A stretch of DNA of 64,000 bases from Litorimonas cladophorae. GTDB lineage: Bacteria; Pseudomonadota; Alphaproteobacteria; Caulobacterales; Maricaulaceae. The DNA is taken from NCBI RefSeq assembly GCF_014652455.1, contig NZ_BMYV01000001.1, positions 1 to 64,000 on the forward strand, written 5' to 3'. Below the pieces are notes generated by a model. That model was not told where the DNA came from. It saw nothing but the letters and a program-made list of their open reading frames with translations, and searched no databases. Positions 1 through 64,000 of the stretch are shown piece after piece. The translations under genes were made by a program, and so were the position numbers. Each line of letters opens with the position of its first letter. Position 1 is the first letter of the stretch.

Positions 1-95
1 TCGTACCAATCGCCATGGAAGAGAAGCTCCGCTTCGCGATCCGCGAAGGTGGCCGTACAGTCGGCGCCGGCGTTGTTGCAAAGATTATCGAATAA
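1..95 (+). CDS. tuf: Elongation factor Tu, C-terminal end (partial)
   Basis: The first 95 bases encode the last 30 residues of EF-Tu and its TAA stop. The residues run from [17 protein letters not shown] to a final AKIIE, which is the classic end of EF-Tu domain III. EF-Tu delivers aminoacyl-tRNA to the ribosome as a GTP complex. The gene begins outside the window. Its position directly before rpsJ is the usual str/S10 junction. The call is secure despite the short length because this tail is nearly invariant. Confidence 0.95.
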
Positions 96-120
96 CCGAC
101 ATTAGTCATTGAAAGTTTGT

Positions 121-143
121 GCGGCGCGCGTTAGGTGCGCCGC
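121..143 (+). other. GC-rich hairpin between tuf and rpsJ
   Basis: GCGGCGC (121-127) and GCGCCGC (137-143) form a perfect 7-bp stem around a 9-nt loop. No T-run follows, so this is not a typical intrinsic terminator. It may be a processing or mRNA-stability element at the tuf/rpsJ break; the function is inference. Confidence 0.45.
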
Positions 144-214
144 TCAGACAATGAAAGTGCTTCGAAACGACTCGAAGCCAGCTATTTGAAACGTGTAAGA
201 TTTAGGGTTCCATT

Positions 215-529
215 ATGGATCGTCAAAACATTCGCATCCGGTTGAAGGCTTTCGACCATCGCATTCTGGACACTTCCACTAAGGAAATTGTTTCGACGGC
301 AAAGCGCACTGGCGCTACCGTTCGCGGTCCAATCCCACTACCAACCCGTATCGAGAAGTTCACTGTGAACCGCTCGCCTCACGTTAACAAAAAATCGCGC
401 GAACAGTTCGAAATTCGTACGCACAAGCGTATGCTCGACATCGTGGATCCAACACCGCAGACCGTAGACGCGCTTATGAAGCTCGACCTCGCTGCTGGCG
501 TTGATGTAGAAATTAAGTTGGGAGCGTAA
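215..529 (+). CDS. rpsJ: 30S ribosomal protein S10
   Basis: The 104-residue product begins [19 protein letters not shown] and contains [33 protein letters not shown] in pieces typical of S10. S10 sits in the 30S head and, as NusE, pairs with NusB/NusG in antitermination. It is the first gene of the S10 operon after tuf. rplC starts only one base after its stop, so the two are translationally linked. A weak AGGG lies about 8 nt before the ATG. Confidence 0.97.
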
Positions 530-530
530 A

Positions 531-1268
531 ATGTTGCGTTCAGGGCTACTTGCTAAAAAATTGGGCATGACCCAGGTTTATGACGATGCGGGCAACCACA
601 TTCCAGTGACTGTATTGTCACTTGAGGGCTGTCAGGTCGTTGCATCCAAAACAATCGCTCGTGATGGTTACACGGCGCTTCAGCTTGGTGCTGGCGACGC
701 GAAACCAAAGCGTGTGTCTAAGGCTGAGCGTGAGCGCTTCGCTAAAGCTGGTGTAACGCCAAAGAAAAAATGCGTCGAATTCCGTATCGCTGAGGGCAAT
801 GAGGTTGCTGTTGGTGCCACGATGTTGGCGGATCACTTCGTTCCGGGTCAAAAAATTGACGCGGCTGGCGTAACTGTCGGCAAGGGTTTTGCTGGTGCGA
901 TGAAGCGTCATAACTTTGGCGGCCTTCGCGCGACACATGGTGTGTCTATCTCGCATAGATCGCACGGTTCGACAGGTCAGTGTCAGGATCCAGGTAAAGT
1001 ATTTAAAGGCAAGAAAATGGCCGGGCATATGGGCGCTGTGCGCCGGACTGTTCAGAATCTTGAGGTTGCGCGTGTTGATGCCGAGCAGGGTCTCGTGATG
1101 ATCAAGGGTGCAACGCCGGGCGCCAAAGGTGCATGGATTGAACTGCGCGACGCCACAAAGGGCGTTAAAGTTGATGATCTGCCTATGCCAGGCAAGTTCA
1201 CGATGGATGCGCCTAAGAAAGAGGCTCCAAAAGCCCCTGTTGCAGACAAAAAGGGTGAGGAAGAGTAA
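531..1268 (+). CDS. rplC: 50S ribosomal protein L3
   Basis: At 245 residues this carries the L3 core, including the loop with [17 protein letters not shown] that reaches the peptidyl-transferase centre and the [15 protein letters not shown] segment. A GGAG ribosome-binding site lies inside the end of rpsJ at 521-524. The last 30 or so residues (from about 215) form a Lys/Ala/Glu-rich tail, [18 protein letters not shown], beyond the folded core. Such tails are common in alphaproteobacterial ribosomal proteins and are probably disordered. Confidence 0.97.
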
Positions 1269-1889
1269 ATGAAACTCGACGTACAAACACTCGCCGGGAA
1301 GAAATCAGGGTCGGTTGACGTCTCTGAAGCTGTCTTCGGCAACGAGCCGCGTGTAGATATTCTACACCGTATGGTTCGCTATCAACTCGCAAAGCGCCGT
1401 TCAGGTACGCATCAGGTTCAGGAACGCGGCGACGTGTCCAAGACAACCAAGCGTATCGGCAACCAAAAGGGCGGCGGTACAGCGCGTCATGGTAACGGTT
1501 CTGTTTCACAATTCCGTGGTGGTGCTAAGGCGCATGGTCCACGTTCACGTGACCACAGCTTTGATCTGCCTAAGAAGGTTCGTGCGATGGCTTTGCGTCA
1601 CGCTTTGTCCTCCAAGGTTAAAAATTCTGAGCTCATCATTATTGATGAAGCTATGATGAAAACTCCAAAAACTGCTGAGCTTCGTAAACAGCTCGCTGAT
1701 TTGGGTGTAACAAATGGTTTAATCATCGGCGGCAAGTCCGTTGATGGAAACTTCGCAAAGGCAGCGTCCAACATCCCGAATGTTGATGTTCTTCCCTCTG
1801 CGGGTGCAAATGTATATGACATCCTTCGTCGTCACCAACTCGTGTTGACAAAAGAGGCTGTCGCTGATCTGGAGGCTCGCCTGTCATGA
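1269..1889 (+). CDS. rplD: 50S ribosomal protein L4
   Basis: This 206-residue protein starts on the base after the rplC stop. It has the long internal loop rich in basic residues ([19 protein letters not shown], then KGGGTARHG) that threads into the exit tunnel region of 23S rRNA. In many bacteria L4 also represses its own operon through the S10 leader; no such leader was recognised here. The ATGA overlap with rplW (1886-1889) implies coupled translation. Confidence 0.97.
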
Positions 1890-2182
1890 GCATCGCAGCA
1901 CGTCATTATGATACGGTTACAGCGCCGATTATCACAGAGAAGACGACGATCGTCGCCGAGAATAACCAGGTTGTTTTCGAAGTGCCGCTCTCTTCGTCCA
2001 AGCCTGAAATTAAAGAAGCTATTGAGCAATTGTTCAAAGTTTCTGTCACGGCCGTGAATACGGTTCGCGTCAAAGGTAAAACTAAACGTTTCCGGGGTCG
2101 CCCTGGCAAGCGTAACGATATCAAGAAGGCTTACGTCACGTTGAAAGACGGCGACAGCATTGATATCGCGACAGGATTGTAG
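1886..2182 (+). CDS. rplW: 50S ribosomal protein L23
   Basis: The 98-residue product contains [21 protein letters not shown] and [20 protein letters not shown], hallmarks of L23 at the polypeptide tunnel exit, where trigger factor and SRP dock. Its ATG overlaps the rplD stop as ATGA. The length is normal for bacterial L23. Confidence 0.97.
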
Positions 2183-2191
2183 GGGTTAACA

Positions 2192-3028
2192 ATGGCATTG
2201 AAGACATTCAATCCGACGTCTCCTTCGCGCCGCAACCTGGTTCAGGTTGACCGCTCGGAGCTCCATAAAGGACGTCCGGAAAAAGCACTTACCCACGGTC
2301 TGACAAAGTCTGGTGGTCGTAACAACACGGGTCGCATTACAATGCGCCGTCAAGGTGGTGGCCATAAGCGTCTCTATCGCATGGTTGATTTCAAACGGAA
2401 CAAGCGCGACGTCGCGGCTGAAGTTCTGCGCTTGGAATATGATCCGAACCGGACGGCATTCATCGCGCTCATTCAATATAAAGATGGTGAGAAAGCTTAC
2501 ATCTTGGCTCCGCAGCGCCTTGCTGCTGGTGACACAGTAATCTCTTCTGATCGTGCAGACGTAAAGCCGGGCAACACGATGTCCCTTCGCGTTATGCCTG
2601 TCGGTACAATCATCCATAATATTGAGTTGAAGCCTGGCAAGGGTGGCCAAATGGCTCGCTCTGCTGGTACATATGCTCAGTTGGTTGGTCGTTCTGAAGG
2701 CTATGCTCAAATTCGTCTGAAGTCCGGCGAAATGCGTATGGTTCACCAGACCTGTCTGGCGACTGTTGGTGCGGTTTCAAACCCGGATCACATGAACATC
2801 AATCTTGGTAAGGCTGGCCGTAAGCGCTGGCTTGGCAAGCGTCCGCAGGTTCGCGGCGTTGCTATGAACCCGGTTGATCATCCACATGGTGGTGGCGAAG
2901 GCCGTACATCTGGTGGTCGTCATCCAGTGACACCTTGGGGTAAGCCGACAAAGGGTGCTAAGACGCGCTCTAATAAAGCTACTGACAAATTCATCATTCG
3001 TTCGCGCCACGCGAAGAAAAAACGCTAG
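2192..3028 (+). CDS. rplB: 50S ribosomal protein L2
   Basis: The protein has 278 residues, close to the usual 273-280. It opens [20 protein letters not shown] and holds the strongly conserved [16 protein letters not shown] segment near the peptidyl-transferase centre, which includes the histidine tied to activity. L2 is a primary 23S rRNA binder and is needed for subunit joining. It lies 9 bp after rplW in the S10 operon. Confidence 0.98.
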
Positions 3029-3040
3029 GGAGCGCGGAAC

Positions 3041-3319
3041 ATGCCACGTTCAGTTTGGAAAGGTCCGTTTGTTGACGGATACCTCCTGAAGAAAGCCGAA
3101 GCGACACGTGCTGAAACACGTCGTAAGCCGATCAAAACTTGGTCGCGTCGCTCAACGATTATGCCGTCTTTTGTCGGTTTGTCTTTTCAGGTTCATAACG
3201 GTCAAAAATTTGTCCCCGTCACAATTGACGAAGACATGGTCGGGCATAAGCTCGGCGAATTTGCTCCGACACGGACTTATTACGGTCACTTGGCCGATAA
3301 AAAAGCCAAGCGGAAGTAG
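3041..3319 (+). CDS. rpsS: 30S ribosomal protein S19
   Basis: The 92-residue product reads [18 protein letters not shown] and then [22 protein letters not shown], matching S19 of the 30S head, where it pairs with S13 near the A site. A GGGAGCGG stretch precedes the ATG. Length and gene order (rplB-rpsS-rplV) are standard. Confidence 0.98.
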
Positions 3320-3325
3320 GGCGTC

Positions 3326-3781
3326 ATGGCAAAGCAAAAAAATCCCCGTCGCGTTGGCGACAAAGAAGCGCGCGCAAAGCTGCGTATGATCCGCATCAGT
3401 CCTCAGAAGCTGAACTTGGTCGCACAGCTTATTCGCGGTAAAAAAGTTGAAACAGCTTTGGCTGACCTTCAGTTTTCGCACAAACGTATTTCTGGTGACG
3501 TTAAGAAGGTGCTCGAGAGCGCTATCGCAAACGCTGAAAATAATCATGGTCTCGATATCGATAGCCTGATCATCACAGAAGCTTATGTTGGCAAGAACTT
3601 TGTGATGAAGCGCTTCCGTGCTCGTGCACGTGGTCGCGGTGCTCGCATCTTGAAGCCGTTTTCTGAGTTGACGATCGTTGTCAAAGAAGTTGACGAAGCT
3701 GAAATCGCAGCACGCGCTGATAAAAAATCCAAAAGAAAAGCGGCTAAAGACGCCGCGATCTTGAAGAGTGAGGCTGCGTAA
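3326..3781 (+). CDS. rplV: 50S ribosomal protein L22, with C-terminal extension
   Basis: L22 lines the exit tunnel; the core is seen in [19 protein letters not shown] and [17 protein letters not shown]. At 151 residues it is longer than the usual 110-127. The extra length is a C-terminal tail from about residue 120, rich in Ala, Lys and Asp ([21 protein letters not shown]). The stop shares one base with the rpsC start (TAATG), so the genes are translationally coupled. Confidence 0.96.
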
Positions 3782-4518
3782 TGGGTCAGAAGATTAATCC
3801 AATTGGCTTGCGTCTCGGTATCAACCGGACTTGGTCATCGCGCTGGTACGCAAATACTGCCGAATATGGTGATTTGCTTCATCAAGACTTGGCAATCCGT
3901 TCGTTCCTTATGGGCGAATTGAAGAACGCGTCTGTTTCGCGTATTGTTATTGAACGTCCGCACAAAACTTGCCGTGTCACAATTTACACGGCGCGTCCGG
4001 GTGTTGTGATTGGTAAAAAAGGTTCAGACATTGAGGTTCTTCGCAAGAAGGTTGCTGATATGGTTGACGGCGAAGTCTTCATCAACTTGATCGAAGTTCG
4101 TAAGCCTGAAGTTGATGCATATCTCGTTGCTGATGGTATTGCTCAACAGCTTGAGCGTCGTGTGTCTTTCCGTCGTGCCATGAAGCGTTCTTTGCAGAGC
4201 GCTATGCGTATGGGTGCCGTTGGTTGTAAGATCAAACTTGGTGGTCGTCTTGGTGGAGCAGAGATTGCTCGTGTTGAGCAGTATCACGAAGGTTCCGTAC
4301 CTTTGCATACAATGCGCGCCGACATCGATTACGGTACGGCCCGTGCTATGACAGCAATGGGTATCATCGGGATCAAAGTCTGGATCAACAAAGGCGAGAT
4401 CATGGAACATGATCCCTATGCGCACGAAAAGCGTATGGCTGAGCAAAGCAATGAGCGTTCGCGCGGTAATGACCGTTCGGGTGGTGGTCGTGACCGCCGT
4501 CCAGCGCGTTCAAACTAA
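3781..4518 (+). CDS. rpsC: 30S ribosomal protein S3
   Basis: The 245-residue product starts [18 protein letters not shown]. It carries the type II KH domain with [18 protein letters not shown] (about residues 70-90) and the S3 C-terminal domain with [18 protein letters not shown]3 forms part of the mRNA entry channel and helicase. The last 25 residues are a low-complexity Arg/Ser/Gly tail ([20 protein letters not shown]). Confidence 0.98.
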
Positions 4519-4534
4519 TTAAGGGCTAAGAGCA

Positions 4535-4948
4535 ATGTTACAGCCAAAGCGTACAAAATTCCGGAAGGCCCATAAGGGCCGGATTAAGGGCATGGCCAAA
4601 GGTGGCTCCTCCCTGACATTCGGATCTTATGGTCTTAAGTCCCTTGAGGCTGAACGCGTCACTGCGCGTCAGATTGAGGCGACACGTCGTGCTATCACAC
4701 GTCACATGAAACGTGCTGGTCGCGTTTGGATCCGCATCTTCCCAGATGTGCCTGTGACGAAGAAGCCGACCGAAGTCCGTATGGGTAAAGGTAAGGGTTC
4801 TGTAGAATTCTGGGCCTGTAAAGTTAAACCCGGTCGGATCATGTTTGAAATTGATGGTGTTTCTGATGATGTCGCGCGTGAAGCGCTGCGCCTCGGTGCT
4901 GCCAAATTGCCGGTGCGGACGAAAATCGTCACGCGTCCGGGCGAATAG
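4535..4948 (+). CDS. rplP: 50S ribosomal protein L16
   Basis: This 137-residue protein begins [19 protein letters not shown] and includes [20 protein letters not shown], the L16 signature near the A-site tRNA elbow. Length and position between rpsC and rpmC are normal. The ATG is preceded by AAGGGCTAAGAGCA, which gives an acceptable ribosome-binding site. Confidence 0.98.
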
Positions 4949-4959
4949 GAGAGGCGATC

Positions 4960-5166
4960 ATGAAAGCCGAAGATATCCGCGCATTCTCAGCCGACCAACT
5001 CACAGACGAGTTGTTGTCGCTGAAGAAAGAGCAGTTCAACCTGCGTTTTCAAGGTGCAACGGGCCAGTTGGAAAAAACTGCGCGCGTGCGTCAAGTTCGT
5101 CGCGACATTGCTCGCATCAAGACAATTCAGGCTGAGAAGAAATCAGCTTCGAAAAAGGAGGCGTGA
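4960..5166 (+). CDS. rpmC: 50S ribosomal protein L29
   Basis: A 68-residue, mostly helical protein: [19 protein letters not shown], then [20 protein letters not shown] and [11 protein letters not shown]. These are the two antiparallel helices of L29, which sits beside L23 at the tunnel exit. An AGGAGAGG site lies just upstream of the ATG. rpsQ begins 3 bp after its stop. Confidence 0.97.
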
Positions 5167-5169
5167 TCC

Positions 5170-5403
5170 ATGCCTAAACGTATCCTACAAGGTGTCGTTG
5201 TCTCCGATAAAACGGACAAGACTGTTGTTGTTAAAGTAGAGCGTTCTTTTCTGCATCCATTGCTGAAGAAAACGATCCGCCGGACAAAAAAATATCACGC
5301 CCATGACGAGACAAACTCGGTCAAGGTCGGAGAGCAGGTGCGCATTATCGAATGTCCACCGAAATCAAAACTGAAGACCTGGGAAGTCGTCACAGCGAAG
5401 TAA
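5170..5403 (+). CDS. rpsQ: 30S ribosomal protein S17
   Basis: A 77-residue OB-fold protein, [20 protein letters not shown], followed by [23 protein letters not shown] and a KLKTWEVV tail, all typical of S17, which binds 16S rRNA early in assembly. It is the last gene of the S10 operon proper. An AAAAAGGAGGCG site (about 5153-5164, inside rpmC) serves it. Confidence 0.97.
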
Positions 5404-5440
5404 TTCGCCCTGACGAGACTGCCAAGCTTAGGAGAATCGC

Positions 5441-5824
5441 ATGATTCAAATGCAGACAAATCTCGACGTCGCCGATAATTCCGGTGCCCGTCGCGTCCAG
5501 TGCATCAAGGTGCTGGGCGGGTCCAAGCGTCGTTACGCTAGTGTTGGAGACATTATCGTCGTCTCCATCAAAGAGGCTCAGCCGCGCGGTAAAGTGAAAA
5601 AGGGTGACGTTCGTCGCGCTGTTGTTGTTCGTGTCCGTAAAGACATCCAACGCCGCGATGGTTCGGTTATTCGTTTTGACGGAAATGCCGCAGTTATCAT
5701 TAACAATAATGGCGAGCCGATTGGCACGCGGATTTTTGGCCCAGTGCCGCGCGAACTTCGTGCGAAATCGAGCCCGACTAAAAATCTGATGAAAATCGTC
5801 TCTCTCGCACCAGAGGTCCTGTAG
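5441..5824 (+). CDS. rplN: 50S ribosomal protein L14, with a small insertion
   Basis: L14 opens the spc segment. The protein starts [20 protein letters not shown] and ends [11 protein letters not shown], as in the family. The length is 127 residues against the usual 122. The extra residues lie near position 110-115, where [13 protein letters not shown] replaces the short RAK-x-MKI seen normally. L14 contacts 16S rRNA in bridge B8 and is the RsfS docking site. A TAGGAGAATCGC site precedes the ATG. Confidence 0.97.
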
Positions 5825-5826
5825 TC

Positions 5827-6147
5827 ATGGCTGCTAAGATCAAAAAAGGCGATTACGTCGTTGTCCTTTCGGGCGGTGACAAAGGTCGTAAGGGCGAAGT
5901 CCTTAAAGTTCTTCCAAAAGAAGAGCGCGTCGTTGTCAAAGGCGTCCGTTTGGTGAAACGTCACGTGAAGCCAAGCCAGGCTGAACCTGAAGGCGGCATC
6001 AAGTCGTTCGAAGCGCCAATTCATGTCTCAAATGTTGCTCACATTGATCCAAAAGATAATGTTGCGACCCGCGTAGGCTTCAAAGTCTTAAAAGACGGCA
6101 AGAAGGTCCGCGTGGCCAAAAAGTCGGGAGAAGTCATCGATGGCTAA
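5827..6147 (+). CDS. rplX: 50S ribosomal protein L24
   Basis: The 106-residue protein has the KOW motif near the N-terminus ([20 protein letters not shown]) followed by [13 protein letters not shown]24 is one of the two assembly initiators on 23S rRNA. It starts 2 bp after rplN and overlaps rplE by 8 nt (6140-6147), so translation is tightly coupled. Confidence 0.97.
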
Positions 6148-6694
6148 GCCGTATACACCTCGTTTGGCCGCCCTGTATCAGGACGAAATTCGTGCCAAGA
6201 TGCAAGAGCAGTTTAACTACACGAACTCCATGCAAATTCCGGCAGTCGAAAAGATTGTCTTGAATATGGGTCTCGGAGAAGGCGTTGCCGACAAGAAGAA
6301 GGTTACTGCTGCCATTGAAGAGCTTACGCTCATTGCTGGTCAGAAACCTGTTCCAACTGTCGCAAAGAAATCTATCGCGGGCTTTAAACTTCGCGATGGT
6401 ATGGTTATTGGCGCGAAGGTTACCTTGCGTCGCGACCGTATGTTTGAATTCATGGATCGTTTGGTCAATATCGCATTGCCACGGGTTCGTGACTTCCGCG
6501 GATTGAACGGAAAGAGTTTTGACGGCAACGGCAATTACGCTATGGGCCTGAAAGAACATATCGTTTTTCCTGAGATTGACTATGATAAAGTCGAGCAGGT
6601 TCGTGGTATGGATATTGTGGTGCAAACTAGCGCCAAAACCGATGAAGAAGCTAAGGCATTATTGGCCGCGTTTGGATTCCCTTTCCCAAAATAA
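6140..6694 (+). CDS. rplE: 50S ribosomal protein L5
   Basis: A 184-residue protein with [37 protein letters not shown] and the [20 protein letters not shown] loop typical of L5, the 5S rRNA binder that contacts P-site tRNA and bridge B1b. Its start lies inside the end of rplX. The following 77-bp gap before rpsN is the largest in this part of the spc segment. Confidence 0.98.
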
Positions 6695-6771
6695 CGGGAT
6701 TGACCAAACGAACGCAGTAAGTCGAGCGGGTCTGTGTAACGGGCCCAGCAACCTAAGAAGGAATAGATTGA

Positions 6772-7077
6772 ATGGCTAAAGTCAGTGCAGTCGAACGCAA
6801 TTTGAAGCGCCAGCGCCTCGTTGCGAAATATGCTGCGAAACGTGCTCTGTTAAAGGACACGGCTCGCGACAAAGATTTACCCGTAGAAGAGCGTTTTGCC
6901 GCTCAGTTGAAACTTGCTGCTCTTCCGCGCAACTCAGCTGAAACGCGCGTCCGTAACCGTTGTCAGGTTACAGGGCGTCCTCGCGGTTATTACCGTAAGA
7001 TGAAAATGTCTCGTATCGCTATCCGCGATCTGGGCTCCATCGGCCTGATCCCAGGCCTCACGAAATCTAGCTGGTAA
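6772..7077 (+). CDS. rpsN: 30S ribosomal protein S14 (zinc-free form)
   Basis: The 101-residue product ends [20 protein letters not shown] and [20 protein letters not shown]. It has the long form of S14 without the two CXXC zinc pairs. S14 helps fix the 30S head. The ATG is served by an AAGGA motif in AGAAGGAATAGATTGA. Confidence 0.97.
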
Positions 7078-7089
7078 GGAGAATACATA

Positions 7090-7488
7090 ATGTCATTTTC
7101 TGATCCTCTCGGTGATATGCTCACCCGTATCCGTAACGCCATCATGCGTAACCGTTCGACGGTTATGACACCGGCGTCAAACCTCCGTGGTCGCGTCCTT
7201 GACGTTTTGGCTGACGAAGGTTTTATTCGCGGCTACACTGAAACAACTGACGATGCAGGTTTTCGTGCATTTAGCATTGAGCTGAAGTATTTCGAAGGCG
7301 AAGCCGTCATTCGTGAGATTAAGCGCGTGTCCAAACCGGGCCGCCGTGTGTATTCATCCGTGAAAACACTTCCGCAGGTCCGCAACGGCCTCGGCATCTC
7401 AATCCTATCCACCCCAAAAGGCGTTATGAGTGACGCCGCTGCACGTGAAAACAACGTCGGCGGTGAAGTTCTTTGCCAGGTCGCGTAG
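7090..7488 (+). CDS. rpsH: 30S ribosomal protein S8
   Basis: The 132-residue protein begins [20 protein letters not shown] and ends with [14 protein letters not shown] and GGEVLCQV, matching S8. S8 is a central-domain 16S binder and, in enteric bacteria, represses the spc operon at rplE. A TAAGGAGAATACATA site precedes the ATG. Confidence 0.98.
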
Positions 7489-7497
7489 GAGGGTTTT

Positions 7498-8031
7498 ATG
7501 TCACGTATTGGTAAAAATCCCGTCACGGTCCCTGCTGCGGTTACTCTGACTCAATCTGGTCAAGCGATTACTGTTAAGGGCCCTAAGGGCGAACTTAGCT
7601 TCACACTCCCAGATGCTGTTACTGGCAATTTGGATGGCGACACATTTACGGTGTCTCCGGTCGAAGGTAACAAGAACGCAAAAGCAATGTGGGGCATGGC
7701 TCGCACAATGGTTTTGAACATGGTTGAAGGCGTCACAAACGGCTTCAAAAAGGATCTCGAGCTTCGGGGTGTCGGTTATCGTGCTCAAATGAACGGTAAA
7801 GACCTCACGATGCAGCTCGGTTTCTCGCATGACGTCCACTATCCAGCGCCTGAAGGCATCACAATCAGTTCGTCTAAGCCGACACTGATTTCTGTCGAAG
7901 GTATTGATAAGCAAAAAGTTGGCCAAGTGGCCGCTGAAATCCGGTCCTTCCGGAAGCCAGAGCCTTATAAAGGCAAGGGTGTACGCTATGTCGGCGAGTT
8001 CGTCCGACAGAAAGAAGGGAAGAAGAAGTAA
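7498..8031 (+). CDS. rplF: 50S ribosomal protein L6
   Basis: This 177-residue protein starts [16 protein letters not shown] and has the two L6 half-repeats. The second ends in the conserved [24 protein letters not shown] region. L6 lies at the base of the L7/L12 stalk, near the sarcin-ricin loop. A GGAGGGTTTT site lies right before the ATG. Confidence 0.98.
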
Positions 8032-8033
8032 TC

Positions 8034-8384
8034 ATGAAATCCTCCCGCTCCCTTATGCAGCGTCGCGCGCAACGCGTCCGTCGCCGCCTCAAAAAACATG
8101 CCAATGGCCGTCCGCGCCTTTCGGTTTTCCGCAGCTCGAAAAACATCAGCGCGCAGATCATCGACGACGTAACAGGTACAACTCTCGCTTCTGCTTCCAC
8201 ATTGGAAGACAAGAAAGCCAAGGGTGGCGATGTTGCAGCTGCTGTTCGTATCGGCAAATTGGTCGCAGAACGCGCGGCGGAAGCCAAAGTTGGCGACGTC
8301 GTGTTCGATCGTGGTCCCTATCTTTATCACGGCCGGGTGAAAGCCCTTGCCGACGCGGCTCGCGAAGCCGGTCTGAAATTCTAG
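8034..8384 (+). CDS. rplR: 50S ribosomal protein L18
   Basis: A 116-residue protein with a basic N-terminus ([20 protein letters not shown]) and the core [16 protein letters not shown] and [20 protein letters not shown]. It binds 5S rRNA together with L5. It starts 2 bp after the rplF stop and uses a ribosome-binding site within the GAAGGGAAGAAGAAG tail of rplF. Confidence 0.98.
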
Positions 8385-8395
8385 GAACGTAAAAC

Positions 8396-8980
8396 ATGGC
8401 TCGTAGAGAAGACAACCGTCGCGGTAAACGCGATGAAGAAGACAACGAATTCACAGACCGTCTTGTGCACATCAACCGTGTTGCAAAGACAGTTAAAGGT
8501 GGACGCAACATGTCATTCGCCGCCCTCGTAATTGTGGGTGACGAAAAAGGTCGCGTCGGCTTCGGTAAGGGTAAAGCCCGCGAAGTGCCTGAAGCTATCC
8601 GCAAGGCCTCTGAAGAAGCAAAGAAAACGATGATCCGCGTGCCATTGCGCGAAGGTCGGACGTTCCATCACGATGTACGTGGCCGTCATGGCGCGGGCAA
8701 AGTTGTGATGCGTGCTGCGCCTCCAGGTACTGGCGTGATTGCAGGTGGACCGATGCGTGCCGTTCTCGAATGCCTCGGTGTTCAGGACGTCGTGACCAAG
8801 TCTATCGGCACATCCAACCCATACAACATGGTGCGGGCAACATTCGATGCGCTAAAACGTATGGAAAGCCCACGGACAATCGCGAATAAGCGCGGCAAAA
8901 AGGTCGCTGAGATCGTAAACCGTCGTAATGATGGTGCGTCAGCCCCAGAAGCGCTCGACGCTACTGAAACTGTCTCTTAG
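8396..8980 (+). CDS. rpsE: 30S ribosomal protein S5
   Basis: The 194-residue product has the S5 N-terminal dsRBD-like part ([21 protein letters not shown]) and the C-terminal half with [21 protein letters not shown] and [15 protein letters not shown]5 contributes to decoding accuracy and the mRNA helicase. It is extended slightly at the C-terminus by a low-complexity [17 protein letters not shown] tail. Confidence 0.98.
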
Positions 8981-8991
8981 GAGATTTGAAT

Positions 8992-9180
8992 ATGGCTAAA
9001 AAAGCAACAGTCACCGTGCGCCAAACTGGCAGCGCGACTCGCCGTAAACCAGATCAGCGTGCAACGCTTGTCGGTTTGGGCTTGGGTCGTATCGGAAAAC
9101 AGCGTACGCTGGAAGATACACCCTCTGTGCGTGGTATGATCGCTAAGGTCAGCCACATGATTAAAATCGTAGAAGAGTAG
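8992..9180 (+). CDS. rpmD: 50S ribosomal protein L30
   Basis: I place the start at the ATG at 8992, giving [20 protein letters not shown] and 62 residues. A TTG at 8986 would only add two residues and is closer to the GGAG site at 8980-8983. The core [20 protein letters not shown] and the [14 protein letters not shown] end match L30. It sits between rpsE and rplO, as is usual. Confidence 0.95.
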
Positions 9181-9236
9181 TCTTACATCATCGCCTTCAT
9201 TGGCGATGTTGTTCGAAACCTCTTGGAGACAAGACA

Positions 9237-10196
9237 ATGCGTTTGAACGAACTCAAAGACAATCAAGGCGCCACACACCGCAAAAAGCGGATCGGTCGCG
9301 GTATCGGCTCTGGTAAGGGCAAAACCGGCGGACGTGGTGTCAAAGGTCAAAAATCTCGCTCTGGTGTATCCATTAATGGATTCGAGGGCGGCCAAATGCC
9401 AATCTATATGCGCTTGCCAAAGCGTGGCTTTAACGCCCCGAACGCCAAGACATATCAAGAGCTGAGCATTGATAACCTAAATCGCGCACTCGAAGCTGGT
9501 AAAATTGACAGCAAAACAGACTATGACGGTGCTGCCCTTGTTGAGGCCGGCGTTATTCGTCGCGTCAAAGACGGCGTCCGTTTGATTGGTGCTGGTAAAG
9601 TATCCAAGCCTGTTAAGCTTCACGTTTCTGGTGCTACCAAAGGCGCTATCGCGGCTGTTGAAGCTGCCAAAGGCTCCGTCACTGTTCTAGACGAAGACAC
9701 TGTATATCGCGGTAAAGGCGAGAAGCAGGATCGTTCAGGCAAAGTTTCGAAGGCTGACAAGAAGGCGGCGGCTCTTGCGGCTGCACCCGCTGAAGCGCCA
9801 AAGGCTGAGAAAAAAGCGGCTGCGCCTAAAAAGGCGGCTGAGAAGAAAGCCCCTGCCAAGAAAGCTGCAAAAGCCGAAGATGGCGTGTCTGCTTATCTGG
9901 AGCCGACACAAAAGTTTGACGCTGATGCTGACAACGCTGTTGTTACCAAGATCGAAAAATATCTTGGTGCGTCCTTGAAAAACAAAGATGCGAAATACGT
10001 ATCTTGCACGGACGAGACAGAGCTTGAGACAATCGTCAAAGGCTTCATGAAGAAAAAAATGGGTATCGACGACAAAGACGCCGCGATGGAAAAAGTCAAA
10101 GCTGTCTGTGCAGAAATGAAACCTATGCGCATGAAAAACCGCGTTACTTTCTACTACTTGCTAGCCAAGAACGAAGGCAAGCTCGGCGAATTCTAA
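9237..10196 (+). CDS. rplO: 50S ribosomal protein L15 fused to a DUF2853-like domain
   Basis: Residues 1-155 or so are a complete L15: MRLNELKDNQGATHRKKRIG, GGRGVKGQKSRSG, FEGGQMPIYMRLPKRGFN, and the Rossmann-like end. L15 normally stops near residue 150-160, but this protein has 319 residues. Residues 160-214 are a Lys/Ala/Pro-rich linker (9714-9878). Residues 215-319 form a separate domain with TKIEKYLGASLKNKDAKYV, DETELETIVKGFMKKKMGI and a KNRVTFYYLLAKNEGKLGEF end. I recognise this as similar to DUF2853, a small helical bacterial family normally found as a free protein. The reading frame is continuous and there is no internal start with a clear ribosome-binding site. Function of the added domain is unknown. 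Confidence 0.93.
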   Translation: MRLNELKDNQGATHRKKRIGRGIGSGKGKTGGRGVKGQKSRSGVSINGFEGGQMPIYMRLPKRGFNAPNAKTYQELSIDNLNRALEAGKIDSKTDYDGAALVEAGVIRRVKDGVRLIGAGKVSKPVKLHVSGATKGAIAAVEAAKGSVTVLDEDTVYRGKGEKQDRSGKVSKADKKAAALAAAPAEAPKAEKKAAAPKKAAEKKAPAKKAAKAEDGVSAYLEPTQKFDADADNAVVTKIEKYLGASLKNKDAKYVSCTDETELETIVKGFMKKKMGIDDKDAAMEKVKAVCAEMKPMRMKNRVTFYYLLAKNEGKLGEF

Positions 10197-10204
10197 GCTA
10201 TTCT

Positions 10205-10242
10205 CAAGGCCGAATGCAGATGTAATGTCGCGTTCGGCCTTG
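10205..10242 (+). other. Hairpin between rplO and secY
   Basis: CAAGGCCGAA (10205-10214) and TTCGGCCTTG (10233-10242) form a perfect 10-bp stem with an 18-nt loop. AACATATTTGG follows, not a T-run, so efficient termination is unlikely. It lies in the 133-bp gap where ribosomal protein and translocon expression could be uncoupled. Confidence 0.5.
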
Positions 10243-10329
10243 AACATATTTGGCCTGTTACCACTTGGTACGAATACGCACATCGCGCTTTCACCAAATG
10301 ACGCGACGGACCGATAAAGGGAACGCATA

Positions 10330-11697
10330 ATGGCTTCAGCCTCCGAACAGCTCGCCGCGAATATGAACCTTGGAGTGTTTTCCAAGGCTAAAGAGCTGCA
10401 AAAGCGACTTCTCTTCACTCTTATGATCCTAGTGGTTTACCGTATCGGTACATTTGTGCCGATTCCAGGCATGGACATGGAAGCCTTTCAGGCGGCCTTC
10501 GGATCGGGAACTAGCGGCGGCGGTCTGCTAGACCGTTTCAATATGTTCTCTGGCGGTGCCGTTGAACGGATGGCCATCTTTGCCCTCAACGTTATGCCTT
10601 ATATTTCGGCATCGATCATCATGACCTTGTTGAAGGGGTCGGTCGCATCGCTCAAAGAGCTCGACAAAGACGGCGAGCAGGGTCGCAAGCAGATCAACCA
10701 ATATACGCGTTACCTCACAGTTTTCCTCGCAGCTTTCCAAGCCTTTGGTATCGCGCGTGCGTTGCAAGGCACAGAGGGCGCCGTCATCAATCCAGGACTG
10801 TTCTTCCAAGCCTCAACAGTGATTACGCTTGTTGGTGGAACGATGTTCCTCATGTGGTTGGGTGAGCAAGTTACGGCGCGCGGTGTCGGTAACGGTGTGT
10901 CCTTGATCATCTTTGCCGGTATTGTGGCGGAGCTGCCTAAAGCATTGTTCCAGCTCTTCGGTATGAACCAGTCTGGAGAGATTGGCGAAGCCCTCTTGGC
11001 CATCCTGATTGTGATGTTTATCGGTCTTATCATGCTGATCGTTTATGTAGAACGCGCGCAACGGCGTCTGCGGGTTCAATATCCAAAGCGCCAAATGGCG
11101 GGCGGCAAGCAATTTGGTGGCGAGAATTCCTTCATGCCGCTTAAGCTAAACACAGCGGGTGTTATCCCACCTATTTTCGCAAGTTCCCTTCTTCTACTGC
11201 CGGCAACTTTCGGTCAGATCTTTGTCGGTGGTGATGGCGCTGCCTCGGGCATCATGGGGACTGTGCTTGCATATCTCGGGTATGGTTCGCCGACTTATTT
11301 GGTGCTGTACGGCCTCCTGATCATCTTCTTCTGTTACTTCTATGTACCTTACGTATTCAAACCAGACGATGTCGCGGATAACCTTCGCAAGAATGGCGGC
11401 TTCCTTCCTGGCATTCGTCCCGGACAGCGGACAGCGGAATATCTTAGCTACGTCCTTTCCCGATTGACCTTTATCGGCGCGATCTATGTGGCGTTCGTTT
11501 GTGTGCTTCCAGAGGCATTTATCGCGCGCAGTGGTAATATTCCTGTTTCCGTGGCCATGTTGATTGGCGGTATGAGCTTGCTCATTATTGTTTCCGTTAC
11601 ATTGGACACCGTTGCACAAATTCAGTCTCACTTGATTGCGCATCAGTATGAGGGCCTAATCAAGAAGTCCCGCATGCGTCGCCGCAACAAGACGTAA
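10330..11697 (+). CDS. secY: Protein translocase subunit SecY
   Basis: This 455-residue multi-pass membrane protein forms the SecYEG channel. Visible landmarks are the plug/TM2 region with GGAVERMAIFALNVMPYISASIIM, QYTRYLTVFLA, WLGEQVTARGVGNGVSLIIF, the cytoplasmic loop AQRRLRVQYPKRQ, and PDDVADNLRKNGGFLPGIRPG. The length is slightly above the E. coli 443. It follows rplO with a 133-bp gap that holds a hairpin, and precedes adk by 10 bp, the typical spc-operon end. Confidence 0.98.
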   Translation: MASASEQLAANMNLGVFSKAKELQKRLLFTLMILVVYRIGTFVPIPGMDMEAFQAAFGSGTSGGGLLDRFNMFSGGAVERMAIFALNVMPYISASIIMTLLKGSVASLKELDKDGEQGRKQINQYTRYLTVFLAAFQAFGIARALQGTEGAVINPGLFFQASTVITLVGGTMFLMWLGEQVTARGVGNGVSLIIFAGIVAELPKALFQLFGMNQSGEIGEALLAILIVMFIGLIMLIVYVERAQRRLRVQYPKRQMAGGKQFGGENSFMPLKLNTAGVIPPIFASSLLLLPATFGQIFVGGDGAASGIMGTVLAYLGYGSPTYLVLYGLLIIFFCYFYVPYVFKPDDVADNLRKNGGFLPGIRPGQRTAEYLSYVLSRLTFIGAIYVAFVCVLPEAFIARSGNIPVSVAMLIGGMSLLIIVSVTLDTVAQIQSHLIAHQYEGLIKKSRMRRRNKT

Positions 11698-11707
11698 GAG
11701 GGAACCC

Positions 11708-12334
11708 ATGGCTTTGAATCTCGTTCTCTTTGGTCCGCCTGCAGCAGGTAAGGGTACACAGGCAAAGCGTCTGGTATCCGAACGTAAGCTGGTGCAACTC
11801 TCGACTGGTGATATGTTGCGGGCAGCAAAGCGTTCAGGATCAGAGTTAGGCCTAAAAGTTGCCGACATCATGGATAATGGCAAATTGGTCAGCGATGAGA
11901 TTGTTATCGCTTTGATCGAAGAGCAACTCGACGCGCAGGCGGGTGCCGCAGGATTTATTTTCGATGGTTTCCCAAGAACGGTCGCCCAAGCAGAAGCGCT
12001 CGATAGTGTACTGCAAAAACGTGGCGAATCGGTAGACTCGGTTATCCGTCTCAAAGTAGACGACGCCTCAATCCTAGGACGGATCGCGACTCGCTTTGCC
12101 GAGCAGGGGCGTAAGGATGATAATCCTGAAACCTTCAAGGTTCGCCTAAACGCATATAATACCCAAACCGCACCTTTACTGCCTTATTACTCGGCGCAAG
12201 GGAAGCTGACCGAAGTGGATGGCATGGCGGATATTGAGACAGTTGCGACTTCTATAAAAGAAGTTCTCGATCGTCAGGCTTCTCCGAAAGGTGAGCCGAA
12301 AAAAAGTTTTTTTGCGCGCCTTTTCGGTCGTTAA
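11708..12334 (+). CDS. adk: Adenylate kinase
   Basis: A 208-residue kinase converting AMP and ATP to two ADP. The P-loop is LFGPPAAGKGTQAKRL at residues 7-22, the AMP site is STGDMLRAA, and FDGFPRTVAQAE is the conserved adenylate kinase motif. The LID region (residues 120-140, TRFAEQGRKDDNPETFKVRL) is the short form without a zinc site. A C-terminal basic tail (SPKGEPKKSFFARLFGR) extends past the usual end. A GAGGGAACCC site precedes the ATG. Confidence 0.97.
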   Translation: MALNLVLFGPPAAGKGTQAKRLVSERKLVQLSTGDMLRAAKRSGSELGLKVADIMDNGKLVSDEIVIALIEEQLDAQAGAAGFIFDGFPRTVAQAEALDSVLQKRGESVDSVIRLKVDDASILGRIATRFAEQGRKDDNPETFKVRLNAYNTQTAPLLPYYSAQGKLTEVDGMADIETVATSIKEVLDRQASPKGEPKKSFFARLFGR

Positions 12335-12351
12335 GAAAAACGAAGAACACT

Positions 12352-12467
12352 GAAGGCATTTGCCTTCGAAGATATCAGTACGAGTGGTTGACGCCACTCG
12401 TTAATAGGACTAAGTGACCCGCTTTCGCGGCAGACGTCATCGGCTACCGTTCCATTTGTTATGGAAC
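12352..12467 (+). promoter_or_regulatory. Leader with three hairpins upstream of rpsM
   Basis: Three perfect inverted repeats lie in a row in the 182-bp adk-rpsM gap: GAAGGC/GCCTTC (12352-12367), CGAGTGG/CCACTCG (12381-12400) and GTTCCAT/ATGGAAC (12449-12467). None is followed by a T-run. The arrangement looks like a structured leader that could host translational control of the alpha operon. In E. coli the equivalent leader binds S4; here the ligand is not known and regulation is inference. Confidence 0.45.
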
Positions 12468-12516
12468 AAGCAGACGCGCCTCGCCGAACCGGAACCGGAT
12501 TGAATTGGAGGCCGAA

Positions 12517-12885
12517 TTGGCTCGTATTGCTGGGGTAAATATCCCGACCAACAAACGCGTTGAAATCGCGCTACGTTATATTCACGGCATCGGTCCGGCG
12601 AAAGCCACCGAAATCTGTGATAAAGTGGGAATCGCGCGCGAACGTCGCGTGCATGACCTAACAGATCAGGAAGTTCTCCAGATCCGCGAAACAATTGATG
12701 CCGACCATCAGGTCGAAGGCGATCTGCGCCGCGAAGTTTCCCAAAACATCAAACGTTTGATGGATATGGGTAACTACCGTGGTCTGCGTCACCGTCGTGG
12801 CCTGCCCGTTCGTGGTCAGCGTACACACACAAACGCTCGCACCCGCAAGGGCCCCGCTAAAGCCATCGCCGGCAAGAAGAAGTAA
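12517..12885 (+). CDS. rpsM: 30S ribosomal protein S13 (TTG start)
   Basis: The expected S13 N-terminus, (M)[19 protein letters not shown], begins exactly at a TTG codon at 12517, with GGAG at 12507-12510 seven bases before it. There is no in-frame ATG near. This gives 122 residues, the family norm; a second TTG at 12505 would add MEAE and overlap the ribosome-binding site. The C-terminal [20 protein letters not shown] is diagnostic. S13 contacts P-site tRNA and S19 in the 30S head. Confidence 0.95.
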
Positions 12886-12896
12886 GGTAGTCCACA

Positions 12897-13286
12897 ATGG
12901 CTAAAGAACCAGGCCGCGTCCGCCGCGCCGATCGGAAAAACATTACGTCCGGCGTCGCGCACATCAACGCAACATTTAACAACACAATGGTCATGATCAC
13001 CGACGCACAGGGTAACGCTGTGTCATGGTGTTCCGCCGGTGCTATGGGCTTTAAAGGCTCACGTAAATCTACGCCTTATGCGGCTCAGGTTGCTGCGGAA
13101 GAAGCGGCTCGCAAAGCTGCTGAGCATGGTATGAACACGTTGGAAGTCAATGTGAACGGGCCAGGTTCGGGTCGCGAATCAGCTGTCCGTGCTTTGGCTG
13201 CCGCAGGTATGAACATCACGACTATTCGTGACGTGACACCAATCCCACATAATGGCTGCCGCCCACCAAAGCGCCGCCGCGTCTAA
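12897..13286 (+). CDS. rpsK: 30S ribosomal protein S11
   Basis: The 129-residue protein shows [20 protein letters not shown] and ends [19 protein letters not shown], which is the invariant S11 tail. S11 lies on the 30S platform next to the E-site mRNA. It follows rpsM by 11 bp. After its stop a weak GTCC-AAGG-GGAC hairpin plus T6 (around 13297-13314) could trim some transcripts before rpoA. Confidence 0.98.
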
Positions 13287-13387
13287 TTTAGACGTCCAAG
13301 GGGACTTTTTTCGGCGTGTCTTTTCATTTGGAAGGGCGCGCCAAACGCTTACTTGGCCTCTAAAGCCAAATTAGGAAGGCGAAACTC

Positions 13388-14404
13388 GTGATTGAAAAAA
13401 ACTGGCAAGAACTTATCCGTCCGATCAACCCAGAGATCGAACCTGGTCGTGATCCGTCTCGTAAGGCGCTAATCATTGCTGAGCCGCTTGAGCGTGGCTT
13501 TGGTATGACACTTGGTAACGCATTGCGTCGTGTACTTTTGTCTTCCCTACAGGGTGCGGCCGTCTCTGCCGTGCAAATCGACGGTATCGTGCATGAATTC
13601 ACATCCATCCCAAATGTTCGCGAAGATGTCACAAACATCGTCCTGAACATCAAAGGCTTGGCTGTTCGTCTTCACGCTGACGGTCCAAAAAAGCTTCTTC
13701 TACGCAAGCAGGGTGCAGGTCCTGTCACCGGCGCTGACATTGAAGAAACAGCTGATGTTGAAATTCTAAACAAAGACCACGTCATCTGTACCGCTGATGA
13801 GGGCGCTGACATCCGTATGGAACTTACAGTCACCTCCGGCAAAGGCTATGTGCCTGCGTCTGCATCGCGTCCTGAAGATGCGCCAATTGGCTTGATTTCC
13901 ATCGATGCGCTCTATTCCCCAGTTAAGCGGGTGGCTTACCGCGTTGAAGACACACGTGAAGGCCAAGTTCTCGATTATGATAAACTCATCATCGATATCG
14001 AAACAAATGCCGCTGTCACGCCAGAGGATGCTATCGCTGTTGCAGCGCGTATCCTGCAAGACCAGTTCCAAGTGTTCGTCAACTTTGACGATCCAGAGGA
14101 TGTCTCTCGCGGCGAAGAGAAGCCAGAGCTCGACTTTAACCCAGCGCTCCTGCGCAAAGTTGACGAGCTTGAGCTCTCTGTTCGTTCGGCCAACTGCTTG
14201 AAGAACGACAACATCGTTTACATCGGCGACCTTATTCAGAAGTCCGAAGCTGAAATGCTCCGTACACCGAACTTTGGTCGTAAATCACTCAATGAGATCA
14301 AAGAAGTTCTTGCTGCCATGGGTCTACACCTCGGCATGGATGCGCCAAACTGGCCGCCAGAGAACATCGAAGAGCTTGCAAAGAAATATGACGATCACAT
14401 CTAG
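13388..14404 (+). CDS. rpoA: RNA polymerase alpha subunit
   Basis: This 338-residue subunit begins at GTG (13388), with [17 protein letters not shown]. The N-terminal assembly domain holds [23 protein letters not shown] (about residues 30-52). The C-terminal domain (alpha-CTD, about 250-325) holds [20 protein letters not shown] and [20 protein letters not shown], which bind UP elements and activators. An AGGAAGGCGAAACTC site precedes the GTG. rpsD is absent between rpsK and rpoA, as in other alphaproteobacteria. Confidence 0.98.
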
Positions 14405-14452
14405 GCTTTCGGCTTAGATTGATCCCAACGAACACCTTAGAGGAATACCATC

Positions 14453-14863
14453 ATGCGTCATAAGATGGCCCACCGTAAACTGAACCGCACAGCGTCTCAC
14501 CGCAAAGCGATGTTCGCAAATATGTCCAGCTCGCTTGTCGAGCACGAGCAAATCGTAACGACACTGCCAAAGGCGAAAGAACTTCGTCCTTTCGTTGAGA
14601 AGCTCGTTACGCTTGCGAAAAAGGGTGACCTGAATTCCCGTCGTATTGCGATCTCTCGCATGCGCAACAAAGAACAAGCTAAGAAGCTTTTTGACATCCT
14701 TGGTCCTCGCTATGCTGAGCGTCCAGGTGGCTATATCCGCATCATGAAAGCGGGCTTCCGCTATGGTGACAACGCGCCAATGGCCGTTATCGAATTCGTC
14801 GACCGTGATGAGAGCGCTAAAGGTAAAGTTGATCGCGAACGCGCGGAAGCTGTTGACGCATAA
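14453..14863 (+). CDS. rplQ: 50S ribosomal protein L17
   Basis: A 136-residue protein with [20 protein letters not shown], then the helical core and [28 protein letters not shown] split over the end. It sits near the exit tunnel. The last 20 residues ([17 protein letters not shown]) are a charged tail. This is the last gene of the alpha operon, followed directly by a strong terminator. Confidence 0.97.
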
Positions 14864-14882
14864 CCGCTTCAATATCTCGAAT

Positions 14883-14916
14883 AAAAAAAACCGTGGCCTT
14901 GGCCGCGGTTTTTTTG
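14883..14916 (+). terminator. Intrinsic terminator of the ribosomal superoperon
   Basis: ACCGTGGCC, a TT loop and GGCCGCGGT form a 9-bp stem with one G-T pair. It is flanked by A8 and T7, so it could act in both directions. It lies 19 bp after the rplQ stop. Confidence 0.93.
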
Positions 14917-15037
14917 TGCCTGCTGTTTCGAAACAAGTTCACGACGGCATGGTTAGTCGCTTCGATATGCCATTTTGAATATGGACCAACTTCAGCTAGT
15001 GTTGTCTCTGTCGGCGTAGCGATAAGGATAAGATGTT

Positions 15038-15511
15038 ATGGTTCAGCTTAAGATTAATGGTCAATCTGCGGAATTGGATGTATCTCCTGATACGCCTTTG
15101 CTCTGGGCTGTGCGCGAACAGCTTGGTCTAACGGGGACAAAATTTGGATGCGGCATTGCGATGTGCGGCGCCTGTACGGTTCACGTTGACGGACAACCCG
15201 TGCGATCTTGCTCTACGGCCATTGCCGACGTCGAAGGGGCAAATGTGACGACCATCGAAGGCATCAAGAACGCCGACGGAACCTTACATGCCGTCCAACA
15301 AGCCTGGGTCGATCATCAGGTCCCACAATGCGGATATTGTCAGTCTGGACAGATCATGAGCGCGGTCGCTTTACTGCGCGATAGGCCTAACCCCACCGAT
15401 TCGGATATTGATACGGCGATGTCGGGCAACATTTGTCGCTGCGGAATGTATGACCGTATTCGCGCCGCGATTAAAACCGCTGCGAAAAACACCAAGGTGG
15501 TGGGAGGTTAG
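15038..15511 (+). CDS. (2Fe-2S)-binding subunit of a molybdenum hydroxylase (IorA-like)
   Basis: The 157-residue protein is a small xanthine-oxidase-family iron-sulfur subunit. The plant-type 2Fe-2S site is in [20 protein letters not shown], and the second cluster site is [12 protein letters not shown] plus [15 protein letters not shown]. It passes electrons between the molybdopterin subunit encoded 2 bp downstream and an acceptor. No FAD subunit is nearby, so it fits the two-subunit isoquinoline 1-oxidoreductase or aldehyde dehydrogenase (IorAB) class. The substrate cannot be told from the sequence. It has no signal peptide of its own. Confidence 0.9.
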
Positions 15512-15513
15512 TT

Positions 15514-17781
15514 ATGGCTCAGGATATTATGACAGCGACTGACACTCCGGAAAATAACGGCAAAAAGACGAAGGTGAAGAAGAAGGGGCGTTGGACCCGT
15601 CGGGGTTTCATCGGTGCGGGCTTGGTGGCCGGTGGCGCACTCGTGGTCGGCGTTGCGATTCGTCCCGGCGACCGCACAGGCACGCTAGAAAAATATGTCG
15701 CTGGAGAGGGCGAACATTTGGTCGCCGCTTGGGTGAAAATCTCAGAAGATAATAAAATCACAGCGATTATCCCCCATGGTGAAATGGGCCAGGGTATTCA
15801 CACGGCCTTATCTGCCATGCTCGCCGAGGAGATGGACGCGGATTGGGACGCTCTTGATATCATCGAGGCCCCAGCTGAAAAAGACTATGCGAATTTTCCA
15901 CTCGTGCGCGGGTTTGCAACTGGCGGCAAGAAAGTCCCAGGTTTCGTGTTTGATACGCTCAACGGCGCAATGCTTGGCATAGCGAAAAAGATGGATATGC
16001 AAATTACGGGCGGATCAACGTCGGTCCGTTTCACCGGTACGGGTGCCATGCAAACGGCAGGTGCTGCGGCGCGTGAGCTGATAATGAAAGCCGCCGCCAA
16101 AGAATGGGACGTTCCCGTGTCGGCTCTGCGTACATCCAAAAGCAGAGTTCACCATGACGGCTCCAACCGCAGCGCGCCTTATGGTCAATTTGCGGCAGCC
16201 GCGTCCGAGATGACGCCAAACCTGCATCCGAAACTTAAATCCCGCAAAGACTATACGTTGATGGGGCAATCGCTTCCACGTGTTGATATTCCGGCGAAGG
16301 TTGATGGCACAGCGAATTTCGGGATTGATGCCAAAGTTGACGGCATGAAATATGCGACCGTCATGGCGGCCCCCGTACATGGTCAAACGGTCGCGAGCTT
16401 AGACGCGTCGGCTGCCGAGGCCATGCCTGGCGTCATTTCTGTTCATAATATGGGCGGTTATGTCGGCGTCGTGGCAGAGGGCTACTGGCCTGCGCAACAG
16501 GCGCTCTACGCGCTGGATGTGGAATTCACGACGTCAGACGCGAGTACGCTCAGCCAAGAGCAACTCTTCGCTCAATTTGGCGAAGCGCTCGAGACCGGTA
16601 AACGCAAAGTCATGCATAAAGCGGGCAATGTGACAAAGGGGGCCGAAGGTGCAGCCCGTGTAATCGAAGCTGAATATGCCGTTCCCTATCTGGCCCATGC
16701 GTGCATGGAGCCAATGAACGCCACGGCCTGGGTGCGGGACGGGAAAGCCGATATTTGGTGCGGCACGCAAAACCCACTGGGAACCCGCATGGCCGTCGCC
16801 AAAGCGCTCGCATTTGACGCTGAAAACGTCAAACTCAATACGGCCTTTATGGGCGGAGGTTTCGGCCGCCGGGCCATTCCTGATTACGTGTTGCAAGCGG
16901 CTGCGCTCTCACAAGCGTCTGGGCACCCTGTGAAACTGATCTGGAGTCGTGAAGAGACAACGCAACAAGATCATTACCGTCCAGCCGTTTTGGGTCGCTT
17001 TAAAGCCGCTGTCGATGCGGAGGGTATACCGCTGACGTGGGAAAGTGTCTTCAACCACGAAGGCGAACCCAAAGAGGCAAGCGATATTGCCTATAATATC
17101 CCGAATAAAAAGGTCGAAGTCGTCGAGAGCCCGTCTCACACGCGTCTGGGCCCGTGGCGTTCGGTGGATCACACGCAACATGGATATTTCACCGAAAGCT
17201 TCATTGAAGAACTCGCCCATGCCGCAGGTAAAGATGGCTATGAATATCGCCGCGCTTTGCTGGCGGATAAGCCACGCTTTGTGAAGGTTCTGGATGCGGC
17301 TGCTAAACTCGGGAATTGGGGCGAAACCCTACCTGCGGGACAAGCCAGAGGTATCTCTATCGTGGAAAGCTTCATGACCATCTGCGCGCAAGTTGTGACG
17401 GTTGATATGCGCGATGGTGATCCACGTGTTGTGCATGTGGCCTGTGCCGCCGACCCAGGCTTTGCGGTGAATCCTGATGGGTTTGAAGCGCAAATGCAAA
17501 GTGGTATTATTTACGGTCTTTGCGCTGCTCTGAAGGGCGAAATTTCGATTGAGGACGGCGCTGTCATGCAAAGTAATTTCCACGATTACGAAATCCTACG
17601 CATGGACGAAGCCCCAAAAATCGACACGATCATTTTGGAAAGCGATGCCCATATTGGCGGCGGCGGCGAGCCCGGAACACCGCCCATCGCGCCTGCGCTC
17701 GCCAATGCAGTCTTTAACGCAACGGGCAAACGTCTCCGCAAATTACCGATTCGAGATATTGGGTTGGGTGCTGCGAGTTAA
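15514..17781 (+). CDS. Molybdopterin-binding subunit of a xanthine dehydrogenase family enzyme (IorB-like), Tat-exported
   Basis: This 755-residue protein is the catalytic partner of the preceding 2Fe-2S subunit. A twin-arginine signal is seen at residues 29-35 (RRGFIGA), followed by a hydrophobic stretch; the long basic N-terminus before it is unusual. Catalytic landmarks include HGEMGQGIHTALSAMLAEEM, MGGGFGRRAIPDYVLQAA, PWRSVDHTQHGYFTESFIEE and GGGGEPGTPPIAPALANA, whose Glu is the expected active-site base. The small subunit probably travels with it to the periplasm, as known for IorAB-type enzymes. The electron acceptor is probably a cytochrome, not seen here. Confidence 0.9.
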   Translation: MAQDIMTATDTPENNGKKTKVKKKGRWTRRGFIGAGLVAGGALVVGVAIRPGDRTGTLEKYVAGEGEHLVAAWVKISEDNKITAIIPHGEMGQGIHTALSAMLAEEMDADWDALDIIEAPAEKDYANFPLVRGFATGGKKVPGFVFDTLNGAMLGIAKKMDMQITGGSTSVRFTGTGAMQTAGAAARELIMKAAAKEWDVPVSALRTSKSRVHHDGSNRSAPYGQFAAAASEMTPNLHPKLKSRKDYTLMGQSLPRVDIPAKVDGTANFGIDAKVDGMKYATVMAAPVHGQTVASLDASAAEAMPGVISVHNMGGYVGVVAEGYWPAQQALYALDVEFTTSDASTLSQEQLFAQFGEALETGKRKVMHKAGNVTKGAEGAARVIEAEYAVPYLAHACMEPMNATAWVRDGKADIWCGTQNPLGTRMAVAKALAFDAENVKLNTAFMGGGFGRRAIPDYVLQAAALSQASGHPVKLIWSREETTQQDHYRPAVLGRFKAAVDAEGIPLTWESVFNHEGEPKEASDIAYNIPNKKVEVVESPSHTRLGPWRSVDHTQHGYFTESFIEELAHAAGKDGYEYRRALLADKPRFVKVLDAAAKLGNWGETLPAGQARGISIVESFMTICAQVVTVDMRDGDPRVVHVACAADPGFAVNPDGFEAQMQSGIIYGLCAALKGEISIEDGAVMQSNFHDYEILRMDEAPKIDTIILESDAHIGGGGEPGTPPIAPALANAVFNATGKRLRKLPIRDIGLGAAS

Positions 17782-17791
17782 AAAAAGAGTC

Positions 17792-18037
17792 GTGAAAAAG
17801 AAGCGCGGAATAGCGAAAGCTCTTGATGAAGTCTCTAGAATTGACCTTGAGAAACTTTCCACGGGTGCATTGCTGGCGCGCCTCAACAAACTATGATGGT
17901 GTTATGAAAACTTTGAAGCCGCCAGTGACTACTCCAAGGATGAGTTGATCGCGGCAGAAGCCAAAATTCTATTTAAATCTGATCTCAGATGGAAAAAGGC
18001 ATATCGTGATGTGAAACAAGTATTGGCGTCAAGGTAG
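17792..18037 (+). pseudogene. Small unidentified gene interrupted by an in-frame TGA
   Basis: An open frame begins at GTG 17792 (or GTG 17768) and reads KKKRGIAKALDEVSRIDLEK, LSTGALLARLNKL, then TGA at 17894-17896. The same frame goes on without break as WCYENFEAASDYSKDELIAA, then KILFKSDLRWKKAYRDVKQV to TAG at 18035-18037. Both halves look like one protein of about 81 residues. The stop could come from one CGA (Arg) to TGA change. No SECIS or other recoding signal was noticed. The family was not identified with certainty, and a two-gene reading cannot be excluded. Confidence 0.55.
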
Positions 18038-18122
18038 CACGTCGATTCGAAACCTTGAAAGTGCAATTTGCCAATTTTTATTTGCGGGCCAGCTTGGGGT
18101 AACGCCCCAATGATTTTGTTCT

Positions 18123-18902
18123 TCAAAGCAGCTCACTCACGGTCACGTCGGCCAGAACGGCTTCGTAAGCGTCTTTCTCCTCAGGACTGAAACTCGCGAA
18201 GAGTGTTTCGAAGGCGCGGTTGGCTTTTCCGTAACCCTTGCGCCCTGATTTGTCGTAGAATTTAGCGGCTTTGATGCGGTCTTTTTCGCGGCCTTTGCCA
18301 TGTTCGTGAGCGTCGCCCAGCAAATAGAGGCTTTTCATGTGGCCTCGCCGCGCGGCAAGCTCGAGACGAATGAATGCCGCCTCATATTGCCCATCCATAT
18401 ATAGGTCGCGGCCCGGTCGATAATCCTTATCCGCGCCATTGCTGAGAAGGCGGTAGCCTTTTCCCGTCGCGTGATGCCCCAACCACCATGCGGGCAGGGC
18501 GGCCAAAATTGCGAACTTCAACAAACTACCAAACGAGAACATGTCTATAAAAAAGAGATGGAACAGCCCGTTTGCAACCACCATTGTTGGGATGGCAATG
18601 ACGTAGATACGGCGGAATTTTCGGTTCCGTTCTGCAAAGAAAAACGCCAAGGCGATGATGAAAAGCGAGACCAGAAAAAGCTGTATGCGACCCGCCTGCA
18701 CTTCAAGTATTTTTTCACAAATAATCGACAGGCTGACCACGCCCATGACGAACGGCGCGATAAAGAGAACGAACCAAGTGATGAGGCTCGCGCGCATATA
18801 TTTAAAATGAATTCTAATAAAGCCAGGAACGCGCAAACCAAGTAAAAGCGGTGTGTACTTAAAAGTCGCCGCCTTCAGATTATGTTTGGACAAGAATTTC
18901 AA
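18123..18902 (-). CDS. Membrane protein with C-terminal Sel1-like repeats
   Basis: The 259-residue product has about four hydrophobic segments in residues 30-145 (for example ITWFVLFIAPFVMGVVSLSI and IYVIAIPTMVVANGLFHLFF). A soluble C-terminal part follows, with Sel1/TPR-type helices: YEAAFIRLELAARRGHMKSL, YLLGDAHEHGKGREKDRIKA, AKFYDKSGRKGYGKANRAFE. Sel1 repeats mediate protein contacts. The gene stands alone, convergent with the broken gene before it. Function is not known. Confidence 0.75.
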   Translation of the reverse strand: MKFLSKHNLKAATFKYTPLLLGLRVPGFIRIHFKYMRASLITWFVLFIAPFVMGVVSLSIICEKILEVQAGRIQLFLVSLFIIALAFFFAERNRKFRRIYVIAIPTMVVANGLFHLFFIDMFSFGSLLKFAILAALPAWWLGHHATGKGYRLLSNGADKDYRPGRDLYMDGQYEAAFIRLELAARRGHMKSLYLLGDAHEHGKGREKDRIKAAKFYDKSGRKGYGKANRAFETLFASFSPEEKDAYEAVLADVTVSELL

Positions 18903-18971
18903 AACAATACGTCTCCCGTCTCTTTACTGACATGGGAGTATGAACGTGTCACGCGCTGGCAAGATCTGAGT

Positions 18972-20006
18972 TTAGCTCACCGACCACCCCAAGGTCTCAC
19001 CCGCATGGAACGGAATGATGTCTGTCTCTGAAAGGGTTATCCGTTCAGGCACAAGTTGGTCGCGTTTCGTCAGTGTCATTTTACCTTCGTTGAGCGGCAA
19101 ACCATAAAAGCGGGGGCCATTGATTGAGGCAAATTTTTCAAGTTGATCTAGCGCGTTTTCCTCTTCGAAAGTCAGCGCGTAACTTTCCATCGCAAAGGGC
19201 GCGTTGAAAACACCTGCGCAACCGCAGGCGCTTTCCTTTGCACCAACAGCATGGGGCGCTGTGTCCGTACCCAGAAAGAATTTCGATGAGCCCGACGTCG
19301 CGGCTTTGCGCAAGGCCAGGCGATGTTTCTCGCGTTTGGCTATTGGAAGACAGTAATAATGCGGGCGAATCCCGCCTTCGAAAATGGCGTTTCGATTATA
19401 CCGCAAATGATGCGGCGTAATCGTGGCGGCGACGTTTTCGCCTGCCTCAGTGACGAAGTCTGCGGCTTCTTGCGTGGTAATATGCTCAAAAACGACTTTT
19501 AAGTTTGGATGCTCTTTCACAAGCCCCACCATAACTTCGTCAATAAAAACGGCTTCGCGGTCAAAGATATCGACGTCTTTATGTGTAACTTCTCCGTGGA
19601 CGAGCAGAGGCATGCCGACGTCTTCCATTGCATCTAAAACTTCGTGGATATTCTTGATGTCCGTCACGCCATGGGAAGAGTTCGTTGTCGCATTTGCCGG
19701 GTAGAGTTTGGCGGCGGTAAATACGCCTTCGTTTTTCCCGCGCCGCATTACTTCCGGGTCCATCGTGTCGGTCAAATAGGCCACCATTAATGGGGTAAAA
19801 TCCAGTGAAGGATCAACAGCGGCAAGGATGCGCTCGCGATAGGCACGGCCCATCTCCACAGTTGTCACAGGGGGTTTGAGGTTTGGCATCACAATGGCGC
19901 GGGCAAATTGGCGAGCCGTGTGGTTCACCACATCGGCCAGCATGGCCCCATCACGCAAGTGAACGTGCCAATCATCGGGGCGGCGAAGTGTCAGTGTTTG
20001 TGTCAT
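18972..20006 (-). CDS. pyrC: Dihydroorotase (class II)
   Basis: This 344-residue zinc enzyme closes carbamoyl-aspartate to dihydroorotate in pyrimidine synthesis. Metal ligands are visible in [11 protein letters not shown], in [17 protein letters not shown] (the Lys that is carboxylated), in LLVHGEVT, in VVFEHITT and in [10 protein letters not shown]. The length matches E. coli PyrC (348). It is a minus-strand gene with no clear operon partner. Confidence 0.97.
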
Positions 20007-20064
20007 GCGGTGGGTTTACCACCAACGGCGCAAGGGTCTAGTCCCAGATGATTTCCCTGGCTTA

Positions 20065-20481
20065 TTAATCCCAGTCCCGACGACGCAGATGCATCAGCGC
20101 CTCGCCATCCGCATCAAATAAGCTGAGCTTTAAATGTGTGGCTTCAACCCGACGCGTGTCCTGCAAATTGCGCATAAAGTTAGCTTCTGATTCCATCGAG
20201 CCGTAGCACATTTTCTTTGTACTGGCCAAAGCTCCTAAGGTCAGTGTCGTACCGTCTTGTGAATATTGGCCGAAAAAGGCGTTACATCCGCCATGCCCAA
20301 TGATTTCGCCATTTTGTTTGAAGGCGACGAATTGCTCTGCTGGGCCTTCGGGAACAGGTGACCATTCGCTACCCTCTAGATTGGCGAGGGGGCGCGCATT
20401 GCGAACATCTGTTGCGACTTTCGCGCAACCTGCGAGCACCAGCGCACCGATAGCGAGGGGAATAATGATCGGAAAAGCCAT
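20065..20481 (-). CDS. META-domain lipoprotein
   Basis: A 138-residue product with a hydrophobic start and the lipobox LAGC (Cys19). The rest resembles the META/HslJ domain: LEGSEWSPVP, EIIGHGGCNAFFGQYSQDGT and LGALASTKKMCYG, then ANFMRNLQDTRRVE. META proteins sit in the cell envelope and are linked to stress or antibiotic resistance in some species; no specific role is known here. Its start lies 3 bp after the stop of the TIGR02301 gene, so the two are probably co-transcribed. Confidence 0.85.
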   Translation of the reverse strand: MAFPIIIPLAIGALVLAGCAKVATDVRNARPLANLEGSEWSPVPEGPAEQFVAFKQNGEIIGHGGCNAFFGQYSQDGTTLTLGALASTKKMCYGSMESEANFMRNLQDTRRVEATHLKLSLFDADGEALMHLRRRDWD

Positions 20482-20484
20482 AGA

Positions 20485-20952
20485 TTAACGCTCTCGGTAA
20501 GGGTCGCCTAACATCGTCGAAATGTGACGTCCATTTTCTGCCAGGGCCGCCACATCGACAGAGACAGCATTGCTGCATTCTGTATGGCGTTCTTTTTCTT
20601 GATAGTACCCAGCATTGAAGGCACGGACTAATTGGCGGCGACGGTCGGCGTCACCATCGGATTCGGTATCCATCATCTGCTGCCCATAGTCGCGCCATTT
20701 CTGGTCGTTGGGTCCAAAACAGAGCGTGCGTAGGTAATGTATCTGACCTAGGTTTTTGGCCAAGGCCTCAACGAGGCTGGTCATCGTGACCATGTCTTGC
20801 TCGACACGTAACTCTGCGGCCTCTCGCGCTTTGAGCGCAAGCTCTCGTTTCTCTTTCGCCGTCAACGGCTGTTCCGCTTCGGCATCTTGCGCCCAAGTTG
20901 GCGCAGCCAGAAGCAAAAGTGGCAGGGTGAATATGGCCAGTCGGGACAACAT
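20485..20952 (-). CDS. TIGR02301-family secreted protein
   Basis: The 155-residue protein has a signal peptide (MLSRLAIFTLPLLLLAAPTW, then AQD). The mature part shows LVEALAKNLGQIHYLRTLCF, WRDYGQQMMDTE and RRRQLVRAFNAGYYQEKERH, followed by TECS. This fits the alphaproteobacterial family TIGR02301, whose function is not known. It lies 9 bp after the Nudix gene and 3 bp before the META gene on the minus strand. Confidence 0.85.
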   Translation of the reverse strand: MLSRLAIFTLPLLLLAAPTWAQDAEAEQPLTAKEKRELALKAREAAELRVEQDMVTMTSLVEALAKNLGQIHYLRTLCFGPNDQKWRDYGQQMMDTESDGDADRRRQLVRAFNAGYYQEKERHTECSNAVSVDVAALAENGRHISTMLGDPYRER

Positions 20953-20961
20953 AATTTCAGT

Positions 20962-21390
20962 TTAAGCAGCGTTGTCGGAAAACAAAGCCATTTTCGCATG
21001 ACCCTCGCGAATGACACGCACTGTTTCGGGCCACATGCCCAAGGCGTCAATCTCCGTTAGGGCTACAAAACGCGCTTGATCGGCATCATCTCCCGCGACA
21101 GGCTCTCCGTCTGTCCACCGCGCTAAATAGTCATGAAGGCGATAGTGAAAGCCTTCGAAATCTGCGTCCAACGCCGTTATTTTCGTCAGCAGATCTGCGG
21201 TCACGGATGTTTCTTCTGTCAGTTCGCGCAGGGCAGCTTGGCTTTCGGTTTCATTCGGCTCTATGCGTCCGCCTGGTATGGACCACTCGCCCTTACGCGG
21301 CGCAGTGCCGCGTTGGATTAGCAGCACTTCGTTACCTCGTAGGCAAACGACGCCCACACAATCCGTTCGTGTCTTTGATGTCATACGCAT
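20962..21390 (-). CDS. Nudix hydrolase
   Basis: A 142-residue protein with a complete Nudix box, GRIEPNETESQAALRELTEE, which fits GX5EX7REUXEEXGU apart from Thr for Gly near its end. Such enzymes split nucleoside diphosphates linked to another group; the SIPGGRIE start resembles ADP-ribose or NADH-type and MutT-like members. The substrate cannot be set from sequence. It is the first gene of a three-gene minus-strand run and is divergent from the SRAP gene, with only 34 bp between the two starts. Confidence 0.9.
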   Translation of the reverse strand: MRMTSKTRTDCVGVVCLRGNEVLLIQRGTAPRKGEWSIPGGRIEPNETESQAALRELTEETSVTADLLTKITALDADFEGFHYRLHDYLARWTDGEPVAGDDADQARFVALTEIDALGMWPETVRVIREGHAKMALFSDNAA

Positions 21391-21424
21391 TCCCTTACGT
21401 CCTGCGGCCCCCTATATCGAGTGC

Positions 21425-22129
21425 ATGTGCGGAAGATATACACTTGCTGGGAACCTAGACCAGATTGCGGCGCGGTTTGGGGCAGAAACAAGCCATGATG
21501 GTTTGTGGGACTGGGAACCGAAGTATAATATCGCGCCGGGTGCCGTCGTTCCGGTGATCGCTTTTAATGGCGAGAAAGACCGGACCGTTGTCCCGATGCG
21601 GTGGGGGCTGCATCCCTCTTGGCGGAAAGAGCCGCCAGAGGGCCGCCCATTGTTCAATGCGCGAGTTGAAACGGCGAAGGAAAAGCCCAGCTTCCGAACG
21701 CCTTATAAACGCCGACGCGCCCTGATTCCGACCTCGGGCTGGTATGAATGGGAACGTGTTGAAATGCCAGACGGCAAGGAAATGAAGCAACCGCATTTCA
21801 TATTCGAAGATAGCGAAGATGTGGGTACCGACATTTTTGCATTTGCGGGGCTCTGGGAGCGCTGGCGCGTTGATGAAGGGATCGAGCTTCTCTCTTGCAC
21901 AATTTTGACGACACCCGCGCTTGGCGATGTGAAGCATCTCCATCATCGGATGCCGGTTCGTTTGCCCGAAAATCGCTGGGATGAGTGGTTGGATTGGGAG
22001 GCTAATCCTGACTTTACGCTCATGTCGAAATTAGATGGCGCAGATCTTGGGCATTATGAAGTTGATCGCGCCGTAGGGAATGCTCGGAATGAAGGGGCAG
22101 ACTTAATCAAGCCCTATGTTGCGCTCTGA
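21425..22129 (+). CDS. SOS response-associated peptidase (SRAP / YedK / HMCES family)
   Basis: I start this at ATG 21425 so that the catalytic Cys is residue 2 (MCGRYTLAG), as the family requires after Met removal; an upstream frame extension would abolish this. The 234-residue protein contains NARVET, RRALIPTSGWYEWE and HLHHRMPVRLP, which hold the Asn, Glu and His of the active site. SRAP proteins form a thiazolidine crosslink with abasic sites in single-stranded DNA and so protect them. No LexA box was evident in the short divergent region. Confidence 0.95.
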   Translation: MCGRYTLAGNLDQIAARFGAETSHDGLWDWEPKYNIAPGAVVPVIAFNGEKDRTVVPMRWGLHPSWRKEPPEGRPLFNARVETAKEKPSFRTPYKRRRALIPTSGWYEWERVEMPDGKEMKQPHFIFEDSEDVGTDIFAFAGLWERWRVDEGIELLSCTILTTPALGDVKHLHHRMPVRLPENRWDEWLDWEANPDFTLMSKLDGADLGHYEVDRAVGNARNEGADLIKPYVAL

Positions 22130-22158
22130 CCCCGTGTGCCGTTTGAACACAAAAACGA

Positions 22159-23232
22159 CTAAGTAATTTTCGGGTCTGCGGTCGGACCGGGAACCTCATC
22201 TGGTATAATCTGACCTTCAGCCATTGGCTCTGGTCCAGACGGGGCAGAAACTTCCGTCATGAGGACTTTTTGTGCCGTGAATTTCGCGACAAAATCAGCC
22301 ATGGCTGCGCCCCGTTTTCCTAGTGGACGGGCTGGCCCACGCGTCGTGTCTGCAATGGTTTGACGTTCGAGTTCCGAATTAATCTGCGCACCGAGGATGA
22401 CGACCGTTGCCGTCAGCCAGAGCCAGACGAGCAGAATTACAACCGACGCCAATCCGCCAAAAGTCTCGTTGTAATTTCCGAATTGCTGAACAAATTTTGA
22501 AAATCCAAAGCTGATAGACATCCAACTGACGAGGGCAAATGCAATCCCGGGAAACAACCAGCGTTTCCGGGCTGGACGACGCGACGGACCAAACCGGTAC
22601 ATCACACCGCAGGCAAAACAGAAAACGGTAACGAGTAAAACCCACGGCAAAATGCGCGTGGCAATCTGAGCCGAGCCTTCAAGATGCGCGTAGGTCAGCG
22701 CAGCAGGCACGCCGATAATAACCAGCAGTGATATCCAAACGAAGATCAAGCTGCCTAATGTCATGAGTGTAGCGTAGAGTAAGAAGACCAAAGGGTTCCG
22801 ATCTTCAATTTCTTCATAGGCCACATTCATCGCCCGCATCATGGCTCGAATACCTGCACCAGCAGAAAAGAATGCGATGCCTAAGGATATGAAAATACCA
22901 AAGCTTGCGTTGGAGGGCGGTGCCGAAAGGACGCTGGTGACCTGTCCTTCTAAAATTGAAAAAGCTTCTCCCGGCAAGAGAGACGCCACCGTGTCTATGA
23001 TGCCATCTACATCGCCTGGATTGGCAAAGTAGGAGAAGGTCGACAAGGCCGCAGATATCAAGGGAAACACTGCCAGGAGAGAAAAAAACGCAACGCCTGC
23101 CGCGATAACACTCACATTGTCGTGGTGAGCTGCCAACCAAGTTCGTTTTAACACGCTAAACCAGTCCCCACCGGAGTATTTCCACGGACTGTCGACATCT
23201 GTCTGTTCGAAATCCCGTGTAAACTCTTTCAC
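22159..23232 (-). CDS. YihY/virulence factor BrkB family membrane protein
   Basis: The protein has about six membrane segments. Family motifs include HHDNVSVIAAGVAFFSLLAVFP near the N-terminus and FGGLASVVILLVWLWLTATVVILGAQINSE at the end. I choose GTG at 23232 (357 residues): it has AAGGA ten bases upstream and lies past the yaaA stop. A TTG at 23337 would extend it by 35 residues but would overlap yaaA by 92 nt. Its role is unclear; family members are broadly spread inner membrane proteins, no longer thought to be RNase BN. A hydrophilic tail of about 70 residues follows the last helix. Confidence 0.85.
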   Translation of the reverse strand: MKEFTRDFEQTDVDSPWKYSGGDWFSVLKRTWLAAHHDNVSVIAAGVAFFSLLAVFPLISAALSTFSYFANPGDVDGIIDTVASLLPGEAFSILEGQVTSVLSAPPSNASFGIFISLGIAFFSAGAGIRAMMRAMNVAYEEIEDRNPLVFLLYATLMTLGSLIFVWISLLVIIGVPAALTYAHLEGSAQIATRILPWVLLVTVFCFACGVMYRFGPSRRPARKRWLFPGIAFALVSWMSISFGFSKFVQQFGNYNETFGGLASVVILLVWLWLTATVVILGAQINSELERQTIADTTRGPARPLGKRGAAMADFVAKFTAQKVLMTEVSAPSGPEPMAEGQIIPDEVPGPTADPKIT

Positions 23233-23245
23233 GTCTGGTGTTTCC

Positions 23246-24034
23246 TTAGCTGCCTTTTTTGGGCGGTTGGGGTCGAGCGAAAACCAAATTGTCTTCTGTT
23301 GAACGCGCAGGATCGAATTTATATCCGCCCGCGTCAAAGTCTTTTAGGCCGTCAACACGATCTACCCGATTTTGTATAATCCACCGCGCCATTAAACCTC
23401 GTCCAAATTTTGTGTAATATTGCACGGGGCGTGATTTTCCGTCTTTATCTTCCATGAATTTCGCGGAAATTACGTGGCTGCTTAGCGCTTTTTCGTCGGC
23501 AGCTTTGAAATACTCATTCGATGCGAGATTGACGATCGTGCGATCCTCATGGGACTCAAGTTCGGCGTTTAGAGCTGGCGCGAGCACATCCTTCCAAAAG
23601 GCATAAAGGTTTTTCCCACGGGGGGTCTCAAATTTTGTACCCATCTCAAGTCGATAAGGTTGGATCGCATCCATCGGACGCAATACGCCATATAGACCTG
23701 ATAAAATGCGTAAGTGATCTTGCGCATAGGCTAAATCTTCATCCGACATAGATTTGGCCTCTAGCCCCCAATACACGTCACCGTCAAAGGCAAGCCCTGC
23801 GGCTTTGGCTGAGTTTGATTGCCCGTCGAGGTTAAAAGCTTGGAAACGCTCCACGTTCAAATTTGCAAGATTATCTGAAATATGCATCAGCTTTTTCAGA
23901 TCATCGGGCGTCTTTGTTTTCGCGAGTTTGGCTAGTTCGCGCGTGTCATTTTCAAATCGCGGACGCGTGGCGGATAATCCAGTCGTGGCTGGATCCATAT
24001 TCATTTTTTTTGCAGGGGAAAGTAGGGTGAGCAT
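23246..24034 (-). CDS. yaaA: Peroxide stress protein YaaA
   Basis: A 262-residue DUF328 protein: MLTLLSPAKKMNMDP, LYGVLRPMDAIQPYRLEMGT, NLASNEYFKA and YTKFGRGLMARWIIQNRV are all characteristic. In E. coli YaaA lowers free iron and protects DNA during peroxide stress. The start has a clear GAGGAGGCGACT site before ATG. The YihY gene follows closely, which suggests co-transcription. Confidence 0.93.
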   Translation of the reverse strand: MLTLLSPAKKMNMDPATTGLSATRPRFENDTRELAKLAKTKTPDDLKKLMHISDNLANLNVERFQAFNLDGQSNSAKAAGLAFDGDVYWGLEAKSMSDEDLAYAQDHLRILSGLYGVLRPMDAIQPYRLEMGTKFETPRGKNLYAFWKDVLAPALNAELESHEDRTIVNLASNEYFKAADEKALSSHVISAKFMEDKDGKSRPVQYYTKFGRGLMARWIIQNRVDRVDGLKDFDAGGYKFDPARSTEDNLVFARPQPPKKGS

Positions 24035-24298
24035 AGTCGCCTCCTCATAGGATCAACTGCGTTATTGCAATCAGTATCCGTGGGTTGGTTAAGTTTTAGA
24101 TATAGGGAGCGGACTAACGGAGTACTAGTCACAATTCCTTGACCAATCATCTGAAGACAATTAAGCAGCCGTATGTTCTTCATGATTTTCACACCTCCAC
24201 AAATCTAGCGAGCGCCTCTCGGCGTGAATTTCGCGAACCGGCTCTTTTGGCGGGTTGATTTATTGTGGCCGTTGTTTGGCCAAGTGTGGACACACCTC

Positions 24299-24697
24299 AT
24301 GTATATTAGATTTATTTCGCCCGTGCGCCCGAGTGCGCGCAGCGTAGACTATGGCTTGTTTCAAGCTATCATCGCTTGTCGAGACTACGACGATTACCCC
24401 AAATGGTTGAGAAGTCAGGTTGAGTCAGAATTTGAATGGTTCAAAACCTATTTGCCATCGCCAGATGAAAAACACTTTCCCGATCATCAGGTCCGTGCAC
24501 GCGCCGCCCATATCTGTTGGTTCCGCGCAGAGGCAACGGGAATGGTCAGGCGCGCGTTCTTTATTAAAGCGCTTTTGAATGAAATTGGATGCACAATTGT
24601 CGTTCGGAAAACGAATAATCCCGGGCAAATTATTTACTCGGATAAATGGCAGGTGGTCGCGCGACCCAACAAACAAACGCCAATTCGATGGGCCTAA
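24299..24697 (+). CDS. Conserved hypothetical protein
   Basis: I start at ATG 24299 (MYIRFISPVRPSARSVDYGL), giving 132 residues; a GTG at 24224 in frame would add 25 hydrophobic residues with no good ribosome-binding site. The middle has WLRSQVESEFEWFKTYLPSP and RARAAHICWFRAEATGMVRR, and the end has GQIIYSDKWQVVARP. The Trp/Phe-rich pattern seems like a small cytoplasmic protein family of alphaproteobacteria, but I cannot name it or its role. It overlaps the convergent dehydrogenase gene by 4 nt. Confidence 0.7.
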   Translation: MYIRFISPVRPSARSVDYGLFQAIIACRDYDDYPKWLRSQVESEFEWFKTYLPSPDEKHFPDHQVRARAAHICWFRAEATGMVRRAFFIKALLNEIGCTIVVRKTNNPGQIIYSDKWQVVARPNKQTPIRWA

Positions 24698-26082
24698 ACC
24701 ATGACCCTTGGGTTCATAATGCGATCGGGGTCTAAGGCGCTTTTTATTGCGCGGAGTAGCTTCATCTTTACGGGTGAGGCGCGCTCCGCGAGGTCTTCGC
24801 GTTTCATAATGCCAATGCCATGTTCTGCAGAAATTGACCCGCCCAGCGTATCAACAATATCAAAAACAGGTTGTGATAAGGCGTCCCAATTCTTGAGGAA
24901 GGCCTCTCTATCACTGCCTTCGGGTTGAGCGATATTGTAATGAATATTGCCGTCGCCGAAATGCCCAAACCCAACGGGGCGACACCCCGGAACGACATTC
25001 TGCATGGCGGCATCTGCGCGTTTGAAAAATGTTGCAATCTGGTCAATCGGCACAGTTATATCATGTTTGACGGAGCCGCCTAAGAACTTCTGCCCCGCTG
25101 ACATATGTTCGCGAATAGATAGAATATCTGCGGCTTGTGTTTCGTTGAGTGCTATAATTGCATCTCGCACTTGATTGTTTTCAAATGCTTTTCCAATTAC
25201 ATTCTCGGCGATAGATTGGCCTTCTTCCTCAGTTTCCACTTCCCAATCGCAAAGTAAATACCAAGGGTGACTGTTTGCAAACGGATCGCGAATACCGTCA
25301 AAATTATCTACAACGGCACGATAGCCAATCTCGGGCATGACCTCGAACATGGCGAGTTTCCCACCCGCCCGAAACGCCTCTAATAAAGACACGGCCATCG
25401 CGGCGCTCTCCAAGCCAATGAGGGCCCGTTGCACATATCCAGGTTTCGGAAACAGTTTCAGCGACGCCGCCGTGATGATGCCAAGCGTGCCTTCCGCGCC
25501 CAAAAATAATCGGCTGAGATCATAGCCGGTATTGTCTTTGCGCAGCGAGGTTAGCCCATTGAAAATTGAGCCATCAGCTAAGACAGCTTCGACACCAAAG
25601 ACCAGCTCTTTTGTTGTCCCATATTTCAAAACATGGTTGCCGCCTGCATTCGTCGACAAGACGCCGCCCACTGTGCAGCTACCTTGGCTGGAGAGGGTAA
25701 GGGGAAATTTGCGATTGGCTTCATCTGCGGCGTCGAGAACGGATTGTAGTGTTGCTCCGGCTTCAACCGTCATCGCATTGGCGGTGGTGTTTAAGTCTCG
25801 GATCGCCGTCATTTTTTTGAGGCTGATTAAGACCTCGTCTTGAGGCGTGTTCCCGCCGACCAGTCCAGTATTTCCGCCCTGGGGCATGATTGGCAATTTA
25901 TGCGCCGCGCAAATCTTGACAGCGGTCGCGACTTCCTCAGTGGTGCGGGGAGTCACTAGGATTGGTGTTTTGCCAAAATATTTATCCCGCCACTCTCGCA
26001 AATGTGGATCGATTAAATCCGGGTCTTGCGTCCAAGCACCCGTTGGCAAGGCCTCTTTCAGGGCATCAATTCCCGCGCTCAT
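24694..26082 (-). CDS. FAD-linked 2-hydroxyacid dehydrogenase (D-2-hydroxyglutarate / D-lactate dehydrogenase type)
   Basis: The 462-residue protein has the FAD_binding_4 (PCMH) domain at the N-terminus, with LPIMPQGGNTGLVGGNTPQ and TLSSQGSCTVGGVLSTNAGG. The C-terminal FAD-oxidase domain has GFGHFGDGNIHYNIAQP and SISAEHGIGIMKREDL, which hold the metal-binding histidines. The family oxidises D-2-hydroxyacids and passes electrons to quinone or an electron-transfer flavoprotein. D-2-hydroxyglutarate is a likely substrate, tied to serine biosynthesis, but D-lactate or glycolate cannot be excluded. Its ATG overlaps the end of the tsaC gene by 4 nt. Confidence 0.9.
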   Translation of the reverse strand: MSAGIDALKEALPTGAWTQDPDLIDPHLREWRDKYFGKTPILVTPRTTEEVATAVKICAAHKLPIMPQGGNTGLVGGNTPQDEVLISLKKMTAIRDLNTTANAMTVEAGATLQSVLDAADEANRKFPLTLSSQGSCTVGGVLSTNAGGNHVLKYGTTKELVFGVEAVLADGSIFNGLTSLRKDNTGYDLSRLFLGAEGTLGIITAASLKLFPKPGYVQRALIGLESAAMAVSLLEAFRAGGKLAMFEVMPEIGYRAVVDNFDGIRDPFANSHPWYLLCDWEVETEEEGQSIAENVIGKAFENNQVRDAIIALNETQAADILSIREHMSAGQKFLGGSVKHDITVPIDQIATFFKRADAAMQNVVPGCRPVGFGHFGDGNIHYNIAQPEGSDREAFLKNWDALSQPVFDIVDTLGGSISAEHGIGIMKREDLAERASPVKMKLLRAIKSALDPDRIMNPRVMV

Positions 26083-26675
26083 TTGTCATCTCCCGAGAGC
26101 TTGAGGTCGCCTTGCCGAAGGATGGTCATTCTACCTTCTGCTATTCGCACAATGGTTGAGGGCGCGCCAGATAACGGGCCGGTCGCCGCCATGCCAGCCG
26201 CGACACGGTCACCGACAGAGGCCAGCGCTTGGTTAAATTTCACCGAGTCTGGCTCGCCCGATTTGTTGGCGCTGGTCAAGGCGATGGGGAGATCGAGATA
26301 GTCCACCCAATCCGCATCCGGGCAGCGCAGAGCGATGGTTCTTGTGCCATTCACGGCACCCAAGGCCCGTGGATTGATTTGAACATCATCAGAGGCGTTG
26401 AGCACGATTGTCAGAGACCCAGGCCAATATTGCCGCGCGAGGTCACGCGCAAAGTCGTCAAAATATGCCAGTTGTTCGGCTTGCTCGACGTCTCTCACGC
26501 AAACGGCGAGAGGTTTGTCAAAATCTCGCCCTTTGATCTCATAAATTCTTTCCACACCCAGCTTCGAATCTGCCCGTGCCGCAAGGCCGTAGACCGTCTC
26601 TGTGGGCAGAATGACAACTTTATCCGTGTTCAGCGCCTCGCAGACTGTGTCCCATTGTGACTGTGACGGCGTCAT
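26079..26675 (-). CDS. tsaC: L-threonylcarbamoyladenylate synthase (TsaC/YrdC type)
   Basis: I start at ATG 26675, MTPSQSQWDTVCEALNTDK, giving 198 residues; its A-T-G-A overlaps the yceI stop. Family motifs are VVILPTETVYGLAARADS, IYEIKGRDFDKPLAV, WPGSLTIVL and PIALTSANKSGEP. The enzyme makes threonylcarbamoyl-AMP from threonine, bicarbonate and ATP for t6A37 of ANN-decoding tRNAs. A single YrdC domain without the Sua5 C-terminal domain is seen. It is in a minus-strand run yceI-tsaC-dehydrogenase with overlapping ends. Confidence 0.93.
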   Translation of the reverse strand: MTPSQSQWDTVCEALNTDKVVILPTETVYGLAARADSKLGVERIYEIKGRDFDKPLAVCVRDVEQAEQLAYFDDFARDLARQYWPGSLTIVLNASDDVQINPRALGAVNGTRTIALRCPDADWVDYLDLPIALTSANKSGEPDSVKFNQALASVGDRVAAGMAATGPLSGAPSTIVRIAEGRMTILRQGDLKLSGDDK

Positions 26676-27271
26676 TGGGCTTCGTTGAACTCCGCCTGAA
26701 TTTGCAGGGTGACCTCGTCGCCGATCCCGAAATTCGTTAGATAATCCATGCCCCAATCGGAGCGTCTGATTTTGGCAGTCGCGGAAAACCCTAATGTTGC
26801 GCCGGGGTGGCCAAAACTTTTGCCAGATCCATTATAGGTTACGTCCAGGGTTACGGGTTTTGTGATGCCGCGTAGGGTAAGATCGCCTGTGACGGTTCCC
26901 GTTGAATCTGTGGCTTTGACGGCAGACGTCGAAATAAAGCGGATTTCAGGATGTTTCTCTCCGTCAAAATACTTGCCATCAGTTCCCAAAGTGTCATCCC
27001 ATTCGGGGTCGCCCGTTGAGACGCTGATGGGATCGATGCGGATGTCGACGCGGCTGGCTGTTGGGTCATTCGGGTTGAAATCTAATGCGCCGGAAATGTC
27101 ATCAAATCGCGCCGTGTAGAACGATAGGCCTGAATGGCTAAGCGACCAATTGACGGACGCATGAGCGGGGTCAAGGACATAAGCCCCTTCGGGCGCCGCG
27201 CTGACGTCCAAAGTTGGCGGCGTTGCGCAGGCCGTCAGAACCAAAAGCAGGGGGAGCAAAAGTTTTTTCAT
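26672..27271 (-). CDS. YceI-family lipoprotein
   Basis: This 199-residue protein has a lipobox ending LTAC (Cys15). The mature part is a YceI lipocalin-like barrel: YVLDPAHASVNWSLSHSG, FDDISGALDFNPNDP, FDGEKHPEIRFISTSAVK, LTLRGITKPVTLDVTYNG and RRSDWGMDYL. YceI proteins bind polyisoprenoid lipids in the periplasm; the actual ligand here is not known. Its stop overlaps the tsaC start. Confidence 0.93.
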   Translation of the reverse strand: MKKLLLPLLLVLTACATPPTLDVSAAPEGAYVLDPAHASVNWSLSHSGLSFYTARFDDISGALDFNPNDPTASRVDIRIDPISVSTGDPEWDDTLGTDGKYFDGEKHPEIRFISTSAVKATDSTGTVTGDLTLRGITKPVTLDVTYNGSGKSFGHPGATLGFSATAKIRRSDWGMDYLTNFGIGDEVTLQIQAEFNEAQ

Positions 27272-27341
27272 ATCTACATCCTAACGCGCTTTACGGCAAA
27301 ATATAGTTGAAAGCGCCGCGACCGTGTCGCAAAGCCGCGAA

Positions 27342-28124
27342 ATGCCAAAACCAGTGAACAATGATAGTCAGAAGACCGATCCTGAAAAGCGTGCTTGGGG
27401 TCCGTGGCTATGGTCTGAGGTTAAGTTCTTTGCAAAGCTGGGCGTTTTTATCGTGGCCTTTGTAACACTGATTTGGGGGCATTTTAAAATCCCCAGTGAG
27501 AGCATGCAGCCGACCTTAGAGGTCGGTGACCATCTGTATGTGTCCAAATATCCCTATGGATTTTCGAAACATTCACTGCCTTATCTGCTGCACAATTTGC
27601 CGCTGCCAGAAGGACGCGTTTTTTCTCGGATGCCTGAGCGCGGAGATGTGGTTGTCTTCCGTAATCCGAGAAGTGGTATCGTCATGATTAAACGGGCCGT
27701 CGGTTTACCCGGAGATCAAATTCAGGTGCGGCAAGGCCAGCTTTACATCAATGAGGCGTTGGTACCGCGGGAGAAAATTGATGGGCGACTTTACCGCGAC
27801 CACGCGGATAAAAAAGTGGTGTCCGTGAATGTATATACGCAAACTCTGCCAGGGTCTTACGAAGAATTCGTAATCTACGAGAAAAGCGATAAACAAGCTT
27901 TAGATAACACGCCTGTCTTCATCGTTCCTGCGGACCACTTGTTCTTCATGGGCGATAATCGCGATAATTCAATCGACGCGCGCGACACCCGTCGCGGTCC
28001 TGGTATGGTGCATATGAATTACCTCATGGGGCGCGCGGATCGTATGATGTTTAGCTTTAAGCGCTGCAATCGCGATGAAGACCTTCATTGTCCACCTAAG
28101 GGGCGCTGGATGGTAAAGCTTTAA
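27342..28124 (+). CDS. lepB: Signal peptidase I
   Basis: The 260-residue enzyme (from ATG 27342; a GTG at 27324 is the alternative) has one N-terminal membrane segment (FFAKLGVFIVAFVTLIWGHF). It contains the catalytic serine in IPSESMQPTLEVGDHLYV, the catalytic lysine region in GDVVVFRNPRSGIVMIKRAV, and box E, MGDNRDNSIDAR. It removes signal peptides from exported proteins on the periplasmic face. It is directly followed by xseB-ispA-dxs. A strong ribosome-binding site is not seen at either start. Confidence 0.95.
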   Translation: MPKPVNNDSQKTDPEKRAWGPWLWSEVKFFAKLGVFIVAFVTLIWGHFKIPSESMQPTLEVGDHLYVSKYPYGFSKHSLPYLLHNLPLPEGRVFSRMPERGDVVVFRNPRSGIVMIKRAVGLPGDQIQVRQGQLYINEALVPREKIDGRLYRDHADKKVVSVNVYTQTLPGSYEEFVIYEKSDKQALDNTPVFIVPADHLFFMGDNRDNSIDARDTRRGPGMVHMNYLMGRADRMMFSFKRCNRDEDLHCPPKGRWMVKL

Positions 28125-28187
28125 TCGGCTATCGACGCCGCGCGGCCTCTGGCCTATTCATAATAAAATCAGTTTATCAGGTGAATC

Positions 28188-28424
28188 ATGTCCGAACGTA
28201 AAATTGCAGAGATGAGTTTTGAGGACGCATTGCTCGAGCTTGAAGGCATCGTCGGACAGCTTGAACGTGGCGATGCGCCTCTTGAGAAAAGCATCTCGAT
28301 CTACGAACGTGGTGCAGCGCTGAAAGCTCATTGCGAAGGTAAACTTAAAGACGCCCAGATGAAGGTCGATAAAATCGTTTTGGACGGGCAGGGCAATGCC
28401 AGTACTGCACCTTTTGACTCCTAG
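28188..28424 (+). CDS. xseB: Exodeoxyribonuclease VII small subunit
   Basis: A 78-residue protein, with MSFEDALLELEGIVGQLERG, APLEKSISIYERGAALKAHC and a short end, the XseB coiled-coil fold. It works with XseA to degrade single-stranded DNA. It starts 63 bp after lepB and leads the xseB-ispA-dxs operon. The base order GGTGAATC precedes ATG, with no strong ribosome-binding site. Confidence 0.95.
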   Translation: MSERKIAEMSFEDALLELEGIVGQLERGDAPLEKSISIYERGAALKAHCEGKLKDAQMKVDKIVLDGQGNASTAPFDS

Positions 28425-28436
28425 GGTCTGATAGAA

Positions 28437-29348
28437 ATGCCAAGCGCGGCCTCTTCTCAACTGCTCGACGCTGACTTTCCCACGCGGCTGCGCGAGGTTG
28501 CGGGCATGGTGGAAACGCGTCTGGATGCGCTGCTACCAAAACCCAATGGTCATCAATCCGTTATTTTTGAAGCGGCGCGTTACGCGGCGCTGGGGGGCGG
28601 GAAACGTTTACGGCCTTTCTTGGTCGTCGAAACCGCGCGCATGTTGGGCGGGTCTTTGGATGAAGCCCTTAGCGTTGGCTGCGCCCTCGAATGTTTGCAT
28701 GTGTACAGCCTCGTCCACGATGATTTGCCCTGTATGGATGATGATGATCTGCGCCGCGGCAAGCCCACAGTCCATCGCGCATATGGTGACGCGATCGCAG
28801 TTCTCGCAGGCGACGCCCTGCTAACCCGCAGCTTTGGTATTTTGGGCGAAGTCGACTTACCTGCTGATGTAAAGGTAAAGCTCGTCACCGAACTCGCCAT
28901 GTCTGGCGGTATGTCAGGAATGATTGGCGGGCAAGTCGTCGACATTACAGTTGCTGAAGGTGAGCGCGACGAAGCGCTGATCACTGAGTTGCAAGCCATG
29001 AAGACAGGCGCATTAATCGACTATGCAGTGCGAGCGGGCGGATATGTCGCTGGCGCGTCAGAAACGGAACTGGCGGCGTTGTCGGCTTACGCGCGTGACA
29101 TGGGTCTCGCCTTCCAGATCCAAGACGATATTCTCGACGTGACGGGCGATGCGGAAACAGTGGGCAAAGCGGTCGGAAAAGATGCCGACCTCGGTAAAGC
29201 CACATTCGTATCGATATTAGGCCTTGAAGGTGCGCAACACCGCGCGAAAGAGCTGGGGGAAAGGGCGAAGAATCGTCTTGCACCTTGGGATAAAGCTGCG
29301 CAAACTTTGCGCGATACTGTAGACTTTGTGTTGGAGCGCAAGCACTAG
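28437..29348 (+). CDS. ispA: Polyprenyl (farnesyl/geranyl) diphosphate synthase
   Basis: A 303-residue trans-prenyltransferase with the first Asp-rich motif in [20 protein letters not shown] and the second in [13 protein letters not shown], plus the [11 protein letters not shown] substrate motif. It condenses IPP with DMAPP and GPP, making farnesyl diphosphate for quinones, hopanoids and undecaprenyl carrier. Its position between xseB and dxs and its length make farnesyl synthase the best call. Confidence 0.95.
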
Positions 29349-29406
29349 CGCAAATCGAACATTTTGTGCAACGAATGGAAATTCCGAGTTAAGGCTCGAT
29401 ACTCAT

Positions 29407-31317
29407 ATGACCAAAACGCCGTTACTCGACACCGTTAATTTCCCAGCTGATATCAAGGGCTTTTCGCGCGAGCAAATAAAGCAGCTCGCCGACGAAGTAC
29501 GCACGGAAGTGATTGACGCTGTTTCCGTTACAGGTGGACATTTGGGTGCAGGTTTGGGCGTTGTCGAACTAACCGTCGCCATCCATGCTGTATTTGATAC
29601 GCCCGATGACAAGCTGATCTGGGACGTGGGCCATCAATGTTACCCGCATAAAGTCCTGACAGGTCGACGCGAGCGCATGCGGACAATTCGCAAGGGCGGC
29701 GGGCTCTCTGGCTTTACGAAACGTGCCGAGAGCGAATATGACCCGTTCGGCGCGGCGCATAGTTCGACTTCGATTTCTGCAGGCATGGGTTTTGCGACAG
29801 CGCGTGACCTTGATGGGCGTCACAACCATATTATTTCGGTTATCGGCGATGGGTCGATTACGGCAGGGATGGCCTATGAGGCGATGAATAACGCCGGCGC
29901 CACCGACAGCCGTCAGATCGTTATCCTGAACGATAATGACATGTCTATTGCACCGCCTGTCGGCGCAATGAGTCATTTGCTCTCGCGCACCGTCAGCAGT
30001 GGCGGTTACCAAGCTTTACGCGGCGCAGCGAAATCTATGGTCAAAGGCGCACCGCGCCCAATCAAATCCACGGCGAAAAAGGCCGAAGAATATACGCGCG
30101 GCATGTTTACCGGCGGCACATGGTTTGAAGAGCTTGGCTTTTTCTATGTCGGCCCTGTCGATGGGCATGACCTTGACGCTTTGATTCCAGTTTTAGAAAA
30201 CGTCAAGAAAATGAAAGACGGCCCCGTCCTCGTTCATGTCGTGACGCAAAAGGGGAAAGGCTACGCGCCGGCTGAGAATTCCGCCGATAAATACCACGGT
30301 GTCAGCAAGTTTAATGTGGTCACGGGCGAGCAATCCAAATCCGTCGCCAACGCGCCGTCCTATACGAAAGTCTTCGCCGAGAGCTTGATTTCTGAAGCGC
30401 GCAAAGATGATAAAATTGTGGGTATCACGGCCGCAATGCCAGGCGGGACTGGCATGAAAGAATTCGGCCAAGTCTTCCCAGAGCGCATGTTTGATGTGGG
30501 TATTGCCGAACAACATGCGGTGACTTTCGCCGCAGGTCTTGCCGCGGATGGATATAAGCCTTTCTGCGCAATCTATTCGACCTTCTTGCAACGCGGCTAT
30601 GACCAAGTGGTTCACGACGTTGCGATCCAAAATCTGCCAGTGCGTTTCGCGATGGACCGTGCAGGATTGGTTGGCGCGGACGGCCCCACACATGCGGGCG
30701 CATTTGATATCTCATTCATGGGATGTTTGCCAAATATGGTCCTGATGGCGGCGGCGGATGAGAATGATTTGGCACGCATGGTCGCAACCGCTGTGGCGCG
30801 AGATGATGGTCCAACGGCGTTCAGATATGCACGCGGCGAGGCCACGGGCGCTGGGATTGAACCTAATCCACAGCCACTCGAAATCGGCAAAGGGCGTGTT
30901 TTGCGCGAAGGCTCCAGCATCGCAATTTTCTCTTACGGGACGCGTCTTGGCGAAGCTCTAATTGCGGCAGAAAAGCTCGATCAACTCGGCCTGTCTACAA
31001 CGGTCGCAGACGCGCGTTTCGCCAAACCGCTAGACACGGAACTACTCTGCCGCTTGGCGGATGAGCATGAGGTTGTGATCACGATTGAAGAAGGCTCTGT
31101 CGGCGGTTTCGGCGCATTCTGCCTCCACGCGCTGGCCGATGCAGGTCGTTTAGATGCAGGCGTTAAAATTCGCACGATGACTTTGCCAGATACATTCATC
31201 GACCAAGACAGCCCAGAGCTGATGTATAAGCAAGCCAAACTCGACGCGGACTCGATTGTCGAAAAGGTGTTTGAGGTCATTGGACGAAATGTGGCCGATA
31301 TGCAGGGATTGGCGTGA
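29407..31317 (+). CDS. dxs: 1-deoxy-D-xylulose-5-phosphate synthase
   Basis: The start is ATG 29407 ([18 protein letters not shown]), giving 636 residues; longer frames are upstream noise. DXS joins pyruvate and glyceraldehyde 3-phosphate in the first step of the MEP pathway. Visible are the TPP motif [55 protein letters not shown] and [19 protein letters not shown]. It sits directly after ispA, so substrate and prenyl synthesis are co-expressed. Confidence 0.97.
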
Positions 31318-31871
31318 GGGTAGTTGCTAGCAGTTTAATAGGTTTTTCCCTTGCCGCTTGTGCCGCGACCCCGGATTATACGTCGTCAGATGCGCTTTCT
31401 GAAGCCCCACTTCTGACAAAGGAACGCCGCGCTTACCTGGTCTCAGAACTTGAAATTCAGAAGAAAGTTTGGATAAAAAATTCAGTCCAGAACTATAGTT
31501 ATACCATATCCAACGCGTGTTTCTGTCCGCGGGGCTTTAGGACCGGTCCGAATGACATACGTGTTGAAAACGATAAACTTGTAAGTGTTGTCTTTCAGGA
31601 GAATTCCCAAATTGGGTACATTGAAAGTTCAACTAATCAGAATGCCTACAAATTAGATAACTCAATAATTGAAATGTTTGATTTGGTTGAGAAACTCTTG
31701 AAACCAGATGGAAGTAAACCTTGGTTGATGGATGAGGAGCGTGAAACTTACCTCGTCGTAAAATACGATGAAAAAATGGGATTTCCTTCTGAGGTTTCAC
31801 ATAGCGTGCAGAACGTTATGGATGGAAACACCTCAATTCGTATTAGGAACTTTGCAGTTTTAGAGGATTAG
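31314..31871 (+). CDS. DUF6174-like lipoprotein
   Basis: The GTG start overlaps the dxs stop (GTGA). The 185-residue protein has a short signal and lipobox (LAAC, Cys16). The mature part has [31 protein letters not shown] and a C-terminal [14 protein letters not shown], a pattern I know from DUF6174 proteins, which are secreted and uncharacterised. A and T are more common here (about AT-rich 3' half) than in neighbours, which suggests a later arrival. Confidence 0.7.
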
Positions 31872-31886
31872 AAACTAGAAAATTGC

Positions 31887-32741
31887 CTATCCCTCAATCA
31901 TCGACCTCTGCCGAGCCAACGCATCTCCCATCGCTTTCATCAATGCCTTCACCTTTGGGCTGGCGCGCAAATCTGGATGAGTGAGAACCCATAGGCCGTA
32001 GAGCGGTGTTGGTGGCGTGTCGTCTAAGGGCTCTAAATCTGGGTGGGGATCGGCCATGAAGCAGGCCGCGCGCGAGAGGCCTTGTCCCGCAGCTAGCGCC
32101 AGAAACCGCGACTGAATATCGTGAATAACCAAACCGACAGGTTGATGGGGGTAGGGCGTGTCCTTGATCCAAACGGCGTTGTCGCTGGCGCTGATCCATT
32201 TTCTCGCGTCTGGGGTCGTTCGGTCTAAATATTCACGATGCGCATAATTGCGCACGCCCACTTTGCAAATTTCGCGCCCCACCAAATGTTCAGGCGGGTT
32301 AGCGTGACCGCGAATCACGACATCGGCCTCTCCGCGATCAAGATCGGCGAGGCGGTCTGTTCCGACAACCGTTAAGTCTATGTCGGGGTGTGCCCCCGCG
32401 AAGGCACCAATATCCTTCAGCAAAAGAAATTGAAACACAGCTTGGGGAACCGAAAGGCTAAGCGGTCCCGCGAGGCCGTTGTTTGAAGACCGCTGCACCC
32501 GCATCGCGGCGAGGTCAATTTCTTCCATGCGTTCCGCCAAGGCGACACGTTCCAGACCGTAGTCGGTTGCGCGATAGGCGCGATCTTGTCTGATGAAAAC
32601 GGGAGTGGGTTCGCGGGCTTCTAAAGCGGCTAGTCTTCGGGCCACCGTTGTATGGGTGACGTCCAAAGCATCGCCGGTTGCGCGCAATGTCCCGCAACGG
32701 TGAAGGGTCAGAATAAGTCTGTGGTCGTCCCAATCACGCAT
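31887..32741 (-). CDS. LysR-family transcriptional regulator
   Basis: The 284-residue protein starts with a winged helix-turn-helix (WDDHRLILTLHRCGTLRATG, then DALDVTHTTVARRLAALEA). It continues with the periplasmic-binding-like effector domain (PLSLSVPQAVFQFLLLKDIG, HPDIDLTVVGTDRLADLDRG, EADVVIRGHAN). The divergent lipoprotein gene at 32850 starts 108 bp away and is a natural target; this is inference from layout. The effector is not known. Confidence 0.92.
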   Translation of the reverse strand: MRDWDDHRLILTLHRCGTLRATGDALDVTHTTVARRLAALEAREPTPVFIRQDRAYRATDYGLERVALAERMEEIDLAAMRVQRSSNNGLAGPLSLSVPQAVFQFLLLKDIGAFAGAHPDIDLTVVGTDRLADLDRGEADVVIRGHANPPEHLVGREICKVGVRNYAHREYLDRTTPDARKWISASDNAVWIKDTPYPHQPVGLVIHDIQSRFLALAAGQGLSRAACFMADPHPDLEPLDDTPPTPLYGLWVLTHPDLRASPKVKALMKAMGDALARQRSMIEG

Positions 32742-32849
32742 ATTTTTTTGTAACGTTTACGCACCAGCGGGGCAATGTTTCTCGCATGTCATGACGATTA
32801 TGTGACGTGTAGGCAGGTTAGGTGAACAAAAACAAACCAAGGCCCCTCC

Positions 32850-33632
32850 ATGCGATCTCTTCTTTTCTCTCTTCTGACAACCGCCGCACTCGCGACCTCG
32901 GTTTCGCTGTCGGGATGTAATACCGCGCCCGCTGCACCTGTTACGGCGACCGCTGTCGAAACCTCAAAGCTGACGCTTGACCTCAAAGCGGGGCAAGTTC
33001 TTCAATTTGCCTTCATCAGAGAACGCGAAGGCGAGGCAGCCAAACTCACGCGGAAACGCTATTTTCAAACCGCCATTCCATATGCTGAAAGCCTCGGTGA
33101 CAAATATCTTGGGACCTTACGCGTCAATGCGACCATGTTGGGTGAAAACAAACCGCGCGCTATTGCGCTTTACACTTTTCCTAATGCGGCGGCCCAAGCC
33201 AAATTTCTCGCCAGTCCCGATTGGCCAGACTATCAGAATATGAGGATTTCAGGTTGGGAAGAGCTCCACGTATTTTCGACGGTTATTGAGACCGATATGG
33301 TTTTAAATTTTGACCCCGCAAAGGATTATACCTTTGCGGCGGCGTGGACACGTCCCGACACCATGACAGATTATCAGCGGTATCTTGACGGTATCGAAAA
33401 TGACTTTGACCAAATCGGTGCGCGCTACCTCGCGCAGCTCAATGGCGTCACGCTACAATCCCACAGCGATGAGGGGGCAGACCCATCGCAACTCACGATC
33501 GTTGAATGGTCAGACGGCCCAAACTTGAAAGGTCTGCAGAGCACAGACGGTTATAAAGCCAATGCCGATAGTTTTCAGAAAGCGATCTCAAGATTTGATC
33601 TCTACTGGTTGACGGTGCCTGCTAAAAATTGA
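32850..33632 (+). CDS. Lipoprotein with tandem DUF1330-like domains
   Basis: A 260-residue product with a signal and lipobox LSGC (Cys23). Two ferredoxin-like modules follow, roughly residues 45-150 and 152-258. Each has a pattern like the DUF1330/EthD-type dimeric alpha-beta barrels: KPRAIALYTFPNAAAQAKFL, then QLTIVEWSDGPNLKGLQSTD. The assignment to that fold is a guess from local pattern, so treat the family name with caution. It is divergent from the LysR gene. Confidence 0.65.
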   Translation: MRSLLFSLLTTAALATSVSLSGCNTAPAAPVTATAVETSKLTLDLKAGQVLQFAFIREREGEAAKLTRKRYFQTAIPYAESLGDKYLGTLRVNATMLGENKPRAIALYTFPNAAAQAKFLASPDWPDYQNMRISGWEELHVFSTVIETDMVLNFDPAKDYTFAAAWTRPDTMTDYQRYLDGIENDFDQIGARYLAQLNGVTLQSHSDEGADPSQLTIVEWSDGPNLKGLQSTDGYKANADSFQKAISRFDLYWLTVPAKN

Positions 33633-33693
33633 AGCGCAGTCGAATTCTGAAACGCGCCTTCGACATCTATAGATCAGCGCGGTATGGGGCCGC

Positions 33694-34416
33694 ATGCGTG
33701 CTGATCAATATCTTACGGCTCACGGCCACTACGACTCGCGTGCGCGGGCCCAGGCTGCGATTAAGGCGGGTCTTGTGTCGGTAGACGGGCGCGTGATTAA
33801 AAAACCGTCCGAGAAAATCGCAGACGGTGCGTTGGTCAATGCGGGTATTGAACATCCTTGGGTGTCTCGCGGTGGGGTAAAATTGGCTCATGCTTTGGAA
33901 TTCTTCGAGGTTAATCCCACGGGCCGAACAGCGCTGGATGTTGGCGCATCAACGGGTGGGTTTTCCCACGTTCTCGTCATGCGCGGCGCGGCCAAGGTCT
34001 ATGCTGTTGACGTGGGACATGGGCAGCTTCACGCGAGCTTGCACAGTCAGACAAAGATCATTTCCATGGAGGGGCAAGATGCCCGGACGCTTACCGCCGC
34101 GCAGTTTAACCCGTTACCAGATCTTATCGTCTGCGATGCGAGTTTTATTTCCGCCACGAAAGTTTTGGAAACGCCGATGCGTCTTGCGCCTCAACGGGCC
34201 GATTTGATTACCTTGGTCAAACCTCAGTTTGAAGTTGGGAAGCACAATATTGGCCGCGGTGGGCTGGTGAAATCCGAAGAACTAGGTCTTCGCGCTTTAG
34301 ACAGTGTACGTCTGTGGACGCAAGAGCAGGGCTGGCGGGTCATCGCGACCGATGCCTCGCCAATCAAAGGCGGTTCTGGAAACACGGAATACTTGCTTCA
34401 CGCGATCAAAGATTAG
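33694..34416 (+). CDS. tlyA: TlyA-family rRNA methyltransferase
   Basis: The 240-residue protein has an N-terminal S4 RNA-binding domain (MRADQYLTAHGHYDSRARAQ, VSVDGRVIKKPSEKIADGA) and a FtsJ-like methyltransferase domain (ALDVGASTGGFSHVLVMRGA, YAVDVGHGQLH, CDASFISATKVLE). TlyA adds 2'-O-methyl groups to 16S and 23S rRNA in mycobacteria. It commonly sits right behind dxs in alphaproteobacteria; here two unrelated plus-strand genes and a LysR gene intervene. Confidence 0.92.
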   Translation: MRADQYLTAHGHYDSRARAQAAIKAGLVSVDGRVIKKPSEKIADGALVNAGIEHPWVSRGGVKLAHALEFFEVNPTGRTALDVGASTGGFSHVLVMRGAAKVYAVDVGHGQLHASLHSQTKIISMEGQDARTLTAAQFNPLPDLIVCDASFISATKVLETPMRLAPQRADLITLVKPQFEVGKHNIGRGGLVKSEELGLRALDSVRLWTQEQGWRVIATDASPIKGGSGNTEYLLHAIKD

Positions 34417-34426
34417 CGGGAACGAA

Positions 34427-34452
34427 AAACCCCGCCACTTGGGACGGGGTTT
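34427..34452 (-). terminator. Terminator between tlyA and the glycine-zipper gene
   Basis: AAACCCCG (34427-34434) and CGGGGTTT (34445-34452) form an 8-bp stem. Read on the minus strand it ends in TTTTT, just after the stop at 34465. It has only a short T-run on the plus strand, but may also serve tlyA. Confidence 0.8.
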
Positions 34453-34464
34453 AGAAGTTCAAAA

Positions 34465-35115
34465 TTAGTGGCCGCGGCGGCGTTGGTTATGTCGACGCTG
34501 GTTATGATGGTGGCGTGGCTGACTATAGGTCCTGTGGTTACGGTATCCGGAGTTACCGTAATATCCACCTGTACCAATGTTTATCGAAATCCCAGAGCGC
34601 GGTGCGCGGTAATAGGGATTGTAAACCGGTTGGTAGACGGGCGCGCTGTAGTGATACGTCGTGCGATAGGTTGTCTGCGGATAAACGGGCTGCTGATAGC
34701 TCGTTGCATATCCATAGCTCGTTCGGGGCTGCTGGTAATATACTCGCTGACCTCCTTGATAATAACCTGTTTGCGGATTGTAGGTCCCGCCATTATAATA
34801 GCCGTTATGGCTGGAATAGCCGCGATTATTATTGCCATCACCGACGATGGCCGCTCCTGCGACACCGCCTAATACAGCACCCAAAACAGAGCCTTCGGTG
34901 CGCGCGCCGTTGCCGGCAAGTTGACTGCCTAAAACACCGCCCGCGATAGCGCCGATACCAGCGCCAAGAAGTTGGTCGTTATTGCTGTTTTGGTGCTGAT
35001 GGACATAGCCCGTGTCATGAGCGGTAGCGGGCATGGCGAAGGCAATCGAGGTGGCCGCCATAGCAATGGCAGCGGTTTTGAAAGCCGCAGAATTCAAAGA
35101 AAATGAGAGACGCAT
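34465..35115 (-). CDS. Glycine-zipper 2TM domain protein
   Basis: A 216-residue exported protein with a signal peptide (to about AMPATA) and a glycine-zipper pair, LLGAGIGAIAGGVLGSQLAG, then LGAVLGGVAGAAIVGDG, which in the Rick_17kDa_Anti/glycine-zipper 2TM family inserts into or spans the outer membrane. The C-terminal half is rich in Tyr, Gly, Gln, Asn and Arg (QPQTSYGYATSYQQPVYPQ-like) and ends in a His/Arg-rich tail. It is one of three such genes in a row on this strand. Confidence 0.85.
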   Translation of the reverse strand: MRLSFSLNSAAFKTAAIAMAATSIAFAMPATAHDTGYVHQHQNSNNDQLLGAGIGAIAGGVLGSQLAGNGARTEGSVLGAVLGGVAGAAIVGDGNNNRGYSSHNGYYNGGTYNPQTGYYQGGQRVYYQQPRTSYGYATSYQQPVYPQTTYRTTYHYSAPVYQPVYNPYYRAPRSGISINIGTGGYYGNSGYRNHRTYSQPRHHHNQRRHNQRRRGH

Positions 35116-35265
35116 GAAGGGTCCTTTCGTCTATGGGTCAATGACGGCCCCTGCCTCCCTACAGACATTTATGGCACCGTACTGATGCCATTATGCCTGA
35201 CAGAGCAAAAAGTTGCAAATTCAAGAGTCTGTTACTGATAGGCCCACAGAATTATCGGAACTTAG

Positions 35266-35300
35266 AAAGAAGAAACGCTCTGCTTTGTGGGGCAGAACGT
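35266..35300 (-). terminator. Likely terminator of the cysteine-repeat gene
   Basis: On the minus strand ACGTTCTGC pairs with GCAGAGCGT (one wobble; 35292-35300 with 35275-35283), followed by TTCTTCTTTC. It sits about 110 bp past the stop at 35412. The T-run is interrupted, so strength is uncertain. Confidence 0.5.
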
Positions 35301-35411
35301 CTCTAGTCGGGGAGGGACGAGTGGGGCGTCCGTTCCTCGATTTTCAATTTTTCTCTGTCTTGAATACGAGGTGTAAGCAAAGTCGGTTTCACCTCATACT
35401 TGAGTTATGGG

Positions 35412-36968
35412 CTAATGGCGTGATCTGCATGTGACGCCATTATGGGATTTTCCTTCGATCTTGCGACCATTCTCATCATAAACGGACTTCCCATCACCAT
35501 AACAATATTCGCCACTTTGCGTGACGACTGTGTCTGGCAAGCTCCGCGCCCCTTCGTAATTTGAAAGACAGTCGCCATTCGCGTGATAGGTGCCAGTCCG
35601 ACAGGTCAGAGCATGTGTGGGCGCAGGTGTGTAGACTGGAGCCGTTTCGATGACGCGCGCGGGGGCTTCACAGGTTCCATTGCCAAGATCAGTTGTGCCG
35701 ACTGGACAGGCTTGGTTCACAACAACAGGCGCTTGGCCGATGACAGTTTTAGCTGGCTCTAAACACGTTCCATCGCCTTGGTCGGTTGTTCCAGCAGGGC
35801 AAGATTGTGGGATAACAATCGGGGCTGATCCCACGACGGTACGAGCCGGTTCTTGGCATGTGCCGTTTCCGAGATCAGTGGTGCCTGCTGGGCATGACTG
35901 CGGAATGACAATAGGTGCCGCGCCGATAACAGTGCGCGCTGGCTCTTGGCATGTCCCGTTTCCAAGATCGGTTGTGCCTGAAGGGCATGACTGCGGAATG
36001 ACAATAGGTGCCGCGCCGATAACGGTGCGCGCTGGCTCTTGGCATGTCCCGTTTCCAAGATCAGTTGTCCCTGAAGGGCAAGACTGTGGAATGACGATAG
36101 GCGCCGCGCCGATAACGGTGCGCGCTGGTTCTTGGCATGTCCCGTTTCCGAGGTCGGTGGTGCCTGCCGGGCAAGATTGCGTAACGACCACTGGTGCGCG
36201 TTGAATTACGCGTGGTTCGATTTGGATGGTCCGTTGGCGGACGATCGTTTGGCTAACCTGTGGGCGATACGTGGTGACTGGCATGATGGGGCCAGCAACA
36301 TATCCGCCGGGTACGTATGTTGGCGCTGCAGGAGATGCGGCACCATAGGCGGGTGCGCCATAACCAACAGGGGCGGTATACCCGCTGCCGTTGTAAGTAA
36401 CGCCATTGTATCCAGCGCCATTATATCCAGTACCAACATAGCCACCAGAGGCGTAACCGCCTGACGTATATACACCCGTCGAATAAGCGCCATTCGGCGC
36501 ATAACCGCCGACGGCCCCTGACCCATAGCGGGAATTTGAACGCCCGTTCGCGAGGGCATAGCCTGCTGCGCCGCCCAAGACTGCGCCAATGGCGGTCCCT
36601 TCTTGACGTTGGCCCGAACCTGCGAGGTTTGATCCAAGTGCGCCGCCCAAAGTCGCGCCAATCGCGGTGCCAGCTAGATTTCGTCCGTTAAAGCCTGGGT
36701 TAAATTGTCCAGCGTAAGGGTTGCCATAATAGCTAGACTGCGAATTGCCATAGGCTGCGCCAGCTAACCCGCCAGCGAGCGCACCAAGCGCTGCGCCTTC
36801 TGTACGGTTATTGGACCCTGCGAGTTGACTGCCGATGACGCCGCCAAGTCCAGCCCCGACTGTTCCGCCAACAACTGTATTTTTGTCGAAGCCCAAGAAT
36901 TGGGCCGATGCGCTAGTCGGAACAAACGCCATTGCCGCTACAGCAGCTGTAGAAAGAAGGAATTTCAT
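35412..36968 (-). CDS. Exported glycine-zipper protein with a cysteine-pair tandem repeat
   Basis: From the ATG at 36968 (GAGGAGCCTCTC site upstream) the protein has 518 residues: a signal peptide (MKFLLSTAAVAAMAFVPTSA), a glycine-zipper region (three zipper pairs, such as GGTVGAGLGGVIGSQLAGS and LGALAGGLAGAAYG), a Gly/Tyr-rich stretch, then a run of 31-residue repeats from about residue 265. Each repeat has the form SCPAGTTDLGNGTCQEPART, then VIGAAPIVIPQ, with two cysteines ten residues apart. Six copies and a diverged seventh (CRTGTYHANGDC) are seen. No function is known; a surface-exposed, disulfide-rich rod is a guess. Confidence 0.82.
   Translation of the reverse strand: MKFLLSTAAVAAMAFVPTSASAQFLGFDKNTVVGGTVGAGLGGVIGSQLAGSNNRTEGAALGALAGGLAGAAYGNSQSSYYGNPYAGQFNPGFNGRNLAGTAIGATLGGALGSNLAGSGQRQEGTAIGAVLGGAAGYALANGRSNSRYGSGAVGGYAPNGAYSTGVYTSGGYASGGYVGTGYNGAGYNGVTYNGSGYTAPVGYGAPAYGAASPAAPTYVPGGYVAGPIMPVTTYRPQVSQTIVRQRTIQIEPRVIQRAPVVVTQSCPAGTTDLGNGTCQEPARTVIGAAPIVIPQSCPSGTTDLGNGTCQEPARTVIGAAPIVIPQSCPSGTTDLGNGTCQEPARTVIGAAPIVIPQSCPAGTTDLGNGTCQEPARTVVGSAPIVIPQSCPAGTTDQGDGTCLEPAKTVIGQAPVVVNQACPVGTTDLGNGTCEAPARVIETAPVYTPAPTHALTCRTGTYHANGDCLSNYEGARSLPDTVVTQSGEYCYGDGKSVYDENGRKIEGKSHNGVTCRSRH
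35620..36176. repeat. 93-bp tandem repeat, six copies
   Basis: The anchor TCTTGGCATG recurs at 35851, 35944, 36037 and 36130, exactly 93 bp apart. This matches 31-codon repeats. The central copies (35750-36080) are nearly identical; the outer ones diverge. Near-identity points to recent duplication or gene conversion and so to possible copy number variation. Confidence 0.9.
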
Positions 36969-37189
36969 GAGAGGCTCCTCGAATGCCATATGCCGCGCGC
37001 GGCTTTTAATCTTACGGGACGCAACCTAAGTTGGAACGACCCACCATTTTCGTTTCTGTTCGCGTTAATGCAAATCTTGTGCCGAATTCATGGTCTGCCT
37101 AACACGGGCTGAACGTGAGGTGAAAAGAGTTCGCCTTAGACGGGAGTGGTCGCGCGCTTTGCGGGAAATCAGGTCAGGTTTTACAAACC

Positions 37190-37220
37190 AAAAAACCCGA
37201 CTTGCAAAGCGCAAGTCGGG
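37190..37220 (-). terminator. Perfect intrinsic terminator (minus strand)
   Basis: On the minus strand CCCGACTTGC, a 5-nt loop and GCAAGTCGGG form a perfect 10-bp stem followed by TTTTTT. It ends the transcript of the glycine-zipper gene at 37320-38033 or of the structured RNA between them. Confidence 0.95.
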
Positions 37221-37225
37221 CTGGA

Positions 37226-37320
37226 GAGATGTAGACAAGTCCACATCTGGGGGTTCCAGGGTTTGGGTCCACCGGGGGCCGCGAGGCCTAAATCCACTTA
37301 GGGAGTGAACCCGGTGGGTC
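37226..37320 (-). ncRNA. Candidate structured RNA or 3' UTR element
   Basis: Read on the minus strand from the gene stop, an outer stem of about 11 bp (GACCCACCGGG with CCCGGTGGACC) encloses two hairpins: CACT-CCCTA-AGTG and GGCC-TCGC-GGCC (a GCGA loop on the plus strand). That gives a three-way junction. Then AGATGTGGAC/GTCTACATCT (37227-37248 on the plus strand) makes a further 8-10-bp hairpin, framed by CTGGA/TCCAG. The perfect terminator follows. The density of pairing exceeds chance and no protein is encoded. The class is not identified; 6S RNA or an unnamed sRNA should be tested. Confidence 0.45.
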
Positions 37321-38033
37321 TAGTGATCGCTGTAACATAGGTTACGGGATTGGCCGTGATAGTGGCCGCGACGAGTGGGCTGCGGGCGATAATCATTGCG
37401 GCGAATATCACTATAACGTTTGATCTGCTTTCGTTCGCGCTTTAGCTCCGCCAAACGATAGCTGATCCGGTCCAAGCGACGCTCGATGCCTGGACGATAG
37501 TTCCGCGAGCGGCGACGTTCATCTTTTAAATAGGCACGTTCTTGGCGTAATTGCTCAATTTTGCGATCAATCTGATACAGGCGGTTTTGACCTTGGTTGT
37601 AGTTTCGATTGTAGCCGCGATTGTCAGTGTACCCGCGGGTATTTCGATGAGTGTTATGCCCGACGGTTTGGTAACCACGCGTTGTTGTTTGAACGCGATT
37701 ATTGCGGACAGGATAATGATTGGTCGTGGTATGACCGCGATTGACATAACGAGTGTCGTTCTCACAACCGCTGGCACTATCACCGACCGCTGCACCTGCG
37801 ATGCCGCCGATAATGGCACCGAGGATCGCACCTTCTGTTCTGTCACCGCGACCAGCAATACTTTCGCCAATGGCCGCGCCAGCTGTGCCGCCAACAACTG
37901 CGCCTAAAACGCCGTTCGAGGTGTCTGCACATTTGCGCTTATAATCATTAGCAGATGCGGAGAGAGGCATTGCGATTGTTGCCGCAGCCAGAGTGACTGC
38001 AGCGAGGGCCGTTTTCAATTTCAAGTTTGTCAT
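37320..38033 (-). CDS. Glycine-zipper protein with basic coiled-coil tail
   Basis: The 237-residue protein has a signal peptide ending ASA-ND and a glycine-zipper part (NGVLGAVVGGTAGAAIGESI, then GAILGAIIGGIAGAAVGDSA). A Tyr/Asn/Arg-rich middle follows, and a charged helical C-terminus (YQIDRKIEQLRQERAYLKDE, RLAELKRERKQIK) likely forms a coiled coil. The same zipper architecture is found in the two genes downstream. It is probably an envelope protein that binds peptidoglycan or nucleic acid through its basic part; that is inference. Confidence 0.8.
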   Translation of the reverse strand: MTNLKLKTALAAVTLAAATIAMPLSASANDYKRKCADTSNGVLGAVVGGTAGAAIGESIAGRGDRTEGAILGAIIGGIAGAAVGDSASGCENDTRYVNRGHTTTNHYPVRNNRVQTTTRGYQTVGHNTHRNTRGYTDNRGYNRNYNQGQNRLYQIDRKIEQLRQERAYLKDERRRSRNYRPGIERRLDRISYRLAELKRERKQIKRYSDIRRNDYRPQPTRRGHYHGQSRNLCYSDH

Positions 38034-38187
38034 GGCGAACTCCTGTTCGTAGCTCCGGCGAAGGAAAATGCCCTCAACCGATGATCTACGTTTAGAAGCC
38101 CGCGTTTGAACCGACCCTGATCTTAAAATTCATTTTTTGTTCAGAAATACGCAAGTGTATGAATTTGAACGACTATATGGCTTTATA

Positions 38188-39276
38188 TTAAATATATTCT
38201 TTCAAAAAGGCCTCAACTTCGTCCAAAGCATCACTTGCTTCAGGCAAATAATCGTCAAAAATTTGCCAGACATGCGGCAGACCACCGCCCCAACTTTGGA
38301 AACTGACAGGGGAACCAGCGGCTTTCGCTTTGTTGACGAATCGCACGGCGTCGTCATGCAGCAACTCATCAGCGCTGGCTTGGACGAAAGTTGGAGGCAG
38401 GTTGGAGAGATCATCATAAATCGGCGATTGCTCGGGATCGGATGGGCTCATCGCGTAATGGCGAGACATCGCGGGCAGCAGCAGGATTTTCGGCGCTTTC
38501 AAGATCGGCGCGAGCATGGGGCGCAGCATGTGATCGGTTGCCAAATTTGTTTTCATCGACGGACTGGACAGCGTCGCATCTGTAGTGGGGGAGAAGGCAA
38601 CGACAGCGTCAGGCTGGCGCGTCGCGTTTTTGCGCGCCCAATTGGCCAGCATCAGCACAAGGTTTCCGCCCGCGCTGTCGCCAGCCAGAGCGAGTTTCGT
38701 AACAGGGGCTGCGCCATCAGGCCCGTTTTCCAAAATCCAATTATAGGCATCGCGCGTGTCGTTGATCCCGTCGCGACGGCTGTTCTCTGGCATCAGACGA
38801 TAATTCGGCGCGAAGACCGCCATGCCTGTGCGCCGCGCAAGTTGGACGGTGAGGGGGCGATGGCTAATGTCGCTGCCGACACTAAATGCGCCGCCATGCA
38901 TATAGAGAAGACGGCGGTCGGGGTCATAGCCTGGGACGAGCGTCCAGCTGCCTGTGATTTCTTCACCGTTAAAGACAATCGTTTCAGGGCGAAACTCCGC
39001 GTCACCATAATCGCGTGCCATGGCCGCAGCGTCAAACCGCTCGCGCTTGCTTTCCCATCCCGCATTTTTACTGCCCTTTTGGGCGGGCTCAACGAACATA
39101 TCGTGCAGATATTGGTTAAGGTTATCTAGCCCTTCGGACGGTTGCGCCATCGCGAAAATAGGCGGCGTGGAATCAAACCGCGTTAGGTCTTCACCCGCCA
39201 ATTTCTTGGACCGGATTTTTAGATAGGCATAAGGCAGCCCGATGAGAGCTACCGTGGTGGGGATAAGAAAGAACAT
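38188..39276 (-). CDS. Alpha/beta hydrolase (hormone-sensitive lipase family esterase)
   Basis: The 362-residue protein begins with a hydrophobic segment (MFFLIPTTVALIGLPYAYLK), maybe a membrane anchor. The HSL-family oxyanion motif is MHGGAFSVGSD, the nucleophile is in LALAGDSAGGNLVLML, and the acid and base are in QASADELLHDD and GGGLPHVWQIF. It would split short-chain esters of sugars or lipids. A long open frame on the opposite strand is a shadow. Confidence 0.9.
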   Translation of the reverse strand: MFFLIPTTVALIGLPYAYLKIRSKKLAGEDLTRFDSTPPIFAMAQPSEGLDNLNQYLHDMFVEPAQKGSKNAGWESKRERFDAAAMARDYGDAEFRPETIVFNGEEITGSWTLVPGYDPDRRLLYMHGGAFSVGSDISHRPLTVQLARRTGMAVFAPNYRLMPENSRRDGINDTRDAYNWILENGPDGAAPVTKLALAGDSAGGNLVLMLANWARKNATRQPDAVVAFSPTTDATLSSPSMKTNLATDHMLRPMLAPILKAPKILLLPAMSRHYAMSPSDPEQSPIYDDLSNLPPTFVQASADELLHDDAVRFVNKAKAAGSPVSFQSWGGGLPHVWQIFDDYLPEASDALDEVEAFLKEYI

Positions 39277-39397
39277 GAGCTGTCGCTAAACGGAGATAAG
39301 CGCGACGTCTAGTGTTGCGGTCGTAACGTCTTCCATCACAAATGAATGGCCTTAACTGGTAAATCTATTTCGCTACTCTGAAGTCCGCGTTGTTTAT

Positions 39398-40264
39398 CTA
39401 TCTACTGGTAGTGGGCGCAGTTTGATAGACGCGCACATAGTCGACATACATTTCGGCGGGAAAAGCCGCTGGATCGATGCCCTCTTGGCCACCCCAGCCG
39501 CCAACGGCGACATTCAGGATTAGATGATGTGCCCTGTCAAATGGCCAGCTACCGTCGCCAGTGCCATCATTCTTGTAAAAAAAATACGGCTTTCCGTCTG
39601 TCGCGACAATGACCTGATCTTTGGTCCAATGCAAAGCGTGTGTGTGGTAATCTCCGCAAGCGGTTTCGGACCTTGTAGTCGTTCCCACTTGCGTCCCTAA
39701 GACGTGATTGTAATCACGCGTATGCACTGTGGCGTGAAAGGTATCCGTGTCCCAGCCGACATATTCCATAATATCGATTTCGCCACTGTCTGGCCATTTG
39801 CCGCTCTCTTCTGGGAGGGTCCATATAGCGGGCCAGAGTCCACGGCCACAAGGCAGCTTGGCTCGTACTTCAATATAACCATATTTCCAGCTTGCCTTGC
39901 CTTTTGTGAAAAGACGAGCGGATGTATAGCTCTGGCGGCCCCAGTCCGCATGATCGTTAGAATTGAGAGTCTCTTCACGGGCTGTGATAATGAGGTTGCC
40001 CTCTTCGACACGCGCATTTTCCGAGCGTTCGGCGCCGTAATACTGTTTTTCCTCGTTCCACCACCCGTCCTTGTTGCGAGAGGTGTCATAGGCCCAACGG
40101 TCGGTCTGGGGGAGTCCGTCCACATCAAATTCATCCGACCAGACAAGATCGTACCCCTCAGGGATGGAAAGTGAGATTGGAATGTGAGTGAGTTGTTTCG
40201 GCGGCGCGGCGGCGCAGGCCGTGATGATCAGAGAGAAGAGCGAAACGCGAACGAATGACATCAT
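39398..40264 (-). CDS. Glycoside hydrolase family 16 lipoprotein (laminarinase-like)
   Basis: A 288-residue protein with lipobox ITAC (Cys17). The GH16 fold is seen in YDLVWSDEFDVDGLPQTDRW, LFTKGKASWKYGYIEVRAKL and the catalytic SGEIDIMEYVGWD, where the two Glu of EIDIME are nucleophile and acid/base. WPFDRAHHLILNVAVGGWGG closes the barrel. Family members cut beta-1,3/1,4 glucans such as laminarin; substrate here is not certain. As an outer-membrane lipoprotein it could feed a TonB-linked uptake system. Confidence 0.92.
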   Translation of the reverse strand: MMSFVRVSLFSLIITACAAAPPKQLTHIPISLSIPEGYDLVWSDEFDVDGLPQTDRWAYDTSRNKDGWWNEEKQYYGAERSENARVEEGNLIITAREETLNSNDHADWGRQSYTSARLFTKGKASWKYGYIEVRAKLPCGRGLWPAIWTLPEESGKWPDSGEIDIMEYVGWDTDTFHATVHTRDYNHVLGTQVGTTTRSETACGDYHTHALHWTKDQVIVATDGKPYFFYKNDGTGDGSWPFDRAHHLILNVAVGGWGGQEGIDPAAFPAEMYVDYVRVYQTAPTTSR

Positions 40265-40308
40265 GAGATGACCATAGTTGTCGCGAATACCATACTCATC
40301 TTCAGTCT

Positions 40309-41382
40309 TTATGACCCCATCTGCCCGCGATGGCGCAGCATATGATCGGCTAGCGTTACGGCCATCATCGCTTCGGCGACGGGTACGGCGCGGATGCCGA
40401 CGCAGGGGTCGTGGCGACCTTTCGTGCGCACGTCGATTTCTTGGCCTTTGGCATCGATGCTTTTAACTTTGGTCAGCATAGAGGAGGTCGGTTTAATCGC
40501 GAGGCGCGCTGTGACCGTATCACCATTGGAGATACCGCCCAAAATTCCGCCAGAGTGATTGCTCAAGAAATCAGGTGCGCCGTCTTTCATGCGGATTTCA
40601 TCGGCGTTTTGTGTACCGCTCCACCGCGCGGCTTCAAAGCCCGCGCCAATTTCAACACCTTTGGCGGCATTGATGGACATCAAACCCATCGCAAGGTCGC
40701 TATCGAGTTTGCCGTAAACTGGCGCGCCCCAACCTGCAGGAACGCCTGTCGCTTCCACATGGATAATTGCGCCGACCGAGTTGCCGTCTTTGCGTACGCT
40801 ATCGAGATAGGATTCCCAGTCTTTAGCGGCTTCGGCGTCGGGGCACCAAAATGGGTTTTGCGGGACTGTGTCCCAATCCCAATTGGACGCGTCAATTTTC
40901 TGATCGCCAATAGAGACAACCGCACCGCGAATTTCGATGCCATCACCTAGAACTTTGCGGGCAATTGCGCCTGCGGCGACACGGTTGGCTGTTTCGCGCG
41001 CAGAACTTCGCCCGCCACCACGATAATCGCGAATGCCATATTTCGCGTCATAGGTGAGGTCGGCATGGCCGGGACGATAGCGGTCTTTGATTTCGGAATA
41101 ATCGCGGGAACGCTGGTCCGTGTTTTCAATCAACAGCGAAATTGGCGTTCCCGTTGTCTGGCCTTCAAAAACACCCGAGAGGATTTTTACCGCGTCAGGT
41201 TCATTGCGTTGGGTGACAAAACGCGATGTACCGGGGCGACGCTGGTCGAGAAAGGTCTGAATATCGGCTTCCGTCAAGGGAATGCGCGGCGGGCAACCAT
41301 CAACGACACAGCCAATGGCGGGACCGTGGCTTTCGCCCCACGTCGTGAAGCGGAATAAATGACCAAAGCTATTATGTGACAT
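40309..41382 (-). CDS. aroC: Chorismate synthase
   Basis: A 357-residue enzyme with [60 protein letters not shown] and [19 protein letters not shown], all signatures of AroC, which makes chorismate from EPSP with reduced FMN. It is the gene upstream of GH16 on the same strand with a 44-bp gap; a shared transcript is possible but functionally unlinked. Confidence 0.98.
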
Positions 41383-41616
41383 GGGCGCGTCTTTAACGCT
41401 CGATGTCGCATTTGGCTATGGCGGAAATTCGGGAGAATTTCTGGCGATTGTCGCGTTTATTGACTCTTAGTCCGTGCGGATTTACTCGAGTAGGGAACAG
41501 AATTGGAATTGGTTTAATGAACAACTGACACCGCTAACGCGGAACCAGTATCAGAAGGTGTCCCGCGCAGGCGGATGAGCACCTAAACTTTTCCAAATTT
41601 TCCAAAGACTTTAATT

Positions 41617-42408
41617 ATGAAAAAACTAACAGGGAAAACATGTCTCGTAACGGGGGCTGCGCGCGGCATTGGTGAAGCGATCGCGCGGGCGTTTAAAGAC
41701 GAGGGCGCAACGGTCATTCTGACAGACGTGGATGTGGAGGCAGGCGAGGCACTTGCCAAGGAACTCCAATCACGCTTTTTCAGACTGGACGTTTCGGATG
41801 AAGCCGATTGGCTCCGCTTCGCCGAAGAGGTCCCCACGCTTGACGTTGTTGTCAACAACGCAGGGATAACTGGGTTTGAAACGTCAGACGGCATCGCGCC
41901 GCCCGCCCATGATCCTGAGAATGCGAGCTTAGACGCGTGGCGAGCCGTTCACGCCGTCAATCTAGACGGGACTTTCTTGGGTTGTCGCTACGCAATTCGC
42001 GCCATGCGGGCAAAAAAAACCGGGTCAATTATCAACATTTCCTCGCGATCTGGCATGGTCGGTATTCCCATGGCCGCAGCCTATGCCTCGTCTAAAGCCG
42101 CCATTCGCAACCACACGAAATCGGTCGCCTTATATTGCGCAGGGCAAGGGCTCGCTATTCGGTGCAACTCAATTCATCCCGCTGCGGTCATGACGCCGAT
42201 GTGGGAACCGATGCTGGGCGATGGGCCTGAGAGAGAGGCGCGTGAAGCTGCCTTTGTGGCGGACACGCCGTTGCGTCGGTTTGGCCAGCCCTCAGAAGTG
42301 GCAGCCTTAGCGGTCCTCCTCGCATCGGATGATGCGACCTATATGACTGGTTCAGAGCTAACCATCGATGGGGGTATTCTGGCGGGGTCAGCTGCGGCAC
42401 CGGGATAG
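41617..42408 (+). CDS. SDR-family oxidoreductase
   Basis: The 263-residue short-chain dehydrogenase has the cofactor motif [18 protein letters not shown], an Asp after the second strand (LTDVDVEAG) that favours [12 protein letters not shown], and the active-site set in [20 protein letters not shown] with Tyr and Lys in YASSKAA. The C-terminal [12 protein letters not shown] is typical. The substrate is not clear; 3-oxoacyl, alcohol or steroid-type substrates are all possible. The insert [18 protein letters not shown] is slightly long for the family. Confidence 0.92.
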
Positions 42409-42466
42409 CGGACGGCCAATTGGGGTAGGGGTTGCGCCTCTGGTCGGAATTTTTTTTTCTTCTAGA

Positions 42467-42502
42467 TTGACCTCGTTTAGCAATATCGCTAATTAGCAAT
42501 TA
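42467..42502 (+). promoter_or_regulatory. Candidate promoter and operator of the sdpR-sdpI pair
   Basis: TTGACC (42467-42472), 17 bp and TAATTA (42490-42495) make a plausible sigma-70 promoter whose start would fall on or next to the ATG at 42502. A leaderless mRNA is therefore possible; no ribosome-binding site is visible. The palindrome TTAGC-AATATC-GCTAA (42477-42492) lies between the two boxes and would suit an autorepressing ArsR-type protein. Confidence 0.4.
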
Positions 42503-42876
42503 TGCAAAACAGCGTTTTCAAAGCTCTGGCCCATCCCCTTCGTCGCGAGTTGCTTTCAATTTTGCGCGCCGATGCCCGCCTTGCCGGGGATTTGGCGGAC
42601 ATGTTTGACGTGAGTTGGCCAACCGTCAGCCGACACCTCTCCGTTCTCAAGGAGGCTGACCTCGTCATCACTGAGCGCAATGGCAATCAAATCCTCTACC
42701 GTTTAAACACTTCGGTTGTGCAAGACGCGGCCGCAATCCTGTTAGGTCTAGCAGGCGTCAGCGCGGCGGAACCTGAAGCATTCCAAAGTGAGACAAAATT
42801 CGAAACGAAGCACTCTGACGCAAAACATGACGCCAAGCGGGAAGATTTAGACGCGACGAAAAGGAGACGGACATGA
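42502..42876 (+). CDS. sdpR: SdpR-like ArsR-family transcriptional repressor
   Basis: This 124-residue protein has the winged helix seen in MQNSVFKALAHPLRRELLSI, LAGDLADMFDVSWPTVSRHL and SVLKEADLVITERNGNQILYR. That is the ArsR/SdpR type without metal cysteines in the helix. A hydrophilic Glu/Lys/Asp-rich tail of about 35 residues follows. It overlaps sdpI by ATGA. In Bacillus subtilis SdpR represses itself and sdpI until SdpI captures it at the membrane; whether this applies here is inference. Confidence 0.88.
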   Translation: MQNSVFKALAHPLRRELLSILRADARLAGDLADMFDVSWPTVSRHLSVLKEADLVITERNGNQILYRLNTSVVQDAAAILLGLAGVSAAEPEAFQSETKFETKHSDAKHDAKREDLDATKRRRT

Positions 42877-43562
42877 TCCGCACAGGTTTGATTTGGAGTA
42901 CTTTTCTTATCGGCGTGATGGTGGCGATGGCGCTCTATGTGCAAGTTGATATCTCCGACGCCACGCAAGTCCCGATCCATTGGAACGCGCAAGGGGAAGT
43001 GGACGGATACGCCACTCCGTCTGAAGCCATGCTTGTTTTTTGGATACTGATTGGAACGGCCATATTCACGAGTGGATTGCTTGCTGCGCTATTATTGACG
43101 CCCGGCTTGCAAGAGGAATTGGCCAAATTTCGCGGGTTATATCTTGGGATTTGGTTGGGCACAGTCGGCATATTCGTAGCGATCGCGCTTATTTTGGGAT
43201 GGGTTTTGATACAAGCTGGAGACGGTGGCGCAGGTGAGCCGTCGGGTCAGGTTTTCTTGATTTTTACGCGCGGTATTTTAGCGTTTAGCGCCATGCTCTT
43301 TATGATTTTGGGAAATTATATGCCGAAAACGCGGCAGAATGGCGTGGTCGGGATCCGAACCCCTTGGAGCCTCGCCTCGACAGATAATTGGGAGCGGACG
43401 CATCGTATGGCCGGGCCAATGATGATGGGCGCTGGATTAGTGGCGCTGCTCTCTTCGATATTCTTGCCGCTCTTGTTAAGCGGAATGGTCTTCACCGCTG
43501 CGATATTGATCGGGTCACTGGTGCCTGTGTTTTATTCCTACAGAATTTCGTCGGCCAAGTAG
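42873..43562 (+). CDS. sdpI: SdpI-family membrane protein
   Basis: The 229-residue protein has about six membrane segments. The N-terminal part is DUF1648-like (IPIHWNAQGEVDGYATPS-type motif) and the C-terminal part is SdpI: ILGNYMPKTRQNGVVGIRTP and DNWERTHRMAGPMMMGAG. SdpI gives immunity to the SdpC toxin and works as a signal protein in Bacillus. No sdpC toxin gene lies next to it here. The tight overlap with sdpR supports a linked function. Confidence 0.88.
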   Translation: MIRTGLIWSTFLIGVMVAMALYVQVDISDATQVPIHWNAQGEVDGYATPSEAMLVFWILIGTAIFTSGLLAALLLTPGLQEELAKFRGLYLGIWLGTVGIFVAIALILGWVLIQAGDGGAGEPSGQVFLIFTRGILAFSAMLFMILGNYMPKTRQNGVVGIRTPWSLASTDNWERTHRMAGPMMMGAGLVALLSSIFLPLLLSGMVFTAAILIGSLVPVFYSYRISSAK

Positions 43563-43579
43563 GCGCGGCGGCGTTTGCC

Positions 43580-43795
43580 TTAAAAAGCTCGCCCACCAGC
43601 GCGCACGCGAATAGCCTGCGGGGCAGGCGGGATCAGCGTTTCAAACGCATCCTTGGCCTGAAGGAAAGCTGTGACGTTTCCATAGGGGCTGTCAGGGTGA
43701 AAAAACTTAGCCTTTTTGCGCCAAGCCGCGCGGATATCGCTTTCGCGGGCGCTCATTGACAAGCCGAGGGTAAGGAGGGCGTGCTGACGTGTCAT
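43580..43795 (-). CDS. Minimal J-domain protein
   Basis: A 71-residue product, MTRQHALLTLGLSMSARESD, then AAWRKKAKFFHPDSPYGNVT and LQAKDAFETLI. The HPD tripeptide (residues 33-35) and the helices around it match a J-domain, which stimulates DnaK-type ATPases. The domain is barely complete and nothing else is attached. It lies between sdpI (convergent) and pdxH (divergent). Its partner and role are unknown. Confidence 0.7.
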   Translation of the reverse strand: MTRQHALLTLGLSMSARESDIRAAWRKKAKFFHPDSPYGNVTAFLQAKDAFETLIPPAPQAIRVRAGGRAF

Positions 43796-43916
43796 GTGAC
43801 AAATTTCCCATTCTTAAGGCATGGTTGAAATTCATGCTTAATTTTCTCTAATCAACCAGCTAGGCCTTAACAGCTTGCCAAGAGGCATGGTTAATTTTGG
43901 GTTATTTGCAGAAATT

Positions 43917-44576
43917 ATGACAGATTCTATCATTCCCCCTACACCCAGCCGCGCGGATTATCTCGATAATGGCCCACGCAAAATGGGATGGCTTGAAGCT
44001 GACGAGCCGATTTCGTTGTTTCAAAAATGGCTAGCGAAGGCGGGAGAGACGGAACCCAATGACCCCAACGCCATGAGCCTTGCGACTGTGGACGCAAACG
44101 GGATGCCCGATGTGCGGATCGTTTTGCTCAAAGGCCTGAGCGAAACGGGGTTCGTATTTTACACGAATGGGAAAAGCCCTAAGGGACGACAATTAGCCGA
44201 AACGGGAAAAGCAGCACTCTGTTTTCATTGGAAAAGCTGGCATCGCCAAATTCGCGTGCGTGGAGCGGTGACACCTGTTTCAGACGCAGAGTCTGATAGC
44301 TATTTCGCGGAACGGGCGAGGGGCTCTCGAATTGGGGCTTGGGCGTCGGATCAATCGCGGCCAGTGGCATCGCGTGAGGCGATGGTAGATCAAGTCGAAG
44401 CCGTTGAAGCGCGATTTGCCGATACAGATGTCCCGCGTCCGCCGCATTGGCACGGCTGGTGCGTCGCGCCAGACGAAATTGAATTCTGGCAAGATGGGGC
44501 TTTCCGTTTGCATGATCGTATTCTATTCAAACGCCAGAATGCGGGCGGTTGGACCAAAACACGCCTCTATCCATAA
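43917..44576 (+). CDS. pdxH: Pyridoxine/pyridoxamine 5'-phosphate oxidase
   Basis: I use ATG 43917 (MTDSIIPPTPSRADYLDNGP), giving 219 residues; an upstream ATG at 43887 would add ten. PdxH makes pyridoxal phosphate with FMN. Motifs are NAMSLATVDANGMPDVRIVL, GFVFYTNGKSPKGRQLAETG, CFHWKSWHRQIRVRG and the C-terminal RPPHWHGWCVAPDEIEFWQD, GRLHDR-like FRLHDRILF and RLYP end. No clear ribosome-binding site is seen at either start. The next gene follows within 11 bp. Confidence 0.95.
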   Translation: MTDSIIPPTPSRADYLDNGPRKMGWLEADEPISLFQKWLAKAGETEPNDPNAMSLATVDANGMPDVRIVLLKGLSETGFVFYTNGKSPKGRQLAETGKAALCFHWKSWHRQIRVRGAVTPVSDAESDSYFAERARGSRIGAWASDQSRPVASREAMVDQVEAVEARFADTDVPRPPHWHGWCVAPDEIEFWQDGAFRLHDRILFKRQNAGGWTKTRLYP

Positions 44577-44587
44577 GGAACGACGCT

Positions 44588-45454
44588 ATGGCCGACCCAA
44601 TCAACACGCCTGAACCTGCAAATGATATTGCAATCCTGCCAAAAGAAAGCGGCGCAAAGCGAAGGAATTTACGGAGTTGGATAAATCGGCTGACATGGGC
44701 GTTGATTATTCTCGTGCCGCTCGTCTTCGCGGTTGCGGCGATTGGTTACAAACTTGGCCTATTTGATCTTGGATTTGCGTTTCGTACGCTCAATCAAAAA
44801 GCGGGCCTTTGGCTTTCCATGCTCAGCGGTGTCTTCGGGCTTATTAGTCTGATTTTGGCATTTGTCGTGACTCCACGCAAAGGGTTGGTCGCTGGTGTCA
44901 TTGGGCTTTTGATCGGGGGCTTTGCCCTGGGCAAATTGGCGGCTACCAAAAACGCGGTCTATGTTGAGCTACCGTTCATTCACGATGTGACGACAGATAC
45001 TCAAGACCCGCCCGTCTTCGGCACAGTCGTCATGGGCGAACGTGCTAAAGTCAAAGGCGTCAACACGACCGATTATGCGGGCAAAATGGCCCCCGTCTTT
45101 AAGGACGAAAAACCCGCAGGTGAAAAGCTGGTTTCTGTATTGCAAACAAAGGCTTTTCCCGAAATTCGTCCACTCGTTTTGAGCGACCCAAAAGATGTCG
45201 TTTTTGGCGAAGCCCTCGCCACGGCGAAATCAATGGGTTGGGACATAAAAGAAGAAGACCTCGCAGCCGGCCGTATTGATGCCACTGACACGACATTCTG
45301 GTATGGTTTTGAAGATGATATCACAATCCGCCTGCGCGATGGAAAGGGCGGCGGAACAATTGTGGATGTGCGTTCGATCTCTCGCATTGGCGGATCAGAC
45401 CTCGGGAAAAACGCAGAGCGTGTGAAAGCGTTCTTAGATCGTCTCGCAAAATAA
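44588..45454 (+). CDS. DUF1499 membrane protein
   Basis: From ATG 44588 (AAGGA site upstream) the protein has 288 residues. The first 40 are polar, then three membrane segments lie at about 45-135 (TWALIILVPLVFAVAAIGYK, LWLSMLSGVFGLISLILAFV, GLVAGVIGLLIGGFALGKLA). The C-terminal DUF1499 domain has PEIRPLVLSDPKDVVFGEAL, DDITIRLRDGKGGGTIVDVR and SISRIGGSDLGKNAERV. This domain is common in proteobacteria and plastids, function unclear. It may be co-transcribed with pdxH. Confidence 0.85.
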   Translation: MADPINTPEPANDIAILPKESGAKRRNLRSWINRLTWALIILVPLVFAVAAIGYKLGLFDLGFAFRTLNQKAGLWLSMLSGVFGLISLILAFVVTPRKGLVAGVIGLLIGGFALGKLAATKNAVYVELPFIHDVTTDTQDPPVFGTVVMGERAKVKGVNTTDYAGKMAPVFKDEKPAGEKLVSVLQTKAFPEIRPLVLSDPKDVVFGEALATAKSMGWDIKEEDLAAGRIDATDTTFWYGFEDDITIRLRDGKGGGTIVDVRSISRIGGSDLGKNAERVKAFLDRLAK

Positions 45455-45457
45455 ACC

Positions 45458-46354
45458 TTAAAGCGCGCGATAGCTCTGACCTAATCCGTCAGGGCCATCA
45501 GAGCTCACTCTGCCTGTCTCCCGAAGATAGATGATGTGGGAGAGAACGGAGTGCGCAGCCGCTGGGTGAAGTCGTTTGTCGACATGCTGATAAAGCGCGA
45601 TGACAATATCCATGATCTGACTGTGCCCAGCGCGAATGGCCTCCAATACTTGCGCCTCTCGCGCCAAACGATGGTCAATATAAGCTTGGACGAAGCGATT
45701 GGCATCGCGAATTTCGGGCCCATGGGTCGGGCGTATAATATCAAAATTGCGTTCTAAGACGCGGTTTAGGCTGCGCAGATAATCGCCCATATGACCATCT
45801 GGCGAAACGACAACTGAGGTCGACCAACCCATGATATGGTCACCAGAGAACAAGGTGTTCTCCTCACGTAGGCCAAAGCAAAGATGATTAGAGGTGTGAC
45901 CCGGCGTATGCAGGGTATCTATCGTCCAACCGTCACCTTCGAGGATATGTCCGTCTCTTATTTCCACGTCGGGCTTAAAACTTAGATCATGACCTGCTTC
46001 TAACGTGACGTCGCTCTCAGCTGCCTCCGCAGAGTGAACACTAAACCCATAAACCGCGCAGCCATGTTTCGCGGCAAGTGGGCGGGCCAAAGGGCTGTGG
46101 TCCGCATGGTGATGGGTCACCAAGACATGTGTAACGGTTCGGCCCTCAAGGGCGCGGTCCAGCGCTTCGACATGGTTAGGCGATATCGGACCTGGATCGA
46201 TCACGCACACATTTTGGTCGCCAATGATGTAAACTCCCGTTCCTGTATAGGTGAACGGTCCGGGGTTATCTGCGATTACGCGTTGGACTAGCGGGCTGAC
46301 CTGCGTGCAAACCCCATATTCAAAGTCAAAACTTTTGACGAAGGGAATACTCAT
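45458..46354 (-). CDS. MBL-fold metallo-hydrolase
   Basis: A 298-residue protein with the zinc motif VLVTHHHADHSPLARPLAA and further ligands in TLHTPGHTSNHLCF and LFSGDHIMGW. A winged-helix-like C-terminal part (ERNFDIIRPTHGPEIRDANR, then AHSVLSHIIYLRETGRV) follows, as in LACTB2-type enzymes, which cut RNA or thioesters. The substrate is not known. It is convergent with the DUF1499 gene. Confidence 0.9.
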   Translation of the reverse strand: MSIPFVKSFDFEYGVCTQVSPLVQRVIADNPGPFTYTGTGVYIIGDQNVCVIDPGPISPNHVEALDRALEGRTVTHVLVTHHHADHSPLARPLAAKHGCAVYGFSVHSAEAAESDVTLEAGHDLSFKPDVEIRDGHILEGDGWTIDTLHTPGHTSNHLCFGLREENTLFSGDHIMGWSTSVVVSPDGHMGDYLRSLNRVLERNFDIIRPTHGPEIRDANRFVQAYIDHRLAREAQVLEAIRAGHSQIMDIVIALYQHVDKRLHPAAAHSVLSHIIYLRETGRVSSDGPDGLGQSYRAL

Positions 46355-46521
46355 GACGGGAGCTCCGAAAGTGACCTATAGCCCGCAAAGTCACGGGGTT
46401 GTAATTGCGCTCGATGTCTCCCTGTTTTTCATAGCGAGGGAAATTCAATAGCGACTTTAGTCCTGTCAACGATAAAAAGCGCCCCGTCTAGTCTTGGTCG
46501 GTTAGAATAATCGCCCCTAGA

Positions 46522-46555
46522 AAAATTGGATTTTCTGTTGAATTTTTCCAATTTT
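46522..46555. promoter_or_regulatory. Inverted repeat in the receptor upstream region
   Basis: AAAATTGGA (46522-46530) is repeated inverted as TCCAATTTT (46547-46555), a perfect 9-bp pair in an AT-rich stretch, roughly midway between the divergent MBL and receptor genes. A regulator site is possible; a terminator is unlikely as no T-run follows the stem. Confidence 0.35.
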
Positions 46556-46740
46556 GAAAATTAATTGTGATGGTTCAGATCTCAATGCTCTGGGCTCTCT
46601 CGCGAATCTGTCGGTACGTGCTGGTGGAATAAATGCACGTGAAGGTGCCTAGATTTTCTGAGCGATTTTCAGCTGAGGCGTTCTTTCTGCAGGCCTAACG
46701 CCCAGAATTTGATCTCAGATAACTTGCTTTGGTGAATTCG

Positions 46741-46756
46741 GTGACAAAAATGTCAC
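46741..46756. promoter_or_regulatory. Candidate operator GTGACA-N4-TGTCAC
   Basis: A perfect 16-bp palindrome GTGACAAAAATGTCAC lies 130 bp before the receptor start. Arms of this type suit a dimeric helix-turn-helix regulator, such as one sensing the imported substrate. The spacing does not fit CRP or FNR sites. Confidence 0.4.
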
Positions 46757-46885
46757 ACAAATCGCCAAATGGCAGAAAATTCTTACGATTTGTTCACACG
46801 TGACTTGAAGCGACGGTCCGAGTCTTCTTTAACGGCGGTAAGTGCGGCTTGTCCGCATAACCATATGTTCGGAAGGGGTTCCAAC

Positions 46886-49800
46886 GTGAATGACACGATA
46901 AAGAAGTATCTATTGCAATCGACTATGATTGCAGGACTGGCCACAGCCAGTTTCGCCGCGCCAGTATATGCGCAGGACAATAATGACGATTTTGAACCCG
47001 TCATTGAAACAACTGACGAAGCTGAAGAAGACGAAGCGCTAGACGAAATCGTTGTCACAGGTTCGCGTATTCGCCGCACAATCGGCGAAGCACCCGTGCC
47101 ATTGACAGTTATCGATCAAGACCAAGCTGATATCTCTGGCTTCAACAACATTGCTGACTTCCTTTCCGATATCCCGGCGCTTCAAGGTTCTCAGGTTCCT
47201 GATGATACGACAGGTGCGGTATTGAACGCAGCGGGTTTGAACCTTTTGAACCTTCGCAACTTGGGTACACAGCGTACACTCGTTTTGATCGACGGTAAGC
47301 GCCAAGTCGCTTCATCCAGCGGTACGGCCGCGATTGACGTTGGTACAATCCCATTCATCGCGATTGACCGTACAGAAGTTGTCACTGGTGGCGCATCCTC
47401 CCTTTATGGTGCTGATGCGGTTTCTGGTGTTGTGAACTTTATCACGACACGCGATTTTGACGGTATCGAGCTTGATGGTTCCTATGCTGAAGACAAAAAT
47501 GGCTTCAACGATGGTATCCGCATGTCCGGTATGATCGGCAGCAACTTTGATGACGACAAAGGTAACGCATTCCTCGCTATGGAATATCGTACCACGCAAG
47601 AACTGCGTAACCGCGAAGTTGACTTCCTTGAGCGCAACCGTTTCTTCGCTCGTATTGACGACGATGAAAACTCTGACACGGCCATCCGCACGCCAGATGG
47701 AAACCCGAACTTCGGTCTTTTCGAAAACGGTACGCTTGATATCATCAATGACGCTGGTGTCCTTCAGATTTTCGCGCCAAGCGCGGTCAACCCAAATGGT
47801 ACGCGCATTACTTTCGCGCCAGATGGAACTGCGATCCCATTCAACTTGGGTGAAGATCCACGTGCAGGCGGAACTCGCGAAGGTCAAAGCAGCACACTCA
47901 TCAATGGTGATGGTACAACTTTGAACGGCTTGTCACAGTCACTCACTCCAAAGAACGATACTGTAAACATGATGGCGCGCTTCAACTACGAAGTATTTGA
48001 AGATGTAAACTACTACGTCGAAGGCCGTTATTCACGCAGCCGTTCGCAAACGTCGTTCCAGCCGAGCTTCTTCGGTGGCGGAACACCAAACGCAATCGGT
48101 ACGTCCTCTGGCGGTGATCGTGTTCTCGACCCAGGTCGTTTCGGTCGCAGCTATTTCACTGCCACTGATAACGCCTATCTAGATCCAGCTGCTGGCGCAG
48201 CGATTGAAGGCGCTTTTGGTCTTGCTGACGTACAGCGTTTCCAAGCTGAATTTAACCGCTCGCAGGACGCGACACGTGAATTGTTCCGCGTCGTCACGGG
48301 TCTTGAGGGTGAATTCACATCCTTCTTTGACGAGAGCCAAAACTGGCTTTGGGACGTAAACTTCAACTTCGGCCGGACAGAAACTGTTAACCGTCAGTTG
48401 AACGTACGTTTGAACGATAACTTCTTCGCTGGCGCTGATGCGATCCGCATCAACCAAGATGACCTGAACCAAATCGCAGCTGCTGGCGGTAACGCTGGAC
48501 GCTTTGCGCTTGGCGACGTTGTTTGCCGGGTTCAATTCCTTGACGAAGCGGGTGAGTCGACTGCGCTCAACTCAATCGGTGCGATCTCTCAGCAAACGAT
48601 CGATACCTGTGTGCCATTCTCAATCTTCGGTGAAGGTGCTATCTCTGACGAAGCTCTGGATTACATCTCTGCGGACTTGAATGACAAATTCAGACAAGAA
48701 CAAGTCCAGATTACGGCTAACCTCACAGGCGATCTTGTTGATCTCTGGGGTGCGGGTCCGACATTGTTCGCGGCTGGCCTTGAGTATCGTGATGAGTTCT
48801 CCGAAACGGCTCCTGATGAACTGCCATTGAACGCAAACACTTTTGCTAACGTTATTGAGCCAACTGTCGGTTCATTCGATGTCTTCGAAGTTTACGGCGA
48901 AGTTGAAGTGCCACTCATTACAGATAAGCCTTTCTTCAAGAGCTTATCTGCAACGGGTTCACTTCGTTTCTCAGACTACTCCACAATCGGTTCCACAGAA
49001 ACTTATTCCGCTCGTGCTGAGTGGGAGCCATATGACGATCTGTCTTTCCGTGGTGGTTATGCTCTTGCGATCCGTGCACCCAATATCGGTGAACTTTTCC
49101 AAGCTGCGTCGCAAACGTTCGCGCAAATCAATGACCCTTGTGACATTATCAACATCGATCTTGGTCCAGCAACACGTGCAGCCAACTGTGCGGCGATTGG
49201 TGTTCCAGTCGGCTTTGACCGGAACGAAGTTTCACCAAACAGCCGGAACATTTCGGTTGCAGGTACAATCGCGGGTAACCCAGACATCCTACAAGAAGAG
49301 TCGACATCCTACTTTGCAGGTTTGACTTTCTCACCGGATTTCTTCCCTGGGTTCATCGTTGCGCTTGATTACTTCAACATCGAAATTGAAGATGCTGTTG
49401 CAAACTTGTCCATCAACGGAATTCTCAACAATTGTGTTGATGGTGCCGCTCCAGATGCGAACTTCTGTAACTTGATCACACGTAACGCTCAGGGCGAAGT
49501 CACAAACTTCCTCAGCGCGCCAGTGAACATTGGTTCGTTCGGTTCAGAAGGTATTGATTTCCAAGCTGTCTACACACGTGACCTTGGCGACATCTTCGGA
49601 ACGTCTGATGATTTGGGCGATATCCGTATCTCGACACAGGGTACACGTTTGCTGTCCCAAACAAGCCAGAGTGATCCATTGGATGACACAAGCTTTGTTG
49701 AGAACCGCAACTTTGTTGGTATCCCAGAGCTTCGCTTCAACTTTGATACAACTTACACAATCAAAGATTTGGCTCTGACATACAGCTTGAACTGGACGAA

Positions 49801-50077
49801 TTCGATGCAAGTCTTCGATCGTCGCAACAACCTGTTTGACGCAAACAACAACGTTGGCGGTCGTCGTATTGATGATCCATCGGAAACAGCTGGTTTCAAC
49901 AAAACTGGTAGCTTCGATGAGCATTCCTTCTCGGCTCAGTACACAATCAAAGACACAGTCGGCCTTCGCGCTGGTGTTGTTAACGTCTTCGACAAAACGC
50001 CTCCAGGCTTTGCCGAAAACAACATCTTTGACTTCTTTGGTCGTCGTTATTTCATCGGTGCGAACGTCACTTTCTAG
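46886..50077 (+). CDS. TonB-dependent outer membrane receptor
   Basis: I start at GTG 46886 (GGAAGGGG about 7 bases upstream), which places the signal peptide first: NDTIKKYLLQSTMIAGLATA, SFAAPVYAQ. That gives 1063 residues. After an acidic segment comes the TonB box/plug start, ALDEIVVTGSRIRRTIGEAP, the plug domain (NIADFLSDIPALQGSQVPDD, LRNLGTQRTLVLIDGKRQVA, GGASSLYGADAVSGVVNF) and then the 22-strand barrel. The C-terminus is RRYFIGANVTF, ending in Phe. The size and plug type resemble Caulobacter/Sphingomonas polysaccharide or peptide receptors. The substrate is not known. It is monocistronic with its own terminator. Confidence 0.95.
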   Translation: MNDTIKKYLLQSTMIAGLATASFAAPVYAQDNNDDFEPVIETTDEAEEDEALDEIVVTGSRIRRTIGEAPVPLTVIDQDQADISGFNNIADFLSDIPALQGSQVPDDTTGAVLNAAGLNLLNLRNLGTQRTLVLIDGKRQVASSSGTAAIDVGTIPFIAIDRTEVVTGGASSLYGADAVSGVVNFITTRDFDGIELDGSYAEDKNGFNDGIRMSGMIGSNFDDDKGNAFLAMEYRTTQELRNREVDFLERNRFFARIDDDENSDTAIRTPDGNPNFGLFENGTLDIINDAGVLQIFAPSAVNPNGTRITFAPDGTAIPFNLGEDPRAGGTREGQSSTLINGDGTTLNGLSQSLTPKNDTVNMMARFNYEVFEDVNYYVEGRYSRSRSQTSFQPSFFGGGTPNAIGTSSGGDRVLDPGRFGRSYFTATDNAYLDPAAGAAIEGAFGLADVQRFQAEFNRSQDATRELFRVVTGLEGEFTSFFDESQNWLWDVNFNFGRTETVNRQLNVRLNDNFFAGADAIRINQDDLNQIAAAGGNAGRFALGDVVCRVQFLDEAGESTALNSIGAISQQTIDTCVPFSIFGEGAISDEALDYISADLNDKFRQEQVQITANLTGDLVDLWGAGPTLFAAGLEYRDEFSETAPDELPLNANTFANVIEPTVGSFDVFEVYGEVEVPLITDKPFFKSLSATGSLRFSDYSTIGSTETYSARAEWEPYDDLSFRGGYALAIRAPNIGELFQAASQTFAQINDPCDIINIDLGPATRAANCAAIGVPVGFDRNEVSPNSRNISVAGTIAGNPDILQEESTSYFAGLTFSPDFFPGFIVALDYFNIEIEDAVANLSINGILNNCVDGAAPDANFCNLITRNAQGEVTNFLSAPVNIGSFGSEGIDFQAVYTRDLGDIFGTSDDLGDIRISTQGTRLLSQTSQSDPLDDTSFVENRNFVGIPELRFNFDTTYTIKDLALTYSLNWTNSMQVFDRRNNLFDANNNVGGRRIDDPSETAGFNKTGSFDEHSFSAQYTIKDTVGLRAGVVNVFDKTPPGFAENNIFDFFGRRYFIGANVTF

Positions 50078-50102
50078 AGACCCGCACCAGATAAGAGTTT
50101 CG

Positions 50103-50130
50103 AAAGCCGCCCCTCGGGGCGGCTTTTTTT
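50103..50130 (+). terminator. Terminator of the TonB-dependent receptor
   Basis: GCCGCCCC, TC and GGGGCGGC form a perfect 8-bp GC stem followed by T7. It lies 26 bp after the receptor stop. Confidence 0.96.
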
Positions 50131-50493
50131 ATGCGTATGAGACGGAGACTGCAGTCTTAGGGCGTGGGTTTGCAAAACGGGGAGATACGCGTGACACCTC
50201 AATATGTTGAACCAATAGGATCCACAGGCGTCTGGGCTAACTTGGGCCTAATTATGGAGGCACGCCCGCGCTCAACTGTGAGGGGAAGGCAGCATGTGAC
50301 CGTTAATGCGGTGTCAGCCTTCACATAGCGCAAACTGGTTGAGTTTGGACGCCCCAGGGCGTTCTAGGTGCAATTTTATCTTCTGATGGGGCGAGGGGCT
50401 TAATTTTTTACACCATTAGGTCATATCGCAAAACGCGCAGGGCAATGGCTGGCCCCAAACCTTGATCTATATGTCGGCACGCAGCCTTGATAT
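50131..50493. other. Gap without convincing gene
   Basis: About 360 bases between two opposing terminators. One short frame (GTG 50191 to TAG 50328, 45 codons, with GGGGAG upstream) exists but shows no family signal. No repeats or tRNA were seen. It looks like ordinary intergenic or decayed sequence. Confidence 0.5.
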
Positions 50494-50526
50494 AAAAAAA
50501 CCGCGCTGACTTTCGTCGCGCGGTTT
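50494..50526 (-). terminator. Terminator of sppA
   Basis: On the minus strand AAACCGCGC pairs with GCGCGGTTT in a 9-bp stem and ends in T7. It lies 60 bp after the sppA stop. Confidence 0.93.
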
Positions 50527-50585
50527 AAAGATAATGCTATGAAAAGCGGGAAGGCCGCTTCTCGCGTTGGTAAAGCCGTTAGAGT

Positions 50586-52346
50586 CTAACGTAGTTCTGG
50601 GATATCGGCTTTCATTTCCTGACCGAAACGCGCGGAATTGCGAGCTCGCAGGGCGGCTTGCACCTCTGGCAGCGCAGTGATTTCGCGCAAGATTTTGACG
50701 TCTTCAGCGACTTGTGCCGACCCAGTGAACAGGTCTTCGATCTGTTCCTCAACTGTCTTCTGTCGGGGGAAGATCTTAATGCGTACGTCTTCGTCTGCAT
50801 CAATTTCGGCCAGCTTTTTAGCCGCATTGATTGCTGTCATGATGCCGCCAAGCTCGTCGACGAGCCCAATCTCCTTGGCTTGAGCTCCCGTCCAAACGCG
50901 ACCTTTTGCGATTTCTTGAACTCGTTCGAGCGGAAGGTCGCGTCCATTTGCAACGCGCTGGGTGAAATCATCATAGATGTCTTGCAGTTGACCTCGGTAA
51001 GCTTCGGACTGACTTGGTGAGAAAGGCGTGTCTGCGGAGTAGGCACCTGCGAATTCGCCGCCGACTGTGATCCCTTCAATGTTATATCCAACTTTGGCAA
51101 ATGTACCTTCCAATGCAACCTTACCGCCAAAGACACCAATAGAGCCTGTGATTGTTTGGGGGAGGGCAACGATGTGGTCGGCATGCGCGGCAACGTAGTA
51201 ACCGCCAGAAGCCGCGTATTGACCCATGGAAATGACAACGGGTTTGCCAGCATCGCGGGCGCGATCAGCGGCTGCAAGGATTTGATCCGAGGCTGCGGGA
51301 CTGCCACCTGGGGAGGAGACACGGAAGACGATGGCTTTCACCTTCTTATCTTTCAACGCGGCGTCAAAGCCGTCCGAAACTGTATCACCGCCCATTGAGA
51401 TGCCGCCTCCAAAGAGGGAGCCGCCTGAGGATTGACCCGGCAAGACGGCGCCTTGCCCGCCGATGAAGGCGATTGTGCTCTCACCCTTTGTGGTACCAGG
51501 GCCGTAATCACTGAGGCTCAGAAAGGCGATCTTATCATTGCCTGTCTTCTTGCGGACATAGTCTTTTGCCTCAGCAAGTTGGCCGAGTTTATCGACCATG
51601 CCTGCCGCCATGGCGTCTTCTGCACTGTGAGGCGAAGTCATCAGCACGTCTGTAATGCTCGCGACGCTCATCTCGCGGTCTTCCGCAATTTGCGCTACGG
51701 CATTGTCAAAAATGGAAGTGAGGTAGCTCGTCGTGGCTTCACGATGGGCAGGGGTGAAATCCTTCTCCGTGTAGGAGTTCACAGCATTCTTATACTCGTG
51801 AAATTGGAAGAACTCGGGGTCGGCATCGAATTTCTCCATAACGCCGCCCAGGAATTCTGTCTCGGAGCGCATGCCAGAGACCGCGAACCCCGTTGTATCT
51901 TGCATCCAAATCTCATCTGCTGCGGACACAGCTTGGTAGGACATCGGGGAGGTGCCTTCAAAACCTTGCGCATGGGCGATCACGAATTTGCCTGATTCTT
52001 TAAAATCGAGCAGGGCGAGACGAAGCTCCTCAGCGCTGGCCGGCGCCATTCCAAAGTTCTCAGCACGGATAAAGACACCTTTGACCGAATCATCGTCCTT
52101 GGCGCGGTGCAGCGCATAAACTGTATCAACCACTGATTTGGGGTTGCCCCCAAACAAGCTTTCGCCGACCGAATGATCAATAAAGGGCTGACGCAAATCC
52201 ATAGTGAGGACGCGGTCGGGTGTCTTTTGATTGATGGACCCCAAAGAACCTAGCAGGCCAAAGAACATGAAGATAACAATCAGTAAAACGAAAAAGCCGA
52301 AAATTCCAGCAATTGTACCTGCTACTGTGATGAAAAACTGACGCAT
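50586..52346 (-). CDS. sppA: Signal peptide peptidase SppA (67-kDa type)
   Basis: A 586-residue membrane-anchored protease with an N-terminal hydrophobic segment (ITVAGTIAGIFGFFVLLIVI) and two S49 domains. The catalytic Lys is expected in EYKNAVNSYTEKDFTPAHRE (domain 1) and the nucleophile Ser in ISMGQYAASGGYYVAAHAD (domain 2). It digests signal peptides left in the inner membrane. The length matches the long E. coli-type form. A tRNA-Gln gene starts 233 bp away on the other strand. Confidence 0.96.
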   Translation of the reverse strand: MRQFFITVAGTIAGIFGFFVLLIVIFMFFGLLGSLGSINQKTPDRVLTMDLRQPFIDHSVGESLFGGNPKSVVDTVYALHRAKDDDSVKGVFIRAENFGMAPASAEELRLALLDFKESGKFVIAHAQGFEGTSPMSYQAVSAADEIWMQDTTGFAVSGMRSETEFLGGVMEKFDADPEFFQFHEYKNAVNSYTEKDFTPAHREATTSYLTSIFDNAVAQIAEDREMSVASITDVLMTSPHSAEDAMAAGMVDKLGQLAEAKDYVRKKTGNDKIAFLSLSDYGPGTTKGESTIAFIGGQGAVLPGQSSGGSLFGGGISMGGDTVSDGFDAALKDKKVKAIVFRVSSPGGSPAASDQILAAADRARDAGKPVVISMGQYAASGGYYVAAHADHIVALPQTITGSIGVFGGKVALEGTFAKVGYNIEGITVGGEFAGAYSADTPFSPSQSEAYRGQLQDIYDDFTQRVANGRDLPLERVQEIAKGRVWTGAQAKEIGLVDELGGIMTAINAAKKLAEIDADEDVRIKIFPRQKTVEEQIEDLFTGSAQVAEDVKILREITALPEVQAALRARNSARFGQEMKADIPELR

Positions 52347-52579
52347 GCGATTCGATCCGTTCTGTGAGCCTAAAAGTATTGAGGTGTAGTATTTGTTGTT
52401 AAACGATAAGAAATTACTCGCAAGGGCTAGAATTTTATTTTTAACAGTTCGCCTAAGGCCAGAATATCTGGAACAAATGCGACGAAAGTGGTCTCGCTGA
52501 CTTTTTTTGAACTTAACCTGTTGCGTTAAAGCTAGCTGCCTATTATGGAGCCGCTCACGCCTGATTGGACATGTAATAT

Positions 52580-52653
52580 TGGGGCGTAGCCAAGTGGTAA
52601 GGCATCGGGTTTTGATCCCGTGATCGTTGGTTCGACCCCAGCCGCCCCAACCA
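52580..52653 (+). tRNA. tRNA-Gln (UUG anticodon)
   Basis: The acceptor arms TGGGGCG (52580-52586) and CGCCCCA (52643-52649) pair. The anticodon loop TTTTGAT, within stem TCGGG/CCCGT, gives TTG, which reads CAA (Gln). A TTCGA T-loop follows (GGTTCGACCCC). The discriminator A and the 3' CCA are encoded, so the mature end is in the gene. Length 74 nt. Confidence 0.97.
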
Positions 52654-52691
52654 TGTCCTTCAAATGATCAATGTGTAACCCATTGATTCCT

Positions 52692-52722
52692 ATGCCCCCT
52701 TCTGGGGCTGTCCTCTTTTTTG
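52692..52722 (+). terminator. Probable terminator of tRNA-Gln
   Basis: GCCCC, a 5-nt loop and GGGGC form a short stem (52694-52708), followed by TGTCC and TCTTTTTTG. The gap before the T-run weakens it. Confidence 0.6.
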
Positions 52723-52923
52723 TATTGATTTTGCCTCGTCTGTGGACAAGTCGGGGTGTTCATGTTACTTTATCACATAATAAAAGTGAGCTTGAGTGCC
52801 AAAAAGCGCGTAAAATGCCTTGCACTCCAATCGCTGTAATGATTGATTAATAAAAAATGCCCGTGTAAGCGGGATTTCGATAACGCGCCGCTAAGTGCGC
52901 GAACGAGTAATTGGAGGACCTGA

Positions 52924-53733
52924 GTGGTGAACAAAACGACCGCCCGTATTGCGATTTGCATTGGCCTCATGACGAGTGTCCAGCTGGCTCTGCCTGGCTT
53001 TGCTTGCGCACAGGACGCCGACATGAAGGCAAAAGAATTTTCGGCGATCCTCGATCAGATCGAAAATGTGAAGCTCGCAACGGCGCAGCGCGAAGTAATG
53101 TTGCAGAAGCAAGAAGCTTCAATGGCAAGTATTCGCCAGCAGCTCGAAACTGTTCCTCAGACCAAAGAAGCCGTTCGTGGCATCGTGACCCGTATGACGG
53201 CCGAGATTGAAAAAGTTATTGAGTCTGACTTGCCGTTCCGCAAAGAGGAACGTTATGCGCGTCTGGATAGCCTGCGCGAGAAACTAGCAGACGAAAGCTA
53301 CAGCGACTCCGACTTGTTCCGTCGTGCCATCACACTTTACGATGTTGAGGCGAATTACGGCTACACCATTTCCGCCTACACGGGTGATCATCCGCTTCAG
53401 CCAGGGCGGCGTCTCGCGGCTTGCGTAGAAGATACCGCGTCTCCGACGTGCAACCTTTCTAGCGATCAGCAAAAGAAGCTTGAGGCTGGCGAAACGCTCG
53501 AAGCCATCTCAGAAACAATCAAAGACGGAAACTACGTCCATTTTGGTCGTATGTCTTTCATCTATCTTGATCTCGACAGCCGTGAAGGCTTTCGTTGGAG
53601 TAAAGAAGCTGATGCGTGGGAGCCATTGGCGTCCCGCGATATTATTAATGCGCGTAGAGCGGTGCGGATTGCGCGCGGCGAAAGTGCCCCGGGTGTCGTA
53701 ACAGCGCCAATTAAAGTGCAAGCCGCGCAATAA
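52924..53733 (+). CDS. DUF3450 periplasmic protein (first copy)
   Basis: The start is GTG 52924 (GGAGG seven bases upstream; a second GTG at 52927 is possible). The 269-residue protein has a signal peptide ending GFACAQ-DAD. A coiled-coil N-terminal half follows (EFSAILDQIENVKLATAQRE, SIRQQLETVPQTKEAVRGIV), then DLPFRKEERYARLDSLREKL and FRRAITLYDVEANYGYTISA, diagnostic of DUF3450. Such proteins are found beside TonB2-type ExbB/D systems and are probably periplasmic helpers of the TonB complex. A Cys pair (AACVEDTASPTC) is an insert not seen in the second copy. Confidence 0.9.
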   Translation: MVNKTTARIAICIGLMTSVQLALPGFACAQDADMKAKEFSAILDQIENVKLATAQREVMLQKQEASMASIRQQLETVPQTKEAVRGIVTRMTAEIEKVIESDLPFRKEERYARLDSLREKLADESYSDSDLFRRAITLYDVEANYGYTISAYTGDHPLQPGRRLAACVEDTASPTCNLSSDQQKKLEAGETLEAISETIKDGNYVHFGRMSFIYLDLDSREGFRWSKEADAWEPLASRDIINARRAVRIARGESAPGVVTAPIKVQAAQ

Positions 53734-53827
53734 GCGTCCTGCGTACAAGTCGATTGCGGTTCGTGACGTGCAAGGCCTTAGGTCAACACGCTCAAATCGC
53801 CAAACATAAGCAGCCTGGAAGGAAACC

Positions 53828-54589
53828 ATGTTAAAATCTTCAATCGCCAAGCGCCTGATGTTGGCCGGTGTAACAGTTGGACTGCTTGCCGCTCCGGCAC
53901 ATGCCCAGCTGGACACCGCCTTGAGTATTGCGAAGTCTTCCACGGCTGCCGCCGCTGCGTCTCAGCAGCGCGTCGAAGCCGCCGATGACCGGGCTGATAA
54001 CGCCATTCGCGAATATCGCGCCGTGCTTCAGCAGAAAGACAATATTGAGCTTTTCGTCGCTCAGCAGGACATCTTCCGCGCTTCACAACTCAGCGAGATT
54101 GAGTCGCTGCGTCGTCAGCTGGGAACAGTTGAGCAGATCAAGCAGGGCATGAGCCCAATGATGTTGAAAATGGCTGCGGCTTTGGAAGACAGCATCAAAG
54201 CGGACCTTCCGTTCAACTTGAATGAGCGTCTTGCGCGGATCGACAATGTGAAATCCGTTCTGGGTGATCCAAATGTCTCACCTGCTGAGCAGTATCGTCG
54301 TGTGTTGAATGCTTACAAAATCGAAGTGACATACGGTTTGGGTATCGACTCATATGAGGGTGCTCATCCGACAATGCCGGGCAATGTGGTGAACTTCATC
54401 CGTTTTGGTCGTACGTCGCTGGTATATACATCGAAGGATGAGTCAGACATCGCAGTTTATGATCTGCCTTCGAAATCCTGGAAAACACTAGAGGGTGCCG
54501 ATGGTATCCAAATGCGTCAGGCAATTCGTATCGCTAAAGGCGAAGCCGCGCCGGGCTTGGTCTATGCTCCCGTCATGGCCGGCAAATAG
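53828..54589 (+). CDS. DUF3450 periplasmic protein (second copy)
   Basis: This 253-residue protein is a paralogue of the gene before it. It shows a signal peptide (ending PAHAQ), a coiled coil, DLPFNLNERLARIDNVKSVL and VLNAYKIEVTYGLGIDSYEG, then VNFIRFGRTSLVYTSKDESD and a common C-terminal RQAIRIAKGEAAPGLVYAP. Having two divergent DUF3450 copies in one operon is less common than one. A GGAAGGAAACC site precedes the ATG. The next gene starts 18 bp later. Confidence 0.9.
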   Translation: MLKSSIAKRLMLAGVTVGLLAAPAHAQLDTALSIAKSSTAAAAASQQRVEAADDRADNAIREYRAVLQQKDNIELFVAQQDIFRASQLSEIESLRRQLGTVEQIKQGMSPMMLKMAAALEDSIKADLPFNLNERLARIDNVKSVLGDPNVSPAEQYRRVLNAYKIEVTYGLGIDSYEGAHPTMPGNVVNFIRFGRTSLVYTSKDESDIAVYDLPSKSWKTLEGADGIQMRQAIRIAKGEAAPGLVYAPVMAGK

Positions 54590-54607
54590 AATAGAGGAAT
54601 CATTAAC

Positions 54608-56023
54608 ATGAGCGTCAAAATGAAATTTATCTCAAAAGTGACGGCAACCGTGTTCGGTTCCGCCCTTCTGCTGTCGGCAGTTCCTGCCGCAGCTCAAATC
54701 AATTCGGTCGATGCCCTTCTGAATGACATTCGTCAGAATGCATCAAAGGTCGAAGCTGAAAATCGCCAACGCGAAGCGGAATTCCGCCAGCGTGCCGATC
54801 AGCAGACATCTCTGCTAAGCGCAGCACAAGCTGAACTTCGCCAGCTTGAAGCTCGCGCGGCAACCGTTGAGCGTTCTTTCGCATCCAACCGCACCCAAAT
54901 CTCTAACCTCGAAGAAGAACTTCGTGCGGCTCAAGGCGACTTCGGTGAAGTGTTTGGTCTTGCCCGTTCTAAAGCTGGTGAATTTAAAGCGCTTCTCGAT
55001 AACTCTTTGATTACAGCTCAGTATCCAAAGCGGACATCTGTTTTGGGTTCGATTGCCGAATCCAAAGCTCTTCCTTCCGCTGAAGAACTTAACAGCATCT
55101 GGACAACAATGTTGGGCGAAATCAAAGCTCAGCGTCAGGTCGCTGAATTTGATGCGCCGGTTGCAAACGTCGATGATGGTGCCGTGCAAAAAGTAACGCG
55201 TGTCGGTCCGTTCTCGGTCTTCACATCTGCCGGTGCTGAATTCCTCGACTACAGCGCACGGACAGCAGAATCTGCTAAAGATGCGCCGCTTTTGACGAAG
55301 TTGCCTAAACAGCCAGGTGGTCCGATTTCGGCCGCGGCTTCAAAAGTCGCAAGTGCGTCTGCAGGCAGCCTTGTTTATGCACCACTTGATCCAACCCGTG
55401 GTGAATTGTTGAAATCATTTGAGCGCGTGCCGTCCTTCTATGAGCGTCACTGGGTTCAAGGTGGTAACATCGGTAAATTCATCATTCTTATGGCCTTCTT
55501 CGGCGTGTTGTTCGGTCTCTTCAACATTGTCCGCCTGTTCCTTGCGAAAATGGCGATCAATGGTCAGAAACGTAAAGCACAACCATCCAAGTCCAATGCT
55601 TTGGGCCGCGTTATGATGGCTTATGAAGGTGCACAGAATAAAGATGCTGACACGGTCGAGCTCAAGCTTGACGAAGCCATCTTGCGTGAATCACCTAAGT
55701 TTGAATTTGGCCTGAATATCTTGAAACTATTGGCTGGTGTTGCACCGCTCTTGGGTCTCTTGGGTACCGTTACAGGTATGATCCAGACCTTCCAAGCTAT
55801 GATGATTTACGGAACAGGCGACCCGCAGTTGATGGCTGGCGGTATCTCTGTCGCGCTCGTCACGACAATGCTTGGCCTCTACGCCGCTATCCCGCTTCTC
55901 GTCTTGCACAGCTTCTGTTCCTCAATGGCGCGGTCGATCCAAGGCACGCTGGAAGAGCAGTCTGCTGGTATCGTTGCCCGTCACGTGGAAACACGCGGTC
56001 TGGGTACCGGTTCGGTCGCATAA
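54608..56023 (+). CDS. TtpC-like long MotA/TolQ/ExbB proton channel protein
   Basis: A 471-residue protein. Residues 1-30 are a signal peptide (KVTATVFGSALLLSAVPAAA). Residues 30-120 form a coiled coil (AELRQLEARAATVERSFASN), then a periplasmic region to about 285. The C-terminal 190 residues carry the ExbB-type membrane helices (FIILMAFFGVLFGLFNIVRL, LLAGVAPLLGLLGTVTGMIQ, TTMLGLYAAIPLLVLH). In Vibrio the equivalent TtpC is needed for TonB2 function. It sits in the standard order DUF3450-TtpC-ExbB-ExbD. Confidence 0.92.
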   Translation: MSVKMKFISKVTATVFGSALLLSAVPAAAQINSVDALLNDIRQNASKVEAENRQREAEFRQRADQQTSLLSAAQAELRQLEARAATVERSFASNRTQISNLEEELRAAQGDFGEVFGLARSKAGEFKALLDNSLITAQYPKRTSVLGSIAESKALPSAEELNSIWTTMLGEIKAQRQVAEFDAPVANVDDGAVQKVTRVGPFSVFTSAGAEFLDYSARTAESAKDAPLLTKLPKQPGGPISAAASKVASASAGSLVYAPLDPTRGELLKSFERVPSFYERHWVQGGNIGKFIILMAFFGVLFGLFNIVRLFLAKMAINGQKRKAQPSKSNALGRVMMAYEGAQNKDADTVELKLDEAILRESPKFEFGLNILKLLAGVAPLLGLLGTVTGMIQTFQAMMIYGTGDPQLMAGGISVALVTTMLGLYAAIPLLVLHSFCSSMARSIQGTLEEQSAGIVARHVETRGLGTGSVA

Positions 56024-56057
56024 GGTCAGTAAACGCAAAAGACGAAAGGCTTAAGCC

Positions 56058-56591
56058 ATGCAAAATGTCTTTAACGGTCTCCAGGAGTTTCTGGGGACCG
56101 GCGGAAACATCCTCTTTTACATCATGATCTTGGCATTCTTTATGTTCACGTTCATCTTGGAGAGGTTCGCCTATTATCTCTTCGCCCATAAGCCCCTAAA
56201 ATCTCGCCTGCTGGCAGAGTGGGACTCTCGGACCGACAAAACATCTTGGCGTGCAGACGCCATCAAAGATGAGCTTGTTAGCCAAGTGAAAGAGCGCACT
56301 GGCGCAAATGTCGGGATTATCAAGACACTTGTTGCTCTGGCACCTCTAATGGGTCTTCTTGGTACGGTGACTGGCATGATCGAAGTTTTCGACGTCATGG
56401 CGCTCTCTGGATCATCTAATGCACGTCTGATGGCGGGAGGTGTTTTTAAAGCCACGATCCCAACAATGGCCGGCATGATGGTCGCGCTGACGGGTTTGAT
56501 TTTTGCGACGGTTCTGCCCCGCATAAGTGCCCGTGAAACAGCTCGGTTTGCCAATGATCTCGACGAGTCAACAGCTCGCTTTGCGGCCTAA
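56058..56591 (+). CDS. exbB: ExbB proton channel subunit
   Basis: The 177-residue protein has three membrane helices: ILFYIMILAFFMFTFILERF, TLVALAPLMGLLGTVTGMIE and PTMAGMMVALTGLIFATVLP. ExbB forms a pentamer around ExbD and uses the proton gradient to drive TonB. It is short, as in TonB2 systems, and complements the longer TtpC-like gene before it. A GAAAGGCTTAAGCC site precedes the ATG. Confidence 0.93.
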   Translation: MQNVFNGLQEFLGTGGNILFYIMILAFFMFTFILERFAYYLFAHKPLKSRLLAEWDSRTDKTSWRADAIKDELVSQVKERTGANVGIIKTLVALAPLMGLLGTVTGMIEVFDVMALSGSSNARLMAGGVFKATIPTMAGMMVALTGLIFATVLPRISARETARFANDLDESTARFAA

Positions 56592-56613
56592 TCGGCTCTA
56601 GAAAGGACACACT

Positions 56614-57033
56614 ATGAGACGCGCACGCCGTACCCAGGGTGGAGACGAAGGCGAAGTCGACATGACTCCAATGTTGGATATTGTCTTCATCATGCTGATC
56701 TTCTTCATCGTGACAGCGACATTCCTCGACGAAAAAGGGATTGACCTTACACAACCGCCGCCTCCGCCTGAATCCGACGTTCCTCCACCGCCTGGCGCAT
56801 CTGCCATCACTGTATATGTTGATGGTCGTAATTTCTGCTCAGTCGACGGACGTTCAACAGGGTGTGATCGCGTACTTCTCGCGGTTGAGCGCCTTTTGGC
56901 GGAAAAGCCGAATGCCGCCGTTATCCTACGTATGGATGAAAAGGCTTCGCATCAGAATTTGGTCCTCATCAAAGATGGTTTGGATCAAGCTGGCTTGCCC
57001 TCGAAGATCGAAATCGTTCGAAATACGGGCTAG
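56614..57033 (+). CDS. exbD: ExbD (first copy, with Pro-rich segment)
   Basis: The 139-residue protein has one membrane helix with the conserved proton-binding Asp22 (VDMTPMLDIVFIMLIFFIV). Just past the helix is a Pro-rich stretch, PPPPPESDVPPPP, uncommon in ExbD. Two cysteines (FCSVDGRSTGC) follow in the periplasmic domain, which could form a disulfide. The end, VLIKDGLDQAGLPSKIEIV, is the usual ExbD fold. It is followed by a 117-bp gap with a hairpin and then a second ExbD. Confidence 0.93.
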   Translation: MRRARRTQGGDEGEVDMTPMLDIVFIMLIFFIVTATFLDEKGIDLTQPPPPPESDVPPPPGASAITVYVDGRNFCSVDGRSTGCDRVLLAVERLLAEKPNAAVILRMDEKASHQNLVLIKDGLDQAGLPSKIEIVRNTG

Positions 57034-57043
57034 ATTTCTTGCA

Positions 57044-57063
57044 CCGCGCTGTCCGCAGCGCGG
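57044..57063 (+). other. Hairpin between the two exbD genes
   Basis: CCGCGCTG, TCCG and CAGCGCGG form a perfect 8-bp GC stem with a tight UCCG loop. No T-run follows. It lies 11 bp after the first exbD stop, inside the operon, where it may limit 3' decay or cut read-through in part. Confidence 0.55.
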
Positions 57064-57150
57064 CGTAACTCACCGGTCTCACGATCGTTGAAATGTAATA
57101 ATATCGCATAAGCGCTTGCATTTGCGCTCAACTTGTAATAAGGTAACATC

Positions 57151-57546
57151 ATGGCAAGACGCGGTCGCACAGTAATCCCTGAAGAGGATACCGAATTGAA
57201 CATGACGCCCATGTTGGACGTTGTTTTCATCTTGCTGATTTTCTTCATCGTGACATCGGTTTTCGTAAAAACGCCCGGCATTGACCCAAGTCAGCCTGAG
57301 GCGACCCTAGACAAGGAGGTCAAGCCGACCATTCTTGTTGCGGTGAACGCTCAAAATGAAGTTTGGATTGATAAGCGTCCTTACGACATCAGTGAAATTC
57401 GTCCGATTATCCAGTCTATCTTGGCCGAAAGCCCAAAGGCTGAAGCCATCATCAAGGCTGATCGTGATGCAGAGGTGGGCGTTGTCATGTCTGTCCAGGA
57501 ACTGATGCAGGACCTGAAAATCAATACCCGTGTCGGTACAGAATAA
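57151..57546 (+). CDS. exbD: ExbD (second copy)
   Basis: A 131-residue protein with the helix NMTPMLDVVFILLIFFIVTS (Asp23) and the periplasmic domain KEVKPTILVAVNAQNEVWID, KADRDAEVGVVMSVQELMQD. It lacks the Pro-rich insert and the cysteines of the first copy. Two ExbD copies may form a heterodimer in the ExbB pore; this is inference from pairing. A TAATAAGGTAACATC site precedes the ATG, and tonB starts 12 bp later. Confidence 0.93.
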   Translation: MARRGRTVIPEEDTELNMTPMLDVVFILLIFFIVTSVFVKTPGIDPSQPEATLDKEVKPTILVAVNAQNEVWIDKRPYDISEIRPIIQSILAESPKAEAIIKADRDAEVGVVMSVQELMQDLKINTRVGTE

Positions 57547-57558
57547 GAGGATACAGAG

Positions 57559-58209
57559 ATGAATAACGCTGTTCGCTGGTTAGTCTTTACCCCCATCGCC
57601 GCTATTTTGACGGTTATTCTGTTTCTCGCCATGCGGGCGTTGATCTCTAAGGAGTTTCAGCCACAGGATAAGGGCGAAACGGCAAGTTTTGAAATCAATC
57701 CAAAAGTTGAAGATATCAAGGTTATTGAACGCGAAACGAAGATCGATCGCGTTAAGAAGGTGATCACACCGCCACCGCCGCCTCAGATTGAGCGTGCGAA
57801 AGCCGATAAGCCGACTGAAAAGATCGCATCGATTGAAGGTGCTGTTCCAGAGTTTGAGTCTCCAAAGATTGATGCCTCTAATTTCAAGATTACGGTTTCA
57901 GATCGCGATGCGCAGCCATTGGTTCGTATCCCACCGATCTTTCCGCCACGTTTTTTGCAAGGGAATAATTCCGGTTATTGCAAGGTTCGCTTTGATGTGA
58001 GCCCAGAAGGTCAGCCATTTAACGTTGACGCCTACACCTGCACATCGAGCTCATTGAAAAACGCGACGATTAAATCTGTTCAAAAGTGGAAGTACAACCC
58101 TAAGATCGTAGATGGCCGCGGCGTTGCACGGAGTGGCGTTGAAACAACTATTCGCTTTGACCTTCAGGACGAGCGCGGGCGCAAAATGCCACTGCCGTCT
58201 GGTTATTAG
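57559..58209 (+). CDS. tonB: TonB (operon copy)
   Basis: The 216-residue protein has an N-terminal membrane anchor (WLVFTPIAAILTVILFLAMR), a Pro-rich segment (TPPPPPQIERAKADKP) and a TonB C-terminal domain (IPPIFPPRFLQGNNSGYCKV, RFDVSPEGQPFNVDAYTCTS, SVQKWKYNPKIVDGRGVARS). Two cysteines in the C-terminal domain are shared with the second TonB at 60081 and may form a disulfide. It energises outer membrane receptors, probably including the large receptor at 46886. The short length is like TonB2 of Vibrio. Confidence 0.93.
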   Translation: MNNAVRWLVFTPIAAILTVILFLAMRALISKEFQPQDKGETASFEINPKVEDIKVIERETKIDRVKKVITPPPPPQIERAKADKPTEKIASIEGAVPEFESPKIDASNFKITVSDRDAQPLVRIPPIFPPRFLQGNNSGYCKVRFDVSPEGQPFNVDAYTCTSSSLKNATIKSVQKWKYNPKIVDGRGVARSGVETTIRFDLQDERGRKMPLPSGY

Positions 58210-58398
58210 AGGTTTCTCTAAGGCTCTTTCTACTTGAGCCTGAATAATTACGGTGGATCGCTCTGACAGTGTGTCGCGGTTCACCACGTTGAAAGCTAAG
58301 TGCGGTCGGGTCCATAAAGGCTTGAATAGTTTAGCTTGATTAGGCTGGTAAGGACTTCGCGTCGCGACCCAGCTCCGAACAGCAAGGATGAAATGATC

Positions 58399-59907
58399 AT
58401 GACCTGCCAAATTACAAAAACATCATTGCGCACACGCGCGGCGTCGCTCTTAGGCGCAAGCCTGTTGGCCGTTGCGACGTTAGGTGTTTCAACTGTAGCG
58501 CTCTCGGGTGTCGCGATGGCGCAAGAAACACCTGAAGAAGGCCGTCAGTTCTCAGCTAAGGCCGGGGAAAAGGTCAATGAAGCGCTGACGCTCGCCAATA
58601 GTAATCAAAACCAGGCCGCCGTCTCGATCCTACAGGGTATCATTTCAGATCCGAGCCTTAACGCATATGAGAAATCAACGATCTATCAGATGCTAGGGCA
58701 GTATAGCTATCAGCTAGACCGCGCGGTCGAAGCGCAGCAGTATTTTGAAAATGCGATTAATGCTGGCGGACTTCTTCCCGACGAGGTTGGCAATATCAAA
58801 GTCGTTATCGCGCAGTTGATGATTGGTAATGGTCAATATCGCGAAGGGGCAACACGCCTTGAAAATTATTTGAATTCTGGCGGTCAGCAAAAGCCGCAAT
58901 ATATCGACCTTTTGGTCAATGCTTGGGTGCAAGCCGAAGATTATCGCCGCGCTCTACCTTGGGCCGAAAAGTGGTTTAACACTGCAAATCCGAAAGAACG
59001 TAAGCATTTCGATCTGCTGAACTTCCTCTTCAATAACTTGGGTATGCAGGGTCGCCAGGCAGACATCGTTAAACAGATGATCAATCGTTGGCCGGAAGAT
59101 AAGACACTCTGGGATGCTTGGGCTTCTATGTTGGCCAATGGCGGACGTGAGCAAGAAGCATTTGAAGTCACGAAAATGCTCTATCTCGGTGGTGCATTGA
59201 GCGAGGAGCAAGACCTGCTTAAGGTCGTGCAGTATTATTCATTCTACGACATGCCTTACCAAGCAGCTGAGATCCTTGAGCGTGAGATGAATGCCAACCG
59301 CATTGCGCGTACGCCAGATAAGCTCAAGCAATTATCAGGTCTATTCCGTCAAGCACGTGAGTATAAGCGTGCGATCCCAATTCTCGAAGCGGCTGCGACG
59401 CAATCGGGTGAAGCCAAACTTTATGCGGATTGGGGCGAGGCGCTGTACAATGAAGGGTCCTGTCAGAAGTCCGAAAAGGCTTTCACCGAAGCGATTAATC
59501 GCGGCTATGATGCAGGTAAATCGTGGATGCTGATTGCGAACTGTCGCTATGATACGACCAACACTCTGGACCGCTTGAATTGCGATATGACAGATGCGCA
59601 AATGGCAGAAGCTCCGATTACGAAGGCGCGTGCTTCTGCTATCGCTGCTTTTGAGAAAGTTCCGAATGGTTCGCGCGAACGCGGTAACGCTCGGAAATGG
59701 ATTCAATTCATCAATGCGGAAAAAGACGCGGTTGACCGTCGTTGCGAATTTGAACGCAACGTTGAGCGTGAGCTTTGCTACCAGAAAATCAAGCAGGCCT
59801 ATGACGCGGAAGTCTTTGTTGGAGAATGGGTACTCGATGATGCCGAAGTCTGTCTACAGTATAAAGAGGATTATGACTCCGAGTTCCGGATCAAAATCGA
59901 AGAATAA
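58399..59907 (+). CDS. TPR protein of the TonB operon
   Basis: I use ATG 58399 (AAGGA ten bases upstream); an in-frame ATG at 58393 is nearly as good. The 502-residue protein has a signal peptide ending SGVAMAQ. The mature part is built of helical TPR-like repeats: AVSILQGIISDPSLNAYEKS, AVEAQQYFENAINAGGLLPD, YRRALPWAEKWFNTANPKER, SCQKSEKAFTEAINRGYDAG. TPR proteins of this kind close TonB2 operons in Vibrio and others, and may organise the complex. It is followed by a terminator. Confidence 0.9.
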   Translation: MTCQITKTSLRTRAASLLGASLLAVATLGVSTVALSGVAMAQETPEEGRQFSAKAGEKVNEALTLANSNQNQAAVSILQGIISDPSLNAYEKSTIYQMLGQYSYQLDRAVEAQQYFENAINAGGLLPDEVGNIKVVIAQLMIGNGQYREGATRLENYLNSGGQQKPQYIDLLVNAWVQAEDYRRALPWAEKWFNTANPKERKHFDLLNFLFNNLGMQGRQADIVKQMINRWPEDKTLWDAWASMLANGGREQEAFEVTKMLYLGGALSEEQDLLKVVQYYSFYDMPYQAAEILEREMNANRIARTPDKLKQLSGLFRQAREYKRAIPILEAAATQSGEAKLYADWGEALYNEGSCQKSEKAFTEAINRGYDAGKSWMLIANCRYDTTNTLDRLNCDMTDAQMAEAPITKARASAIAAFEKVPNGSRERGNARKWIQFINAEKDAVDRRCEFERNVERELCYQKIKQAYDAEVFVGEWVLDDAEVCLQYKEDYDSEFRIKIEE

Positions 59908-59927
59908 GTCGATCTAAATTTAATAAG

Positions 59928-59957
59928 AAAGCCCAGCTTCAGAGCTGGGTTTTTTTA
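59928..59957 (+). terminator. Terminator of the TonB operon
   Basis: AGCCCAGCT, TCAG and AGCTGGG(T) form an 8-9-bp stem followed by T7. It lies about 21 bp after the TPR gene stop and separates it from the second TonB. Confidence 0.95.
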
Positions 59958-60036
59958 TGCCCGCAATAAATCCAGTCCATCCATATTCCAATAATAGGTC
60001 GCTCTTTTTGGGATATTCAAAAACGACTTGATCAAG

Positions 60037-60072
60037 CTATAGTTATATTATAACGTTATAATATAACTATAG
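60037..60072 (+). promoter_or_regulatory. 36-bp perfect palindrome abutting the second TonB gene
   Basis: The arm CTATAGTTATATTATAA (60037-60053) is mirrored perfectly by TTATAATATAACTATAG (60056-60072) with only CG between. Its last two bases are the AG of the AGGAGG ribosome-binding site (60071-60076), and the ATG is at 60081. TTGATC-N15-TATAAC (60028-60054) could be a promoter inside it. It may be a dimer operator, or in RNA a hairpin that masks the ribosome-binding site. A 36-bp perfect palindrome is far beyond chance and stands out in GC from the neighbours. Confidence 0.7.
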
Positions 60073-60080
60073 GAGGACAT

Positions 60081-60788
60081 ATGTTAGATTTTGAGAAACA
60101 GAACATAGAAAGACAAGACAAGGCGGACTCGCGGATAACGCCCTTACGGTTTTGGGCTGTCATGCCAGTCGCAGGCGCAGCGACCTTAATCTTGCTGGCG
60201 TCTATGGCGAACCTCATTACGACAGAATTTACGCCTCAGGATAAGGTTGCGACATCGTCGTTCGAAATCAATCCTGTCCCGGATGACATCCCGCCCGAAA
60301 TTGAAATTCAAAGACCCGACCCTTTGAAAAAGGTCGAAGTCCCACCACCGCCTCCAACCTTAGATATCATCAAAGTGACCGAGGTAGTCTTACCCACTAT
60401 CGTGGTGGATGGCGGGATCACGCCCTTCGACCCAAAGTCGATCGATATCCCATTTGGCGAGCGAGGCCTTATACCCGTCGATGGCGATCCCACCCCGATT
60501 GTACGTATTCCACCGGTGTTCCCGGCACGGTTCTCTCAGGGCAACTATTCAGGCTATTGCCGCGTGAGTTTTGACATCAGTGCAGAAGGCCAACCTTTCA
60601 ACGTCGGTATTTTGGAATGCACGAATAGCCAGTTGAAGGCGGCAAGCGTGAAATCTGTTCAGAAATGGAAATACACCCCGAAGATATTGGACGGACGCCC
60701 TGTATCGCGCGCGGGATTGCAGACGACCATTCAGTTTGAACTCAAGGATGAACGCGGTCGCCTATTGCCGCTTCCAAATGCCATTTAA
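60081..60788 (+). CDS. tonB: TonB paralogue (separately controlled)
   Basis: The 235-residue protein has an anchor (WAVMPVAGAATLILLASMAN), a Pro-rich region (VEVPPPPPTLDIIK) and a C-terminal TonB domain (IPPVFPARFSQGNYSGYCRV, SFDISAEGQPFNVGILECTN, SVQKWKYTPKILDGRPVSRA). It clearly derives from the same ancestor as the operon copy; the cysteines are kept. It has no ExbB or ExbD of its own and so would compete for, or share, those upstream. The short polar N-terminus before the anchor is absent from the operon copy. Confidence 0.92.
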   Translation: MLDFEKQNIERQDKADSRITPLRFWAVMPVAGAATLILLASMANLITTEFTPQDKVATSSFEINPVPDDIPPEIEIQRPDPLKKVEVPPPPPTLDIIKVTEVVLPTIVVDGGITPFDPKSIDIPFGERGLIPVDGDPTPIVRIPPVFPARFSQGNYSGYCRVSFDISAEGQPFNVGILECTNSQLKAASVKSVQKWKYTPKILDGRPVSRAGLQTTIQFELKDERGRLLPLPNAI

Positions 60789-61200
60789 AACATGGCGTTA
60801 CGGCCTCGTCCTGGTGACCTGTCTATTCTCACCCCTTGGATATGCAGCGGAACCTGTCGAGGCCGTGAAAACAATTGAAGTGAGGCGGTATCGCCTGCCA
60901 GAGGTACCGCGTGCAGCCTATGCGCTTCCGCCGCGGCCTAGGCGATATGAGCCTGATCGCGGGTGTCCATTCGTGGAAAAGCCGCGTACAAAAATCGTAG
61001 AATTCGTGCCTCATCCCGATCTAAGTTTCGGGCGGTCAGGGTATTGGGGACCCGGGCAGATTTGGAACTGTCAGAGTTTTCGAAAACGCGCGGCGTCTCA
61101 AAAAAATGCGAAACTTGCAAACCAGTGCCCACTCATACTCGTTCCTAGCTCAAACCCACACAATCCAAAGCAAATGCATATTCCAATGCCGTTTCCTTGA
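60778..61200 (+). CDS. Small secreted cysteine-containing protein
   Basis: An ATG inside the end of the tonB gene (11-nt overlap) opens a 140-residue frame with a signal peptide, MPFKTWRYGLVLVTCLFSPL, then GYAAEP. The mature part is basic, with Pro and Arg (AYALPPRPRRYEPDRGCPFV, EFVPHPDLSFGRSGYWGPGQ, NCQSFRKRAASQK) and three cysteines. No family was recognised. The overlap with tonB indicates co-translation. Its end overlaps the convergent peptidase gene by 56 nt. Confidence 0.6.
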   Translation: MPFKTWRYGLVLVTCLFSPLGYAAEPVEAVKTIEVRRYRLPEVPRAAYALPPRPRRYEPDRGCPFVEKPRTKIVEFVPHPDLSFGRSGYWGPGQIWNCQSFRKRAASQKNAKLANQCPLILVPSSNPHNPKQMHIPMPFP

Positions 61201-63253
61201 GGCTGTCATATCGCCCACTTTCGCCTTGATGGCCTGCATCCATGTTGATTTTAAGTAAAATCGGCGCATCGCCTGATTGATGCGCGCGTAATTTAGCGGC
61301 CCATTTCGCGGGCTCCCAATAGGTGACACGTGGATCGGTGAGACCACCCGTGATTAACGCAGGCGGATAGGTCCGCGAAGTGACATTGTCATAGGGTGAA
61401 TAGCTCCGCAGGCGGTGAAACGCGTCTTCATCCGTGATTGGGTTTCCCCACTCTGGCCATTCAGGTGGCGTCAGGGGCAGTTCTGTATCGCTCATCGTAT
61501 TTAGGACATCGACGAAGGGTACAGCGGCAATAACGCCAGCGAAGAGATCTGGGTCTTGATTGAGCGCGGCCCCAACGAGCAATCCGCCTGCCGATCCACC
61601 ATGAGCGACCAGCTTTCCTCTGGACGTCCAACCCAGCGCGGATAAGGCGTTACCCGCATCGACAAAGTCATTGAAGGTGTTGATCTTTTTCTCCATTTTT
61701 CCATCCAGATACCATTGGTATCCTTTGGACATACCGCCACGAATATGGGCAATGGCGTAAACCATGCCGCGATCCACCAGCGATAATATGTTTGTACGGA
61801 AACTCGCCGGGATGGTAATGCCGTAAGAGCCATACCCATAAAGCAGAAGCGGGTTCGAGCCGTCAGTTTTCACATCGTGACGTGCGAGAAGGGTGACGGG
61901 GATAGTTTCGCCGTCGCGCGCTTTTATGGAAATGCGTTCGACGCGATAATTTTCTGGCACATGTCCACTGGGCACGGTTTGGACGCGAACGGTCTCGCGA
62001 TTTCGTGTTGACATATCATAGCGATAAACCGTCCCAGGGCGAGATGGCGAAGAGTAGGAAAAATACAGCGTATCGGTTGCATACTCATAGCCAGATTTGA
62101 TGCCGAGACCGTAGGCCGCTTCTGGCATTTCGATCGCATGTTCGTTTTGGGTTGTCATATTTCGAATGACGAGGCGGGGCAGGGCGTCTTCACGTTCAAG
62201 ACGAACGAGCCAATTGGCAAAACTTTCCATCCCCAAAATCAACCGACCTGGTTTATGGGGGATGTAAATCTTCCAATCGTGATGTGTTTGGCCCGGCGTC
62301 CCCGTCATGATGCAAAAATCTACGGCTGTCTGGCCATGTTCATCTGGTGCATTGGTGAGGATATAGGTGACCCCGCCAACGTCATTCAGGCTGTATTCGA
62401 TCCCCTCTTGGCGTGGTGCAAAACAAACAGGAGGGGTTTGCGGAACATCTGACGGAATGCGGTGAATCTCGCCTGTGGTGTGGTTATGGGCGCTAATTTC
62501 GATAAAGGCTTCATCGTCCGAGCTGCCGACGCTGACGAAAAACCCAGGGTCCTGTTCTTCATAGGCCGTATGGGTTTTGCCTTGGGCGTCAAACACATCG
62601 CGGAATCGCACGGCATAAGGCCGTTGGTTCTCATCGCGTTCGACCCAAAACAGCGTGCGATTATCTGCCGCCCAGACCAAGGCGCCTGCGGATTTGTCGA
62701 TACCTGTTGCGGAAACCTCCTCCGTTTCAAGGTCGCGCAGAAAAACCTGATAATTTTCGCTACCCTTATCATCGACTGAATAGGCAAGCCATTTGTGATC
62801 AGGACTATGAGAGACATCGCCAAGATCGAAGAACTTTGTCCCTTTGGCAAGCGTGTCACAATCGAGAATGATTTCATCCTCTGGCGTTTCCACGGCTGTC
62901 TGGTGGCGCGCATAAACGCCGTGCTGGTCACCTTCGCGGTAAAAATGAAAATAGGCGTAAGGCCCATCCGGCATAGGTACGCCGCGCGCCGTTGGCTCTA
63001 AGCGACCTTTCATTTCTGAAAAAATACTATCTTTCAAAGCTGTAAGCGGAGAGAGGGCGGTTTCAGTATAGGCGTTCTCTGCCTCAAGATGTGCCCGAAT
63101 ATCGGCATGTAGCGTATCAGGCTCGCGCATGACGGTCTGCCATTTATCATCCCGCATCCACGCGTAATCATCTGTCCATTCGACGCCGAAACGGGTTTGG
63201 GTCAGTGGACGCTTTTGCGCGAGGGGAACGGGCTGGGCAGGGCGAATTTTCAT
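61145..63253 (-). CDS. ptrB: S9 family prolyl oligopeptidase (oligopeptidase B type)
   Basis: From ATG 63253 (AGGAG seven bases upstream) the protein has 702 residues. The N-terminal half is a beta-propeller (DYAWMRDDKW, ILDCDTLAKGTKFFDLGDVS). The C-terminal hydrolase domain has LLLYGYGSYGITIPASFRTN, IAHIRGGMSKGYQWYLDGKM, the nucleophile GGSAGGLLVGAALNQDPDLF and the His in MDAGHQGESGRYDSLKE. Oligopeptidase B cuts after Lys or Arg in short peptides, probably in the cytoplasm as no signal is seen. Confidence 0.94.
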   Translation of the reverse strand: MKIRPAQPVPLAQKRPLTQTRFGVEWTDDYAWMRDDKWQTVMREPDTLHADIRAHLEAENAYTETALSPLTALKDSIFSEMKGRLEPTARGVPMPDGPYAYFHFYREGDQHGVYARHQTAVETPEDEIILDCDTLAKGTKFFDLGDVSHSPDHKWLAYSVDDKGSENYQVFLRDLETEEVSATGIDKSAGALVWAADNRTLFWVERDENQRPYAVRFRDVFDAQGKTHTAYEEQDPGFFVSVGSSDDEAFIEISAHNHTTGEIHRIPSDVPQTPPVCFAPRQEGIEYSLNDVGGVTYILTNAPDEHGQTAVDFCIMTGTPGQTHHDWKIYIPHKPGRLILGMESFANWLVRLEREDALPRLVIRNMTTQNEHAIEMPEAAYGLGIKSGYEYATDTLYFSYSSPSRPGTVYRYDMSTRNRETVRVQTVPSGHVPENYRVERISIKARDGETIPVTLLARHDVKTDGSNPLLLYGYGSYGITIPASFRTNILSLVDRGMVYAIAHIRGGMSKGYQWYLDGKMEKKINTFNDFVDAGNALSALGWTSRGKLVAHGGSAGGLLVGAALNQDPDLFAGVIAAVPFVDVLNTMSDTELPLTPPEWPEWGNPITDEDAFHRLRSYSPYDNVTSRTYPPALITGGLTDPRVTYWEPAKWAAKLRAHQSGDAPILLKINMDAGHQGESGRYDSLKETALEYAFALDCVGLS

Positions 63254-63376
63254 CAAGAGTCTCCTATCGGATGTCCGACATAGGGATGGTGAACCATCAT
63301 GTGTAGGGGTCACGTCCCATTAACCCTCTCCCTTTAGGGTTAAGGCAGAATTATACTCACATGAGAAGCGAGCCCC

Positions 63377-64000
63377 ATGGCCGGATTGTCCATAGATCAG
63401 AAAAGCGACCTCCCTCCCGTCGCGCCGATCGTCTTGGATGCGTCGTTGAAAGACGTGGATGATAATGCGGTGCGTCGCCAGCTGGCGAAACGTTTGGCCG
63501 ACGTGATTTGCATTCCTGCCAGCCAGCTTACCCCGCAGGAACGTCACATGGCGGGGGACGTTCTGGTTGAACTCTTGCGCAGTGCGGATGCCGATATTCG
63601 GGAATCCGTTGCGAAACGTCTGGTGATGCTGAACGAAGCGCCGCGGACGATCCTTGTTATCTTGGCCAAAGATGAAATCCGTATCGCGCGCTACATTTTA
63701 GAGGAAAGCCGGTCTCTGACAGATTCAGACTTGATTCAAATCTCTCGGAAAGTCTCGGGCGCCCATCGAGCTGTGATTGCCAAACGTCGCAAAGTCTCTG
63801 ACGCTGTTGTCGATGCCCTTGTTGAGTTTCTTGAAGAGGACGTTGTCGAAGCGCTTTTGAAAAACCGTGAGGCTAATTTTTCTGAAACTGCGATCCAGCG
63901 TATTCTTACTGTCTCGCGCAATCACCAGCCCTATGTTGGCCTTTTGGCCAAACGTGATGAATTGCGCCCCTCACACGGTTTGACCATGTTTTGGTGGGCC
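63377..64000 (+). CDS. DUF2336 domain protein (partial)
   Basis: An open frame begins at ATG 63377 and runs past the window end without a stop: MAGLSIDQKSDLPPVAPIVL, then DVLVELLRSADADIRESVAK and RLVMLNEAPRTILVILAKDE. It ends in DELRPSHGLTMFWWA. The HEAT-like repeat pattern and the RPSHGLTMFWWA motif fit DUF2336, an alphaproteobacterial family, some members of which contribute to cell-surface or stress signalling. The start has only a weak ribosome-binding site. At least 208 residues are in the window. Confidence 0.85.
   Translation, partial: MAGLSIDQKSDLPPVAPIVLDASLKDVDDNAVRRQLAKRLADVICIPASQLTPQERHMAGDVLVELLRSADADIRESVAKRLVMLNEAPRTILVILAKDEIRIARYILEESRSLTDSDLIQISRKVSGAHRAVIAKRRKVSDAVVDALVEFLEEDVVEALLKNREANFSETAIQRILTVSRNHQPYVGLLAKRDELRPSHGLTMFWWA

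Follow-up and report, generated by a model that had tools for sequence, protein, structure and literature searches.

HHH-tailed forms of two ribosomal proteins, L21 (PRK12278) and S2 (PRK12311), are already known from NCBIfam, both composed of the ribosomal protein, a linker and a C-terminal HHH (helix-hairpin-helix) domain. In ubiquitin-L40, a ribosomal fusion of the cleaved type, the partner is freed by proteolysis. Outside the ribosome, the HHH domain forms the tail of NuoE (PRK12373), a subunit of complex I, and of PhaH of Caulobacter crescentus (NF045508). According to the accessible part of a review, which is our second-hand source on PhaH, the N-terminal end of this protein binds granules and its C-terminal HHH domain binds DNA non-specifically; PHB granules are held along the nucleoid by the HHH domain and are disorganised without PhaH (PMC13052382). 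Protein-O of the Dinoroseobacter shibae RC-LH1 (PDB 8yy9 chain O) comprises a membrane anchor, a flexible loop and a C-terminal HHH domain of the same family, and the accessible part of the work on RC-LH1 calls the role of such domains obscure (PMC12079452). The kinship with PhaH suggests a use for the protein-O domain. DUF2853 (PF11015), finally, has a solved stand-alone representative (PDB 2pyq), and a literature search on this domain led to work on Bartonella transcriptomes.

The rplO gene of Litorimonas cladophorae resembles these systems in its layout of ribosomal protein, linker and C-terminal domain, but its L15 ends in DUF2853 and not in HHH, the domain that ends L21 and S2 in the NCBIfam models. 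The tail has the same domain and fold as stand-alone DUF2853, which is here fused instead of free-standing. The HHH family of L21 and S2 also occurs on L15, L3 and S2 of the clade examined here, and it is the family of the protein-O domain (PDB 8yy9 chain O, 9wqv chain a). PhaH likewise joins a large assembly to a C-terminal HHH domain, in the place where phasin-like proteins of the clade have DUF2853; yet its cargo is a PHB granule and not a ribosome, DNA binding is reported in the accessible part of the review for PhaH only (PMC13052382), and L15 of L. cladophorae has DUF2853 in place of the DNA-binding HHH end. Protein-O differs in being bound to a photosynthetic complex, and DUF2853 is not reported for it. 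Among NCBIfam models, none surfaced for a comparably tailed L15 or L3, and a literature search for similar fusions of L15 or L21, whose scope excluded most subscription papers, yielded none. Within these searches, what appears new is that DUF2853 serves as an end-piece, that L15 and L3 are among the carriers and that tails are swapped.

The rplO Gene and Its Product

The window analysed is a stretch of 64,000 nucleotides of the L. cladophorae genome and contains the following features:

531..1268, + strand: rplC (L3), with a short tail that bears neither HHH nor DUF2853; HHH sits on the L3 tail in relatives
9225..9228, + strand: GGAG, putative and likely ribosome-binding site of rplO, read from the sequence
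9237..10196, + strand: rplO, L15-linker-DUF2853 fusion gene, 319 aa (open frame, Pfam, NCBIfam)
9237..9686, + strand: L15 body, residues 1-150 (TIGR01071 match over residues 2-148)
9687..9893, + strand: Lys/Ala/Pro-rich linker, residues 151-219 (pLDDT <50 at 153-214)
9894..10184, + strand: DUF2853 domain, residues 220-316 (PF11015, 4e-27; 2pyq fold match, TM 0.83)
10330..11697, + strand: secY, the gene after rplO, 79% identical to that of the sister species G008

The continuous frame of 319 residues claimed by the original prediction is borne out: it opens with an ATG, 8 bases after the end of the GGAG motif, and has no internal stop. The gene lies in the spc operon between the genes for L30 and SecY, both of which we take to be such from their sequences, and it encodes the only L15 of the genome, in which one place covers the L15 part. 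NCBIfam recognizes L15 (TIGR01071, 5e-43, 146.4 bits versus a cut-off of 77.95), and Pfam detects Ribosomal_L27A at residues 76-149 (2.3e-13) and DUF2853 at residues 220-316 (95.2 bits versus a cut-off of 25). The identity of the tail was thus predicted correctly: the isolated domain also matches the sequence of 2pyq (2.5e-12), and an AlphaFold model of the domain alone (pLDDT 94.2) fits the 2pyq structure with an E-value of 2.3e-4, the sole structural match found by Foldseek at E <=0.001. A likeness to EF-hand proteins was considered and rejected, as the S100 proteins ranking second and third (E 0.5 and 1.7) are too weak. In full-length AlphaFold models, made for 13 fusion proteins, the L15 core and the tail domain are confident (block means 81-91, residues about 71-150 and 221-310), and pLDDT falls below 50 at residues 1-54 and 153-214. 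The Lys/Ala/Pro linker of the original prediction is accordingly present and predicted to be disordered, with a length of about 60 residues by pLDDT rather than 55.

The L15-DUF2853 fusion is certain. An assembly error or frameshift that joined two genes is refuted: other genomes have the same frame, and purifying selection acts on the sequence before and after the junction. Relative to G005, G011 and G010, dN/dS is 0.027, 0.029 and 0.013 for the tail domain, rough values at a tail dS of 1.2-1.8, and 0.028, 0.035 and 0.053 for the L15 body; among three more distant pairs, the tail gave 0.078 with G007, and the other two were saturated. Measured against the other ribosomal protein genes of the window, the tail has a codon adaptation index (CAI) of 0.80 and L15 one of 0.77, compared with 0.68 in secY and 0.64 in the membrane paralogue. 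Codon bias is weak, supporting evidence only, because the stand-alone DUF2853 gene of the same genome reaches 0.76, like L15. A separate start for the tail was looked for and rejected: no ATG, GTG or TTG ahead of the domain is conserved among the L15-DUF2853 genes, and in 10 of 23 there is none from the L15 match through the first dozen codons of the domain. Judged from the single rplO gene, the low dN/dS and the codon adaptation typical of ribosomal proteins, every 50S subunit would carry one DUF2853 domain, provided that the tail stays uncut.

Tails on L15, S2 and L3 across the Clade

We surveyed 61 genomes of the clade, i.e., marine, Hellea/Algimonas-like Caulobacterales, for HHH and DUF2853 on ribosomal proteins; L29, S17 and the proteins encoded outside the operon, except S2 and L21, were left out. 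The operon stretches were taken mainly from genomes with a long L15 frame, and the shares therefore describe a non-random sample. Owing to contig ends and stretches missing or not fetched, the state of L15 was unreadable in 11 genomes, that of S2 in 8 and that of L3 in 22.

The same fusion recurs in related genomes: among 50 readable L15 tails, 23 end in DUF2853 (L. cladophorae included), 19 in HHH, one (G091) in HHH followed by DUF2853, and 7 in neither. Records of Hellea, Algimonas and uncultured Caulobacterales make up the named near relatives, and tailed L15 was seen in genera g1, g2, g6, g11, g12, g18 and g19 of the family to which the window belongs. S2 ends in HHH in 29 of 53 readable genomes, in DUF2853 in 11 and in neither in 13, and L3 ends in HHH in 14 of 39 and in neither in 25. 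The 17 other ribosomal proteins of the operon (871 instances) carry neither HHH nor DUF2853, and the domains are thus confined to 3 of 20 proteins surveyed. At least one domain tail is present in 29 of the 32 clade genomes in which L15, S2 and L3 are all readable, the exceptions being G073, G074 and G086.

G086 has kept one HHH frame and a frame of 54 residues with a remnant of DUF2853. The small genomes G068, G073 and G074 (1.8-2.0 Mb) lack any DUF2853 match at E 0.01 and any clear HHH tail, each having one weak HHH match in a frame of 426-431 residues; the tail system is therefore dispensable. Their joint absence fits a single system and also plain genome reduction. The L15 tails of G073 (L201), G068 (L203, running into the contig end) and G074 (L209) bear neither domain and are, where read, rich in Lys and Ala in G073 and G068.

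The linkers differ in charge, with a median net charge of +12 for L15 genes with a domain tail (n=43) and an acidic median of -5.5 for S2 (n=40). Among the domains, HHH is acidic on S2 and L3 (mean net charge -6.0 and -7.3), and DUF2853 is near neutral on L15 and S2 (+1.1 and -1.2).

Distribution outside the Clade

In a sample of 385 genomes of the class, DUF2853 was found in nine, and the eight other than L. cladophorae encode it in open frames of 106-157 residues; free-standing DUF2853 is the usual form in this sample, though not a defining rule of PF11015, and that of L. cladophorae is fused. When the same 385 genomes were queried with L15-HHH, all matches listed outside the own genome ended at or before position 239 of 303 and thus reached no further than the edge of the HHH domain. 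The five readable L15 tails outside the clade measure 8-15 residues, and all 16 readable S2 proteins carry neither domain. L15 frames of 324, 283 and 267 residues were seen in G219, G340 and G511, which belong to another family (f64).

Counted by eye among the matches listed, the L21 match extends through HHH in 44 of 72 genomes of the family outside the clade (in two of the 44 in two pieces), and in the remaining 28, mostly of g7 and g8, it is shorter or partial and does not span a full HHH. Inside the clade, all 43 listed matches end by position 122 of 220, and none has HHH. Further families of the same order have L21-HHH as well. The L21 tail is thus missing from the clade and from some of its neighbours, and the clade has tails elsewhere on the ribosome, which amounts to one contrast and not to a series of independent ones.

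Exchange of Tails between Close Relatives

A quick species tree of 54 genomes, based on concatenated bodies of ribosomal proteins, separates 49 genomes of the genera with tailed L15 from five outside genomes by a fully supported branch; the outside set, with one genome from each of five genera, does not cover the remaining outside genera of the family. On this tree the tail state changed at least 15 times on L15 and at least 12 times each on S2 and L3, counts that do not separate gain from loss. L. cladophorae and its sister species G008 illustrate such a change: DNA identity falls from 86% in the L15 body to 65% in the linker, 54% in the aligned part of the tail and 45% in the downstream spacer, and rises to 79% in secY, and the two tails, DUF2853 versus HHH, are unrelated. 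The profile looks as if a cassette had been exchanged. The serial tail of L15 in G091 (L214:9427-10704) is a possible intermediate of a swap.

The histories of the domains bear on how often each was recruited. In the DUF2853 tree, L15 of g1, g2 and g12 groups with S2 (support 99), and L15 of g19/g6 and of g11 groups with the phasin type (92). A single clade of all L15-borne DUF2853 is rejected by the AU test (p 0.007); the test does not reject a common clade of L15 plus S2 DUF2853 (p 0.84), which makes one ribosomal entry followed by transfer between L15 and S2 possible. In the HHH tree, L3 forms one clade (100), nine L15 domains group with those of NuoE and the membrane protein, and eleven with those of S2 and L3; one clade of all L15-borne HHH is not rejected (p 0.74). 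Exchange of tails between close relatives is well supported, and the claim is limited to many changes of state; it does not imply that the domains had as many separate origins.

Core ribosomal proteins are generally regarded as slow to change; here three of them, L15, S2 and L3, vary in whole end-domains among close relatives. The swapping of tails is a hint that ribosomes are attached to some other component of the cell.

Other Carriers of the Two Domains

Both domains are also found C-terminally on phasins, HHH is found on NuoE, and both occur together on a protein whose putative assignment to the membrane rests on a hydrophobic N-terminal stretch. The following are encoded in the own genome:

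L139: NuoE-HHH
L003:1-1803 (C1:519640-521442): putative membrane protein with HHH and DUF2853
L002: phasin-like protein with DUF2853
L004: stand-alone DUF2853 gene

Phasin with DUF2853 is present in L. cladophorae and related genomes, and phasin with HHH in G036, a member of another family of the same order, where PF05597 and HHH_5 both score above the Pfam cut-offs. The N-terminal part of the former aligns with the latter (hhalign, 96.2%, 2.3e-9), a comparison between different families and not between sister species. Taken alone, the DUF2853-bearing set is weak against the Pfam phasin models (3 of 8, best 2.5e-4) and matches phasin-related NCBIfam models in 5 of 8 (best 4.5e-6); the L. cladophorae member matches none in either. 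In the PhaH model NF045508, in turn, the L15-HHH tail finds a match in the HHH section (2.2e-16), with a score that stays below the cut-off for the whole protein. On the membrane protein both domains are basic (mean net charge +3.1 for HHH and +9.4 for DUF2853).

The original prediction identified the fusion correctly and saw the clue to function in the L15 site. The fusion stands; the clue lies instead in the set of shared carriers, because HHH replaces DUF2853 in sister species, and S2 and L3 are tailed too. The exchange with HHH, a domain of reported use, provides a testable hint on the role of DUF2853.

A Proposed Role as Interchangeable Tethers

On several carriers one of the two domains takes the place of the other; both therefore probably serve the same end, which by our reasoned guess is that of a tether. 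By analogy to PhaH, we tentatively favour interchangeable tethers by which large assemblies, among them the ribosome, may be attached to a scaffold that they share, perhaps the nucleoid. The product of rplO is an L15 whose flexible, basic arm terminates in DUF2853, and 50S subunits would presumably display this domain. DUF2853 and the unrelated HHH are interchangeable end-pieces in that both occur on L15, S2 and phasins and adjoin each other on the putative membrane protein. DUF2853 would most likely do the job of the PhaH HHH domain, namely to tether a large assembly, here the ribosome, to the shared scaffold, for which the nucleoid would be the first candidate. It would be of little consequence at which point of the ribosome the tether is anchored, and this could be why tails sit on L21, L15, S2 and L3 alike.

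The basic linker of L15 could add a contact to nucleic acid. The acidic HHH of S2 and L3 and the near-neutral DUF2853 of L15 and S2 do not fit plain DNA binding; acidic S2 linkers and acidic S2 and L3 HHH domains weaken the DNA version of the proposal and leave room for a protein scaffold. A wider version, which we regard as doubtful, envisages a plug-in system: HHH and DUF2853 would be exchanged by recombination among L21, L15, S2, L3, phasins, complex I and the membrane protein, ribosomes would share a scaffold with storage granules and respiratory complexes, and DUF2853 would be a new nucleoid- or scaffold-binding domain. The exchange with HHH also raises the possibility that, in some bacteria, a tail covalently joined to a ribosomal protein anchors the ribosome to a structure of the cell.

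The putative membrane protein might instead be a receptor, with which the tails pair to dock ribosomes at the inner membrane. Its two domains lie in series and are basic, in contrast to the neutral or acidic domains of the ribosomal proteins, L15 of G091 has the same order of HHH and DUF2853, and G068, G073 and G074 lack both DUF2853 and clear HHH tails. We nevertheless consider docking unlikely, as the same docking would be required of PHB granules and complex I, and like-to-like pairing is broken in G017, where S2 carries HHH, L15 and L3 carry neither domain, and the membrane protein has DUF2853 without HHH. A role of the tails in ribosome storage or stress, in which they would join one ribosome to another or bind a hibernation partner, might be read from their presence on proteins of both subunits, but such a function leaves the same domains on NuoE, phasin and the membrane protein unexplained and is distinctly unlikely.

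The tails might also be idle decoration, spare domains attached by recombination to tolerant ends of ribosomal proteins and put to no use. In favour of this reading, tail states change fast and tails are missing in small genomes; yet the tail dN/dS is very low and only 3 of the 20 ribosomal proteins are affected, which renders idleness quite improbable. Least of all would we expect, among the functional readings, a cleaved fusion, in which L15 is a mere carrier and the freed tail supplies DUF2853 in a number equal to that of the ribosomes. The linker is long and predicted to be disordered, but a stand-alone DUF2853 gene is already present in L. cladophorae and sister species have HHH at the same place; free DUF2853 is therefore unlikely as the purpose, and this reading is very improbable.

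Additional Features of the Loci

A very stable hairpin without a T run lies between rplO and secY (10204-10243, + strand); the fold of 10190-10300 has a z of -5.7, and 0 of 200 shuffles were as good. Rfam gave no match in positions 1-16000 of the window, the hairpin included, and a PADLOC search for defence systems gave no match. Beside the membrane HHH-DUF2853 gene, the gene directly preceding it is presumably OmpA-like, and a relative of it is present in 24 of 25 such loci scanned. The neighbour of the L. cladophorae phasin-DUF2853 gene, which we take to be Dps-like, was found in no other locus scanned. In G004, a frame of 651 aa (L142:115-2067) ends in the same HHH domain; it seems to us to resemble a wax ester/DGAT-type acyltransferase and is possibly another granule protein. 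Near the phasin-DUF2853 gene of L. cladophorae lies a gene that we assume to encode S16 (L002:2977-3306, - strand), with a long tail of Ala, Glu and Lys, and S16 is also near the phasin-DUF2853 gene in L076, L078 and L097.
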